In this document: one piece after another, positions 1 to 49,269 of the stretch | Layout of the letters: the number at the start of each line of letters is the position of its first letter | How positions within the stretch are numbered: position 1 is the first letter of the stretch | Assembly: GCA_002897655.1 (NCBI GenBank) | Contig: BDTJ01000033.1 | Span: 1-49,269 of the forward strand | Source of the DNA: an archaeon BMS3Abin17 | GTDB lineage: Archaea; Nanobdellota; Nanobdellia; Pacearchaeales; GW2011-AR1 | Direction of reading: 5' to 3' | DNA: 49,269 nucleotides | Notes under the pieces: model-generated | What the model was told of the DNA's origin: nothing | Seen by the model: the letters and a program-made list of their open reading frames with translations, nothing else | Database searches by the model: none | Made by a program: the position numbers and the translations under genes

Positions 1-168
1 ATCTTTCAAGTCCCATTCTGTTTTTCTTAATCTTTCATCCCATCTTTGAAGTGCCCTTGAAGCAATCTCATAATTAAACATGGCTTTCAGAATTTTTTTA
101 CATTGAGCATAAGAATGATGTTTAATTCTTAGCTTGAAAAACTTTTTTCTTATTTCTTCTTTTTTCAT
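1..168 (-). CDS. Transposase N-terminus, cut by window edge
   Basis: The open frame reads leftwards from an ATG at 166-168 and runs off the window, leaving 56 residues. The peptide begins MKKEEIRKKFFKLR and is a compact, basic helix-turn-helix-like segment ending in RLRKTEWDLKD. This resembles the N-terminal DNA-binding part of IS481-like or related DDE transposases common in DPANN archaea, where an HTH region precedes the catalytic core. The catalytic domain is outside the window, so the family is an inference. A 9-bp inverted repeat lies directly upstream (171-200). Confidence 0.55.
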   Translation of the reverse strand, partial: MKKEEIRKKFFKLRIKHHSYAQCKKILKAMFNYEIASRALQRWDERLRKTEWDLKD

Positions 169-170
169 AA

Positions 171-200
171 AATTAGTTCAATTTCATCTGCGAACTAATT
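171..200. repeat. 9-bp inverted repeat beside the transposase start
   Basis: AATTAGTTC at 171-179 and GAACTAATT at 192-200 are perfect reverse complements separated by 12 nt. They sit between the start codon of the transposase and the promoter of the permease. They could be part of an IS end or a transposase operator. A 10-bp palindrome, GACATATGTC, follows at 215-224. Confidence 0.5.
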
Positions 201-256
201 TTCGGTTAGACTATGACATATGTCGTGGTCTCACACCTCATATCTCTCTTACAAAA

Positions 257-266
257 CTTTATAAAT
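257..266 (+). promoter_or_regulatory. TATA box of the AI-2E-type permease
   Basis: The sequence CTTTATAAAT lies about 28 nt before the ATG at 290. This is the spacing expected for an archaeal TATA box driving a leaderless transcript, and it supports the ATG at 290 over an in-frame ATG at 134. Confidence 0.6.
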
Positions 267-289
267 TTGAAACAGCTTATATTAAGAAC

Positions 290-1330
290 ATGGACGAAAC
301 TTATTTCAAGAGGATTATGACAACAATTGTATTAGTTGTTCTTATAGTGCTGGCTTTTTTTCTTATAAAACCAATTTTACTGTCAATTATTTCAGGGATT
401 ATTCTTGCATTTATATTCACTCCTGTTTATGTTTGGATTAATAAAAAGGTAAAGTCAAAAAATCTTTCAGCATCTTTGGTTTGTGCAGGGCTTATATTAG
501 TAATTCTCTTACCTTTTTGGTTTTTAACCCCAATATTCATAGATCAATCTATTAAAGTTTATATCGCCTCTCAGCAAACAGATTTTACAGCCATCCTCCA
601 GTCTATCTTCCCTGATTTGTTCGCTTCAGACAACTTTTCTTCAGAAGTAGGTTCTATTATGTCTTCTTTTGTAACAAAAATAACAAATTCCCTGACAAAT
701 TCATTTTCAAACTTAATCCTCAATTTCCCAGTTATTTTCCTGCATCTTTTAGTTGTATTTTTTACTTTTTTCTTTGTCTTAAGAGACAGAAGGCAATTAG
801 TTGAGTACATTCAGAGTTTATTGCCTTTTTCTGCAGATGTTGAAAAAAAAATATTTGAATCTTCTAAAGGAATAACTGTTTCAGTTATTTATGGGCAGGT
901 AATTATTGGAATGATTCAGGGTGTTGTTGCTGGAATAGGTTTTTTCATATTTAGAGTTCCAAATGCTTTGTTCTTAACCTTAATGGCCTCTTTAGCAGGT
1001 ATTTTTCCAATAATTGGGACCACAATTATATGGATTCCTACTGTGATATATTTATTTGTAGCGGGGAATACTTTTCAAGCAGTGGGGGTTTTATTATTCG
1101 GGCTTGTCTCCTCTTCTGTTGATAATCTTATAAGGCCAATAATTGTATCAAGGAGAACACGAATGCATTCTTCCTTAATTCTTATTGGGATGATCGGGGG
1201 TTTGTTTATGTTTGGGATTTTGGGATTTATATTAGGTCCTTTAATATTAGCATATCTTCTTATCTTACTTGAGCTTTATAGAAAGAAGAAATCTCCAGGA
1301 ATTTTTATCCAAGAGCCCATCAAAGGATAA
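290..1330 (+). CDS. AI-2E family transporter (membrane permease)
   Basis: The protein has 346 residues, the usual length for PF01594 family permeases (PerM/TqsA-like, reported to export autoinducer-2 or other small solutes in bacteria). It shows the family layout: two N-terminal membrane segments (about residues 9-30 and 60-80), a soluble stretch rich in Ser/Asn (about 90-150), then several hydrophobic segments with motifs such as GQVIIGMIQGVVAG and GGLFMFGILGFILGPL near the C-terminus. I chose the ATG at 290 because a TATA box precedes it by the leaderless distance; the frame stays open upstream to an ATG at 134, but that extension is not membrane-like and crosses the promoter. The substrate cannot be read from sequence. 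Confidence 0.85.
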   Translation: MDETYFKRIMTTIVLVVLIVLAFFLIKPILLSIISGIILAFIFTPVYVWINKKVKSKNLSASLVCAGLILVILLPFWFLTPIFIDQSIKVYIASQQTDFTAILQSIFPDLFASDNFSSEVGSIMSSFVTKITNSLTNSFSNLILNFPVIFLHLLVVFFTFFFVLRDRRQLVEYIQSLLPFSADVEKKIFESSKGITVSVIYGQVIIGMIQGVVAGIGFFIFRVPNALFLTLMASLAGIFPIIGTTIIWIPTVIYLFVAGNTFQAVGVLLFGLVSSSVDNLIRPIIVSRRTRMHSSLILIGMIGGLFMFGILGFILGPLILAYLLILLELYRKKKSPGIFIQEPIKG

Positions 1331-1381
1331 TCTAGATAAGTATAAAAATCATTTCTTCTAATATATTCATAAGAGGCGTTT

Positions 1382-2890
1382 ATGGAATTAAAAGTAAAAC
1401 TTCTAAAATGGTCTGCAGGAGTTCCTGTAGCAATGCTCAATAAAGAAACTGCTGATAAAATAGGAGTCCATATTAAAGACAGAATTTCTATAAAGACTCT
1501 TTCAGATAAGCCAAAAGAGATTTTTACAATTGTAGATACTATAAAAAGAGTAGTCAAGAAAAACGAGATTGCTATTTCTTCTGAGATTAAGAAGATGGTT
1601 GGCTTAAGATTAGGTCAAAAAGTAGACGTTAATCTTGCCTTTGCTCCAAAAAGCATGATTTTTATAAAGAAAAAGCTAATGAAAAAAAGACTCTCTCAAA
1701 AAGAGCTGGATGAAATAATAAAAGATGTAGTCAATAATGCTCTTTCTGAATCAGAAATATCTATATTTATTTCAGCAATGTATGAGCAAGGCATGAGTAT
1801 TAAAGAAACTGTTTATCTTATAAAATCAATCTTAAAATACGGGAATCAGTTAAAATTGAGGAATAAATTAGTTGCTGATAAACATTCTATAGGAGGCATC
1901 CCTGGAAACAGGGCAACCCCAATTGTTATTTCAATATGTGCTGCTGCTGGAATTATCATGCCAAAATCTTCTTCACGGGCAATAACAAGTTCAGCTGGAA
2001 CAGCAGATGTCATAGAAACAGTTGCTTCTGTTGACTTTTCAATAAAAGAATTAAAGAAGATAATCAAGAAAACAGGTGCATGCATTGTTTGGGGAGGAGC
2101 TCTGGGATTGGTTCCTGCAGATTCAAGGATAATTCGTATAGAAAAATTGTTGAAATTAGACCCTGAAGCAATGTTGCTTTCATCTATAATGGCAAAAAAA
2201 TTAGCAATGGATGCTGATTATATAATAATTGATATTCCTTACGGAAAAACTGCAAAAGTTGATAAAAAAAAGGCCATAAATCTCAAAAGAAAATTTAAGA
2301 AATTGGGAAGAATTTTTAGAAAAAATGTAGAGGTTTTTATTATGGAGGCTAAAGAACCGATGGGAACAGGAGTAGGTCCTGCATTAGAACTAATTGATGT
2401 AATACAGATTTTAGATCCAAAATTACAAGGGCCAAGAGATTTAGAGAACAAATCATTATTTTTAGCAGGAAAACTGCTTGAAATGACAAAAAAAGCCAAA
2501 AAAGGGAAAGGAATAATTCTTGCAGAAAAAATATTATTTTCTGGAAAAGCATATCAAAAATTCAAGCAAATAATAAAGGCTCAAAATAAAAACCCCAAGG
2601 TGAAAAATATAGAAAAACTCCTTAAATCTATAAAACCTGCAAAATTTAAGAAAGATATCCTGACCCAAAAATCAGGGAAGATAGAAGAAATACATAATTC
2701 TAAAATAAATTCTCTGGCAAGAAGCACTGGTTGCCCAGTGGATAAATTCTCTGGATTGAGAATATTTGTATCTGCTGGAGATGATGTAAAAAGAAGTGAT
2801 AAGTTAATGACAATTTATTCTGAATCAAGAACAAGGCTGAAAAATGCAGTCAAGTTTTATAATACTATCAAGCCAATAAGAATAAGCTAA
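1382..2890 (+). CDS. deoA: AMP phosphorylase
   Basis: The 502-residue protein matches archaeal AMP phosphorylase, which converts AMP (and other NMPs) plus phosphate to the free base and ribose 1,5-bisphosphate. It has the family's archaeal N-terminal domain (about 1-80), the helical thymidine/pyrimidine phosphorylase domain, the phosphate-binding core with HSIGGIPGNRATP and SSSRAITSSAGTADVIE (about residues 162-215), WGGALGLVPADS, and a C-terminal hammerhead domain. In other archaea the product enters the NMP pathway through ribose-1,5-bisphosphate isomerase and type III RuBisCO; neither gene is in this window. A TATA-like GTATAAAAAT at about 1339-1348 and a GAGG just before the ATG support the start. 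It could also accept thymidine, but the archaeal N-terminal extension favours AMP phosphorylase. Confidence 0.92.
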   Translation: MELKVKLLKWSAGVPVAMLNKETADKIGVHIKDRISIKTLSDKPKEIFTIVDTIKRVVKKNEIAISSEIKKMVGLRLGQKVDVNLAFAPKSMIFIKKKLMKKRLSQKELDEIIKDVVNNALSESEISIFISAMYEQGMSIKETVYLIKSILKYGNQLKLRNKLVADKHSIGGIPGNRATPIVISICAAAGIIMPKSSSRAITSSAGTADVIETVASVDFSIKELKKIIKKTGACIVWGGALGLVPADSRIIRIEKLLKLDPEAMLLSSIMAKKLAMDADYIIIDIPYGKTAKVDKKKAINLKRKFKKLGRIFRKNVEVFIMEAKEPMGTGVGPALELIDVIQILDPKLQGPRDLENKSLFLAGKLLEMTKKAKKGKGIILAEKILFSGKAYQKFKQIIKAQNKNPKVKNIEKLLKSIKPAKFKKDILTQKSGKIEEIHNSKINSLARSTGCPVDKFSGLRIFVSAGDDVKRSDKLMTIYSESRTRLKNAVKFYNTIKPIRIS

Positions 2891-2929
2891 CACAACTATT
2901 TTTTTAAACTCCAGTCATCTTTATCTTTA

Positions 2930-3190
2930 ATGGAATACAAGAGAAAATTAGTAGATTATATTAAGAGAAATCTGTCTAAAGGGTATACTTTAGATTCGCT
3001 TCAGATAGCCTTGACTAATCAGGGTTATTCAAGATCAATTGTTGAAAGAGCAATAGAACAGGCGAACAAGGAACTTGCTCAAAAAGCACCTGTTCTTAAA
3101 GAGAAACCAGTAATAAAGTATGAGGTTATTGATGAATATAATAAGCCAATTATAATCAAAAAGCCGTGGTGGAAGCGAGTGTTTGGATGA
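2930..3190 (+). CDS. Small conserved-looking protein of unknown function
   Basis: The 86-residue protein is strongly basic at the N-terminus (MEYKRKLVDYIKRNLSKGY) and contains a predicted helical bundle: YIKRNLSKGYTLDSLQIALTNQGYSRSIVERAIEQANKEL (residues 10-49, in two helix-turn-helix-like halves). A flexible Lys/Pro-rich tail ends in KKPWWKRVFG, which could be an amphipathic membrane-touching end. It lies 39 nt after AMP phosphorylase on the same strand. Function not recognised; coding confidence rests on composition and the clean frame. Confidence 0.65.
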   Translation: MEYKRKLVDYIKRNLSKGYTLDSLQIALTNQGYSRSIVERAIEQANKELAQKAPVLKEKPVIKYEVIDEYNKPIIIKKPWWKRVFG

Positions 3191-3256
3191 GCATTAATTA
3201 ATTTACGTATCTTAGTGAATCCAGGCAGGAGAAGGGTTTTTGGAATTATGATTCAT

Positions 3257-4351
3257 TTAATATTCTATTAATTTTCTTCCTTTTAATTGTTGCAATAAAT
3301 CTCTTCTTATATTCTGTGCAGTTATCTTAAGACCTGCTCCAGGAGCTTTAACAGAATAAGTTCCTGCTCCAGAAACTATATGTATTTTATTCAATGTTCC
3401 TTTAAGACTGCCAAGAGGACTATTTTTAGGAACCTCTCTAAGAGAAATACTTAATTTTGGAAGATTGTTTTCAAAAGATATTCTTGCAATATATCTTAAT
3501 ACATTTCCACTTTCTTTTGCTTTTATAATTTTCTCTAGAAAAATATTGTCTAGCTCTTTTACTGAATCAAGAAATTCATTAATTTTATCATAATTAAAAT
3601 ATTTTTCTGGGATCAATGGAAGCAATCTTATATCTTTCATATTTACATTGTACCCAGAGGTTCTTGCTAAGATAAGAAGTTTTTTAGCAACATCTAATCC
3701 ATTTAAATCATCTCTTGGATGGGGTTCTGTGTATCCTTTCCCTATTGCTTTCTTAAGAGCTTCTGAAAATTCTACACTATTCTCAAGTTCTGATAGTATA
3801 AAACCAATAGTTCCTGAAAAACAACCTTCAGTTAATTCCAGATGATCTGTTACATCTCTTAAATCTTGGATATAATCAATAACCCCTGCACCAGCCATAA
3901 CAGAACACCTATAACCATATCTAGATGGTTCTTTTATTAATTCTTGAAATGTTTTATAATCTGATAGTGCTAAGGGGTTTTTATTAGCTGTTACAATGCC
4001 AAAATCAGTTTCCCTAATTATCTTTAAATGAAAATCTATTATATTTTTAACTGCAGTCACATCAATAAGCACAAAACTATCTCCTTCATCTCTTTTAATT
4101 GATTTAACCATTTCTAATAATTCATCTAAAGAACCATATTTCTCAAAATTTCTTTTTCTTTCTGAAAAATCTAAGCAGTTTTCTTTTGATAGCCCTTTTT
4201 CAGAGAATAAAAAATTAGAACTAGAAGCTAATCCAATAATCCTAGTTGGGTTAATATGTTTTTTGTTATCTAAGTCTTTTTCCACAATTTGTGAAACTAA
4301 TTCTCTTCCTACCTTTCCTGTTGCTCCAATAATAAAAACGTTTTGAATCAT
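3257..4351 (-). CDS. hom: Homoserine dehydrogenase
   Basis: This 364-residue enzyme should reduce aspartate semialdehyde to homoserine with NAD(P)H, the branch to threonine and methionine. The N-terminal Rossmann motif is GATGKVG (residues 9-15), a variant of the more usual GxGxxG. TANKNPLA (about 142-149) is the conserved Lys-containing catalytic/nucleotide segment, GCFSGTIGFILSELE fits the substrate-site GT, and EPHPRDDLNGLDVAKKLLILAR is a near-textbook homoserine dehydrogenase signature. There is no N-terminal aspartokinase and no C-terminal ACT domain, so this is a short monofunctional form. No other threonine or methionine genes are nearby. Confidence 0.88.
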   Translation of the reverse strand: MIQNVFIIGATGKVGRELVSQIVEKDLDNKKHINPTRIIGLASSSNFLFSEKGLSKENCLDFSERKRNFEKYGSLDELLEMVKSIKRDEGDSFVLIDVTAVKNIIDFHLKIIRETDFGIVTANKNPLALSDYKTFQELIKEPSRYGYRCSVMAGAGVIDYIQDLRDVTDHLELTEGCFSGTIGFILSELENSVEFSEALKKAIGKGYTEPHPRDDLNGLDVAKKLLILARTSGYNVNMKDIRLLPLIPEKYFNYDKINEFLDSVKELDNIFLEKIIKAKESGNVLRYIARISFENNLPKLSISLREVPKNSPLGSLKGTLNKIHIVSGAGTYSVKAPGAGLKITAQNIRRDLLQQLKGRKLIEY

Positions 4352-4431
4352 TTAACATTATGGCCACTCTTATTTAAAAATATGATTACTAATAAAAAGG
4401 ATTAAAAAGCATTAATTAATTCTATATTCAT

Positions 4432-4512
4432 GCCTCCATCGCATAATGGTATTGCACCGGACTTGAGATCCGGGGTCTTCGGGCCATCCCCGTTCGATTC
4501 GGGGTGGGGGCG
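4432..4512 (+). tRNA. tRNA-Ser (anticodon TGA)
   Basis: The sequence folds as a class II tRNA. The acceptor arm GCCTCCA pairs with TGGGGGC at 4505-4511. A 3-bp D stem (GCA/TGC) encloses a loop with GG. The anticodon stem CCGGA/TCCGG carries the loop CTTGAGA, giving anticodon TGA (reads UCA, Ser). A 4-bp variable arm GGTC/GGCC is capped by TTCG, and the T stem CCCCG/CGGGG holds TTCGATT. The discriminator is G. CCA is not encoded. Confidence 0.93.
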
Positions 4513-4675
4513 TTCTGAATTTTTAGATGATGTTTATAGGGATAAGTGGTTGATTCTTGTTTCAAATAAAAACCTAGTTAAAAAATACAATGAATTTGGA
4601 ACTGTCTCTACAAGAAAAAATCTAAGAAAGCAAATAGAAAAATGGGTAAAAGAAACTGAGAATAAAAGAAAATAA
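4513..4675 (+). other. Open frame without a good start after tRNA-Ser (possible gene remnant)
   Basis: An open frame continues out of the tRNA to a TAA at 4673-4675 and would encode about 50 residues including YRDKWLILVSNKNLVKKYNE and a Lys-rich end. It has no ATG or GTG after the tRNA; the only in-frame initiator is a TTG at 4550. The amino-acid composition looks protein-like. It may be the 3' remnant of a gene that integrated at, or was broken near, the tRNA 3' end, or it may be chance. Confidence 0.25.
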
Positions 4676-4813
4676 GTAAAAAACTAACACCCAATTTTTT
4701 CAGGTGTCATAATTAACTAAATTTACACTTTTTTTATAAAAATAGTTAATTTTATAGGTAAGAAAGTAAGAATAGCAAAGTTTATATACTTCTTAATCTT
4801 ACATTTTTACATC

Positions 4814-4833
4814 TCAGAAATGCGAATTTCTGA
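4814..4833. promoter_or_regulatory. 8-bp inverted repeat upstream of AbrB-PIN operon
   Basis: TCAGAAAT (4814-4821) and ATTTCTGA (4826-4833) are perfect arms separated by 4 nt. They lie about 40 nt before the AbrB start and downstream of a TATA-like GTTTATATACTT (about 4780-4791). The site is well placed as the operator for autorepression by the AbrB antitoxin. Confidence 0.45.
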
Positions 4834-4874
4834 CGATCATCAAAAATTAAATAAAAAGCTTAAAAATTTTTGAG

Positions 4875-5135
4875 ATGGTAAGTATAACTAAAATAAGTTC
4901 AAAAGGACAGATTGTAATTCCTAGAGATATAAGGGAGAGATTAAAAGTAAAAGAAGGGAATTTATTTGTTGTTACAGACCAAGACAATTCAATTTGTTTA
5001 AGGAAAATTGAGCCTCCTAAAATTAAAACCTGGGATGAAGCAACTAAGCCTTTTAGAGAAGCTGCAAAGAAATCTAAATTTACAGAAGATGATTTAGCTA
5101 AAGTAATTAGTGAAGTTAGGGCAAATAAAAGGTAA
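4875..5135 (+). CDS. AbrB/SpoVT-type antitoxin
   Basis: An 86-residue protein whose first about 45 residues are a SpoVT/AbrB swapped-hairpin DNA-binding domain: TKISSKGQIVIPRDIRERL is the classic strand-turn-helix signature. The C-terminal part (residues 46-86) is charged and probably wraps the partner toxin. It is followed one base after its stop codon by a PIN-domain gene, so the two form a toxin-antitoxin operon. Antitoxins of this kind usually repress their own promoter, and an inverted repeat lies upstream (4814-4833). Confidence 0.88.
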   Translation: MVSITKISSKGQIVIPRDIRERLKVKEGNLFVVTDQDNSICLRKIEPPKIKTWDEATKPFREAAKKSKFTEDDLAKVISEVRANKR

Positions 5136-5136
5136 A

Positions 5137-5556
5137 ATGAAAGTTGTTCTTGATACAAATGTCTGGCTCTCATCTATTTTTTGGAAAGGTGAGGCAAGTA
5201 AGATTATAAGAAATTGCAAAAGAAAAAGCATACAAATTATGATAACAGATCAAATTCTTTCAGAGATAATAGATGTTTTGAATAAAGAAGCAAAATTTCA
5301 GAGATTTATCAAAGATAGAAATCAGAATATAGAAGATTTGATTAGAACTATTTTATCAATTGCCATCTTAAAAAAATCAAAGACTAAATTGAATATAATT
5401 AAAGAAGATCCTAAAGATAATATTATCTTAGAAGCTGCTTTAGATGGCAAGGCAGATTACATAATTTCTTATGATAAACACCTTTTAAATATGCTTGAAT
5501 TTAGGAAAATTAAGATAATTAAACCAAATGAGTTTTTGAAATTAATTAATAAATAA
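5137..5556 (+). CDS. PIN-domain toxin (COG1569-like)
   Basis: The 139-residue protein is a PIN-fold ribonuclease of the 'putative toxin-antitoxin system toxin component' type. It starts MKVVLDTNVWLSSIFWKGEA, with the first active-site Asp at residue 6. An acidic ILSEIIDVL follows at about residues 45-53, then EDPKDNIILEAALDG with conserved Asp/Asn, and ADYIISYDKHLL near the end. I start it at the ATG at 5137, which gives a 1-nt gap to the AbrB stop; a longer frame from 5110 would overlap the antitoxin by 26 nt. It would cleave RNA when freed from the AbrB protein. The AbrB-PIN pairing is a variation on VapBC. Confidence 0.88.
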   Translation: MKVVLDTNVWLSSIFWKGEASKIIRNCKRKSIQIMITDQILSEIIDVLNKEAKFQRFIKDRNQNIEDLIRTILSIAILKKSKTKLNIIKEDPKDNIILEAALDGKADYIISYDKHLLNMLEFRKIKIIKPNEFLKLINK

Positions 5557-5628
5557 CCCCCAACTGTAACACTTTTTATACGCTGGGCGGAAGCGTAAAC
5601 TTTTTAAGATTATTAATGATGTTATAAT

Positions 5629-6174
5629 ATGCTTAATGGGGTTCAGGTAATTGCAGAAGTCAAGACAAAATCTCCTTTTGGGTTTACATCAGATGAAAGT
5701 TGGAAGGATTTATTTAATCTGGCTAATAATGTAGGGGATATTATCTCTATACATACAGACTCTCGTTGGGGAGGTTCTTTTGATTTAATCTCTAAAGCCA
5801 GAAAACTGACAGATAAGCCAATTCTTGCTAAAGGAATTCATGCAAAAGATGAGGAGATAGCTATTGCAATTGAGAATGGGGCAGATTTTGTTTTAGTAGT
5901 TGGAAGAATTCCCAACATACACAAAGATAAATGCTTTATTGAGCCATTCACACTGGATGAATTATCTAAAATACCTTCAACATTTAAGGTGATTTGGAAT
6001 TCTCGCGATTTACTTACAGGAGAATTCAAAAAAGAAACATTCAAGCAGGCAAGGAAGATTTGGAAAGGATGGTTATGTCAGGCAAGCAATATCAAATCAG
6101 TCAGCGATATAAAACAAGGTGCTAATGCAGTTTTAGTTGGAGCGAATTTAAGAGAATTTGCTGGTTCTATTTAA
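5629..6174 (+). CDS. Indole-3-glycerol-phosphate synthase-like TIM barrel
   Basis: The 181-residue protein resembles TrpC. VIAEVKTKSPFG matches the first catalytic strand of IGPS (EIKxxSPS), ISIHTDSRWGGSFDLISKAR matches the FxGs strand, PILAKGI sits where IGPS has the catalytic-Lys strand (usually LRKDF), and GADFVLVVGRI and GANAVLVGANL match later beta strands. It lacks the usual 40-60 N-terminal residues and is much shorter than the normal about 250 residues. Several key positions differ (KDF is KGI). No other trp gene is nearby. It may be a degenerate IGPS or a related barrel with another substrate. The ATG lies 7 nt after TTATAA, so the start is uncertain. Confidence 0.55.
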   Translation: MLNGVQVIAEVKTKSPFGFTSDESWKDLFNLANNVGDIISIHTDSRWGGSFDLISKARKLTDKPILAKGIHAKDEEIAIAIENGADFVLVVGRIPNIHKDKCFIEPFTLDELSKIPSTFKVIWNSRDLLTGEFKKETFKQARKIWKGWLCQASNIKSVSDIKQGANAVLVGANLREFAGSI

Positions 6175-6491
6175 TTATCACTTTTTTCTTCATTACATCT
6201 CGCCCAATACTCGTTTCTTTCAATACCTGCTTTGAAATGGCTTTCTCCCTTTACTCTTAAGTCCCAATAGATTATCTGACCTTGAACAGTATCAATTCTT
6301 CTTGCAACTTTTTTTAATGCCCTCTTAGCTGCTCCTTTTTTCTGAGGAGATGATTTAGGATCTTTAAGTTTTTCCTCCTCCTCTTTTTTCCAGCTTAATA
6401 CCTCTCGCATCTCTTCATATATCTCTTTATGTTTTTCCTTAATTTCTTCTTCTGTTAATGGAGTCTTTTTTTGTTTAGAATAATATTTCAT
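6171..6491 (-). CDS. Small charged protein, unknown
   Basis: The 106-residue product (from the ATG at 6489-6491) starts MKYYSKQKKTPLTEEEIKEKHKEIYEEM and is almost entirely charged helix, with a Trp/Tyr-containing C-terminus (IIYWDLRVKGESHFKAGIERNEYWARC). A TTG 16 codons upstream would overlap the helicase stop by 8 nt; I prefer the ATG because a TATA-like TTATTTAAA lies about 25 nt before it. It ends 4 nt inside the convergent IGPS-like gene. Function not recognised; its position suggests it may be co-expressed with the helicase. Confidence 0.6.
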   Translation of the reverse strand: MKYYSKQKKTPLTEEEIKEKHKEIYEEMREVLSWKKEEEEKLKDPKSSPQKKGAAKRALKKVARRIDTVQGQIIYWDLRVKGESHFKAGIERNEYWARCNEEKSDN

Positions 6492-6531
6492 ATTATATCT
6501 TTGTTTAGTTAATTTAAATAACTTCTTTATT

Positions 6532-8451
6532 TTATTCAAACCCTTCCAGAACCCTTGAATCAGGGCTTAACACATAAACATGGTCTTCTTTGAATCTTAA
6601 ACCTCTGTAAATCTTTTGCCATAATTCTCTTTTTGCTTTGTCCTTGTAAAAACTCCAATAATGTTGAGGGTTTGTTTTATGCAGGATTTTCCAGAAAGCA
6701 TCCTGGACATTTGGATTGGGATATTTTGTAAATATAATGCTGTTGCACTGCTCTCCTGGGAAATCAATTCCTCTTGCACATCTTGTAGAGAATAAAACAT
6801 CAATCTGACCAGTTTTAAATTCTTCAACCAATCTCCCTGTTTTATCTTCTTTCTGAAGTTGTCTTATTTTCTCTCTGCTAATCAAATTTCCAACCTCAAA
6901 TTCTTTTATCTCCTGTTCAGAAGGCATGTCAATAAAACTGTTTATATGTATTAACGCTGGTTTTTTTGAGATTTTAATGCATTTATCCAGTGCTTTTAGA
7001 TAATCTTTTCTTTTGAATTTTCCACTTGAAAAATTAGAATACTTGCAATCAATTTCCATGCCTGTTTTTTGAACCTCAATTCTTCCCTGCTGTTCTGTCT
7101 CTGCATTAATTATCTTGAAATCATCAAGACCAAATATATTCTTTAAGACATTTTCTGAATGGATAGTTCCAGACATAAGGACAATTCTCTTATTTTTATC
7201 GACCATTTCCTTAAATCTTTTTGCCAAATTTGTTGTTACAACACTTGCTATAAGATTATCTTCTTTTTTGCTAAAAGTCAGATAAGTTTCGTTTAAAAAG
7301 TCTTCAAACATTCTTGCAGTTTCTGCCACATCAAAAAGATAACTTTCAACATCCACCTCGTCAAGAAATTCATGGGAATCTAAGAAAATCCTAAATAAAT
7401 CATAAATTCCTGTTTCTTTTATAGGGATTATTTCATTGGTTTTAATAGCCTTATTTATTCTCTCATTTTTTCTAATTTGTTTCAGTATCGCATGTATCTC
7501 ATCAGTTGCTTTTACAACACCCTCATTAAAACTAAATACACGGGTTAAAGAGTTTTGAAGTCTGTTAAGATTAATATTTCTCTGATTAGAAAAACTGTCT
7601 AAAAATTCATCACATTCGTCTATTATTTCAACTTCTGTTAAAGGCTTTCTGTCAAGCGCAGATTCTAATTTATACTTCAGGGAATTAAAGACAATTACAT
7701 CAGAATCAATGAATGAATTAAATTGCTCATAGAATTTACATCCGGGTTCTCCCTGATGAAAAATAAAATTTGTGTTATTTAATCCAGCATATTTTTTCCT
7801 TTCATTAAAACTCTTTAATTTATATATCTCAGGCAAAACAGGGCTCCAATAAGGGCAGGCACCTGCAATAGAAAATCTCTTTACATCCCTTAGTTCAGAA
7901 AAATTCTGAGGATTGATTTTCTTATTTTGTTTTAAATAATTCTTTATCTTATTCCAGTTTTTTTCTTTTATCTCTATTTTACATGGGATATTATGATTAT
8001 CTGCAGATAAATCTTTTAATCTTTCATGATTAATTTCTTCTCTTTTGCCTTCAAAGATGTCACTTAATTTAGAATTTATCTCTTTTGTTTCTTTTGGAAC
8101 AGAATTTTTGCAATCTTCCAGGAATTTGCATTTATGGTTATTTCTTCCTGTTATAACACTTATCTTAAGTTTTGTGCCATTATCTTTTAGGAGATATTTT
8201 TCAGATTCATAATCTTTCTTATACTGGGTTTGGAGATTCTTCCCAGGAACTATGATTGATGTTTTTCCAAGCTGTCTTGCAATATTCAAAGCTATTACAC
8301 TCTTTCCAGTACCACAGATTCCATGTATGAATATAATCTTATTCCCTTCCTCAATTGCAGTTAGCACTTCTTTGACAATATCTGCCTGCGATTTTCCATT
8401 TGAAAAGATAAGAGGCTCAAGAAGTTTATTATTTTGATATAAATTCCACAT
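6532..8451 (-). CDS. XPD/DinG-like SF2 helicase with clustered cysteines
   Basis: The 639-residue protein is a superfamily 2 helicase of the Rad3/XPD/DinG type. Walker A is GICGTGKS (44-51), and the DEAH-box position is DECD (278-281). The C-terminal half contains RCARGIDFPGE (motif V), FWKILHK, YRGLRFKEDHVYVLSPDSRV (motif VI region). Cysteines at 108, 114, 157, 199 and 238 fall between Walker A and DECD, where XPD and DinG carry their 4Fe-4S domain, but the spacing is wider than in classical XPD. It would unwind DNA 5' to 3', in repair or replication of damaged DNA. It is divergent from the gene at 8534 and may be followed by the small gene at 6171. Confidence 0.8.
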   Translation of the reverse strand: MWNLYQNNKLLEPLIFSNGKSQADIVKEVLTAIEEGNKIIFIHGICGTGKSVIALNIARQLGKTSIIVPGKNLQTQYKKDYESEKYLLKDNGTKLKISVITGRNNHKCKFLEDCKNSVPKETKEINSKLSDIFEGKREEINHERLKDLSADNHNIPCKIEIKEKNWNKIKNYLKQNKKINPQNFSELRDVKRFSIAGACPYWSPVLPEIYKLKSFNERKKYAGLNNTNFIFHQGEPGCKFYEQFNSFIDSDVIVFNSLKYKLESALDRKPLTEVEIIDECDEFLDSFSNQRNINLNRLQNSLTRVFSFNEGVVKATDEIHAILKQIRKNERINKAIKTNEIIPIKETGIYDLFRIFLDSHEFLDEVDVESYLFDVAETARMFEDFLNETYLTFSKKEDNLIASVVTTNLAKRFKEMVDKNKRIVLMSGTIHSENVLKNIFGLDDFKIINAETEQQGRIEVQKTGMEIDCKYSNFSSGKFKRKDYLKALDKCIKISKKPALIHINSFIDMPSEQEIKEFEVGNLISREKIRQLQKEDKTGRLVEEFKTGQIDVLFSTRCARGIDFPGEQCNSIIFTKYPNPNVQDAFWKILHKTNPQHYWSFYKDKAKRELWQKIYRGLRFKEDHVYVLSPDSRVLEGFE

Positions 8452-8533
8452 TTTAGAACAAATGATAAAAATTAGGAGAGGTTATAAATATTTAGATTGC
8501 CCCTCCCCAAGATTGTTCGGTTGGAGAATAATA

Positions 8534-9151
8534 ATGTTTAAAAACTTCATTTTATCCCAAATCTCTATGGATATAACTTACAAAGTTGAAGTAAAGCACG
8601 ACTATACTATTGGAGGTCTTGAACAGGTTAAAAAAGGGGATTTTAAAGATAAAACAAGATTTTGTGATTTAGATGAAGTAAAACATATATTTCAAGAAAA
8701 AAATAAAGAAAGTTCATTAATTATGGTCCCACATATAATTGGTGCTTATAGAAGGATTAATATTACTTTTAATCCAGATAGTGGTAAAGGTGTTGTAAAG
8801 AGAGATTCTGGATTAGAAGCTCATGAGGGGTTTGAAGTTCACCCAAGTTTAGTTCAGATAGGATATGATTCCTCATCATTAAATAGAAAGACTATCTCGG
8901 ATTATATTGGTTCTGAAAGTTCAAGAATGAGAATTGTTCCTTATGAAGATCTTAAAATAGCTGAAAAAGAATTGAAAACATTCTCAGAATTAATGCAAAA
9001 AAGATTTGAATCTTTAGGGCAAGACCCAAGTGAAGAAGAATGGACTCAAATGATAAGGTTATCTAAAGATATGTTACATTTGCAAGGATTAACTAAACAT
9101 GAATATGACCTCCTGAAAAAGTATTCTGATATGGCTCTTTTTATTAATTGA
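8534..9151 (+). CDS. Hypothetical protein
   Basis: I do not recognise this protein. From the ATG at 8534 it has 205 residues; in-frame ATGs also lie at 8462 (too close to the divergent promoter) and 8567 (MDITYKVEVKHDY). The TATA-like GGTTATAAATATT at about 8479-8491 predicts transcription start near 8507, which favours 8534 or 8567. The N-terminal half is beta-rich with IMVPHIIGAYRRINITFNPDSGKG; the C-terminal half is helical (EKELKTFSELMQKRFESLG). There is no signal peptide or membrane segment. Possibly a conserved archaeal cytosolic protein. Confidence 0.6.
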   Translation: MFKNFILSQISMDITYKVEVKHDYTIGGLEQVKKGDFKDKTRFCDLDEVKHIFQEKNKESSLIMVPHIIGAYRRINITFNPDSGKGVVKRDSGLEAHEGFEVHPSLVQIGYDSSSLNRKTISDYIGSESSRMRIVPYEDLKIAEKELKTFSELMQKRFESLGQDPSEEEWTQMIRLSKDMLHLQGLTKHEYDLLKKYSDMALFIN

Positions 9152-9304
9152 ATAGCTCAGAATTATTTTTACAAATTATCTTATCTGTATAAATATTTAG
9201 TAATATTATTTGAATATATTTCACATAATATCTGTTACAACCCATATATCCTAGTAACTACTAGAAAAAGTTTGAGGGCCTAGCATTCGTAATTAAAAAT
9301 AAAA

Positions 9305-9607
9305 TTATCCGAATAGCGCGCTAAGCCCTTCTGCTGCAGCTTCTTTCTTTTCTTCTTTAGGCTTTGCTTCTTCTTTCTTTTCAGCTCCACCACCAGCAGG
9401 TGCTCCGCCACTCACAGGAGCAGCAGCAACTAAACTTGCAGATTCAAGTTCTTTTGCTATATCAACACCTTTCAAGCTAGCAACAAGTGACTTAATTTGT
9501 GATTCGTCAACTTCTACACCCGCAGCTGCAACAACACTTTTTACATTCTCTTCATTAACATCTTTTCCTGCTTTATGCAGTAAAAGTGCTGCGTATATGT
9601 TTTTCAT
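9305..9607 (-). CDS. rpl12: Ribosomal protein P1 (archaeal L12)
   Basis: A 100-residue acidic stalk protein. The N-terminal helical dimer domain begins [20 protein letters not shown] and continues with [20 protein letters not shown]. It is followed by an Ala/Gly/Pro hinge (about 62-77), a Lys/Glu-rich stretch and the invariant-type C-terminus GLSALFG, which contacts translation factors. It is the last gene of the L1-L10-unknown-L12 operon and binds the C-terminal helices of P0/L10 in the ribosomal stalk. Confidence 0.95.
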
Positions 9608-9612
9608 GTTAT

Positions 9613-9990
9613 TTATGCATTTCCTCCAATATTTTCTTGAAGAATTTTAGCTCTCTGATCTACAAAGTGAATTGAGATATTCCTTATTTTTCTTAATCTA
9701 TCAGAGATTAATACTCTTTTATACTTATTATCTTCAGATTCTCTATATTGTAAAAATCCTTGGTTATAGAATCTATCAAGAATTTCTAACTCCTTATTAA
9801 GTATTCTAGTCATAATTTTTGGTTTTTCTACGATTTCATATTGGGTACATAAACATCTATTAAATATCTTTCTCAATTTTCTACTAGATATTATACTTCT
9901 TTTCTCTGGGTCACTTTCTCTTTTTCGTAGATTAAAATTACTTTTATAGCTTTCAGATAATTCTTTAAATCTATCTATTAAATAACTCAT
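9613..9990 (-). CDS. Unknown protein inserted between L10 and L12
   Basis: This 125-residue basic protein starts at an ATG that overlaps the L10 stop codon as ATGA, and it ends 5 nt before L12 starts, so it is translated as part of the ribosomal stalk operon. It has Arg/Lys-rich helices ([21 protein letters not shown]) and a possible winged-helix-like arrangement ([22 protein letters not shown], then [18 protein letters not shown]). I do not recognise a family. In most archaea L10 and L12 are adjacent, so this gene is an insertion. It might be a ribosome-associated or RNA-binding protein. Confidence 0.75.
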
Positions 9991-10913
9991 TTTTCTTTCT
10001 CCTTAACTTCTTCTTGTTTAGATTCTTCTATTTTAGTTTCCTGAGCATTATCTTCACTTTTTTCTTCAGCAGGCTTTTCTTTTGTTTTCTCCTCTTTAAC
10101 TTCTTCTTTAGGCTTTTCTGTTTTATCTTCAACCTTTGTTTCAAATTTTTCCATTGCTTTTTCCTGTGTTGCTGCTTTTCTAATTAGGAATTTAATTGTG
10201 TCTTCGCAAATATACCCAATATCCACAGCAAATGGAAGGGCTTTTCCAAAAGAAATCTTTAATTCTTCAAGAGTTCCCTCTCTGTCTATCTTAATATCTA
10301 AATATAATTTATTTTCTTTAGTGTCAAATGCTGAAAGAGGGATAAATCCGATTGAAAAAGGTTTTATGTCTAGCTTACTCATTATATCTGCAGCAGCTGA
10401 AGAAATTTTTTCACCTTCTCTAACAATAACTTTTGGCTCTTTAATATTAATCTTACCCTTATCTATTTGGATTTGTATTCCAACTGCTCCAAGCTCGCTT
10501 ATTGCAGGACCTGGAACAAGGTCAGTTGGTCCTGCATCAACCTGTATGTCTTCAGGAGCTTCTTGTCCTGCTTTTGCTTTAGAAGGGCTTTTATTTCTAA
10601 CCAACTCTCCAGCCAAATCAAATGCATCTAAATCTGAGAATAATATTGCAACACTGTTTTGAATTTGCTCTTTAATTTTTTTAACAGCCTCATTTCCAGA
10701 TTCATCTATAGCTCTAAATATTAAATTTTTCTTTGGAACCTTGACTATTGCCTTGCCTCTTAGTTTTTTCCCTATCTCCTGAAACTGTGAAGCAGGGAGA
10801 TCTTTTATAGATGCAATTAAGATTGTCTTTTTGTTCTTTATTAAATCAAATATTTCTTTGACTGTATCTGTCTTTTTCTTTGGAATGTTTTTTACAGCTT
10901 TTTTTGTAGTCAT
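9987..10913 (-). CDS. rplP0: Ribosomal protein P0 (L10)
   Basis: A 308-residue P0-type L10, the base of the ribosomal stalk that binds 23S rRNA and carries the P1 dimers. The N-terminal rRNA-binding domain has DLIKNKKTILIASIKDLPASQFQEIG and RGKAIVKVPKKNL; the insertion domain has DAGPTDLVPGPAISELGAVGIQIQI. The C-terminal 70 residues are Lys/Glu-rich. Archaeal P0 often ends in a P1-like GLxxLFG motif, but here the tail ends in [10 protein letters not shown] with no such motif. It overlaps L1 by 4 nt upstream and the unknown gene by 4 nt downstream. Confidence 0.94.
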   Translation of the reverse strand: MTTKKAVKNIPKKKTDTVKEIFDLIKNKKTILIASIKDLPASQFQEIGKKLRGKAIVKVPKKNLIFRAIDESGNEAVKKIKEQIQNSVAILFSDLDAFDLAGELVRNKSPSKAKAGQEAPEDIQVDAGPTDLVPGPAISELGAVGIQIQIDKGKINIKEPKVIVREGEKISSAAADIMSKLDIKPFSIGFIPLSAFDTKENKLYLDIKIDREGTLEELKISFGKALPFAVDIGYICEDTIKFLIRKAATQEKAMEKFETKVEDKTEKPKEEVKEEKTKEKPAEEKSEDNAQETKIEESKQEEVKEKEK

Positions 10914-11539
10914 CTTATTCTTATCCTTTGTGGTTTAGTCATTGTGAATTTTATTTCAATGTTTTTTACGTTATCTATTTGTTTTGTAAGTGTTTTCAGG
11001 ATGGCATTATAAATTGTCATAATATTCTCTATTAGGTCTTCATCTTTCATGCTGTATTTTCCAACAGCAAGTTTTATGCTTGCCTCTTTTGTCTTTATTT
11101 TGATACTATTATTTATTTTTTCTTTTAATTCATTTATTGTCTTGTCATTAACATTCATTAAAATCCCTAATTGCGGGGAGGGCATTTTTCCAGTAGGACC
11201 CAAAATTCTCCCGAAAGTAGTAGCAACTTTTGGCATTAGGCTAGCCTCAGCAATAAAAAAATCATATTTCTTGACAATTTTCTTTAATTCTTTTTTATCC
11301 GAATATCTCTTAAACTCTTCTTTTGTTATTGTATCTATATTTTTGTTTTTTGTCTCTAAGAACGCACATATCTTTTTTTCTTTAATCTTATATGGAACCT
11401 GAATAAATAGATTTACCTGGTTTCTTTTTATATCAAATTTTTGCAGATTTATAATTAAGTCTAAGGTCTGATTAAACTTTCTTCCTTCCTTCCTTCTTAA
11501 TTCAGCTAATGCTTTTTTCAAATCTTCTTTAAGGTCCAT
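10910..11539 (-). CDS. rpl1: Ribosomal protein L1
   Basis: A 209-residue L1, which forms the mobile L1 stalk and directs deacylated tRNA out of the E site. Recognisable segments are RKFNQTLDLIINLQKFD near the N-terminus, LGPTGKMPSPQLG in domain II and the C-terminal IEIKFTMTKPQRIRI. It is the first gene of the operon and overlaps L10 by 4 nt. A TATA box (ATTTATAAAC, near 11690-11699) predicts an about 125-nt leader, unlike the leaderless genes around it. In Methanococcus, L1 represses its own operon by binding the leader. Confidence 0.93.
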   Translation of the reverse strand: MDLKEDLKKALAELRRKEGRKFNQTLDLIINLQKFDIKRNQVNLFIQVPYKIKEKKICAFLETKNKNIDTITKEEFKRYSDKKELKKIVKKYDFFIAEASLMPKVATTFGRILGPTGKMPSPQLGILMNVNDKTINELKEKINNSIKIKTKEASIKLAVGKYSMKDEDLIENIMTIYNAILKTLTKQIDNVKNIEIKFTMTKPQRIRIR

Positions 11540-11569
11540 TTTTATGTTCTTCTCTTAAAAATGAAGTCT

Positions 11570-11588
11570 CAGAAATTAAAAATTTCTG
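11570..11588 (-). promoter_or_regulatory. Hairpin in the L1 operon leader
   Basis: An 8-bp perfect stem (CAGAAATT/AATTTCTG) with a 3-nt loop lies about 30 nt before the L1 ATG in the predicted leader. Confidence 0.45.
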
Positions 11589-11590
11589 CA

Positions 11591-11615
11591 GGTCCATCTC
11601 AGTTATTAACCTCCC
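11591..11615 (-). promoter_or_regulatory. Candidate L1 autoregulatory site in mRNA leader
   Basis: On the minus strand the leader contains GGGAGGTT, three bases, then AACTGAGATGG. This resembles the archaeal L1-binding mRNA element as I recall it from Methanococcus (GGAGGCU paired to AGCC followed by GAGAAA), which mimics the 23S rRNA site. GGTT can pair with AACT using one wobble. The outer flanking helix of the known motif is not obvious here, so the assignment is tentative. Confidence 0.4.
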
Positions 11616-11689
11616 ATATTATGCGCCAACACCATAGAATATATGTGTTAACGATATGGTCCAATCGGTTAAGATTTTGAGATATTTTG

Positions 11690-11701
11690 GGTTTATAAAT
11701 T
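11690..11701. promoter_or_regulatory. TATA box of the L1 operon
   Basis: TTTATAAA at about 11692-11699 is self-complementary and lies about 155 nt before the L1 ATG on the minus strand. It is the best promoter candidate for the ribosomal operon, giving a leader of about 125 nt. Confidence 0.5.
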
Positions 11702-11801
11702 TAATCTTTTAATAAATCACGATAATACTTATAAATTCAATAGGTTTAAGTTAGACATGAGAATAAATGAAGGACGATTAGAAAAGAATTATAGATAAAA
11801 A

Positions 11802-12029
11802 ATGTCAGAGAGAGATAAGAAATCCATAGACAATTTGGAAGAAACAATTAGCAAATTCAAGAAAGAATTCAAGAAAGAATTCAAGAGAGGATTAGTGGAG
11901 CTTACTGCCTATAGTTCTATAGCTTTTTTATTTCTTTATCAATTATACCAATCAGATAAAGAGTTTATTAATCATTCTCTTAATGAATTAAATAACTACG
12001 GGAAGTCTCTTATTAATTATCTTTTTTAA
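11802..12029 (+). CDS. Small single-pass membrane protein
   Basis: The 75-residue protein has a charged Lys-rich coiled-coil-like N-terminus (KFKKEFKKEFKRGLVEL, residues 19-35) and one hydrophobic segment at about 36-50 (TAYSSIAFLFLYQLY), followed by a polar tail. The start codon follows a 13-codon mini-frame at 11757 (ATG to TAA) that is in the same frame and separated by one codon, a possible leader peptide. The TATA-like ACTTATAAATTC at about 11728-11739 would start transcription near that upstream ATG. Function unknown. Confidence 0.55.
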   Translation: MSERDKKSIDNLEETISKFKKEFKKEFKRGLVELTAYSSIAFLFLYQLYQSDKEFINHSLNELNNYGKSLINYLF

Positions 12030-12031
12030 AA

Positions 12032-12382
12032 ATGGAATTAGTGGCATTATTATCAACTGGAAAAGGAACATGGGCGCAGGTAGCAGGTTTGATTAACCAT
12101 GGAGAATGGGACAAAGTTATTCTAATTGGAAGTGATTTTGCAAAGCAGTTCACATCTGAAAAGCAATTTGAGTTTGTTGAAGTGGATTTGGATAAAAAAT
12201 TAAAAGATTTAAGAGATGATATCTCAAATAAACTTAAGGGGAAAATTAAAGGAACAGAGGTTGCATTAAGCATTGCTTCAGGCGATGGCAAAGAACACAT
12301 GGCTTTAATATCTGCTTTGATTAATCTGCCTGTAGGGATAAGATTCGCAGCCTTGACCAAGGAAGGGGTTATTGATTTGTGA
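12032..12382 (+). CDS. Conserved archaeal Rossmann-like (CARF-like) protein
   Basis: The 116-residue protein begins 2 nt after the previous stop, so the two are probably one operon. It has alternating beta strands and helices: LVALLSTGKGTWAQVAGLI, WDKVILIGSDFAKQF, FEFVEVDLDK, then EVALSIASGDGKEHMALISALI and GIRFAALTKEG. The SASGDGKEH loop followed by a helix resembles the nucleotide-binding loop of Rossmann/CARF-type sensor domains. Short proteins of this type recur in archaea, but I know no assigned function. There is no effector domain attached. Confidence 0.7.
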   Translation: MELVALLSTGKGTWAQVAGLINHGEWDKVILIGSDFAKQFTSEKQFEFVEVDLDKKLKDLRDDISNKLKGKIKGTEVALSIASGDGKEHMALISALINLPVGIRFAALTKEGVIDL

Positions 12383-12389
12383 AATAAAA

Positions 12390-12599
12390 ATGAAATCAGA
12401 AGATATTATATTAAATGAATGTAGAAAAAGATGTCATGATCATGGAGTATATCTAACTCTATACTATCTACAAGAATTAACGAAAGGTGGCTATTATCTG
12501 GGAAATCCAGAAGCGACTAAGGATAAGAATAAAACAATTGATAAAATCATTAGAAAACATTGCGAAAGATGTGATGTAGCCACCTCTGTTTTGACTTAA
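12390..12599 (+). CDS. Small Cys/His protein, possible zinc binder
   Basis: The 69-residue product (ATG at 12390, 7 nt after the preceding stop) carries ECRKRCHDHG near the N-terminus and RKHCERCDV near the C-terminus. The two Cys pairs, each beside a His, suggest a single metal site holding the ends together. Its stop overlaps the end of the convergent Taw1 gene by 4 nt. Not recognised. Confidence 0.55.
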   Translation: MKSEDIILNECRKRCHDHGVYLTLYYLQELTKGGYYLGNPEATKDKNKTIDKIIRKHCERCDVATSVLT

Positions 12600-13597
12600 A
12601 ACTCTTTTTTCTTAATCTTCAAATCCTTTTTACTCTTCCCAAGAACAACCACCCTTGAAAAATAATGCTCGTCAAGAAGTTTATAATCTTGCTTGAGCTT
12701 TTTTAATTCTTTTATAATCTTTTTGGAAAAAGCTACAATATCCTCGTGATAAGGCATTTTATCATAGCCTAATCTCTCCCTTGCAAAACCAACAGACATA
12801 AATCCTTTTATCTCTACAAACAATGGTTTGGCTTTTTTGATTAACTTTGCATAATTTTCAGGTTCAATCATATTCAGATTTTTAACAAGATTTATCCTAG
12901 CAACTGTTCTTGTTTTGTTTTTTAGTTTAGACATTATCTCCAAGGTCTTGTTTAATCTCTCCCATGCATCTTTTTTCGAGCTTCTATGAAATTTTTGATA
13001 AAGTTTTTTATTAGGTGTATTGATAGAAACATAAAGCTGGGTGGGCAATTGGTTTTTATCTACTAATTCTTTTATCTTTTCTGGATAAAGTCCGTTTGTA
13101 ACGAGAAAACTTGTCTTCCCCCTTTTTCTTAGTTCTGAGATTAATTCACCAATTTTCCTATAAATAGTTGGTTCACCTGATAATGAAATTGCAAACTGCA
13201 TTGGTTCTTGTGCTTCAATATATTTATCTTGATTGGCTTTGCTTAACTGCTTTTTTTTACTGTGTTTATCAACCTTGAATCCTTGCAATAATTTTCTTTG
13301 AGCCTTAATACAGCCATCTATTATTTCCTTAGGAGAGTCTGTATCCCTCTCTAATTTATCCCCCAATGTTAATTCAATTGCTCTCCAACAATGCAGACAC
13401 TTGTTAGGGCACCACATCACAGAAGGAGTCATTTGGCAGCAAAGGTGGGATTTTATCCCATAGAATTTTTCTTTATAACAAATCCCCTCGTCTATAAGGG
13501 ATTTCTTAGTCCATCTGCAAGTTTGCACAGCAGAATGTTTTCCAACAATCTCATAATGTTGTCTCTTTAGAACTTTCTTTACCTTTTCTGGAATCAT
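12596..13597 (-). CDS. taw1: tRNA 4-demethylwyosine synthase (radical SAM)
   Basis: The 333-residue enzyme converts N1-methylguanosine-37 of tRNA-Phe to 4-demethylwyosine (imG-14) using pyruvate and two iron-sulfur clusters. The radical SAM motif is CPNKCLHC (CxxxCxxC), preceded by the Taw1/TYW1-specific YKEKFYGIKSHLCCQMTPS. Other matches are EPMQFAISLSGEPTIY, TSFLVTNGLYPEKI, STNTPNKKLYQKFHRS-like INTPNKKLYQKFHRSSK, and ETKGFMSVG-like EIKGFMSVGFAR. I start it at the ATG at 13595-13597 (MIPEKVKKVLKRQHYEIVG), because an upstream ATG adds only seven hydrophobic residues not typical of the family. There is no flavodoxin domain, as in archaea. Confidence 0.93.
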   Translation of the reverse strand: MIPEKVKKVLKRQHYEIVGKHSAVQTCRWTKKSLIDEGICYKEKFYGIKSHLCCQMTPSVMWCPNKCLHCWRAIELTLGDKLERDTDSPKEIIDGCIKAQRKLLQGFKVDKHSKKKQLSKANQDKYIEAQEPMQFAISLSGEPTIYRKIGELISELRKRGKTSFLVTNGLYPEKIKELVDKNQLPTQLYVSINTPNKKLYQKFHRSSKKDAWERLNKTLEIMSKLKNKTRTVARINLVKNLNMIEPENYAKLIKKAKPLFVEIKGFMSVGFARERLGYDKMPYHEDIVAFSKKIIKELKKLKQDYKLLDEHYFSRVVVLGKSKKDLKIKKKEF

Positions 13598-13672
13598 AAA
13601 AATATAAAAATAGAACAAGTTTTAAACTTTACGAAATTAATAATAAAAAATAAATAAAAAAATTTAGTAGTA

Positions 13673-13750
13673 TTACTTCTTTTTCTTTTTTTTCTTTGTC
13701 TTCTTTGCAGCCTTTTTCTTTGTTTTCTTTTTAGCTTTTTTCTTTGCCAT
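13673..13750 (-). CDS. 25-residue polylysine miniprotein
   Basis: An ATG at 13748-13750 opens a 25-codon frame of which 18 residues are Lys; the rest are Ala and Thr, like a free-standing histone H1-type tail. The upstream context supports translation: GGGGTG lies about 7 nt before the ATG, and a TATA-like ATATTTAAAC lies further up at about 13791-13800. Such short KKK/A/T proteins are sometimes annotated in DPANN genomes. It could neutralise DNA or RNA, but its function is unknown. Confidence 0.6.
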   Translation of the reverse strand: MAKKKAKKKTKKKAAKKTKKKKKKK

Positions 13751-13830
13751 GTTTGAACACCCCTTTTATGATTATATTATGCAAATTAAGTTTAAATATC
13801 TTTCCCAAAAACATTTTTTTACAGTTTTTT

Positions 13831-15249
13831 CTACCTGATAAAAGAAGTTGCCCAAAAAATCATGAGCAATAGCAGTAAGAATAAGAAGAAATATGTAACA
13901 ATTGAAAAATATCTTTTAGCCTTTTTTTCACTTTTAGTTATAGCTAAGACAGTCAGATAAAAAAATCTTCCCCCGTCGAAGATTCCAACTGGAAGCATGT
14001 TCATCAAGGCCACTCCAACACAGATTAAGACCAACCACCATAATAAATAATAGATAAACCACCCAAAATCCCCCATCCTTGATTCATAATAGATGTATTG
14101 TTTCTTGAAAGATGATAAAGTGTTGTAGATTTTTCCAAGAACACCACTTCTTTTATCATTTTCAAAACCAATTCCAATTAAACCAATGCTTTTATTTTCT
14201 GGATTCTCCCCAAGAGTAATATCTTGGTTATGAATATCTTCTCCATCAAAAATTCCAAGAACTATCTTTTCTCCAGGAGAATATTTTAATAATTCTTGCT
14301 GTAATTTTTCTATTCCATCTATTTTTATTCCATTAATTTCTGTTATGGCCGAATTTAATTCTAATTTTTCATTTATTGCAGGAGCATCATTATATAATGC
14401 AATACGGGTCAGGTCGTTTGAGATTCCTTTTACCCCTAGATATTTCCCCTCATCAGCTTTTATTTCCAATGAGGTTTGATTACCAATAACCTCTAACACC
14501 TTCTCATAAGAAGGATTGCTCAAGGAAATATTGTTAATCATTGTTATACTTGCCACATCTATTATAGAATAAGAATAATCCCCGAAAATAACTCCTGCAG
14601 GAGTAAACGAGAGTGAAAAAAATACCCATAATATTCCAAAGAAAAGAACAGCAGTTATGACATTTGCAAAAGTTCCTGCAGAAAGCATTGCCATCTGAGA
14701 AAATTTATCTTTTTTAACTAAATTTTTTTCATCAGGTTCCACAAATGCAGCTAAAAATACTGGAAGAAAAAATGGAAAAAATCCAAAGCCAGTGCTTTTT
14801 ATCTTAATCTTTTTGTATGCTGCAAAGATTCCATGAGCAAACTCATGAGTTATAGCTACAACTGCAAGAATAACTATCCAGTATGTAAAATAAAAAGGAG
14901 GCAGATAAGGAACCAGTTTATCAATATAGGGTATTAAAGGCATTATTGGAGGAATCTTAATCATACTAACAATATCTGGACGGAAAAAATAGATTTTTGA
15001 CAGAACATAAAAGAAATAAAGAATAGATGCCATTAAGATATACCCTACACCAATTGAGATATAACTAAGAATATTTAGGCTTTTCTTGTATTTATTTCCA
15101 ACATACTCAATTAATTTTATGCCCCATTGGGTTCTGTATAATAATAAGAGTCCTTCTCTCTTAAGATTCTTTCTTCTTATATAGAGGAATACAGAAAGAA
15201 ATATCACAAACACTGCTAAGAACGTCAAATCATAAACAATAAAACTCAT
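13831..15249 (-). CDS. Site-2 protease (M50), membrane metalloprotease
   Basis: The 472-residue protein is an intramembrane zinc protease. An N-terminal membrane segment (about 5-24) and others precede AITHEFAHGIFAAY, whose HExxH lies around residue 135. A PDZ-like region (SAITEINGIKIDGIEKLQQELLKYSPGEKIVLG) lies at about 296-330, and the second zinc-site motif GIFDGGRFF sits in a membrane helix near the C-terminus. Archaeal S2P proteases release membrane-anchored factors; its target is unknown. It lies 72 nt after L40e on the same strand, so it may be read through from that operon. Confidence 0.9.
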   Translation of the reverse strand: MSFIVYDLTFLAVFVIFLSVFLYIRRKNLKREGLLLLYRTQWGIKLIEYVGNKYKKSLNILSYISIGVGYILMASILYFFYVLSKIYFFRPDIVSMIKIPPIMPLIPYIDKLVPYLPPFYFTYWIVILAVVAITHEFAHGIFAAYKKIKIKSTGFGFFPFFLPVFLAAFVEPDEKNLVKKDKFSQMAMLSAGTFANVITAVLFFGILWVFFSLSFTPAGVIFGDYSYSIIDVASITMINNISLSNPSYEKVLEVIGNQTSLEIKADEGKYLGVKGISNDLTRIALYNDAPAINEKLELNSAITEINGIKIDGIEKLQQELLKYSPGEKIVLGIFDGEDIHNQDITLGENPENKSIGLIGIGFENDKRSGVLGKIYNTLSSFKKQYIYYESRMGDFGWFIYYLLWWLVLICVGVALMNMLPVGIFDGGRFFYLTVLAITKSEKKAKRYFSIVTYFFLFLLLLLMIFWATSFIR

Positions 15250-15321
15250 TTAATTTATCCTCTTTATTTTTTCTTTAATTTAAATTTGTTTCCAATTTAA
15301 AATTGGAATTACTGAAAAAGT

Positions 15322-15483
15322 TTACTTTTTCTTTAAAGGTCTAAATGTAGCTCTCCCACATTTTCTGCATTTAACTTTTCCCTTTAAGATTTTTTGAGGC
15401 TCTGCTCTAATTTTGCTTTGACATTTTTTACAAACAAAAACGTTCTTAAACATTCTGTTTTGTGCTTCTGGTATTTTTGCCAT
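15322..15483 (-). CDS. rpl40e: Ribosomal protein L40e
   Basis: A 53-residue protein starting MAKIPEAQNRMFKNVFVCKKC with four cysteines as CxxC...CxxC (VCKKCQSK and KCRKCG), the zinc ribbon of archaeal/eukaryal L40e. Its N-terminal PEAQNRMF matches the family's conserved opening. It is the third gene of the aIF5A operon, starting 2 nt after the preceding stop. Confidence 0.9.
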   Translation of the reverse strand: MAKIPEAQNRMFKNVFVCKKCQSKIRAEPQKILKGKVKCRKCGRATFRPLKKK

Positions 15484-15485
15484 TT

Positions 15486-15713
15486 TTATATCTTAATAAT
15501 CTTTAGTTTATAATTATTTGAACGAGGTTGTTGGAGATAGCCATTATTTAGGGCTATAATTGCTGATGCTTTTGCAGTACCTTGATATGCTGCTTTAAGT
15601 AAAGATTCAGCTCTCCCACTATATTTTACTTCTTTAGTTTTTATAATTATTTCAGGTTTATCTTTACCTAAAATATTTCTCATGTTATTAACAATTCTAT
15701 CTATAAATTTCAT
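15486..15713 (-). CDS. Small basic protein between aIF5A and L40e, unknown
   Basis: A 75-residue basic protein, packed 2 nt after aIF5A and 2 nt before L40e, so clearly co-transcribed with translation genes. An amphipathic N-terminus (MKFIDRIVNNMRNIL) is followed by beta strand EIIIKTKEVKYSG and an Ala-rich helix AESLLKAAYQGTAKASAIIALNNG. It resembles no family I can name. By context it may be ribosome-associated. Confidence 0.65.
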   Translation of the reverse strand: MKFIDRIVNNMRNILGKDKPEIIIKTKEVKYSGRAESLLKAAYQGTAKASAIIALNNGYLQQPRSNNYKLKIIKI

Positions 15714-15715
15714 CG

Positions 15716-16102
15716 TTATAATTTCCTTTTGATTATTTTTTCTCCTTCAACATCCCAATATTCTACATTAGAGTTTTCCTCTAATTCTGATTTTATTTCT
15801 TCTGGGCATGCGACTTCAAGTGTCTCAAAACTCTCTAAATCCATTAAACTAATCTTTTCTCCTATAGTAAGTACTTGGCCCTTTCTCTTGTTTACTATTG
15901 GAACTTCAAGTCTTTCATGACCTGGAGCCACGAATATTTTTTTCTGTCCATTGATTATTCCTGTTGCTTCTATTCTAACTTTAGAGGACCCATGTTTTCC
16001 AGTCTTGCTAATATCAATTTTCTTAACTGTACATGAGATTCCGTCAACAATAATATTTGTACCTATTTTTACCTCTGTCGCATTAATTATCTTTAAAACC
16101 AT
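15716..16102 (-). CDS. eif5a: Translation factor aIF5A
   Basis: A 128-residue factor that relieves ribosome stalling, for example at polyproline. The hypusine-site loop is SKTGKHGSSKVR (about residues 31-42), whose Lys before His-Gly is the residue modified by deoxyhypusine synthase. An OB-fold domain follows (about 70-128). It is transcribed from a TATA box shared with the divergent FKBP gene, and its ATG lies 25 nt from it, so the mRNA is probably leaderless. Confidence 0.95.
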   Translation of the reverse strand: MVLKIINATEVKIGTNIIVDGISCTVKKIDISKTGKHGSSKVRIEATGIINGQKKIFVAPGHERLEVPIVNKRKGQVLTIGEKISLMDLESFETLEVACPEEIKSELEENSNVEYWDVEGEKIIKRKL

Positions 16103-16123
16103 AATCTATTCAAAAAAAATAGA

Positions 16124-16131
16124 TTTATAAA
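16124..16131. promoter_or_regulatory. Single symmetric TATA box for two divergent leaderless genes
   Basis: The palindrome TTTATAAA is centred at 16127.5. The A of the aIF5A ATG (16102) and the A of the FKBP ATG (16153) are each 25.5 nt from this centre. It can serve as TATA box on both strands. Confidence 0.7.
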
Positions 16132-16152
16132 CGTTTTTACTCAAGAAATTAA

Positions 16153-16875
16153 ATGGAATTAAAGAAAAAAGACTTTATACAGGTTGAATTTACAGGAAAG
16201 CTCAAAGATGGAAGTGTTTTTGATTCAAACATAAAAAAGGACCTTGAAAAAGCAGATTTAGACATAAAAGCAAAACCCTTTACTTTTTGCCTTGGAGAAG
16301 GAATGTTTATCAAAGGAGTAGATGATTTCTTGGTTGGAAAAGATGTTGGAAGTTATAAAATTGAATTAAATCCTGAAGATGCATTTGGAAAAAGAGATTC
16401 TAAACTTGTTCAGATGATGCCTATGAAGGTTTTTATTGAGCAAAAGATAAATCCTGTTCAAGGAGCAGTCTTTAATTTTGATGGAAGGATTGCAAAAGTT
16501 CTTACAGTCTCTGGAGGAAGGATAATGGTTGATTTTAATAATCCAATGGCAGGTAAAGAAGTAGTCTATAATTTAAAAGTTCTGAAAAAGATTGAAGATA
16601 TTAATGAAAAAATAAAAGCATTAAATGAGTTTTTGTTTAAAAAAGACTTCAAGTTTGAAGTTAAAGATAAAAAGATAACGCTTCATGTTGAAAAGCCAAT
16701 GCTTCAATTTGTTGAACTGTTTAAAGATAAATTTAAAGATATTTTTGGGTTAGAACTAGGGGTTAAGGAAATTGAAGAAAAATCTGACAAAAAGGAAGCC
16801 GAGAAAAAAACTGAAGAAAAAGAAGAGAAATCTGAAGGGAAAGTTGAAGAAAAGAAAGATAAGTCCTCAGATTAA
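16153..16875 (+). CDS. FKBP-type peptidyl-prolyl isomerase (SlyD-like)
   Basis: A 240-residue archaeal FKBP that acts as prolyl isomerase and chaperone in the cytoplasm. The FKBP domain shows DFIQVEFTGKLKDGSVFDSN, FCLGEGMFIKGVDDFLVG and ELNPEDAFGKRD, with an insert-in-flap (about 80-125, including VQGAVFNFDGRIAKV) and NNPMAGKEVVYNLKV, typical of the long SlyD-like form. A second alpha/beta domain (about 145-205) and a Lys/Glu-rich tail (208-240) follow. It has no signal peptide. It is divergent from aIF5A. Confidence 0.92.
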   Translation: MELKKKDFIQVEFTGKLKDGSVFDSNIKKDLEKADLDIKAKPFTFCLGEGMFIKGVDDFLVGKDVGSYKIELNPEDAFGKRDSKLVQMMPMKVFIEQKINPVQGAVFNFDGRIAKVLTVSGGRIMVDFNNPMAGKEVVYNLKVLKKIEDINEKIKALNEFLFKKDFKFEVKDKKITLHVEKPMLQFVELFKDKFKDIFGLELGVKEIEEKSDKKEAEKKTEEKEEKSEGKVEEKKDKSSD

Positions 16876-16888
16876 TTTATTATTTACT

Positions 16889-17677
16889 TTATTCTAGTTC
16901 TACGAAGAAATAATAAGGGGTAACTGAAGTGTCTGTCCCTCTTCCATCCTCTAGTACAAGCATCTCAAAATCATAATCTTTATTATCAAACCCTAACATA
17001 TTCCCTGGCTCTATAAGAGATGTAAAAATAACACTGGATGTTGCTGGTTCGTAAAGCAATACTTCTTCAAATTCGTCATTTACTCCTGCTCCTGTATCGC
17101 CATAAATTCTTGTGCTTCTGCACTCTCCTTCACTAAATTCCTGATTTGCAGTATAAAACAAATCATGAGTTCCTGCCCCGCTTAGTGTGAAAGTTTCATC
17201 AACACCATCAACATCACCTGATGCTATGTTGAATTGGCTTTCAAGAGTTGTGAGATTAGTCCCGTACAAGCTAGTTGTTCCACCATTACCAGATTCACCA
17301 GTGTAAGAACCGTCTGCAGTGAAGTTAAAACATTGTATATTATCCCAGGTGATACTTCCATTAGTTGAAGCATAGATTTCTCCCTGAGGGTCTGCAAGAG
17401 ACCAGTTATACAAGACATTATCACCCGAATCAGCTAATTGTATTGTACCTGTTATATTACCAAAATAGCCCTGCCAGGTTTGGGTAACTGAATAACCAAA
17501 TATGTTTAATTCTGTAACATTTCCTGCCTGAGCATTCATTGTTCCGGCAGCATCAGCAGGGGCTGTTTCTGATCTTTCTTCAGTTACTGCTCCTCCTGTT
17601 GGCTGTATTGCCATAATAAGCGGAATACTAGCAAGTACTGCAACAGAAAAAAATAATAGTATTAATTTACACCTCAT
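16889..17677 (-). CDS. Secreted surface protein with the shared 190-residue domain
   Basis: A 262-residue exported protein. A signal peptide (about residues 1-23, LILLFFSVAVLASIPLIMA) is followed by an Ala/Thr-rich linker and a domain beginning WQGYFGNITGTIQLAD and containing GEIYASTNGSITWDNIQC, ending with a YYFFVELE beta strand. The W..GN opening, the IYAS..S..W segment and the aromatic C-terminal strand recur in the 630- and 3456-residue surface proteins and the ectodomain of the ATPase fusion. It is the last gene of the four-gene operon that begins at 22582, 15 nt after the coiled-coil gene. Likely an extracellular partner of the ATPase system. Confidence 0.75.
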   Translation of the reverse strand: MRCKLILLFFSVAVLASIPLIMAIQPTGGAVTEERSETAPADAAGTMNAQAGNVTELNIFGYSVTQTWQGYFGNITGTIQLADSGDNVLYNWSLADPQGEIYASTNGSITWDNIQCFNFTADGSYTGESGNGGTTSLYGTNLTTLESQFNIASGDVDGVDETFTLSGAGTHDLFYTANQEFSEGECRSTRIYGDTGAGVNDEFEEVLLYEPATSSVIFTSLIEPGNMLGFDNKDYDFEMLVLEDGRGTDTSVTPYYFFVELE

Positions 17678-17692
17678 TTTCTTATTTGTTTT

Positions 17693-18571
17693 TTATTTTA
17701 AGCCTTCTAACATTGTTTTAAGTTGTGATACATCTTTAGATAATGAAGATTTTTTATTAATCTCTTGGAGTGCTTCAACATATCTTTGGACTTTTTTAAC
17801 TAATCTCTCTAATTCTTCTTTGTCTGCTAATTCTGTTACTTTATTCTTTAAAAAATCCACATCTTTTGTATTCTGGCTTAAATTAATTTTTAATTCTTGG
17901 AGATTGCCGCTAAATAAATCCACATCCTGAAATTTTTTTCTTAATTCTGAGTATATTGTTTCTACCTTGTCTGCATCTATATTTATATTTGCTTCCACTT
18001 TTTTAATTTCCACAAGTTCTTTTTTTACTTCTTCCCCCAATTTTATGATTTCTTCAATCCCCCTAAAAAACTCTATTTTTTTCCTGACTTCCTTTAATTC
18101 CTCCATTATTCGGTTCATAATTGCTTCATTTCCTTCCAGATTGGCTTTTAATGCTTCAAATTTAGCATCTTCTTTTTGTATCTCAATCATTAGCTTATCA
18201 GGATGCACACTCTCAACTAAATCAGCTGCCTTTACTGATTTTAACTCAATCTCCTGAATTGTCCTGTCTCTATCAAGTATCATTGCCCTCAACTCGCCAA
18301 TTTGCTCGCTTAGTCCTGTAATTCTCTCAGTTAAACCTTTTCTAACTTCACCAAAAGATTCCACTGCTATTTTCAGCCTGTCAATCTCTGTTGTGAGTTT
18401 TATAAAGTCCTTTGGATTTTTATTGGAAGCAGGTTCTTCTCTTTTATCTGCAATCTCTTTTGTTTTATTTCCATCTTCTTTAAGGGCATTTTTTATGATT
18501 TCTTCCTGATTAACTTCTGGCTCCTCCCCAGATTCCTCCGCTTTCTTAAATATTTTTAGTGGATTGAACAT
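17693..18571 (-). CDS. Cytoplasmic coiled-coil protein of the ATPase operon
   Basis: A 292-residue protein starting MFNPLKIFKKAEES, a short amphipathic basic opening that could sit on the membrane, followed by an acidic linker (about 15-50). From about residue 55 it is nearly all coiled coil: heptads in EIDRLKIAVESFGEVRKGLTE, then NRIMEELKEVRKKIEFF and ELKINLSQNTKDVDFLKNKVTEL. It has no signal peptide or transmembrane helix. It overlaps the 115-residue gene by 26 nt, so it is translated with it. It could be a structural or tethering element of the ATPase assembly. Family not recognised. Confidence 0.7.
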   Translation of the reverse strand: MFNPLKIFKKAEESGEEPEVNQEEIIKNALKEDGNKTKEIADKREEPASNKNPKDFIKLTTEIDRLKIAVESFGEVRKGLTERITGLSEQIGELRAMILDRDRTIQEIELKSVKAADLVESVHPDKLMIEIQKEDAKFEALKANLEGNEAIMNRIMEELKEVRKKIEFFRGIEEIIKLGEEVKKELVEIKKVEANINIDADKVETIYSELRKKFQDVDLFSGNLQELKINLSQNTKDVDFLKNKVTELADKEELERLVKKVQRYVEALQEINKKSSLSKDVSQLKTMLEGLK

Positions 18572-18893
18572 TTTTTATCTCCTTTTTTATGTCTTTTATC
18601 AAGTCATGCAGTTTATTGAATTCTTTAATATCAAAACTCACCTGAAAATGTTTAATTTTACTGGGCATTAATAATGATTTGTTCCTTGCAAAGAATACAT
18701 CCCCTGATTTTTTCTCCAAATCTTCTATTTCCTTTTCTAATTTGTGGCATTGTATATGTAATGAGGAAATCAAAGAATATTTAAGGGCATGCTCTAGTTC
18801 TTTTTCATCATTAATACTTTTTAATTTCTTATAGACCTCCTTTTTTGTAATTTTTTTAGCAATTTTTAGGAGATTTTTCAACTCCTTTCCCAT
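18546..18893 (-). CDS. Small helical cytoplasmic protein of the ATPase operon
   Basis: A 115-residue, Lys-rich, mostly helical protein (MGKELKNLLKIAKKITKKEVYKKLKS, then LHIQCHKLEKEIEDLEKKSG). The middle has a short beta-like KHFQVSFDIKEF. It starts 5 nt after the ATPase-fusion stop and overlaps the coiled-coil gene. Function unknown; the tight spacing implies it works with the ATPase. Confidence 0.65.
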   Translation of the reverse strand: MGKELKNLLKIAKKITKKEVYKKLKSINDEKELEHALKYSLISSLHIQCHKLEKEIEDLEKKSGDVFFARNKSLLMPSKIKHFQVSFDIKEFNKLHDLIKDIKKEIKNVQSTKNI

Positions 18894-18898
18894 CTTAA

Positions 18899-21800
18899 TT
18901 AAACACCTTTTTTATTTATAACTCTTTCTACATCTTTTTTATTTGTTTTATTAATATTAAGATATCCTGTAATTTCATTTATTATGCTTTGTTTATCCTT
19001 TGCTTTTTTTATTTCTTCTCCAAAATTAGGGTCAATTTCTCTTGAAACCCATGCAGCAATATCATTCTTTTTATCATTAACATGTGAATTAAACACAGAC
19101 TCGTCCAATTCAGGCAATACTTCCGCCAATTCTTTTATACTAGAGATCATCATCCCGTTTTCAAATGTTAATGGACTCAGAATCTTTGAACCTATATCTT
19201 CCTCTTTTTCCCCCTCTGCTTTTTCTTCCTCTTTTTCCTTATTCTCTTCTTCCCATTTCTCTCTGCCTCTCTTGGCATCTGCTAAAGAGGACCTTAATTC
19301 CCCCTCATCTATTAAATTTATCTCTCTCTCTTTTGCTTTCTTCCCGATTTTCTCCCATTGCTTCTCTATTCTTGGTTTAAGACCTTCAAGGTAAATATCT
19401 ACTACTGTAAAATTTCCTAACATTAATTTATCTTTTACAAGTTTAAGTTCTATTTTCAAATCAAAAACATCTTCTTTTTCACCCTCTAATTGTTCTATTT
19501 GGTACTCTATATCCTCAATTATATCATTATATTTGTTGTATTTTTCAAGCACTTCATCTGATAGTCTTCTTGTGTTATGCAATGTCGGCCTAAAATTAAT
19601 AAAATAAGGTAAACCTTTGTTGTATTCTGCATTTTGTATCATTCCAGTACCCACATCTGCCCTTACTAATGATTTTAAGGCATCTAATCCATACCTTTCT
19701 TTTATCCTTTCCAGATCATTTTCTTCGGCAACCCTCATCTGAATCTCTGTATTTATATTAGCCTTTATCTCTCCAACAAAATCAGAAAGCACTTGTGAAA
19801 CAAGCATTACCCCTAAACCCCATTTTCTAAATTCTCTGCAGGCTCTTTCTATTTGCAGAAATCCCCTTCCAGAACCCCCAAATTTAGGAAGTAAACGATG
19901 CACCTCATCAAAAACAAGGAGTGTCTTTAGTTCTGGATGCTCTTGGGGGTCTGATTTAAACACAGAATTAATAACTCCTGCAACAAATAAATCTATTCCA
20001 GAAGGATCTAATTTATTCAGGGTAAATATCTGAATCTGCCCGGGATTTATATATTTCTTTATATCTATTGCCTGTTTTGGATTTGTGATTTGCCTGACAT
20101 TTCCTGCAAATGCTTTTGCATCACTTTCTTTTAAACCAAATTTTGGATATAAAGACAGCATTTTTTTATCCTCACACTTTCTAAGCATCCCAGACCACTG
20201 GGCAGTTGGATCAAAGACCACTACAGCAATTCCTCTTCCCAGAGCTTCTTCTATTATAACTTGTGCAGAGATACTTTTGCCCCCACCTGTTGCCCCGGCA
20301 ACTATTGCATGGGTTGTAAGGTCATCAAGGTTGTAATAAGCAGGAATCTTTTTTTCAGCTATTTTTCCAAGTTTAATAGACCTATTTCCTTGTTTTGGCA
20401 AAGTATCAATTTTAAGGGCAAGATGGTATCTTTTTCTTTTTTGAACCTGCCAACGGTATAAAAGTCCATTGAGTAATATAAAACTAAAAGCAGATATCCC
20501 CACAAATATAATCCATAAAGGGATGCCAAAGAAAGAATACATGTACATTGGCTTGATTATTGTAAAAGGGGAGTTTATGCTGGAGAAGTAATTAAGGTAT
20601 GCCGCTTCCACTCTTACAAGATATTTGCCTTTTGTGATGTTTTTAGGAAGATTAAATTCTTTTAATAACCCTAAAGAATTCTTAATCTCAACACTTTCTT
20701 CCTCTTCTAAATATATTTTAGATTCATCAGAGTTTAAAATCATGTGTTTTAGATTAATTTTATATCCCTGTTCACTCAATAAATTTTGAAGTCCTAGTTC
20801 ATATTTTAGACTGTCTCCTTCCTTCACTTCTTCTTTAAAAAGGGATATTTTCATTAATAAATTTTCAATTGAGAACTTTTTTGAGACTATTTCTATTTTT
20901 ACAGGAATCTCTGATTCTAAATCTCCACTTAGTGTCAATGTCCCTTTATAGACCCCAACTGGTTTAATGCCGGAGATTGTCAGAGTAACATCTCCAGATG
21001 AATCCGGAGAGATTGTAAGTAAGTTCGAGTCTAATTTAATAATCTCTTCTAAATTAGAGGATATTGTGAATAAAACCTGCATATTTGAATCACCAAAATT
21101 ATATATGCTGATTTTTTCTTCCACAAAAGTATTTTCTCTAACCTGTTTGTTAATCTCACTTGCAGAAATCCAAAAATCCTCTCCTCTCCTCTCTGATTCT
21201 ATCTTTGCTTTATTTTTCTGATCTCCTTCTTCATCATCAATTTTGTTTTCAGTATATGGTCCTGTAGGATAATCATTAAGATTGGCACTTTCTAAAGTAA
21301 TGTTGTGGTTTAAGCTACTGGTGTTGGTTATATTTAATAATGCATAATAGTTGTTGTAATTTTGTTTAATTGCGATTATTGGATTTATTCCTGTAATGGC
21401 TGTAGTATTAAATGAATAGTGTCCGGTGCTATTGGTTGTCGCATTGCTACCCCCAAGATAAATATTGACATCTGATAAAGAACTTCCAGCACTGTCACTT
21501 ACCACTCCAAAAACATTAATATTAACAGTCCCCCCACTTAATAAAGGAGTTTCTGTTTCCATGGTTATATTTCTATTTAAGATATAATTCGAAAAATTGA
21601 TTCCAATAATCTTCAGGTAAGGGTCATATCCTGATTTTTGCGCAATTAGATTATAATTCCCTTCTATGACATAAGTGGAAAAATTATAAAATCCAGAAGA
21701 GTTTGTTGTGCCATTATATCCTGCAACATTAACTGTTACATTTTCTATTGGATTGCTTCCGCTGTCAAAAACATATCCATAGATGTTAGCATTTATTCCG

Positions 21801-22582
21801 TTCCCTATGCCTCCTGAAGGACACTCATCATCTGGGTCCACATAAAAATAATATGTTTGGGTTGTATTTGCAGGTGTTGGTAATAACATCTGGTAATTCA
21901 CTAAAAAATCCGGATTAAAACCCTGTTGGATGCTTTCATTAATGTGGCTTACAAAAACAAGACTTCCAGAGACATTTAATACTCCGACATCAAATATGTT
22001 GTTATCTCCATTAAACTTATATGTGAAAGTTGAGGGAATATTTGTTATGTTTGTTCCCCCGAGGAATATAGTCATATTTTTTGTAAATGTATTATTGGCG
22101 CAAAAGACTTCATTAGAGCAATTAATAAATTCGTCTATCATCTCAGTTGTTCCAGAAGATACATCTGAAGTAGACAAATCCAGAGAAGCATTAGTTGAAG
22201 CATAAAACTCAGGTCCCCATTCAGCATCATACTTAACACAATCAAAAAATATATCTGCTCTTTCTATACCTCCACTGTCCAACTCTTCATTTAATTGTTG
22301 GGTAAAATTAGGAACTCTTAAAACAAGTCCATATATTCCCCCCCAAACATCAACAGTCTTTGAAGAGCTTATACTAACTTGTGTAATATACCCTCCCTTA
22401 CTGGCTATATATGTTGAAAACCCTGTAATCTCAATCAAACTTAATGCAATTAGAAGTATAAACAAAAATAAACCTATTAAAAATAAGGAGATTAGAATGT
22501 GTTTTATTACTTTTTGTAGATCATTTATTCTGGACTCTTTTTTAATTATCTCCAAGACTTTCTTATTTTCCCTCTTCTTCAT
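18899..22582 (-). CDS. Membrane-spanning fusion of surface domains to a HerA/FtsK-like ATPase
   Basis: This 1227-residue protein joins outside to inside. A membrane helix at 28-50 is followed by an ectodomain with the shared surface fold (about 60-250, GPEFYASTNASLDLS, YYFYVDPDDEC). Two carboxypeptidase-regulatory-like beta modules follow (about 265-340 and 352-432), then Ig-like beta domains (about 470-675). A second membrane helix lies at about 685-707. The cytoplasmic part is a HerA/FtsK/VirB4-type ATPase with Walker A GATGGGKS (763-770), Walker B LLVFDEVH (888-895) and LVSQVLSDF (927-935). A coiled coil (about 1010-1125) and a C-terminal domain (FENGMMISSIKELAEVLPEL to about 1200) end it. 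It is first in a four-gene operon. It may pump a polymer or drive assembly of a surface structure. Confidence 0.85.
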   Translation of the reverse strand: MKKRENKKVLEIIKKESRINDLQKVIKHILISLFLIGLFLFILLIALSLIEITGFSTYIASKGGYITQVSISSSKTVDVWGGIYGLVLRVPNFTQQLNEELDSGGIERADIFFDCVKYDAEWGPEFYASTNASLDLSTSDVSSGTTEMIDEFINCSNEVFCANNTFTKNMTIFLGGTNITNIPSTFTYKFNGDNNIFDVGVLNVSGSLVFVSHINESIQQGFNPDFLVNYQMLLPTPANTTQTYYFYVDPDDECPSGGIGNGINANIYGYVFDSGSNPIENVTVNVAGYNGTTNSSGFYNFSTYVIEGNYNLIAQKSGYDPYLKIIGINFSNYILNRNITMETETPLLSGGTVNINVFGVVSDSAGSSLSDVNIYLGGSNATTNSTGHYSFNTTAITGINPIIAIKQNYNNYYALLNITNTSSLNHNITLESANLNDYPTGPYTENKIDDEEGDQKNKAKIESERRGEDFWISASEINKQVRENTFVEEKISIYNFGDSNMQVLFTISSNLEEIIKLDSNLLTISPDSSGDVTLTISGIKPVGVYKGTLTLSGDLESEIPVKIEIVSKKFSIENLLMKISLFKEEVKEGDSLKYELGLQNLLSEQGYKINLKHMILNSDESKIYLEEEESVEIKNSLGLLKEFNLPKNITKGKYLVRVEAAYLNYFSSINSPFTIIKPMYMYSFFGIPLWIIFVGISAFSFILLNGLLYRWQVQKRKRYHLALKIDTLPKQGNRSIKLGKIAEKKIPAYYNLDDLTTHAIVAGATGGGKSISAQVIIEEALGRGIAVVVFDPTAQWSGMLRKCEDKKMLSLYPKFGLKESDAKAFAGNVRQITNPKQAIDIKKYINPGQIQIFTLNKLDPSGIDLFVAGVINSVFKSDPQEHPELKTLLVFDEVHRLLPKFGGSGRGFLQIERACREFRKWGLGVMLVSQVLSDFVGEIKANINTEIQMRVAEENDLERIKERYGLDALKSLVRADVGTGMIQNAEYNKGLPYFINFRPTLHNTRRLSDEVLEKYNKYNDIIEDIEYQIEQLEGEKEDVFDLKIELKLVKDKLMLGNFTVVDIYLEGLKPRIEKQWEKIGKKAKEREINLIDEGELRSSLADAKRGREKWEEENKEKEEEKAEGEKEEDIGSKILSPLTFENGMMISSIKELAEVLPELDESVFNSHVNDKKNDIAAWVSREIDPNFGEEIKKAKDKQSIINEITGYLNINKTNKKDVERVINKKGV

Positions 22583-22692
22583 TATATAACTTCTTCAAGA
22601 TAATTAATAAACTTTTTTATCCTTTAGTTTTTGAGGTTATCCAGCAAAAAATTTATATATCCAGAATTACTGATAGATTTGTCTATTTAAAA
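22583..22692. promoter_or_regulatory. Divergent promoter region of the surface-system genes
   Basis: This 110-bp region separates the ATPase-fusion operon (minus) from the plus-strand genes. On the plus strand AATTTATATATC at about 22649-22660 lies some 35 nt before the ATG at 22693. Co-regulation of the two arms is plausible. Confidence 0.45.
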
Positions 22693-23265
22693 ATGAATTT
22701 TTTATTTAAGAAAAAAGAGGTTCCAGAGGAATTACCTGATCTTGCAATTGAAGAAGTAAATGAGATTTCTGAAAGAATAGAGGATTCTAACTCTAAAATA
22801 GTGTATAAACCCCTTCCAAAACAAGAGGATTATCTGCCAAATGAAACAGAATTAAAATCTTCTGAGAAAGAAACCCCCCCAATTATTGACCCTGACGAAA
22901 AAAGTTTTTTTAAGGAAATTATAAAAAATGTTACTGAAGAGACAAAGAACATTGATAAATTAGACTCTTGGTACAAAAATAAATTTCTCCCGGAAGATAT
23001 GGTCCATCAAATGCGTGAATATTGGGAGAAGCAATCTCCAGAAGTAATCTTAAAGAGTATTGGCAGTGATTTAAAAGAGAAATTATTGGAAAGAACAAGG
23101 GAGTTACAGAGATTAGAAAGAGAATGGCAGGAGATTTATTTCAAATTATTAGCTAAGGAGGAAGAGATAAGAAAAGAAGAGAAAGGGCTAAAGGCTTCTT
23201 TATCAGAAATTATAAATTTATTTAAAAAATCTTTAGCTAAAAAGAAGGGTAAGGGCAGGAAATAG
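22693..23265 (+). CDS. Cytoplasmic charged protein of the surface cluster
   Basis: A 190-residue protein starting MNFLFKKKEVPEELPDL, an opening much like that of the coiled-coil protein at 17693 (basic aromatic motif then acidic linker). The middle, SWYKNKFLPEDMVHQMREYWEKQSPE, is a compact helical segment; the C-terminal half is a long coiled coil (LLERTRELQRLEREWQEIYF) ending in a Lys-rich tail. No signal peptide. It is divergent from the ATPase operon. Unknown family; I infer a cytoplasmic component of the same system. Confidence 0.65.
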   Translation: MNFLFKKKEVPEELPDLAIEEVNEISERIEDSNSKIVYKPLPKQEDYLPNETELKSSEKETPPIIDPDEKSFFKEIIKNVTEETKNIDKLDSWYKNKFLPEDMVHQMREYWEKQSPEVILKSIGSDLKEKLLERTRELQRLEREWQEIYFKLLAKEEEIRKEEKGLKASLSEIINLFKKSLAKKKGKGRK

Positions 23266-23342
23266 TCTGCCCAATATAAAGAAATCCCAATTCTTGTTAA
23301 TTAAAGACAAGGTTTTATATATAACTTGCATCTTAATATGAA

Positions 23343-23693
23343 ATGTCTAAAAAGAAAAGAGAATTAAAAAAGAAAGCTTATAAATTAGACAGGACGAGGA
23401 TGACGATTCTTATAATAATCTTAACTATATTCCTAACCACCCTTTTTTTATACCTCTTGGTCCAGTTCAACATAATCTCCCCACTAAAAAAGATAAGTCT
23501 TGGTCCAAAGTTATTTATGTTAGAAGATGAATGCACCCTTGTTGTAGGGAAATTAATCCATACAATAAAAGATGATAATACTTGCGAATTTAGATGTAAA
23601 ACAAATTGTGAGGTAAGAGAGATGCTCTTTTATAAATCAGATTTCCTTAAAAACCAAGGAGATTGCAATGAATGCACCTGTTATTGCACATAA
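23343..23693 (+). CDS. Single-pass membrane protein with Cys-rich outer domain
   Basis: A 116-residue protein: a Lys/Arg-rich cytoplasmic start (KKKRELKKKAYKLDRTR), a membrane helix at about 20-45 (MTILIIILTIFLTTLFLYLL), then about 65 residues outside holding nine cysteines, including TCEFRCKTNCEV and GDCNECTCYC. The positive-inside rule puts the cysteines outside. They could form disulfides or a metal site. The ATG lies about 28 nt after TATATATAAC, so it may be transcribed without a leader. It precedes the next gene by 2 nt. Confidence 0.65.
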   Translation: MSKKKRELKKKAYKLDRTRMTILIIILTIFLTTLFLYLLVQFNIISPLKKISLGPKLFMLEDECTLVVGKLIHTIKDDNTCEFRCKTNCEVREMLFYKSDFLKNQGDCNECTCYCT

Positions 23694-23695
23694 AA

Positions 23696-24316
23696 ATGAA
23701 GATAGAAGATATAGAAACAATCTATAAAAAAGAGATAAAAGAGGCTGAAAAAGAATTCTTAGAAGGCATGAAAAATAAGAAAAATCTGGGCGAACTGGAA
23801 ACCATATATAAAAATAAATTGAGGCTTGCAAGAGAGGATTATTATGAGTCAATTTCCAAGGTAATAGAAAAACAAAAAGAATCTATAAAAAAGAAGGACA
23901 AAAAAGAAGACAAAAGTGAGAAAGTAAAGTGCTTTAAATTAAAACCTGGAAAGTTTGGGCTGACTCTTCTCCAGAGAATTAAATTCAGGCTTGGATACTT
24001 ATTCTTTAAACTTGGTTTTAGATTAAGAAATTGGCTGAAGAAAATAACCCCCAACATTCTATCTTATAATTACATAAAGATAAAGATAACTATTAAGAGA
24101 ATTTCACTATATCTGAATAATCTATTTTTGGAATTCTCTATAGTAATCAAAGATAATCTCAGGAAAATTTATTCTCTGGCAAAAACCGGGATAAAAAAGT
24201 TATTAGAAATTGCTAAGAAGATTACTGAAGCAACATTGTTTAGGTTCAGCAAAAAAGATTCCTCCAAAGAAGGGGAAGAAAAAAAGAACCAAATTAATTC
24301 AAGTCAAAATAAATGA
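23696..24316 (+). CDS. Basic coiled-coil protein of the surface cluster
   Basis: A 206-residue very basic protein. The first 80 residues form an acidic/basic coiled coil (MKIEDIETIYKKEIKEAEKE, ELETIYKNKLRLAREDYYE), then a Lys-rich linker and an amphipathic aromatic region, KFRLGYLFFKLGFRLRNWLK, that might lie on a membrane. I start it at the ATG at 23696, 2 nt after the preceding stop; an earlier in-frame ATG at 23672 is inside that gene. It ends 23 nt inside the convergent 630-residue surface gene. Function not recognised. Confidence 0.65.
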   Translation: MKIEDIETIYKKEIKEAEKEFLEGMKNKKNLGELETIYKNKLRLAREDYYESISKVIEKQKESIKKKDKKEDKSEKVKCFKLKPGKFGLTLLQRIKFRLGYLFFKLGFRLRNWLKKITPNILSYNYIKIKITIKRISLYLNNLFLEFSIVIKDNLRKIYSLAKTGIKKLLEIAKKITEATLFRFSKKDSSKEGEEKKNQINSSQNK

Positions 24317-26186
24317 AAACATCATTGCTATCTGCGGTATAATATTCTCTGAGTCTGACAGGAACTCTGATTTCATAATCATATGTCCCGTATTTTCCGG
24401 GCTGGGTTTTATTTATTTTCGCTGCAAATACAATATCTTCCTTATCAGAACTGCTGTACTCTCCATCAGAATCATCAGACATATCCCACAAGATTCCTGT
24501 AATGAAATTAGTATTATTTGTTGAATTGATTACCGGCACATTAGTTATGTTTTCTTGGTAGATAAAAAAGTCTTGTAATAACTTAGGGGTATTGCCGTCA
24601 CTGGTGAATATATTTGAGACAGAATCATTAAAATCAGCCATATCTAATAAGGTATCTATCTCAGAAAAATCATTAGATGTTGTTTGCCCTGTGGTATTTC
24701 TTCCTATTGCCTGCAGGGAAGCCCAGTCAACATTAGATTCTGTATCAGCAATAAAAATATTTCCAGATACTGAGTTTTCATTAAGCCATATACTCATATT
24801 CATAACGCCCTGGTCTGCAATTATCTTGTCTAAAGTCACATTCCCATAAAATTCCTGCCAGGAATTTACAATTATTGTATTATTGGCTTTATTGTTTGTT
24901 TCATTTTCCTCGTTAATTAAATCACTTAAATCAACAGAAACAAAAATATTTGTTATCCCAATCTTTGCCGGCCAGGTTATATTAGCTGTATTATTTGAAA
25001 AAGATGTTATTGAAATTGTCTGGTTCTCTCCAATTTGTGTTCCGCCTACGTCAGGGTCTTCTTCAAAAAAACCAACTAAGAAATTATCTGCATTAGCACA
25101 TCCATTATTATATACTGTGGAATTAATATCTATGACCTGGTTTTCAATTGGATTTAAGTTACTAAATATGATTTCATCTGAATAAAGAATTAGTTCAGAT
25201 AAACTATTGTTCTTTACTATTATTGTGTCAGGAGCTGTTTTATTCACTTGATTTCCAGCACTATCATTAGCTAGGCAGTTAAAGCTCCATGTTCCTATCT
25301 CATTAAGAGAAATATCAGAATAATATGTGTCTCCGGATAATAACTGAGCAGTGTAATTAACTTTTCCAGATAAGGGTTTATTTGCTTCTATGATAACTTT
25401 ATCTATATCTGTTAAGGAATCTGTAACACTGCAATTTACTTTCACTTGTTCACTTATTCCGCAAATATCTCCTGTCAGGTTCAAACTTACTGAGCTAATC
25501 ACAGGGTCAGTTAAATCAACAGTTAAGGTAAAGTTTTGGTCCGCAAAATTTGAAATAAAGAGGCTGTCTTTTACTAAGCAAGCCCATTTGTAAATCCCTT
25601 CTAACAGGGATTTTGCAAAATTAATTGTGTCTGTAGTCCCTGAAGCAGACTTTGTTTCATTTGCGTGCCATCCCCCGCTCCAGTTTCCGTAGAGAGTTAC
25701 ATTAGCAAGATTTCCATCAAGGTCATTTGCTGTGCAATTAAAGTCAATACTTGAAGAAGAAAAATTTGCATAGTTAATAGGAGTATCAAGAGTAATGTTT
25801 GGAGGGGAATTTAAAGTTAGGTTTGGCATGATATCAGAACTTGCCACGGTTACAGACCTATTTACTGTTTCTGTTATATAATTACTTCCATTGTTCAGAA
25901 CCCTTACTTTAATTTCATCATTCACAGAACAGGGAGTATTAAGCAATTCACAATCAATACTATAATTGTTATTTACTCCAGAGTTTCCTGTTGGCCCGAT
26001 AATGTCAGTCATATTATCATCAATCCCGTTTGCAGGGTTCCATAATAATATTTGGTATCCATTTGCAGATGTTCCATCAAGAGAATCATTCACAGTACCA
26101 ATCATATAATGAACAGCAGAGATAAATGGCATAACTAATACTATCAAAAATACTAATAACCCTAAAATAGAAATATTTCTTGACAT
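24294..26186 (-). CDS. Secreted 630-residue surface protein with CARDB and shared C-terminal domain
   Basis: The protein begins MSRNISILGLLVFLIVLVMPF (signal peptide), then three or more Ig-like beta modules (for example NITLDTPINYANFSSSSIDF and DLTDPVISSVSLNLTGDICG, each with paired Cys), a CARDB-type module (SELILYSDEIIFSNLNPIEN to VNS) and a last domain of 188 residues, WQEFYGNVTL to FIYFDLN. That last domain is clearly homologous to the end of the 3456-residue protein; both contain GRNTTGQ.TSNDFS.ID and TGI.WD.SDDSDGEY. N-x-S/T sites are abundant, suggesting glycosylation. The ATG at 26186 follows GAGGTGA directly, so I prefer it over a GTG at 26192. It is coupled to the RHH gene upstream. 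Confidence 0.85.
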   Translation of the reverse strand: MSRNISILGLLVFLIVLVMPFISAVHYMIGTVNDSLDGTSANGYQILLWNPANGIDDNMTDIIGPTGNSGVNNNYSIDCELLNTPCSVNDEIKVRVLNNGSNYITETVNRSVTVASSDIMPNLTLNSPPNITLDTPINYANFSSSSIDFNCTANDLDGNLANVTLYGNWSGGWHANETKSASGTTDTINFAKSLLEGIYKWACLVKDSLFISNFADQNFTLTVDLTDPVISSVSLNLTGDICGISEQVKVNCSVTDSLTDIDKVIIEANKPLSGKVNYTAQLLSGDTYYSDISLNEIGTWSFNCLANDSAGNQVNKTAPDTIIVKNNSLSELILYSDEIIFSNLNPIENQVIDINSTVYNNGCANADNFLVGFFEEDPDVGGTQIGENQTISITSFSNNTANITWPAKIGITNIFVSVDLSDLINEENETNNKANNTIIVNSWQEFYGNVTLDKIIADQGVMNMSIWLNENSVSGNIFIADTESNVDWASLQAIGRNTTGQTTSNDFSEIDTLLDMADFNDSVSNIFTSDGNTPKLLQDFFIYQENITNVPVINSTNNTNFITGILWDMSDDSDGEYSSSDKEDIVFAAKINKTQPGKYGTYDYEIRVPVRLREYYTADSNDVFIYFDLN

Positions 26187-26188
26187 TC

Positions 26189-26320
26189 TCACCTCTTTAT
26201 ATTTTTCCTTATAAGGTCTTCTATATATTTAGATATTTCTATTTCTTTATCAATGCAAGCCTTTTTCAGCTCTTTCCAGAGTTCTGAATCAATTTTCAGG
26301 CTTGTTGTTTTTCTCACCAT
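26189..26320 (-). CDS. 43-residue ribbon-helix-helix regulator
   Basis: A CopG/Arc-type DNA-binding protein: VRKTTSLKIDSELWKELKKA is the beta strand plus first helix, and IEISKYIEDLIRKNIKR the second helix. Its stop codon TGA is part of the GAGGTGA ribosome-binding site of the surface protein that follows, so the two are translationally coupled. Its start codon lies within a 20-bp palindrome (26319-26338), a natural autorepression site. RHH dimers normally bind such symmetric operators. No toxin gene accompanies it. Confidence 0.85.
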   Translation of the reverse strand: MVRKTTSLKIDSELWKELKKACIDKEIEISKYIEDLIRKNIKR

Positions 26321-26338
26321 AGTATTATATAATACTAT
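26319..26338. promoter_or_regulatory. 20-bp perfect palindrome, likely RHH operator
   Basis: ATAGTATTAT followed by ATAATACTAT is a perfect 20-bp palindrome overlapping the RHH start codon. A further half-site, TAATACTAT, lies at 26362-26370. The TATA-like TTTATAAAT at about 26342-26350 sits between them, so a bound RHH dimer would block the promoter. Confidence 0.65.
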
Positions 26339-26423
26339 ATATTTATAAATATATCTTTATGTAATACTATTTCAGAAATGGCTGGAATCTTGGTGGGTGT
26401 TTGAATTTCTAGAGGGGATTTTT

Positions 26424-26927
26424 TTATCCAGTAGTTTCAAATCTTACTTCAAAATTTCTTCTTAATACTAAATTTTTCTCATCCTTTAAAAGAATTATAT
26501 AATTATCAAAATCTTCTATTATCCCATCTAAGAGTCTATGTGGATTTATCTTCATTTCTATATCAGAAATTTCTAATGCATTAAGAAATTCTCCACTGAT
26601 TGTTACAAACCTTCCCGTTATGCCATCATGAAATAATCCACATCTAACTTGCTTATAAAACATATTAAGAAGGGTATCTGCATTTTCTGTTTTAATTATT
26701 TCAGGAAAGATTTGTTTCATTCCTTCCTTAAAAAACTCTTTAGATTTTCTATCACTAGATTTGCCCTTTCTATATTGTTGATTTCCTTCTATATAACTTA
26801 ATGCAACTTGCAAAATAATAAAACCTGCTTCATTATCTTGTTTTAACTTTCTTCCTACTTCGAGAAACCATTCTTTAACTCTATCTTCATAAACTAAAAT
26901 TTTAGTATTTATATTACTCGGAATCAA
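26424..26927 (-). CDS. HEPN-like protein (candidate RNase)
   Basis: The 167-residue protein is helical with the motif VRCGLFHDGITGRF (about 113-126), in which R-x4-H is the spacing of HEPN RNases. Upstream helices include KEWFLEVGRKLKQDNEAGFIILQVALSYIEG. The only in-frame initiator near the start is TTG at 26925-26927, and the frame is closed by TAA seven codons further upstream, so the start is uncertain. It lies between the two surface-protein units but shows no coupling to either. It may be a defence or abortive-infection protein, not a surface component. Confidence 0.6.
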   Translation of the reverse strand: MIPSNINTKILVYEDRVKEWFLEVGRKLKQDNEAGFIILQVALSYIEGNQQYRKGKSSDRKSKEFFKEGMKQIFPEIIKTENADTLLNMFYKQVRCGLFHDGITGRFVTISGEFLNALEISDIEMKINPHRLLDGIIEDFDNYIILLKDEKNLVLRRNFEVRFETTG

Positions 26928-26969
26928 ACCAAACTTGAAAGCTTATTCTTAAAAAATTCCTGCCATGCT

Positions 26970-27012
26970 ATAGTAAAGGACGCTGATATTTCCTCAATTG
27001 TGCCTTTACTAT
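26970..27012. repeat. 10-bp inverted repeat in intergenic DNA
   Basis: ATAGTAAAGG (26970-26979) and CCTTTACTAT (27003-27012) are perfect arms 23 nt apart, in the gap between the HEPN-like gene and the zinc-ribbon gene. They could form a terminator-like or regulatory hairpin on either strand. Confidence 0.45.
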
Positions 27013-27040
27013 CGAGGGAAAGACATAGTTTTTTGTTCAA

Positions 27041-27319
27041 TTATTTATGTCTTTCACTATAATTCAAATTCTTTTCCTGTATTGTTAAAAGCTTTATTGA
27101 TTTTTTCAGCACCTCATCATAAATGCTCTTTTTTGAAGATTTTTTCAATTTTTCATAATAATCAGGATATTCTGTTTTTATTCTTCTAATATTCATTTTA
27201 AGATATTCTTTCTTGCATTTATCAGAACAAAACAAAAGAACTTTCTCATCCTTAAATTCAGGAGAAATCCAAATCCCCAAATTAAATTTCTTCCTGCATG
27301 TTTTACAAGTTTCACTCAT
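27041..27319 (-). CDS. Small zinc-ribbon protein
   Basis: A 92-residue protein with CKTCRKKF at the N-terminus and CSDKCKKEYL about 25 residues later, a CxxC...CxxxC arrangement close to TRASH or short zinc-ribbon modules. The rest is Lys-rich helix (KLKKSSKKSIYDEVLKKSIKLL). It could bind metal and nucleic acid. No family assigned. Its C-terminal end is followed by an inverted repeat. Confidence 0.65.
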   Translation of the reverse strand: MSETCKTCRKKFNLGIWISPEFKDEKVLLFCSDKCKKEYLKMNIRRIKTEYPDYYEKLKKSSKKSIYDEVLKKSIKLLTIQEKNLNYSERHK

Positions 27320-27376
27320 CTTAATATATCCCCTTCTATCTCTGCCACCTGCTCTTCTCTCTCCTTCATTTTCTCG

Positions 27377-27649
27377 TTAAAACCTCTTTTTGTAGATCTT
27401 ATCGTGGTGATCAAAGTCTTCAAACAAAATTAAGTTTTTATTTTTTTCAAATTTAAAAACTAAAACTTTTTCTCCAATTTGCACTCTTTTGAAATCTTTT
27501 AAATCGTGTCTTAGATTCTTATAATGTTCAACATCAGAATTAATAATCTCATTGATCTTCTTAATAATTCTTTCACGTGTTTTAGGATCTTTCCTAAAGA
27601 GCTTTGTCATAATGTCTTGGAGATGCGGTTGTATCTCGTACTGATACAT
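27377..27649 (-). CDS. RelE/ParE-family toxin
   Basis: A 90-residue toxin. MYQYEIQPHLQDIMTKLFRKDP begins the RelE fold, followed by the helix pair RERIIKKINEIINSDVEHY, the strand LRHDLKDFKRVQIGEKVLVFKF and the C-terminal LFEDFDHHDKIYKKRF with aromatic and basic residues typical of the RelE active surface. It starts 1 nt after the antitoxin stop. It would inhibit translation by cutting mRNA at the ribosome when the antitoxin is lost. Confidence 0.88.
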   Translation of the reverse strand: MYQYEIQPHLQDIMTKLFRKDPKTRERIIKKINEIINSDVEHYKNLRHDLKDFKRVQIGEKVLVFKFEKNKNLILFEDFDHHDKIYKKRF

Positions 27650-27650
27650 C

Positions 27651-27887
27651 TTACTCTCCAGTTAACTTTCTTAACTCTTCAATGCTCTTGAAAGGAACCC
27701 CTTTTTGTTTATCAATTTGCGTTAATTTCTTTACATATTCAGGTCTGAGCTCGGGCTCTAAACTTTGCTCATATTCTTGGATAAGAAAAATTAAAGCTTG
27801 ATCTCTATTTTTGAATCCATGCTGACCCTTAACTATGTTTAGTATCCTATTTTCTCTTTCTGGAATCTCTATTGTTGCTTTTACCAT
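27651..27887 (-). CDS. RHH-type antitoxin (DUF2683-like)
   Basis: A 78-residue antitoxin with KATIEIPERENRILNIVKGQHGFKNRDQALIFLIQEYE, the archaeal DUF2683 type that pairs with RelE toxins. The C-terminus, rich in charge (VPFKSIEELRKLTGE), probably wraps the toxin. Upstream are two tandem copies of a 10-bp repeat overlapping the TATA box, a good autoregulatory site. Confidence 0.85.
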   Translation of the reverse strand: MVKATIEIPERENRILNIVKGQHGFKNRDQALIFLIQEYEQSLEPELRPEYVKKLTQIDKQKGVPFKSIEELRKLTGE

Positions 27888-27896
27888 TTTACTATG

Positions 27897-27916
27897 TTTT
27901 ATAGTGTTTTATAGTG
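27897..27916. promoter_or_regulatory. Duplicated 10-bp TATA-containing repeat of TA promoter
   Basis: TTTTATAGTG occurs twice in tandem (27897-27906 and 27907-27916). On the minus strand this reads as two TATA-like CACTATAAAA boxes, the outer one centred about 25 nt before the antitoxin ATG. Confidence 0.5.
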
Positions 27917-28206
27917 TTTTTAAAACTTTCTAATCTCCCCTTCCTCACTTATAATGAGGATTTTTTGGTTGTAAGAATATTGTACCGCAAAGACAGTATT
28001 GATAAGAAAAATTAAGAAGACTATGAAATATATATTTATATAACAAACAGGCATTACCCACTTAACAGGGTAAAGTTTAACCTTATGTTAAATATCCAGC
28101 AGGGTTGACACATTAATCCCAATAAATTTATCTCAAGGATAATAATTTATAAAAACCAGCATTTCCTGGATAACTCAACAAGTTTTATAAACAGTATTTT
28201 ATTATT

Positions 28207-28236
28207 AGTATAATAAAAGTATAATAGAAGTATGTA
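28207..28236. promoter_or_regulatory. Three AGTAT repeats at 11-bp spacing before the AbrB-giant gene pair
   Basis: AGTATAAT begins at 28207 and 28218, and AGTATGTA at 28229, so the repeats lie on one face of the helix. They overlap the transcription start predicted from the TATA box at 28184-28190. They are a plausible operator for the AbrB-type protein encoded just downstream. Confidence 0.5.
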
Positions 28237-28241
28237 TAATC

Positions 28242-28424
28242 ATGGTAAAAGAGGAGATTTTATTTAAAAAAGGGGTAAGGGTTCAGGGGTTAAACAGGAT
28301 AGCTATTCCTAAAGAGCTTCTGGAGAATCTTGAGATGGAAGAAGGGGATAAAATTGTTATTTATTACAATGCAAAAAATTCCAGTATAAATATCAAAAAA
28401 GAAAAGGAGAAGAAAGATGAATAA
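28242..28424 (+). CDS. AbrB-type regulator coupled to the giant surface gene
   Basis: A 60-residue SpoVT/AbrB-like protein: FKKGVRVQGLNRIAIPKELLENLEMEEGDKIVIYY contains the looped-hinge IAIPKELLENL core, followed by an acidic/basic tail. Its last codons overlap the first codons of the 3456-residue gene (ATG at 28417, stop at 28422-28424), so translation is coupled. No toxin accompanies it, so I infer a dedicated regulator of the surface protein. Confidence 0.82.
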   Translation: MVKEEILFKKGVRVQGLNRIAIPKELLENLEMEEGDKIVIYYNAKNSSINIKKEKEKKDE

Positions 28425-31400
28425 TAAAGGTTTGATTAAAAGAGGAATTGTAGGAAGTTTTTTGATTATTTTTATTTTTATTTTATTAATTGTAATCCTT
28501 TCAATTTCTTCTTCTGCAATAATTCAGAAAGAGACTTACATCTTAGGAGAAAAAGTAAAAATTAACTTGGGGAATATCAAGGATTATCAGCTAAAGATAA
28601 AAACTCCTTCAAATAGTTATGTTGTAAAGGGAGATAATGAGGTATTTATTTTTAAGCCAGATGAAGCTGGAAAATATGTCCTGAGTTTGCACTATCAGGA
28701 AAAACTAGAAACTTACGAGTTTGAGGTTATTAGTGAAGAAAAACAACCAGAAATAAAATCAACTCAGGAGATAATTGAGGGGGTTGATGGGGAGATAATT
28801 GAGGAAGATGTTAATGCAAAAGAGTTAGATAATGAAACTGTTAGTTATGATGAACCTCTTGGTGAGGGTGTTATAGATAATCCTGAAGAACAGCAGATTA
28901 CAATAAACAAGCCAGTCAGATGGAACATACACAAAACTCTTCCGGAAAATATAGAAAAAATAAGAATCAGGATTCCATCACAAGCAGAAAACATCTCAGT
29001 AAATAAAATAACCCCTGCAGGAAAACAAAATTTAGATGTTAAGATAGACAAAAACACTTTAACAAACACTTTAACAAGAATAAAAACTTTAAATAAAAAT
29101 CAGGGTGAGAAGACAATAACCTTGGATAATGTAAACGGTGAGATTGAACTTGAATATTATACAGAAGCCCCAACAACAAAGGAAAAAGATTTATCAGAAA
29201 GTAAAAAGCAAGTCAAAGTCTCAAGTCCAGATGGTCTTCATTATGAAAATGTTTTATCTTACACCTCAATTCTGGAATTCACTTCTGATAAAAATTTAAT
29301 AAAAGTTTACTGGAAAGAAGAAAATAAATACCTAAATTTCGAAGCTTTTGACAAAGATGGAAATGGTTTGCTTGATTATGTTGAGTGGATTGTTCCGCAT
29401 CTGTCAGAGCAGACTTTTGAAATCTCTATAGAAATCTTAAATGTTCAGAGCTATCCGGTTGTTGGAGGAAACTGGGAAGTTAAGTTTAATACACTGGGAA
29501 AAGCAGACCTGAAAATTTCAGGAATTAATGGAACAGTGTTTGGAAAGGATTTAGAATTTTTAGAGATAAAGTGCGGTGATACAGCACTGGATTACGAATG
29601 GAAAAATAATGATATTTTTATTAAGAATTATGAGTGTGAAGAAGAAGGAACAGAGGTCAGCAAGGTTTTAACTCCTGGAAAACATACACTTGAGTTTAGT
29701 TTTGGTGATAATAAGGCTTATGCTTATAATCAGGCTGGTTATTTTCAGATAGAGTGGAATAATTTAACTGTTTCCTGTGAAAACTGGGTATCAGTCAATT
29801 TTAAACAACCATATGAAAGCCCTATTGTTGTCGCAACCCCTGAATATACCTCAACATCAACTGATTTTGGCATTAGTTCCTGGGTGAGAAATGTCAATAC
29901 TACTGGTTTTGAATTAAGAGCCTCTAATCAGGGACTTAATTGCACTGATAATATTAGTATGAATTATATTGTAATGGAAGAAGGTAATTGGACTCTTCCT
30001 GGTTCAGGGATAAAAGTTGAAGCTGGAAAATTCAATACAACAAAATATGGTTATCAGGGAGCTGGTAATTGGGATTGCCCTGCTAATGGGGAGAGAATAG
30101 TATTTAACCATACCTTTGATGATTCAAACCCTTTAGTCATCTCTGTTAGGGCAACAGATTCTAATTCAGGAATATGGGCAGCCACTTTTCAACACGGACC
30201 AACTTATAATTCAGATGTAAATTCCACTGAGATGTGTACTGGTCTCAGTAGAAGCAGGGCAGGTACAACTACATTTACCAACCAGGAGACTATACATTAT
30301 ATTGTTGCTGATACTGGCACTGGAAATATAAGCAATGTAAGTTTTGAGATTAACTGGTGGGTACATGATACCGGGCCTAGCGGGGATCTTTGGATTAATG
30401 GATATCCTGATGGAAGGCCTTTTATTCAATCCTGGAGCAGTTCCTGGAGTTCTGCTCCACAGGTAATTGCTGTCGGGCAAACAGGAGTATGGGGAAGTGA
30501 CGGAGGATGGCCTGTTTTATATGACCATAATATAACTTATATAAGAATTTTTACAGATGAATCAAATGAGAGGGCTCATGGTGGTTCTGAATCTGGAGGA
30601 GGATGGGCATTTGAAAGTTCTGGAAGTTCCACTCCAAGCCCGGTTATCTCTAATGTAAATGCAACAGGCATATCTGATTCTTCTGCAACAATAATCTGGA
30701 ATACAGATATTAACTCTAACTCTTCAGTTAATTATGGGACAACACTCTCTTTAGGAAGTTCAAATAAAAACTCAGATTTAGTTTTAAATCACTCCATACT
30801 TCTCTCAGGATTAAATGCAAACACCTTTTATTATTATAATGTTACTTCTTGTTCTGCTTCTGGAGTCTGCAGCACAGAAGGTTATGATAATTTTACAACA
30901 ATAACAGGAACCCCCCCTGTAATTTTTAACATAACTCCGGCAAACAATTCAATTATTCCTAATCCGGTAACTCTCTCAGCCTCAACAAGCGAGAATGCTG
31001 ATTGTGAGTACAGCACAAATTCAAATTTTACCTATGGAACAGGAACAGATTTTACAGCAGGCCAGGGAACATCATTCCACTCAACCTCTCTTGGTTCACT
31101 AAGTTCAGGAACCTACACCTATTACATAAAATGTGAAGACCTGTCTGCTAATGCAAATGATGATTCAAACCAGGGCTCAACAATATTCACAGTAGATGAA
31201 ATTTCCCCAGAAATTACACTTCATTATCCAATAGCTGGAGAAATTGATTATCTTTCTCCTACAGTATTTAACTGGACAACTACAGATAATTTTGATACAA
31301 TCTTAAGCTGTAATTTGTATCTTGATGATAGTTTGCAGGAAAGCACTATTACTTCTTCTAATGGCTCTGTTACAAATACTTCAGCAACTGCTGGTTTTGG

Positions 31401-34400
31401 AGCCCATAACTGGACATTAAACTGTTCTGATGATAGTAATAATACTAATTCAGAGACGAGCTGGTTTTACTTTGGACAGCAAACACAATCATCTAAAATA
31501 GGTGAAGTGGGCAGAGTAGAAATAAATGCTTCAGACTGGACATTAGTAACACTCACAAATACTTTCATAACACCAGTCATTGTAACAGGATATGAATTTC
31601 CATTTAACAATACTGTTCCCCCTGTGTCTGTAAGGATGAGAAATGCAGGTTCATCAAGCTTTGAGATAATTTTACAACTGGCAAATTCAACAGCTTCACC
31701 AGATGATGTTGGAAATCTTAATGTAACTTATTTAGCAGTTGAACAGGGATATCATTATATGGATGATGGAACAAAAATTGAAGCATATCGTTATGATACT
31801 GGCACAGTTTCCAGCAGTGGAAACGGATGGAACAGTGCAGACAGCAAGTCATACAACCATACTTATTCAACAGCACCAGTGGTCTTCCATCAGGTAATGA
31901 CTTACACTGATGCAAACTGGATTACAACATTTGCTTCAGCAGACGGAGATGCAGCAAATCCTCCAACAACAACAGGATTTCAAGTTAGCTTAAATGGAGC
32001 AGAATTTACAAATAGTCATGGAACAGAAACAATTGGATATGTTGTGATAGAAATAAATAACGGGATAAATGACCTCTTATTATATGAAAGCAACATATCA
32101 GGAGATATTGTAGAAGGGGTAGACACGGATCCTTCATGCGGAAGTTATAATATTAATCTTGATAATTCTTATTCTTCTTCACCAATAGCCCTTAGTTCAG
32201 TTCAGAGCATGGACGGGTCAAATGGAGGATGGTCACATATATGTTCAATCAGCACAACACAAGTAAGCATGAGGATAGAAGAAGACCAGTTTAGCGATGA
32301 TGAAAGAACCCATATCACAGAAGATGTCTCAATATTTGTATTTGAATCTGCAGGAACAATTTATAGCAATACTACTATTGAAATCCCTCAAATTTATGAT
32401 GTAAATGCAACAGGCATATCTGATTCTTCTGCAACAATTGAATGGAACACAAATATAACCTCAAATTCAACAGTATATTACGGGCTTGCAAATACTTCTT
32501 ATTTTATGGAGGGCAGTTTATTGTTTGTTTTAAATCATTCAATCCAGATAACTTCTTTATCAGAAAGTACAACTTATTTTTACATTGTGGAGTCATGCAG
32601 TGAAACCAGCGGGACATGCAATTTTTCAGGAACATTTAATTTTACAACAATAACAGGAACCCCTCCTGTAATCTTTAACATAACTCCGGCAAACAATTCA
32701 ATTGTTTCTAACCCGGTAACTCTCTCAGCTTCGACAAGCGAGGATGCTGATTGCGAATACAACACAAATTCAAATTTTACCTATGGAACAGGAACAGACT
32801 TTACAGCAGGCCAGGGAACATCATTCCACTCAACCTCTCTTGGTTCACTAAGTTCAGGAACCTACACCTATTACATAAAATGTGAAGACCTGTCTGCTAA
32901 TGCAAATGATGATTCAAACCAGGGCTCAACAATATTCACAGTAGATGAAATTTCCCCAGAAATTACACTTCATTATCCAAATGAGGGTGATAGTCTTTTG
33001 AATAACGTGCCTTTTAACTGGACAACTACAGATAATATTGATTCTGTTCTTCTATGTAATCTCACAATTAATTCTGTTGTTTATCAGTCAGATATTAACT
33101 CTACAAACGGAACAGTAACAAACACAACACAAATTTTGCCTGATGGATTGCATTTATGGAATATTACATGCATAGATGATGCAGGAAATACAAATACAAG
33201 CGAGACAAGAAGCTTTACAATTGGAGCATATATTATTACAAATGTAACAACAGATAAAAGCCAGTATTATCAGGGAGATTTAGCAAACATCACAATAAAT
33301 GCAACAGACCTTACATCTCTTCCCTTAGAGACAAATCTTACAACAGATATTGTGCTTGGAGTGTCTATTGATAATAGTACAATTTGGTGGAATTCTTCCT
33401 GGCAATATAGAACCTCACACAGAGTCAAGGAAAATTCTGGTTCAGATTTAACAAATTATCAAATTAATATTACTCTGGACACTCAAAATTTAATCAGTCA
33501 GGGTTATATGAATTCTGATTGCAGTGATTTAAGATTAGCAGACAGCTCATTAAGATTGCTTAATTTTTATATACAAAACTCCAGTTATGATGGGTGCAAC
33601 ACCTCAATTACAAAGATATGGGTTCAATTAAAATCCTTGAAAGCAAATGAATCAACTTTAATCTATACATATTCTGGCAACAATTCAGCAGGCTCTTTAA
33701 GCAGCGAGTTTTTGACATTTAATTATCCTTCTTTTCAGAATTTATATTATGTTGTTTCAAATGATATCACAAATGTTGATGTGATAAGTTTTGTTGATGG
33801 AAATAATGTAAGCAACGGAACATCATATGTTTCATTAGACAGGGGGGATTTAACAAGCTTCAGTGCCAATCAATCAACAATCATTAGTTCAACAGGGCCA
33901 ATATTTGCAGCAGGTGATGCCAACTCTGTTGATGCTCTTGCGCCAATCTCTTTTGCAGGAACAGAGTTTGTCTATGCAGTAAACAGGTATAATGATGTCT
34001 GGCATGTATATAGCCCATTTGAGAATGCAACTGTCTGTGTTTATGATGGAGAGGATGGAAGCGGCTGGACTCTGATTAATTCTTGTTTTACAGTAAATAA
34101 AAATTCAGCAACAACAGTAACAAGAAATGTCGGAGGCACTTCAAGTACAGTTGACTCTGCAAATACTGATACAGCAATGATTAATTCCACTGCCCCTGTT
34201 TTAATTACTCATGATACAGACTCAGATACAGACTCTTTTGTCCTGTATCCTGCTTCAAATGATTGGTGGGGAGTTCCAAGCACAAGAATGACAATAGGTA
34301 TTCTTGAGGACAGCACATTAATTCAGGTATATTACAGTAATGGATCAAATATTAATTATTCAGGAAATCACGGGCAGGATATTTATCTGGACACATTTTC

Positions 34401-37400
34401 TACAGGGGGGCTGGATTCTGCAGTGCATATTATCTCAGATAAGCCAATTGGTGTTGCTCAGGAAGCAGACCAGGATGGGACAGAGATGACAACATTCTTG
34501 CCAGAACATGAATTAGACACAGAATACTTTATCCCTCAAACAGCTTCTTATATTGCAGTCTCTGCAACATTTCCAGACACAAATTGCACTCTCTATAATG
34601 ATGCAGGAACAATTTTATCCTCTTCATTAACAGGAAGCAATCAAAGGCCATATCCAAATAAATGGTATTACGGACCAGACCAGTCAAGCAGCAATATTCC
34701 TGCAGGCTCAAGATTAAAGTGCGACCAGCCAGTTTATGCATATTACGAACAGTTTGGAGATGGTGGAGATGACGATGAGCACAATGTTTGGAGTATAAAA
34801 TCTTCCAGAAAATTCACAAATAATCCTCCAACCATAACAGAAACAGGAACACAAGAGCAATTCATAATAAGAGACATAAATGAAACTAATTCAAATGGCT
34901 TATACAGTTTTATATTTAATACAACTTCACAAATAATTGGGAATTACACTGCAATTAGCTTAACTTCAAAGCAAGGGTATAATAACGGAACAGGACAGGC
35001 ACAATTTGAAATTTTGACTCCTCTTGTACAAACAGCTCCAAATGTGACTCTCACAAACCCACCAAACAATACATTTCAAAATACATCAGCAATTATCTTA
35101 TATTATAATGCGACAGATATAAACAATAACATAGCAAATTCCACACTGATTTTAAACAGCCAGAGAAACACTACAAATCAGTCTGCTATTATTAACGGGC
35201 AGATAAATAATTTCACAATAACTCTCTCAGACGGAATTTACACATGGACAGTGAATGCAACAGATGCAACAAATTTAGAAGGAACAGATAACAGCACAAG
35301 AACCTTCACAATAGATACTCAAGCCCCGAGCATTGCATTGCATAATCCATTAGCTAATGAATCTTTTTCACAAGGGATAATAATATTTAATTTCACTGTA
35401 ACAGACAATACTGATACTGCAATGGTGTGTGATTTGATAGTGGACAGCACTGTTGAAGAAGATGATTTTAATGCTCAAAATAACACCCCTGTTAATTTCA
35501 CAAAGTCTTTTGGTGCAGGAACACACTTATGGAATGTTACTTGCTTGGATAATGCCGGCAATCTTGGGATAAGCCAGACAAGAAATTTCACTGTAACAGA
35601 AGAGCCTCCAACAGTTGAGTTAATTACAGGAAATGACACTTTTACAAATCTCACAACAATCACTCTTGTTTATAATGCAACAGACAATAACGGGTTTACT
35701 GAATCAAGATTAATATTAAACAGCATTGTAAATCAAACAAACCAGACAGAGATATTAAACGGGCAGTATAATAATTTTACTTTAACTGGTCTTTCTGATG
35801 GTATTTACACATGGACAGTTAATGTAACAGATACTGCAGGATTAAATGCAACTGCAATTCCAGAGAGAACCTTCACAGTAGACATCCAGCTTCCAGAGAT
35901 AAATCTTAACTTGCCTGCAGATAATTCTTTCTCAAACTCTTCGTCACTGAGTTTTAATTTTACAGCAGCAGATAATTTAGACTCTTCATTAACCTGCAGT
36001 CTGGCAGTTGGAGAAATTCAGGATAACAATTTCCAGGCAATTAACGGAACCCTGACAAACAGGGTTATTAATGGCTTGACTGATGGACTAAAGACATGGA
36101 ATGTTTCTTGTGTGGACAATGCAGGAAATTATAATATAAGTGAGAACCGTGCAGTAAACATAACAGAATATCCTGCAATACAGTTAAATACAGCAAACAG
36201 CTCATTTTTTAATACCTCTTCATTTAATCTTTCTTACACTCCCTCAGATAATACTAATTTAAGCAATTGTAGTTTATATGTTGATGATATTTTTAATCAA
36301 TCAAATTCCAGCCAGATAAATAACGGACAGCAGAATAATTTCTCTGTTTCAGGGATAAGTGAAGGCTCTCATAATTGGAGTGTTGTTTGCATGGATTATG
36401 CAAATCTTCAAAACCAGTCAGAAACAAGAATATTCACTGTTGATTTGGATGGATTAACAGTAGAGTTATTTGCTCCTGCTTCAGGAGCAATGATTTTTTC
36501 AGACACAGTTGAATTTAATTATACTGCTACTGACAATATTGACCCTGTTTTAGATTGTAATATAACTATAAATGGTGTTGTAGAGGACAGTTATAGCGCG
36601 CCAAATGGAACCCTGGTTTCAAGGCAGGTTACTTCTTCACAAGGAGGATTTAAATTATGGAATGTTACATGTATTGATGACTCATCAAATACTCAGACAA
36701 GCGAGACAAGAAACTTCACTCTCGCATTTGCACCAATTGTAACACTAAACAACCCGCCAAATAATAGTTTTTATAATTCATCCAGTATTACTCTTTTCTA
36801 TGAAGTTACAGATGATAATAACAATCTTGCAAATTCTACACTGATTTTAAATGGCCAGAGAAATATTACAAACCAGTCTGCAATTTTAAATGAGCAGGTT
36901 AATAATTTAACAGCTAGTTTGCCTGATGGAGTTTATATCTGGACAGTGAATGTAACAGATACAACAAATTTAGAAGGAACAGATAACAGCACAAGAACTT
37001 TCACAATAGATACCCAGCCACCAATAATAAATCTAAGCCAGCCGGAAAATAACAGTATTGTAACCTGGAATAATTTTAGTTATAATTTTACAGTTATTGA
37101 TGCCCTGGATGATGTTCTTTTGTGTGATATATATGTAAATGGAGCTTTAAATCATACTGTGAATGCAACAAATGGCACAGAAACTCTTGTAAGCAGTGTT
37201 CTTCCTGATGGAGGATATTTATGGAATGTATCTTGTTCAGATAATGCAAATAATACAGGATTTAGCACAGCCTTTAATTTCACAATGGAGGCTCCTCCGA
37301 ATGTTAGCTTGGTTACACCTGAAAATGAGCACTTTTCAAATACTTCCACAATTTCATTCACATATTTTGTGGACGACCCTATTGGAATAACAAACTGCTC

Positions 37401-38787
37401 TATATATATTGATGATGTTTTAAATGATTATACTGAAGAACCTTCAATTGGGTCGCAAAACACATTTATCATCAACAGCATCTCAGATGGCTATCACAAC
37501 TGGACAGTGGAATGCATTGATTCTCCGCCTGATTTAAACTCATTCAGGTCAGCAGTCAGGAATTTTACAGTCGATACAATTTTTCCAACAGTAACACTAA
37601 ATTCTCCAGAAGACAATTTAAACACACTTAAAACAGCAGATTTTAATTTTAGTGTTACAGATAATTTGGATGATATGTTAGATTGTGACCTTTATATTGA
37701 CGGGATTTTAAATATTTCATCAATCAATGTGCCAAATGGGTCTTCATCATCACAGACAATTAATAATCTTGATTTAGGAAGTCACTTATGGAATGTTTCT
37801 TGTGTGGATAATACAAACAATACAAACTGGTCAGAAACACGAACATTTAATGTTACACTGGCAGATTTAATGGTTAATACAACTTCCATAATCTTCAATA
37901 ATTCCAATCCAGTGGAAAATGAAACTATAATGATTAATGCAACAATTTATAATTTAATAAATGTCACAGTCCCAAATATAAATGTTAGTTTTTATGATGG
38001 CGACCCTGACATTTCAGGAATTCAGATAGGAGCAAATCAATTGATTTCTTCAATAAGTCCATTAGGACAGCAGATAGTTAACACCACATGGAATACTGAC
38101 CTGGCAACCTCTCAAATATTTGTAATTGTTGACCCTCCATATGCAACTAATGGAAGTATAGAGGAATGGAATGAAACAAACAATAAAGCAAATAAGTCAG
38201 TAACAATTGGGGGATGGCATTTTGTTTACGGAGATATAGATGAACAAAGCGAGTTTGAATTAGCAGAATCCTTGAGTAATAGAGTTATAAGATGGAATAC
38301 TACAAATTTTGATTCAGGAAATATCTATGTAGTTGATTCAGAATCATCAATTCTGTGGACTAATCTGCAGTCTATTGGAAGAAATACAACAGGACAGGCA
38401 ACATCCAATGATTTTTCTGATATTGATTTCTTATTAAACATGACTAACTTTGAGGATTCTGTTTCTAATCTTTACCTCAATAGTTCAGGAGATGTAATTA
38501 ATAAAACCTCTTTTATAGTGTTTAATAAACTGATTAATAATGTTCCTGTAGCAAATTCCACTAATAATACAAACTTTATGACCGGAATCTTCTGGGATAC
38601 CAGTGATGATTCAGATGGGGAGTATGACATTTCTGATGTTGAGGATATCATATTTGCAACACAAATAAACAAAGATGCACTGGGAGCATACGGAGTATAT
38701 GATTACGAGATAAGAATCCCTGCAAACTTAAGAGAATATATTGACATAGATTCGAGAAAAGCTGTATTTTATGCTGAACTTAATTAG
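28417..38787 (+). CDS. 3456-residue modular surface protein
   Basis: A membrane anchor or signal segment (about 11-33) opens the protein. Two related beta domains resembling H-type lectins lie at about 434-640 and 1027-1230 (tentative). Two FnIII-like modules (about 741-825 and 1328-1408) are each followed by a duplicated Cys-containing module (825-939, 1408-1522). A DUF2341 domain begins at WWNSSWQYRTS (about 1656), followed by a large beta domain to about 2126. About ten Ig-like modules of about 95 residues (2207-3148) mostly carry a Cys pair. A CARDB module (3148-3262) and the shared C-terminal domain (3267-3456) end it. Sequons are very frequent. There is no C-terminal anchor, so the N-terminus probably holds it in the membrane. 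It may be an adhesin or host-contact protein. Confidence 0.88.
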   Translation: MNNKGLIKRGIVGSFLIIFIFILLIVILSISSSAIIQKETYILGEKVKINLGNIKDYQLKIKTPSNSYVVKGDNEVFIFKPDEAGKYVLSLHYQEKLETYEFEVISEEKQPEIKSTQEIIEGVDGEIIEEDVNAKELDNETVSYDEPLGEGVIDNPEEQQITINKPVRWNIHKTLPENIEKIRIRIPSQAENISVNKITPAGKQNLDVKIDKNTLTNTLTRIKTLNKNQGEKTITLDNVNGEIELEYYTEAPTTKEKDLSESKKQVKVSSPDGLHYENVLSYTSILEFTSDKNLIKVYWKEENKYLNFEAFDKDGNGLLDYVEWIVPHLSEQTFEISIEILNVQSYPVVGGNWEVKFNTLGKADLKISGINGTVFGKDLEFLEIKCGDTALDYEWKNNDIFIKNYECEEEGTEVSKVLTPGKHTLEFSFGDNKAYAYNQAGYFQIEWNNLTVSCENWVSVNFKQPYESPIVVATPEYTSTSTDFGISSWVRNVNTTGFELRASNQGLNCTDNISMNYIVMEEGNWTLPGSGIKVEAGKFNTTKYGYQGAGNWDCPANGERIVFNHTFDDSNPLVISVRATDSNSGIWAATFQHGPTYNSDVNSTEMCTGLSRSRAGTTTFTNQETIHYIVADTGTGNISNVSFEINWWVHDTGPSGDLWINGYPDGRPFIQSWSSSWSSAPQVIAVGQTGVWGSDGGWPVLYDHNITYIRIFTDESNERAHGGSESGGGWAFESSGSSTPSPVISNVNATGISDSSATIIWNTDINSNSSVNYGTTLSLGSSNKNSDLVLNHSILLSGLNANTFYYYNVTSCSASGVCSTEGYDNFTTITGTPPVIFNITPANNSIIPNPVTLSASTSENADCEYSTNSNFTYGTGTDFTAGQGTSFHSTSLGSLSSGTYTYYIKCEDLSANANDDSNQGSTIFTVDEISPEITLHYPIAGEIDYLSPTVFNWTTTDNFDTILSCNLYLDDSLQESTITSSNGSVTNTSATAGFGAHNWTLNCSDDSNNTNSETSWFYFGQQTQSSKIGEVGRVEINASDWTLVTLTNTFITPVIVTGYEFPFNNTVPPVSVRMRNAGSSSFEIILQLANSTASPDDVGNLNVTYLAVEQGYHYMDDGTKIEAYRYDTGTVSSSGNGWNSADSKSYNHTYSTAPVVFHQVMTYTDANWITTFASADGDAANPPTTTGFQVSLNGAEFTNSHGTETIGYVVIEINNGINDLLLYESNISGDIVEGVDTDPSCGSYNINLDNSYSSSPIALSSVQSMDGSNGGWSHICSISTTQVSMRIEEDQFSDDERTHITEDVSIFVFESAGTIYSNTTIEIPQIYDVNATGISDSSATIEWNTNITSNSTVYYGLANTSYFMEGSLLFVLNHSIQITSLSESTTYFYIVESCSETSGTCNFSGTFNFTTITGTPPVIFNITPANNSIVSNPVTLSASTSEDADCEYNTNSNFTYGTGTDFTAGQGTSFHSTSLGSLSSGTYTYYIKCEDLSANANDDSNQGSTIFTVDEISPEITLHYPNEGDSLLNNVPFNWTTTDNIDSVLLCNLTINSVVYQSDINSTNGTVTNTTQILPDGLHLWNITCIDDAGNTNTSETRSFTIGAYIITNVTTDKSQYYQGDLANITINATDLTSLPLETNLTTDIVLGVSIDNSTIWWNSSWQYRTSHRVKENSGSDLTNYQINITLDTQNLISQGYMNSDCSDLRLADSSLRLLNFYIQNSSYDGCNTSITKIWVQLKSLKANESTLIYTYSGNNSAGSLSSEFLTFNYPSFQNLYYVVSNDITNVDVISFVDGNNVSNGTSYVSLDRGDLTSFSANQSTIISSTGPIFAAGDANSVDALAPISFAGTEFVYAVNRYNDVWHVYSPFENATVCVYDGEDGSGWTLINSCFTVNKNSATTVTRNVGGTSSTVDSANTDTAMINSTAPVLITHDTDSDTDSFVLYPASNDWWGVPSTRMTIGILEDSTLIQVYYSNGSNINYSGNHGQDIYLDTFSTGGLDSAVHIISDKPIGVAQEADQDGTEMTTFLPEHELDTEYFIPQTASYIAVSATFPDTNCTLYNDAGTILSSSLTGSNQRPYPNKWYYGPDQSSSNIPAGSRLKCDQPVYAYYEQFGDGGDDDEHNVWSIKSSRKFTNNPPTITETGTQEQFIIRDINETNSNGLYSFIFNTTSQIIGNYTAISLTSKQGYNNGTGQAQFEILTPLVQTAPNVTLTNPPNNTFQNTSAIILYYNATDINNNIANSTLILNSQRNTTNQSAIINGQINNFTITLSDGIYTWTVNATDATNLEGTDNSTRTFTIDTQAPSIALHNPLANESFSQGIIIFNFTVTDNTDTAMVCDLIVDSTVEEDDFNAQNNTPVNFTKSFGAGTHLWNVTCLDNAGNLGISQTRNFTVTEEPPTVELITGNDTFTNLTTITLVYNATDNNGFTESRLILNSIVNQTNQTEILNGQYNNFTLTGLSDGIYTWTVNVTDTAGLNATAIPERTFTVDIQLPEINLNLPADNSFSNSSSLSFNFTAADNLDSSLTCSLAVGEIQDNNFQAINGTLTNRVINGLTDGLKTWNVSCVDNAGNYNISENRAVNITEYPAIQLNTANSSFFNTSSFNLSYTPSDNTNLSNCSLYVDDIFNQSNSSQINNGQQNNFSVSGISEGSHNWSVVCMDYANLQNQSETRIFTVDLDGLTVELFAPASGAMIFSDTVEFNYTATDNIDPVLDCNITINGVVEDSYSAPNGTLVSRQVTSSQGGFKLWNVTCIDDSSNTQTSETRNFTLAFAPIVTLNNPPNNSFYNSSSITLFYEVTDDNNNLANSTLILNGQRNITNQSAILNEQVNNLTASLPDGVYIWTVNVTDTTNLEGTDNSTRTFTIDTQPPIINLSQPENNSIVTWNNFSYNFTVIDALDDVLLCDIYVNGALNHTVNATNGTETLVSSVLPDGGYLWNVSCSDNANNTGFSTAFNFTMEAPPNVSLVTPENEHFSNTSTISFTYFVDDPIGITNCSIYIDDVLNDYTEEPSIGSQNTFIINSISDGYHNWTVECIDSPPDLNSFRSAVRNFTVDTIFPTVTLNSPEDNLNTLKTADFNFSVTDNLDDMLDCDLYIDGILNISSINVPNGSSSSQTINNLDLGSHLWNVSCVDNTNNTNWSETRTFNVTLADLMVNTTSIIFNNSNPVENETIMINATIYNLINVTVPNINVSFYDGDPDISGIQIGANQLISSISPLGQQIVNTTWNTDLATSQIFVIVDPPYATNGSIEEWNETNNKANKSVTIGGWHFVYGDIDEQSEFELAESLSNRVIRWNTTNFDSGNIYVVDSESSILWTNLQSIGRNTTGQATSNDFSDIDFLLNMTNFEDSVSNLYLNSSGDVINKTSFIVFNKLINNVPVANSTNNTNFMTGIFWDTSDDSDGEYDISDVEDIIFATQINKDALGAYGVYDYEIRIPANLREYIDIDSRKAVFYAELN
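30889..31231 (+). repeat. 343-bp direct repeat, copy 1
   Basis: This stretch inside the giant gene is repeated at 32638-32980, offset by 1749 bp. By eye about 12 substitutions lie in the first 160 bp and none in the last 181 bp (31051-31231). Confidence 0.9.
32638..32980 (+). repeat. 343-bp direct repeat, copy 2
   Basis: Second copy of the segment at 30889-31231. The similarity extends upstream in a weaker form: the FnIII-like modules at about 30655 and 32401 begin with the same 38 bases or so. Confidence 0.9.
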
Positions 38788-38806
38788 TATTATGGGGTTG
38801 TCAAGA

Positions 38807-38819
38807 GGGGGTTTCCGCC
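38807..38819. repeat. 13-bp inverted repeat, left arm
   Basis: GGGGGTTTCCGCC here is the exact reverse complement of GGCGGAAACCCCC at 45081-45093. The arms bracket the OLD-Res-Mod-RHH genes. Confidence 0.7.
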
Positions 38820-38916
38820 TTAGTCCTAACGGACATTTAGCCTTTTTCTACGAAAAAGAAATTTTATAGGGGGGTTTCCTAAGTCCTGCGGACATTTTGT
38901 CTCACTTCGTGAGAGA
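38820..38916. other. Cluster of short hairpins left of the restriction cassette
   Basis: Four perfect short stems lie here: GTCC/GGAC at 38823-38834, CTTTTTC/GAAAAAG at 38842-38858, GTCC/GGAC at 38883-38893 and TCTCAC/GTGAGA at 38900-38914. The stretch is also an imperfect tandem repeat (GGGTTTCC..AGTCCT..CGGACATTT twice). It lies between the convergent ends of the giant gene and the OLD-like gene, so some of it may act as bidirectional terminator. Confidence 0.6.
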
Positions 38917-38940
38917 ATATTAATAGAACGAGAGGGCATT

Positions 38941-40752
38941 TTATTTTTTCAAACTTTTATCTTTGATAAATTTAAGAAGTCTTTTGAAATTATTTCTTGT
39001 TTCCTTACTTATTTTAACAGACTTTTTTTGCACTAATAATTGATTTATCGCGTAATTCAAGTTTTCCTTCGCTTTTTTCCCATTAGATTTAATTTCATCA
39101 AAACTACCTATGCCATAAACAGAATCATGGATTTCTTTTTGATCAAATTCTTTAATAAGTCCTTCTGTTGCGGTGCTTATATCCAGAATGTCTTTTAATG
39201 TAAAAATTCTTTCTTTGAGAAATTCGTTAAATTCTTTTTCATATTTCTCTTTAGACCTTATGCTTGGGGCATCTCCGTCCATAATAACTAAAAATTCTTT
39301 TCCCCAAGATAAATAGAGTCTGATTATATCCCATAATTTGTCTTTTCCAGCCCCAGAATAAAAATTAAGAACATTTTGGTCTTTGAGTATAACTTCTGAA
39401 AAATATTTTATGGTATACCAATCATTTTTACCTTCTAGGATTACTATGTTAGGTATTGGTTCAACGGTACTTGGTTTATAATCCAGTTTATCAAGAATTG
39501 GTTGAAAGTAAGAAATCTTATCATTTCCTAATCCTGTCCCCACATAAGTGAAATATTTTATAGCTGATATTTTTGCTCCTTCACTCAGATTAAGATTTCC
39601 TGCAAGTGTCTCTTCAGACAAATCTTCATTTATGCAAATATATGCTCCTGATAACCAATCAATCTTTATCAAATGGTGACTATGAGTAGAGAAAATAACC
39701 AGTGCATCCTTACTAAGTTCACCCAATGCTTCTAAAATTTTAGTTTGTGCTGAAGAGTGTAAATTTGAAGCAGGTTCATCTAATAGAAAGAGAATGTTTT
39801 TGGTTCGTTTTTTTCTAAATTCAGTAAAAAGAAGAAATGAGAAGAACCATTTGAAGCCTTTGCTTCTCTCGTTCACTAAAAACTCCCTTTTACTCTGAGT
39901 TCTAATTTTGAATGTTAGGTAGAATCTTCCCCCAGAATATTTTGGCTCTAATTTTATTTCTTTGAAATTTACTTTATGTTCTCCAAATAATTCACTCCAC
40001 CTAGAAGTAATTTTCTCATCTAACACTTTTTCCATTTGGGCTAATCTATTGCTGGCAGCATCCTCATCAGTCTCCCAAATATCCACTACATGCTCTTGAA
40101 ACCCCATCTGTGAATTTACCACTTTGAGTATATCATCAATAACCGATTTCCAAACTTTGTTATCTTTATTTGTTATTTCTTCATCTTCTGCCACTCCTTG
40201 TTTGACAAAACATATCTTATTAGGAATTTGAAAAATGAAGTCATCGAAATAAAGTATTTCTGGTACAATCTCTTTTTTTACAAATTCGATTATTTCTTGC
40301 CAAATATTTCTATCTGTTTGGTATAGGCTTTTCTGTGCTGTTTTTATCTTAATTCCAAAATCACATGTTCTGGAAGTTTCCTGATAAGTATGCAACTTAA
40401 AAGTAAATTTATGGGTATAACTAAACTCATTGGGTATATCTAAGTGCGTTCTTTTCCTTTTCTTCTTCCAGTGTTCTTGAATTTGTTTTTTATCATCTTC
40501 TTCCAAACTTAATGTCGCTTCAATCTCTATGTCCCCTGTAAAATCTATACCTTTAGGTCGAAACTCATTTAATTCACTTGTTTCTGGATCGTTTCCTTTA
40601 ATCATACGATAAAATAACGCAATCGCTTCCATTATTGTAGTCTTTCCGCTTTCATTCAACCCTACAAGTGTGATGATTCTATTATTTTCTAAGTTAATCT
40701 CTACTTTGTCTATTCCTTTAAAGTTTTTTATTTTAAAATTCTTGTAAAGCAT
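38941..40752 (-). CDS. OLD-family ATPase/TOPRIM nuclease
   Basis: A 603-residue protein with an SMC/RecF-like ATPase (Walker A GLNESGKT at 31-38, ABC-type signature region NERSKGFKWFF around 294-304, Walker B LFLLDEP at 321-327 followed by STHSHHLI) and a C-terminal TOPRIM nuclease (ILEGKND with Glu at 440, IMDGDAP with Asp at 492 and 494). OLD proteins cleave DNA and are widely used in phage defence. No UvrD-like GajB partner is adjacent, so it is not a standard Gabija pair. It lies 18 nt after the type III Res gene on the same strand, and so appears to be co-transcribed with Mod and Res. Confidence 0.85.
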   Translation of the reverse strand: MLYKNFKIKNFKGIDKVEINLENNRIITLVGLNESGKTTIMEAIALFYRMIKGNDPETSELNEFRPKGIDFTGDIEIEATLSLEEDDKKQIQEHWKKKRKRTHLDIPNEFSYTHKFTFKLHTYQETSRTCDFGIKIKTAQKSLYQTDRNIWQEIIEFVKKEIVPEILYFDDFIFQIPNKICFVKQGVAEDEEITNKDNKVWKSVIDDILKVVNSQMGFQEHVVDIWETDEDAASNRLAQMEKVLDEKITSRWSELFGEHKVNFKEIKLEPKYSGGRFYLTFKIRTQSKREFLVNERSKGFKWFFSFLLFTEFRKKRTKNILFLLDEPASNLHSSAQTKILEALGELSKDALVIFSTHSHHLIKIDWLSGAYICINEDLSEETLAGNLNLSEGAKISAIKYFTYVGTGLGNDKISYFQPILDKLDYKPSTVEPIPNIVILEGKNDWYTIKYFSEVILKDQNVLNFYSGAGKDKLWDIIRLYLSWGKEFLVIMDGDAPSIRSKEKYEKEFNEFLKERIFTLKDILDISTATEGLIKEFDQKEIHDSVYGIGSFDEIKSNGKKAKENLNYAINQLLVQKKSVKISKETRNNFKRLLKFIKDKSLKK

Positions 40753-40770
40753 TCTATTACCTTGTTCTCC

Positions 40771-43122
40771 TCAAATTTCCAGATCTTGCCATTCAGTATA
40801 ATTTACATCTGCATTATACTCATCATTATCGTTTATTTTCCAAATTCCAGAAACATTAGAGATTATTCCACCTTTGAATTTTTTACCTGCTTTATTCTGC
40901 TCTTTAATCCATTTTTGTAGGGCTTCTGCTTTTCTTTTAGTATCAGCAGAGCCAACAGTTCCACTTAAACCTTGTTTTGTATCAAAAATTAAAATTGTAT
41001 CCTTTATTTTGATTACCCAATCTGGATAAAACAACTTTTCCTTTCTTTCAACTTCATCATAAAATGGTATTGAGAAATGTTCGCTCCCAGAATCTCCGCT
41101 TTTATACCACCAATCAACATTTTTTGATTCAATATATTTTATAAATTCTGTTTCGTTCTTCTTTCCAGAATAATCTTTGCCAATATAAAATGGAGTCATA
41201 GAGTTTTTATTTAGACCTTCAATTTCCTCATAATCCTCGGTAAAAAATAATGATGGTCTTGGAATTTCCAAATCTTCAATTCTTCTTGCTCGTGATTCTT
41301 TTTTCTTAACTTCTTCTTGTCTTATCGGTCTGTATTGTTCTAAAACTTCTGCAATTAACTTTTTAAGAATACTATCTGATTTCAAAAAATCATTAACAAT
41401 AATTGTATAATAAGCACTTCTTCTTTCCTGTATTTTTTCAGCAAACCAAACATTAAGAGCAGTTTTTAATTTTCCCCATGATCTTTCAGGAGCAAATTTT
41501 TTATTTTCTTCCTCTTGTTTTGAGATAATATTAAAACACAATAGGTTATACATTCTCTCTATATCATGTTTTGATGTTTCTTCACTTAAATCATCTCCCC
41601 TTTCCTTAATCTCTTTTACAAAATTATCGTAGTCTTCAATTTCAGCATCTACTATAAGCTTATTTTTAACTTTGACTTGGTATAGATCTAATCCTTTTGC
41701 GATTAGTTTCTTTTTTACATTCTCGATAAATTCTTTCTTTTCAACATCAAAAAATTTATCAGCAACATCTTTAAATGTAATTTGGAAAGAATCTCCCAAA
41801 TCATTGTAATCTGTTCTTCCCATGAATGTTGATTGTAGAATTATTGGCTTTATCCCATCTTTTCTAAAACTTGGAAGATTAGCTGGTTTATTCTTTCCTA
41901 TCTGATTATCAGGTAGATGTATTTGGTTTCTTTCATAGTTTGTATAAAGATAACCTATATTGAGATTAGGTTTTGGATAATGAATTGCTTCAGGCATTCT
42001 CAAAATTCTGCCTACAGTTTGAGTATGGAAAACCGGGCTTTTTATCTCTCTAAACATCACTAAAACAGAAGCTCTTGGACAATCCCAACCAGTAGCGGCA
42101 GCTTGTTTAAAAATCAAGAATGAGACTAAAGAATCGTTTTGCTCTATTTCTTCCAGATTTTCTTTTTTATTAGACAACCATATCGCTATATCTTTTTCAT
42201 CAATATCTTTATCCCTTAAAAAATCCTTTACTATATCTAATTTTGATTTATCCAGTGTTTCTTTTCTTGCTTGATCATCATTTGGCAATTGAACCAAAAC
42301 AAGAGGATTTATCTCTAAACCCAAATCTTTGTATTCTTTTTGCAATTCTGATCTTTTATTAAAAGCCAGCTCCAATAACATTGAATCTTGGTCTATTTCT
42401 TTTTTAGCTAATTTATCCAAATCTTCTTTTGTCTGTGTAATTACTTTTTCTTTTATTAAGCCCTCCTCAACAACATCTTCCCTTATAACTTCAACAAAAC
42501 CTGCTCTTTTCTGCAAAACATCAGAAGCACTTGGCTCTGTTTTGGGTGTGGCTGTGATTTTTAGGATTATTCTTGGATTGATTAAATCAATTAACTCATC
42601 TGCAAGAACTGTATCTGTATCTCTATGTGCTTCATCAACGATTAAAACTAATTCTCTATTATCTCCCTGCGTTCTTTTTATGAACTCATCAAAAATTCCT
42701 TCATCTCCGTAAGTGTATTCAGTTGGGTTTCTTAGTTTTCTTCCTTCTTTTGTTGAAGATTTTATTTTCTGCCAATTGATAAAGAAAACATTGTTTTTCT
42801 CAAGTTTTCCGTTACTTAGATCATTTAAGTCAAGCAAGTTTAATTCATTTGCCCCACCATAATAATCAAAAAGCTTATTTTTACTTTGCACATATGATTC
42901 TTCGTTGAAACTAAACCATAAATAAGATTTATCAACATTAAATTGAGGATCATTACTCATATCCTTTAGAAATTGCGCAATCATAACAGTTTTACCGCTT
43001 CCTGTAGGAGATTTTAGAATTAAAGGTAGTTTTCGGTTTGTAGTTTTCCATAACTCCAAAAACTGCTTTCTCAATTGCCTAATGGCTTCTTCTTGAAATT
43101 TTTTTAAATGTATTATTGTCAT
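40771..43122 (-). CDS. res: Type III restriction enzyme, Res subunit
   Basis: A 783-residue SF2 translocase-nuclease. Walker A is PTGSGKT (39-45), the DEAH box is at 163-166 (LIVDEAHRDT), KITATPKTEP is motif III, and AATGWDCPRASVLVMF with QTVGRILRMP are motifs V and VI. The C-terminal PD-D/ExK nuclease is YPDWVIKIKDTILIFDTKQG, with catalytic residues near 701, 714 and 716. It works only together with Mod, cutting about 25 bp from recognition sites after translocation or diffusion. It starts 4 nt after Mod ends. It is shorter than many Res proteins (about 970). Confidence 0.93.
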   Translation of the reverse strand: MTIIHLKKFQEEAIRQLRKQFLELWKTTNRKLPLILKSPTGSGKTVMIAQFLKDMSNDPQFNVDKSYLWFSFNEESYVQSKNKLFDYYGGANELNLLDLNDLSNGKLEKNNVFFINWQKIKSSTKEGRKLRNPTEYTYGDEGIFDEFIKRTQGDNRELVLIVDEAHRDTDTVLADELIDLINPRIILKITATPKTEPSASDVLQKRAGFVEVIREDVVEEGLIKEKVITQTKEDLDKLAKKEIDQDSMLLELAFNKRSELQKEYKDLGLEINPLVLVQLPNDDQARKETLDKSKLDIVKDFLRDKDIDEKDIAIWLSNKKENLEEIEQNDSLVSFLIFKQAAATGWDCPRASVLVMFREIKSPVFHTQTVGRILRMPEAIHYPKPNLNIGYLYTNYERNQIHLPDNQIGKNKPANLPSFRKDGIKPIILQSTFMGRTDYNDLGDSFQITFKDVADKFFDVEKKEFIENVKKKLIAKGLDLYQVKVKNKLIVDAEIEDYDNFVKEIKERGDDLSEETSKHDIERMYNLLCFNIISKQEEENKKFAPERSWGKLKTALNVWFAEKIQERRSAYYTIIVNDFLKSDSILKKLIAEVLEQYRPIRQEEVKKKESRARRIEDLEIPRPSLFFTEDYEEIEGLNKNSMTPFYIGKDYSGKKNETEFIKYIESKNVDWWYKSGDSGSEHFSIPFYDEVERKEKLFYPDWVIKIKDTILIFDTKQGLSGTVGSADTKRKAEALQKWIKEQNKAGKKFKGGIISNVSGIWKINDNDEYNADVNYTEWQDLEI

Positions 43123-43126
43123 ATTC

Positions 43127-44827
43127 TCAACTCAAACGATTAACCTCTTTATAAACATCAATAATCGGCTCTGGAATATCCTCGACCTTTATATTTTTGT
43201 ATTCTGTATATTCATTTTTATATTCATTCTTACCCCAGCTAAAAATATAGAGGACTACTTTTTCCTTTAATTTTGATAACTTCTTTACTAATTCATTTAA
43301 TTTTTTCTTGTCCTCTTTGAAATAAATTGCAGTGTATTTTGTTCCATCCCTGAAAATCTGCCACCACTCATTTTTTTCTACTTCTATAAACGCCCCTTCC
43401 CTTAATGCAATCATTTCACCAGCTCTGTAAGTAAGTCTAATCTTCTGCTCATCAGAAACATGAGAAATATGGTCAATATCCAAAAGCTCGGTTTTGAAAT
43501 ATCTTAAATTAGCAGGAATTTTAGTTATATCTGACCATTTCTTATGCCCCTCAATTACTTTTTTAATTCTTGGATAACAAACATCTACAGCAATATTATT
43601 CTCGTTATTTGTGCATAAAATAAACTTTCTGTTCCCATTATCTTCTTTGTTTAGAAGCATTACTGCGTGACCCGTTGTTCCAGAACCAGCAAAATAATCT
43701 AAAACAATAGCGTTTTTTCTTTCTAAAACTATCGGAGCTAAACAATCATAAACATTATAAACTGATTTTGGAAAATCAAAAGAAGTTGATGGAACTAAAT
43801 CTTGTATTAGTTTTGTTCCATATTCAGAAGCATCATATTTACTTTTTTGCCATACGGTTCTAACAATGCCAAAATCTTTTCCAATAGCTATATCATATCC
43901 TTGCTTTGTTTTTTTAACCCTTAATAGATGTTTTACCGATTCTATACTTTGTCTTGCATATCTCCATTTTCTTTCATTACCTTTAACGTCAATAGGCCAA
44001 ATGTAGTATTTGCCATTTTTTTCTTCTGTTTGTTTTTTAGGGTGATTACCATTATCTAAAACATCTCCAAAACCTATTATTTTCTCATCTTTTACTATAA
44101 TCTGATAAAAACAGTTACGAGCATTTGTTCGCATAGATTCTTTTCCACTATCTCTTAAACCTCTCCAATCAACATCTTCCTCATTAATTTTTCTTGAACC
44201 AATAACTTTCAAACCTTTTCTAAAAACAAAATATGCAAATTCATTCGTATAAGAAAAGTTTTTACCTTGAACTCCGCGAGGATTATGTATAATAGTTACA
44301 CAATGAATTTCATAATCCTTGAAAATTTCTTCTAGTAACACTCCCAAATGATTAACTTCATTATCATCTATAGCACATATAAGCACACCATTCTCTTTTA
44401 GAAGATTTTTAGCAAGCCATAATCTTTTTGACATCATACCTAACCATTTACTATGGCGGTATAAGTCGTTTATATCAACATAATTATTGTTATACTTCCA
44501 ATCTTTTGCCCCAGTATTGTAAGGGGGATCAATATAAATAACATCAATTTTCTTTTTATGTGTATAATTTAAAACAGAAAGTGAATGGTAATTATCTCCT
44601 TCAATCAATACATTAACTGGGTTTTCTTTGTCTGAAATAATCTCTTTTGATTTGGCTTCTTTCAAAATTGGAATTTTGACTTGACAATCTAAAATAATTT
44701 GTTCTGGTTCTCTTTCTTCCTCAAAAACTAATCCATATTTCTTTCTGGCTTTTAGAATCTTAACCTGTCTCTTTAGCTTCCCTACTTCTCCTAGCAATTC
44801 TTTATTTTTTTTCTCAATTTTATCCAT
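43127..44827 (-). CDS. mod: Type III DNA adenine methyltransferase, Mod subunit
   Basis: A 566-residue beta-class N6-adenine methyltransferase: DPPY (100-103) in VIYIDPPYNTGAKDW comes first, a target-recognition region follows (about 170-350), and the SAM-binding FAGSGTTGHAVML lies downstream. An N-terminal coiled coil (about 1-32) probably supports the Mod dimer. It recognises the asymmetric site for both methylation and restriction. It starts 1 nt after the RHH gene stop and is followed by Res with a 4-nt gap. Confidence 0.94.
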   Translation of the reverse strand: MDKIEKKNKELLGEVGKLKRQVKILKARKKYGLVFEEEREPEQIILDCQVKIPILKEAKSKEIISDKENPVNVLIEGDNYHSLSVLNYTHKKKIDVIYIDPPYNTGAKDWKYNNNYVDINDLYRHSKWLGMMSKRLWLAKNLLKENGVLICAIDDNEVNHLGVLLEEIFKDYEIHCVTIIHNPRGVQGKNFSYTNEFAYFVFRKGLKVIGSRKINEEDVDWRGLRDSGKESMRTNARNCFYQIIVKDEKIIGFGDVLDNGNHPKKQTEEKNGKYYIWPIDVKGNERKWRYARQSIESVKHLLRVKKTKQGYDIAIGKDFGIVRTVWQKSKYDASEYGTKLIQDLVPSTSFDFPKSVYNVYDCLAPIVLERKNAIVLDYFAGSGTTGHAVMLLNKEDNGNRKFILCTNNENNIAVDVCYPRIKKVIEGHKKWSDITKIPANLRYFKTELLDIDHISHVSDEQKIRLTYRAGEMIALREGAFIEVEKNEWWQIFRDGTKYTAIYFKEDKKKLNELVKKLSKLKEKVVLYIFSWGKNEYKNEYTEYKNIKVEDIPEPIIDVYKEVNRLS

Positions 44828-44828
44828 A

Positions 44829-44972
44829 TTACTTACCTTTATTTTTCTTTAATTCCTCAACCATAAAATTCTCAAACTGCTTTGACAGAATAATACCTTT
44901 TTGTTCGCAGTATCTTCTATACTGTTCATAAACTTCTTCTTCAACGCTTAATGATACTGTTCTTTTTACCAT
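44829..44972 (-). CDS. 47-residue ribbon-helix-helix regulator of the R-M operon
   Basis: A CopG-like protein, VKRTVSLSVEEEVYEQYRRY followed by GIILSKQFENFMVEELKK. It is the first gene of the operon: its stop and the Mod ATG are 1 nt apart. GGTGGT lies just before its ATG. An 8-bp inverted repeat that brackets the TATA box (44984-45009) is a likely operator. I infer it limits expression of the restriction system, much as C proteins do in type II systems. Confidence 0.8.
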   Translation of the reverse strand: MVKRTVSLSVEEEVYEQYRRYCEQKGIILSKQFENFMVEELKKNKGK

Positions 44973-44983
44973 AACCACCAACC

Positions 44984-45009
44984 CATTTAAGTATATATAA
45001 GCTTAAATG
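44984..45009. promoter_or_regulatory. TATA box bracketed by an 8-bp inverted repeat
   Basis: CATTTAAG (44984-44991) and CTTAAATG (45002-45009) enclose TATATATAAG. On the minus strand the TATA element lies about 25 nt before the RHH ATG. Binding of the RHH dimer would occlude it. Confidence 0.6.
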
Positions 45010-45080
45010 TAACTAATATATAAATTTAACTACACCCTCTCTTAAAAATCTTCTTTTTAGAAAAAGAAGCAAAAAATGGC

Positions 45081-45093
45081 GGCGGAAACCCCC
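45081..45093. repeat. 13-bp inverted repeat, right arm
   Basis: GGCGGAAACCCCC, the reverse complement of the arm at 38807-38819. Just outside the promoter of the R-M operon and next to a 9-bp hairpin (CTTCTTTTT/AAAAAGAAG, about 45049-45068). Confidence 0.7.
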
Positions 45094-45119
45094 AGAATTA
45101 AAATATAGACACGACGACT

Positions 45120-45252
45120 TTGATTTTTTCGGCTTCGCCGAACGTTACACTAAAAATCAATCCCTAACGGGAGAATATAACAGGAATTTAACGGTTACGA
45201 AACCTTGCAGGTTTCTCCACCCAAATCGCCTTCGGCGACTTCGTTAAATGCC
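45120..45252. other. Densely structured intergenic segment, candidate RNA
   Basis: Nested stems fill this region. A 9-bp stem (45120-45128 with 45152-45160) encloses TTCGGC/GCCGAA (45128-45142). An 8-bp stem ATTTAACG/CGTTAAAT (45186-45193 with 45242-45249), extended by GG/CC after an A-G mismatch, encloses two hairpins, GAAACC/GGTTTC (45199-45215) and TCGCC/GGCGA (45226-45238), giving a three-way junction. No coding frame is apparent. The whole gap 44973-45334 otherwise holds the two flanking promoters. Confidence 0.5.
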
Positions 45253-45334
45253 GATGAACTACCTACCCATAAAAAGCATATTCATATGATAAATGGTGTT
45301 GTTTTTTATATGTCTGGTTTAGTAAACAAAGAAA

Positions 45335-45517
45335 ATGAAATACATTAAACCATCTATGAAATTTAATCCAGGATTAAAGAAATATGAGCCAGAACTTCCA
45401 TTAAGAAAAAGAGGAAGAAAAGTCCAATCAAAAGTAGATTGGAAGTGGATCTTAATAATATTGGGAAGTTTAATAATTATTGGATTAATGTCTTATTGGT
45501 TAATGGTGTATTATTAA
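45335..45517 (+). CDS. Small single-pass membrane protein
   Basis: A 60-residue protein with a Lys/Arg-rich start (ending RKRGRKVQSKVDWK) and one membrane helix at about 38-58 (WILIILGSLIIIGLMSYWLM), inside-to-outside by charge. A TATA-like TTTTTTATATG lies about 30 nt before the ATG. It may be co-transcribed with the DUF1284 gene 16 nt downstream. Function unknown. Confidence 0.6.
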   Translation: MKYIKPSMKFNPGLKKYEPELPLRKRGRKVQSKVDWKWILIILGSLIIIGLMSYWLMVYY

Positions 45518-45533
45518 TTTAATAGGAGAACCT

Positions 45534-45929
45534 ATGGAGAAAAAATTATCAAAATACGAAATTGAACTTAGACCACACCATGTGCTTAGGTATATTAACT
45601 ATATCAAAAATCCTAAAGCAAATCATTTTGCAGAATTCAGAAAAATAAAAGGAGATTTTCATTCAGATAAATTAGTCAAACACTGGATCAATACTCTTAA
45701 AAGCCTATTTGAAAATCCGAAATTAAGATTCAAGTATGTTCAAGGAATTGATTCAATATGCAAGAAATGTGAACATAATAAGGAGTGTCATGATAAAGAC
45801 CACGAATATTATAAAATTGTTAAAAAAGCTGACAAAGACGCTATTAAAAATATACTTGAATTAGAATTTGGAAAAGTTTATACTGCTAAATTCCTTTGGG
45901 AGTTATTTAGGAGAAAGGGTTGGTTATAG
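45534..45929 (+). CDS. DUF1284-family protein
   Basis: A 131-residue protein beginning YEIELRPHHVLRYINYIKNPKANHF, matching the DUF1284 opening (LRPHHLLC..Y), and containing SICKKCEHNKECHDKDHEYY, a Cys/His cluster typical of the family's predicted metal or iron-sulfur site. The first conserved Cys of the family (HHxxC) is Arg here. The biochemical role is unknown. GGAG lies before the start codon. Confidence 0.75.
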   Translation: MEKKLSKYEIELRPHHVLRYINYIKNPKANHFAEFRKIKGDFHSDKLVKHWINTLKSLFENPKLRFKYVQGIDSICKKCEHNKECHDKDHEYYKIVKKADKDAIKNILELEFGKVYTAKFLWELFRRKGWL

Positions 45930-45968
45930 AAAATGCTTATTGTATGTGGGGTATGCTACCTACTAAAT

Positions 45969-46238
45969 CTAATTGGTTTGGAATAGTTCATCTATTTTCT
46001 TCATATAATACTCAGAACTTTTTTCTATGGTTTCCTCTGAAACTTTTTCAAGTTTAAGCAAAACTCTTGATAACAAATAAACATCTGCAATTTCTCTTAA
46101 AAATGTCTCTCGCTTTTCTTTATCCTCTTTTAATTTTCTCAGTTTATCCATGTGCAATTCTATTCTCTCAATCAAATGAGAAAAGAGTTCTTTATCATTA
46201 AATTTTCTCCGATAAATTTTCAAGATTTCTTCTTCCAT
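45969..46238 (-). CDS. MazG-like helical protein
   Basis: An 89-residue, all-helical protein. REIADVYLLSRVLLKLEKVS with the acidic residues and the following EETIEKSSEYYMKKIDELF is arranged like the metal-binding helices of MazG-type nucleotide pyrophosphohydrolases, but the preceding EExxE helix is weak, so activity is uncertain. The TATA-like ACTTAAAAAA lies about 27 nt before the ATG. Just upstream is the TTGTCGAGAT motif shared with two neighbouring promoters. Confidence 0.6.
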   Translation of the reverse strand: MEEEILKIYRRKFNDKELFSHLIERIELHMDKLRKLKEDKEKRETFLREIADVYLLSRVLLKLEKVSEETIEKSSEYYMKKIDELFQTN

Positions 46239-46277
46239 AAAAATATAATTCCAAGATGTTTTTTAAGTTTTCCTATA

Positions 46278-46287
46278 TTGTCGAGAT
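46278..46287. promoter_or_regulatory. Shared TTGTCGAGAT motif, copy 1
   Basis: This 10-bp motif (ATCTCGACAA on the minus strand) lies just upstream of the TATA-like sequence for the MazG-like gene. Other copies are at 46850 and 47422. Confidence 0.5.
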
Positions 46288-46299
46288 AAGGTGCATAGA

Positions 46300-46902
46300 T
46301 TAAACTATATCTATATCAAACACCTGCAATAAAGAAATAGCTTCTGGTAAGGAGAATTTGGCTTTTTTAAGATTATTTTGGTTTGGATTAATAAAATATT
46401 CTTTGGCATCTTTAAAAGAAGCAAAATTTAGGTTTGTATTTTGAAAATTACTCCCTTTAAGGTTTGAACCTTCAAAGCTAGATTTAGTTAAATCTGTATT
46501 GATAAAATCGCAATCATTAACCTTGCAGTGCAGAAACATAGTATTTTTCAGATTTATGTCTGAGAATATGGCATTAGATATAAGACATTCTTCAAATCCT
46601 AACTTCAATAATAAGGTATTACATTCTGAAAAATTTACTCCCAGAATCTTACAATTCTTAAAATTGACATTTTGGAATCTTGTCCCATTGATTTTCACAT
46701 TAGATAAATTACAATTTTCAAAAATACAATCTGTAAAAGAAGCCTTGGAAAGATCTTGACCATTAAAATCAACATTCTTAAATGTTCTAGATTCAAACTC
46801 TTGATCAGCATATTCCATAAGAGGCATATTCAAATAGTTCTTATAAATCTTGTCGAGATGGGGTGGATATAATTTACTTATAGACTCTTTTCCGATGGTC
46901 AA
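46300..46902 (-). CDS. Pentapeptide-repeat protein
   Basis: A 200-residue protein whose residues about 42-165 are pentapeptide repeats (A(D/N)Lxx type): FKNVDFNGQDLSKASFTDCI, FENCNLSNVKINGTRFQNVN, then DLTKSSFEGSNLKGSNFQNT. These build a right-handed quadrilateral beta helix. Some pentapeptide proteins mimic DNA and inhibit gyrase, but most have no known role. The longest frame overlaps the RelE gene by 29 nt. An internal TATA box (GATTTATAAG) and shared motif lie 25 nt before the ATG at 46816-46818 (Met 29, MEYADQEFESRTF), so a leaderless 172-residue form is equally possible. Confidence 0.85.
   Translation of the reverse strand: MTIGKESISKLYPPHLDKIYKNYLNMPLMEYADQEFESRTFKNVDFNGQDLSKASFTDCIFENCNLSNVKINGTRFQNVNFKNCKILGVNFSECNTLLLKLGFEECLISNAIFSDINLKNTMFLHCKVNDCDFINTDLTKSSFEGSNLKGSNFQNTNLNFASFKDAKEYFINPNQNNLKKAKFSLPEAISLLQVFDIDIV
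46850..46859. promoter_or_regulatory. Shared TTGTCGAGAT motif, copy 2
   Basis: Located inside the longest frame of the pentapeptide gene, directly upstream of GATTTATAAG and an ATG at the leaderless distance. Confidence 0.5.
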
Positions 46903-47119
46903 ACTTCAATAATATTAATTCATTTACTTTTATTGCATAAATAAGCCTAAAAGGTTTAATGTAAAGGGTTCTTTCTCCTCTTGTATATTTTAATGGCTTT
47001 CCAACAAAATGGTTTTCTAAAATCTTAGCAATCTGTGCCTTTAATTTCTTTAATAAGAAATCATCAAGTTTTTTAGTTTGTTTAACAAAAAGAGGTGAAC
47101 GAGTAATCTTATTTATCAT
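46874..47119 (-). CDS. RelE-family toxin
   Basis: An 81-residue toxin (from the ATG at 47117-47119; an ATG four codons earlier overlaps the antitoxin stop). INKITRSPLFVKQTKKLDDFLLKKLKAQIAK is the helical pair, GKPLKYTRGERTLYIKPFRLIYAI the central sheet, LLKFDHRKRVYK the basic C-terminal end with the usual H-R-x-x-Y pattern of RelE toxins. It follows an AbrB antitoxin, a known partner type. Confidence 0.88.
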   Translation of the reverse strand: MINKITRSPLFVKQTKKLDDFLLKKLKAQIAKILENHFVGKPLKYTRGERTLYIKPFRLIYAIKVNELILLKFDHRKRVYK

Positions 47120-47120
47120 T

Positions 47121-47372
47121 TCACCACGCATTCATTTCTTTAAGAAAATCCTCTTTTTTGAGAGTAATACCTTTACCCTCATCAATATCTTTCCATATCT
47201 TATTAAGTTCTTTGAGTTCCATTTCTTCTTCTTTTGTCAAACCATCCACTTTCTTTAATATAATCAAATTATCTTTCTTAGTTACAGTAAAGGGTGTCCC
47301 AACTCCAATATTCTTTCTTATTTCTTCAGGGATTACAATTTGACCTTTTGTGCTAAGTTTAGTTATTTCCAT
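47121..47372 (-). CDS. AbrB-type antitoxin
   Basis: An 83-residue protein beginning with the SpoVT/AbrB motif EITKLSTKGQIVIPEEIRKN. The C-terminal half is acidic helix (LTKEEEMELKELNKIWKDI) likely to contact RelE. The stop is next to the toxin start. An inverted repeat between TATA box and ATG (47378-47396) is a likely self-operator. Confidence 0.9.
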   Translation of the reverse strand: MEITKLSTKGQIVIPEEIRKNIGVGTPFTVTKKDNLIILKKVDGLTKEEEMELKELNKIWKDIDEGKGITLKKEDFLKEMNAW

Positions 47373-47377
47373 ACCAG

Positions 47378-47396
47378 AAGTAAGATATTCTTACTT
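47378..47396. promoter_or_regulatory. 8-bp inverted repeat, likely AbrB operator
   Basis: AAGTAAGA (47378-47385) and TCTTACTT (47389-47396) are perfect arms with a 3-nt spacer. A TATA-like GTTTATAAGT lies immediately upstream on the minus strand, 27 nt from the AbrB ATG. Confidence 0.55.
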
Positions 47397-47421
47397 ATAA
47401 ACTTTTTGTTTTTTATAAGTA

Positions 47422-47431
47422 TTGTCGAGAT
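47422..47431. promoter_or_regulatory. Shared TTGTCGAGAT motif, copy 3
   Basis: Upstream of a TATA-like ACTTATAAAA on the minus strand, in front of the AbrB-RelE operon. The three copies are each 572 bp apart. Confidence 0.5.
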
Positions 47432-47547
47432 GGAGTGTATTGGTTTAATCATGAGATTTTTTTAAGAGATATCTTTATTAGAAATATTATAATCAAAATG
47501 TGATAAGTTTAAATAATTAAAATCCTTAATTTAAAAAAGAGGTTAAA

Positions 47548-48678
47548 ATGAAAAAGAACGTTCTTAAATTGAATGCAAATTCTGAAATAATTGAATGGGC
47601 AATTAAGACTTCTGGTTGGGAAATTAATGAAATATTAAAAAAATTAGATATAAGTAAAAATACTTACGACAAATGGATAAAAAGATTAGATAACCCAACT
47701 TTTAAGCAATTAGAATTAATTTCTTGGAAAACAAAAAGACCACTAGCTTTATTTTTTTTAGATAAGATTCCTTCAGAAAAACCAATTCCTAAGGATTTTA
47801 GGCTAAATCCAGAAAAAGAAGGGCAATTCAATAAAAAAACAATTTTTGCAATAAGAAAATCAAGAAAACTTCAATCGATATTAAAAGAATTTGGGGAGAA
47901 TTATCTTGGAGAAGTAATTAAAGATTTGAAAGTAAGCACAAATAACTCTCCTAAGGAAGTGGCATTGCGTTTAAGAAAAAGATTTGGAATAACAGAAGAA
48001 TTACAAAGAAAAACTAAAGATCCATGGAGTTTTTTCAAAATTCTTAGGAAAAAGTTAGAAGAAGAAAAAATATTTAATTTTCAAATATCTATGCCTTTAG
48101 AAGACGCACGAGGATTTGCTTTATCAGATGATTTACCAAGAGTGGTTGTGGTAAATTCAGGGGATTTAATAGAAGCTAGAATTTTTACATTAATTCATGA
48201 ATTTGGGCATATCCTTTTAGGAGACACTGAAGTCAGCATTCCAAATTTTATTGATACAAATAGCCATGAAAAATGGTGCAATGAATTCGCTTCCACATTT
48301 TTATTACCTATTGAAATGGCAAAAAGAATTTTTAAAGAAAATGACAAAGATTTGATAGGATATAATACTCTAAAAAGATTATCTAGGAAATATAAGGTTA
48401 GTAAATCTATGCTTCTTTACAATATGGTAAAGTTAAAATTTATTACTCCTACAGATTATATGGAAATATTGGAAAGATACTCTAAAAAAGATTATTCTCA
48501 AAATAAATCTGGGGGCGGGGGAATTCCTGCTGAAAAAAGATGTATTAGTGAATTAGGTGCTTCTTTTGTTTCATTGGTTGCAGATAATATTGATAAAAAA
48601 ATAATTACTTATAGTGATGCTTTAGACTATCTTTCAATAAAATCGAAGAATTTCGAAAAATTAATGAATAAAATTTAA
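47548..48678 (+). CDS. HTH plus ImmA/IrrE metallopeptidase
   Basis: A 376-residue protein with an N-terminal helix-turn-helix (about 15-60, INEILKKLDISKNTYDKWIKR) and an ImmA/IrrE (DUF955) zinc protease domain with LIHEFGHILLGD (HEFGH at 217-221) and a downstream Glu in EKWCNEFASTFLLP (about 240-255). Such proteins cleave or bind repressors or act as antitoxins; fusions of this kind are commonly paired with DUF4411 PIN toxins. The ATG follows a purine-rich GAGG, and a TATA-like GTTTAAATAA lies about 40 nt before it. The partner toxin starts 1 nt after its stop. Confidence 0.88.
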   Translation: MKKNVLKLNANSEIIEWAIKTSGWEINEILKKLDISKNTYDKWIKRLDNPTFKQLELISWKTKRPLALFFLDKIPSEKPIPKDFRLNPEKEGQFNKKTIFAIRKSRKLQSILKEFGENYLGEVIKDLKVSTNNSPKEVALRLRKRFGITEELQRKTKDPWSFFKILRKKLEEEKIFNFQISMPLEDARGFALSDDLPRVVVVNSGDLIEARIFTLIHEFGHILLGDTEVSIPNFIDTNSHEKWCNEFASTFLLPIEMAKRIFKENDKDLIGYNTLKRLSRKYKVSKSMLLYNMVKLKFITPTDYMEILERYSKKDYSQNKSGGGGIPAEKRCISELGASFVSLVADNIDKKIITYSDALDYLSIKSKNFEKLMNKI

Positions 48679-48679
48679 A

Positions 48680-49027
48680 ATGGGAAGGAAAAATTTTTAC
48701 ATAATTGATAGTTGTTCTTTAATTGATTTAAATCGCCATAATCCAATAGATGTATTTCCAAGTTTGTGGAAAAAGATTGGAGAATTAATTAATTCAGATA
48801 TGATGATATCCCATATACAAGTTTTTAATGAGATAATCCAACAAGATGATACTCTGGCAGAATGGCTTAAGAAATATAGAAAAATGTTTAGAAATGTTAC
48901 TCTAAAACAAGCAGAAATAGTTAGTGAAATATTGAAAAAATATCCTTCTTTTGTGAAAATAGATAAACAATATGATGCTGATCCTTGGTTAATTAAAAAG
49001 AAATCTCCATCTTTGAAGATGGAGTAA
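48680..49027 (+). pseudogene. DUF4411 PIN toxin truncated by IS200/IS605 insertion
   Basis: The first about 107 residues match the DUF4411 PIN family: YIIDSCSLIDLNRH with the active-site Asp residues, then NEIIQQDD, AEIVSEILKKYP, and YDADPWLI, which is the conserved DxDPWLI segment. Families of this type continue for about 50 more residues (the last strands and Asp), but here the frame runs into the left end of an IS element and stops at TGA after KKKSPSLKME. It should be inactive. With the ImmA/IrrE gene it formed a TA pair. Confidence 0.8.
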
Positions 49028-49269
49028 TGAATCTCCACTAACCATTTATTCTAGAAAATATTGATTATAAGAGCCGAGATACTCGGCTCCATGAATGTTT
49101 CAATTAGTTGGAACTTTCTAGAATAAATAAATGTTTGTATTCGCTTAGCGAATGCTCTGGAGGAAAAATGGAACAGCAATTAATGATAAACCAGTACAAG
49201 AAAACTAATCACAGCGTCGGAGTTGTGATGTTGCATCTTGAGTGGTGCACTAAATATCGGTATAAGATA
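49001..49269 (+). mobile_element. IS200/IS605-family element, left end
   Basis: The element begins near 49001 in the DUF4411 gene. A 9-bp perfect hairpin, CTCCATCTT/AAGATGGAG (49005-49024), is typical of the terminal hairpins recognised by Y1 transposases. Further in, ATTTATTCTAGAAA (49044-49057) is the reverse complement of 49115-49128 and encloses a second perfect hairpin, GAGCCGAG/CTCGGCTC (49071-49089). ATTCGCT/AGCGAAT (49139-49153) lies just before the transposase ribosome-binding site. The right end is outside the window. Confidence 0.75.
49168..49269 (+). CDS. tnpA: IS200/IS605 transposase TnpA, N-terminal fragment
   Basis: The ATG at 49168 follows GGAGG and opens a frame of 34 residues before the window ends: KKTNHSVGVVMLHLEWCTKY matches the conserved opening of Y1 HUH transposases (HSVG...HLVWxxKYR). 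These act on single-stranded DNA through a catalytic Tyr and HUH histidines that lie beyond the window. A stem-loop just upstream could restrict its translation, as reported for IS200. Confidence 0.85.
   Translation, partial: MEQQLMINQYKKTNHSVGVVMLHLEWCTKYRYKI

Follow-up and report, generated by a model that had tools for sequence, protein, structure and literature searches.

A type III restriction-modification operon in a putative decayed cassette of an integron-like system in a DPANN archaeon

The window analysed here, meaning the whole stretch of 49,269 nt, comes from the archaeon BMS3Abin17 (GCA_002897655.1, contig BDTJ01000033.1, positions 1-49,269, forward strand), and its genes and features around two 13 bp inverted arms are collected in Table 1. 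A Mod methyltransferase and a Res helicase/nuclease are encoded together between the arms, identifying a type III restriction-modification system by Pfam and PADLOC. The original prediction had read the cargo as a ribbon-helix-helix (RHH) regulator, Mod, Res and OLD. Mod, Res and the OLD-like ATPase were recovered with both Pfam and PADLOC, whereas the small ORF had no match in either and resembles an RHH regulator by eye. A TATA-like promoter can be read from the sequence near 45000-45020, upstream of this ORF. No transposase family was found by Pfam among the genes between the arms, in agreement with the prediction. To the left, a gene on the + strand (28417-38787) stops 20 bp short of the left arm and encodes a 3456-aa protein, probably a surface protein, with Ig-like domains, an H-type lectin match and long internal repeats (30888-31187 and 32637-32936, for example, are 96% identical). 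Right of the folded site described below, 45335-49027 encodes a DUF1284 protein, a pentapeptide-repeat protein and an HTH + IrrE-like peptidase gene beside a DUF4411 gene, the last two looking like a toxin-antitoxin-type pair.

Table 1. Genes and sequence features of the restriction cassette and its folded right-hand site.
Feature	Positions	Strand	Evidence or remark
Left 13-bp arm GGGGGTTTCCGCC	38807-38819	+	Unique in genome apart from right arm
Left cassette end: arm, GTCC/GGAC hairpin, poly-T/poly-A 38842-38858, second GGGGGTTTCC 38870-38879, CTCAC/GTGAG	38807-38937	+	
OLD/AriA-like AAA_15 ATPase, 603 aa	38941-40752	-	Pfam AAA_15 3.7e-25; PADLOC AriA 3.6e-26, Old 6.6e-17
Type III restriction subunit Res, 783 aa	40771-43122	-	Pfam ResIII 4.6e-17; PADLOC REase_III 5.6e-18
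Type III modification methyltransferase Mod, 566 aa	43127-44827	-	Pfam N6_N4_Mtase 7.2e-22; PADLOC MTase_III 2.1e-70
Small ORF resembling RHH regulator	44832-44972	-	RHH likeness by eye
Poly-T/poly-A hairpin beside right arm, counterpart of 38842-38858	45049-45068		Repeated in related right ends
Right 13-bp arm, reverse complement of GGGGGTTTCCGCC	45081-45093	-	Conserved with flanks in G028 C5
Second inverted-repeat block, GTCGTCGTGT on - strand	45109-45118	-	Left-end partner present in related cassettes, lost in window
Two accessory hairpins 5' of site: TTGATTTTTT[CGGCTTCGCCG]..AAAAATCAA and TCCC[TAAC]GGGA	45120-45172	+	Conserved in relatives
Core recombination-site-like element	45173-45267	+	Covariance model R1, 82.3 bits, E 1.1e-13 (site itself one of the 20 sequences in the model); covariation
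5' box TATAACA	45176-45182	+	Part of core element
Inner stem, GGAATTTAACG with CGTTAAATGCC	45183-45193 with 45242-45252	+	Part of core element
Core element hairpins	45199-45215 and 45227-45237	+	
3' box GATG	45253-45256	+	Then decayed AACT in place of TT(A)

Simulating a stretch this A+T-rich with a first-order Markov model shows that chance alone should yield exact 13 bp inverted pairs if composition is ignored (mean 1.74), but none of 300 simulations gave a pair with at least 9 G/C. The inverted repeat predicted at 38807 and 45081 is borne out. The poly-T/poly-A hairpins and further short stems predicted beside both arms are also present, and the arms can be aligned past 13 bp only if gaps are allowed. 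The 1.09-Mb genome contains two exact copies of GGGGGTTTCCGCC, which are the two arms, and at up to two mismatches three further, scattered places and no others. With so few copies, we do not regard the exact 13-mer as an element spread through the genome, and single repeats occurring across the genome as terminators are not what is seen. The left arm has a second, partial copy, GGGGGTTTCC. Among genomes with matches to this 10-mer the sole true relative is contig C5 of G028, a member of another genus in which the flanks of the right arm are conserved, and 10-mer pairs in G029, G022 and G052 were rejected as bracketing pairs because the sequence around them is unrelated. A tRNA or Rfam identity for the repeats was also rejected, the only match being an unrelated tRNA-Ser.

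The left end of the window cassette matches the left ends of cassettes in two other genomes, with 82% identity over 133 bp to L114:4785-4911 (genome G172) and 88% identity over 87 bp to L118:2523-2608 (G186). The cargo differs, being a CfrBI restriction endonuclease and methylase in L114 and a DsrE/ArsR set in L118. In both loci the left end reads TTATATTC-AA-TCGTCGTGT-...-GGGG(G)TTTCCGCC and the right end, in reverse complement, TTATATTC-[two hairpins]-..TCGTCGTGT-...-GGGG(G)TTTCC, while the window left end lacks the outermost TTATATTC..TCGTCGTGT. We read the 13 bp arms as outer portions of a folded site for integron-like recombination that the cassette has opened. Within the interrupted inverted repeat they form the inner part, with the outermost part abutting the crossover. 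Since the arms are parts of an opened folded site, target duplications are not expected. The proposal that these are the ends of an exchangeable defence cassette moving in trans thus survives in part. Looking in relatives for ends of this type around other cargo, as had been proposed, found them in L114 and L118, and candidate recombinases lie elsewhere in the genome. The arms, however, are not terminal repeats of the transposon type, and the crossover points of the window copy look degenerate. Res homologues in G007 and G028 were rejected as relocated cassettes, having no sites nearby.

The right-hand hairpins belong to a conserved element of about 160 bp (45109-45267), which on the + strand has a DNA fold z of -4.8 versus shuffled DNA. 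Of 200 genomes of the order, 118 had matches to the query 45030-45290, frequently with multiple matches on a contig. The common core runs from TAACAG into a stem strand whose central bases are TTAA-like, followed by a hairpin, CCAAAT, another hairpin, ACTTC and the partner strand of the stem, and finishes on GATGTT; in the window the 3' box is GATGAACT rather than GATGTT. A first gapped search pattern was wrongly spaced and gave no matches. We built a covariance model, R1, from 20 sites. Two-sided changes in the inner stem preserve pairing across copies: in 108 R1 matches, which lie in other loci but were aligned to R1 and include some copies of model-building sites, 90.3% of stem cells are paired compared to 73.9% when shuffled, with 229 versus 75 two-sided changes and a covariation score of 0.388 versus 0.133. 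Sliding the partner by one column destroys the covariation, and slides of up to three columns leave at most 48 two-sided changes.

R1 gave 59 matches over 21 loci, and each contig's sites all lie on one strand, the exceptions being chance-level matches and those overlapping their own reverse. Over all loci, adjacent sites are on the same strand in 98 of 98 pairs, with a median gap of 930 bp. Accessory genes lie between neighbouring sites, and cassette cargo includes methyltransferases, MazF/MazE, DNA methylases and NYN. Of 371 genomes sampled from the phylum (DPANN), 117 match R1 at E <= 0.001; the related genomes are nearly all MAGs, and all the evidence is comparative. A 20-base core pattern occurs in named records of Woesearchaeota, Pacearchaeota, Aenigmatarchaeota, Altiarchaeota, Nanohalarchaeota and a few bacterial MAGs, mostly CPR, with no match in viral contigs. 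Elsewhere in the window's genome, R1 detects seven to eight sites on contig C31, three on C18 and two on C41, some of which score weakly, and the window contig has one site only, with no recombinase near. Recombinase-linked arrays lie at G000:C31:17107-24420 (L249) and G000:C18:299-2965 (L108) of this genome, and four cassette proteins examined from the C31 array had no Pfam match.

Recombinases of the PF00589 family are encoded near the arrays and divergently from them in many genomes, including on C31 and C18 of the window's own genome. They are assigned to the XerA-type family NF040815, and their best solved relative is P. abyssi XerA (4a8e). In a tree, 16 XerA without arrays, including the window genome's copy on C38, form one clade that we read as housekeeping XerA, while the array-linked recombinases fall mostly in other clades and not in a single one (6 label changes versus 14 when shuffled). 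The C31 and C18 array recombinases belong to two different clades. Aligned with IntI1 and IntI4, the array recombinases lack the IntI-specific region of about 58 residues, and TIGR02249 and IntI4 (2a3v) align to them in two pieces flanking the missing block. A C-terminal SPLD motif was considered as an integron mark and found uninformative, as it is present in housekeeping XerA too.

If cassettes circularise, their own left and right ends should pair. Counted over the six box-adjacent positions in 45 cassettes, some of which come from loci that overlap on the same contig, pairing reached 0.72 between a cassette's own ends (p = 0.0013), compared to 0.49 between the two halves of one array site and 0.44 when ends were paired at random. 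A Woesearchaeota MAG (L170:101-903) and a Candidatus Uhrbacteria (CPR) MAG (L200:2258-3060) share a methyltransferase cassette at 93.4% identity, and this identity starts exactly at GTTATAATC, the predicted G|TT crossover, with unrelated sequence upstream. This could be a cross-domain cassette transfer or a misbinned bacterial contig. At L170:820-1020 the 3' half of the second site diverges from L200 after CCAAAT while the rest of the cassette is nearly identical, as though recombination or deletion also took place inside the hairpin region of sites.

Taking these comparisons together, we put the probability at roughly 80% that the RHH-Mod-Res-OLD operon lies in a decayed cassette of an integron-like DPANN system, in which an XerA-family recombinase would act at folded sites. 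An intact cassette would begin just past GATG|TT and close with an AACA box, inner stem, two hairpins, partner stem and GATG, and the predicted circle would complete the site by pairing the cassette's left end with its right, a folded single strand presumably being the substrate. The tyrosine recombinase, encoded divergently at the array end, would excise and insert cassettes at G|TT, acting in trans for distant copies, and the 13 bp arms would form part of an outer stem common to one class of cassette ends. The window operon would have been acquired in this way and would now sit in a large (~6.4 kb), probably decayed cassette. Counting against this reading are its larger than usual size, the defects at its left end and 3' box, a contig with a single site and no recombinase near, genes that run opposite to the site, as 73 of 160 cassette ORFs nevertheless do, the Res homologues of two relatives without sites nearby, and the non-divergent recombinases and far-side site described below. 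Because its left end lacks TTATATTC and TCGTCGTGT and its 3' box is GATGAACT, the restriction cassette is best read as old and probably immobile, and the current mobility of this copy is doubtful.

The strongest competitor, which we nonetheless regard as unlikely, is that the locus is an ordinary integron fragment (CALIN or single attC) of the archaeal IntI/attC type reported in 2022, with the sites being divergent attC. Using IntI and attC models, Ghaly et al. 2022 (PMC9668308) detected integrons in 75 of 6718 archaeal genomes, Nanoarchaeota among them, and reported these integrons to be rich in genes for toxin-antitoxin and restriction systems; some of their Nanoarchaeota arrays could overlap with the DPANN arrays here. 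The topology is shared, with one-strand cassette arrays split by imperfect folded sites in R''-L''-L'-R' order, AAC...GTT boxes, a probable G|TT junction, a divergent integrase gene at one end, defence and stress cargo and cross-domain sharing, and the NCBIfam title of the array recombinase family is 'tyrosine recombinase/integron integrase'. Against this, the array recombinases score highest with XerA, group with it and lack the IntI-specific region. Exact GTTRRRY was present in 18 and exact RYYYAAC in 8 of 77 sites counted, all of which have AAC and GTT but had been chosen for them. R1 had no matches in the fetched plasmid loci, most of which carry class 1/2 integron arrays. Unlike attC, the DPANN sites have a conserved inner stem, a GA bulge and two conserved hairpin positions, the sequence of the hairpins and junction inside the site being conserved across genera, and their cassettes carry accessory hairpins and cassette-specific outer inverted repeats. 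The sites also occur in about a third of sampled phylum genomes (117/371), compared to the 75/6718 archaeal genomes reported (PMC9668308). A reciprocal model from canonical attC was dropped, as its pattern search recovered three sites only. As tested, the integron-like system appears distinct from canonical IntI/attC because the IntI-specific domain is absent and R1 is negative in class 1/2 integron loci.

It is less probable still that 45173-45267 is a lone or fossil site, the restriction operon not cassette cargo and the left block a coincidental fragment. Both crossover points look decayed, and the contig lacks a second complete site, none being detected from 45335 to the contig end. However, other cassettes with right ends matching that of the window have left ends that are homologous to the left block and co-oriented with it, and L114 has the same arrangement around a different restriction-modification pair.

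Terminal inverted repeats of a transposon or MITE, with a transposase in trans, would account for two inverted arms around cargo with no transposase inside, but this is very improbable given that relatives' sites are single-oriented (98/98), that the ends are unequal with extra hairpins and a site at the right end, that the G|TT junction is common to other sites, and that the sites are associated with a recombinase. Equally hard to credit are structured RNAs or transcription terminators that chance to flank operons: the hairpins have T runs and an RNA would show strong covariation too, but Rfam gave no match at gathering over the window and none at E <= 1 over the element. Cassette ORFs can face either way (87 on the site strand and 73 opposite, n = 160, those of the window cassette opposite), and own-cassette end pairing and a mobile junction also speak against this reading.

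The cassette reading also invites comparison with Xer systems. The array recombinases share family NF040815 with archaeal XerA/dif but fall mostly outside the array-less XerA clade, and their putative target is large and folded, not a simple dif. In the Xer-dependent pdif modules of plasmids, a Xer-family recombinase moves small gene modules by means of short dif-like sites in alternating orientation. Recombinase family and small gene modules are thus alike, while the DPANN sites are long and folded and keep to a single strand.

To our knowledge, how tiny, reduced-genome symbiotic archaea gain accessory and defence genes is largely unknown. We lean, with less assurance than for the window cassette, towards DPANN having an integron system of their own, with XerA-family recombinases lacking the IntI-specific domain and distinct folded sites, widespread, and with cassettes including whole restriction systems exchanged with co-resident archaea and CPR bacteria. 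If true, a cassette system found in roughly one in three of the phylum genomes sampled would be a main route of accessory and defence gene acquisition, and cassette capture at folded sites would need no IntI-specific domain, which bears on the origin of integrons from Xer recombinases. Such a widespread integron-like gene-exchange system is apparently undescribed; our literature search turned up no paper on DPANN cassette arrays based on XerA, although such a paper may exist. A concrete candidate recombinase-site pair is now available for testing. Array layouts vary around these recombinases: in a Nitrospinae MAG (L169) and an Aenigmatarchaeota MAG (L172) the recombinase gene is near the sites in a non-divergent orientation, and at L230:10915-11006 a site on the array's strand lies beyond the recombinase.
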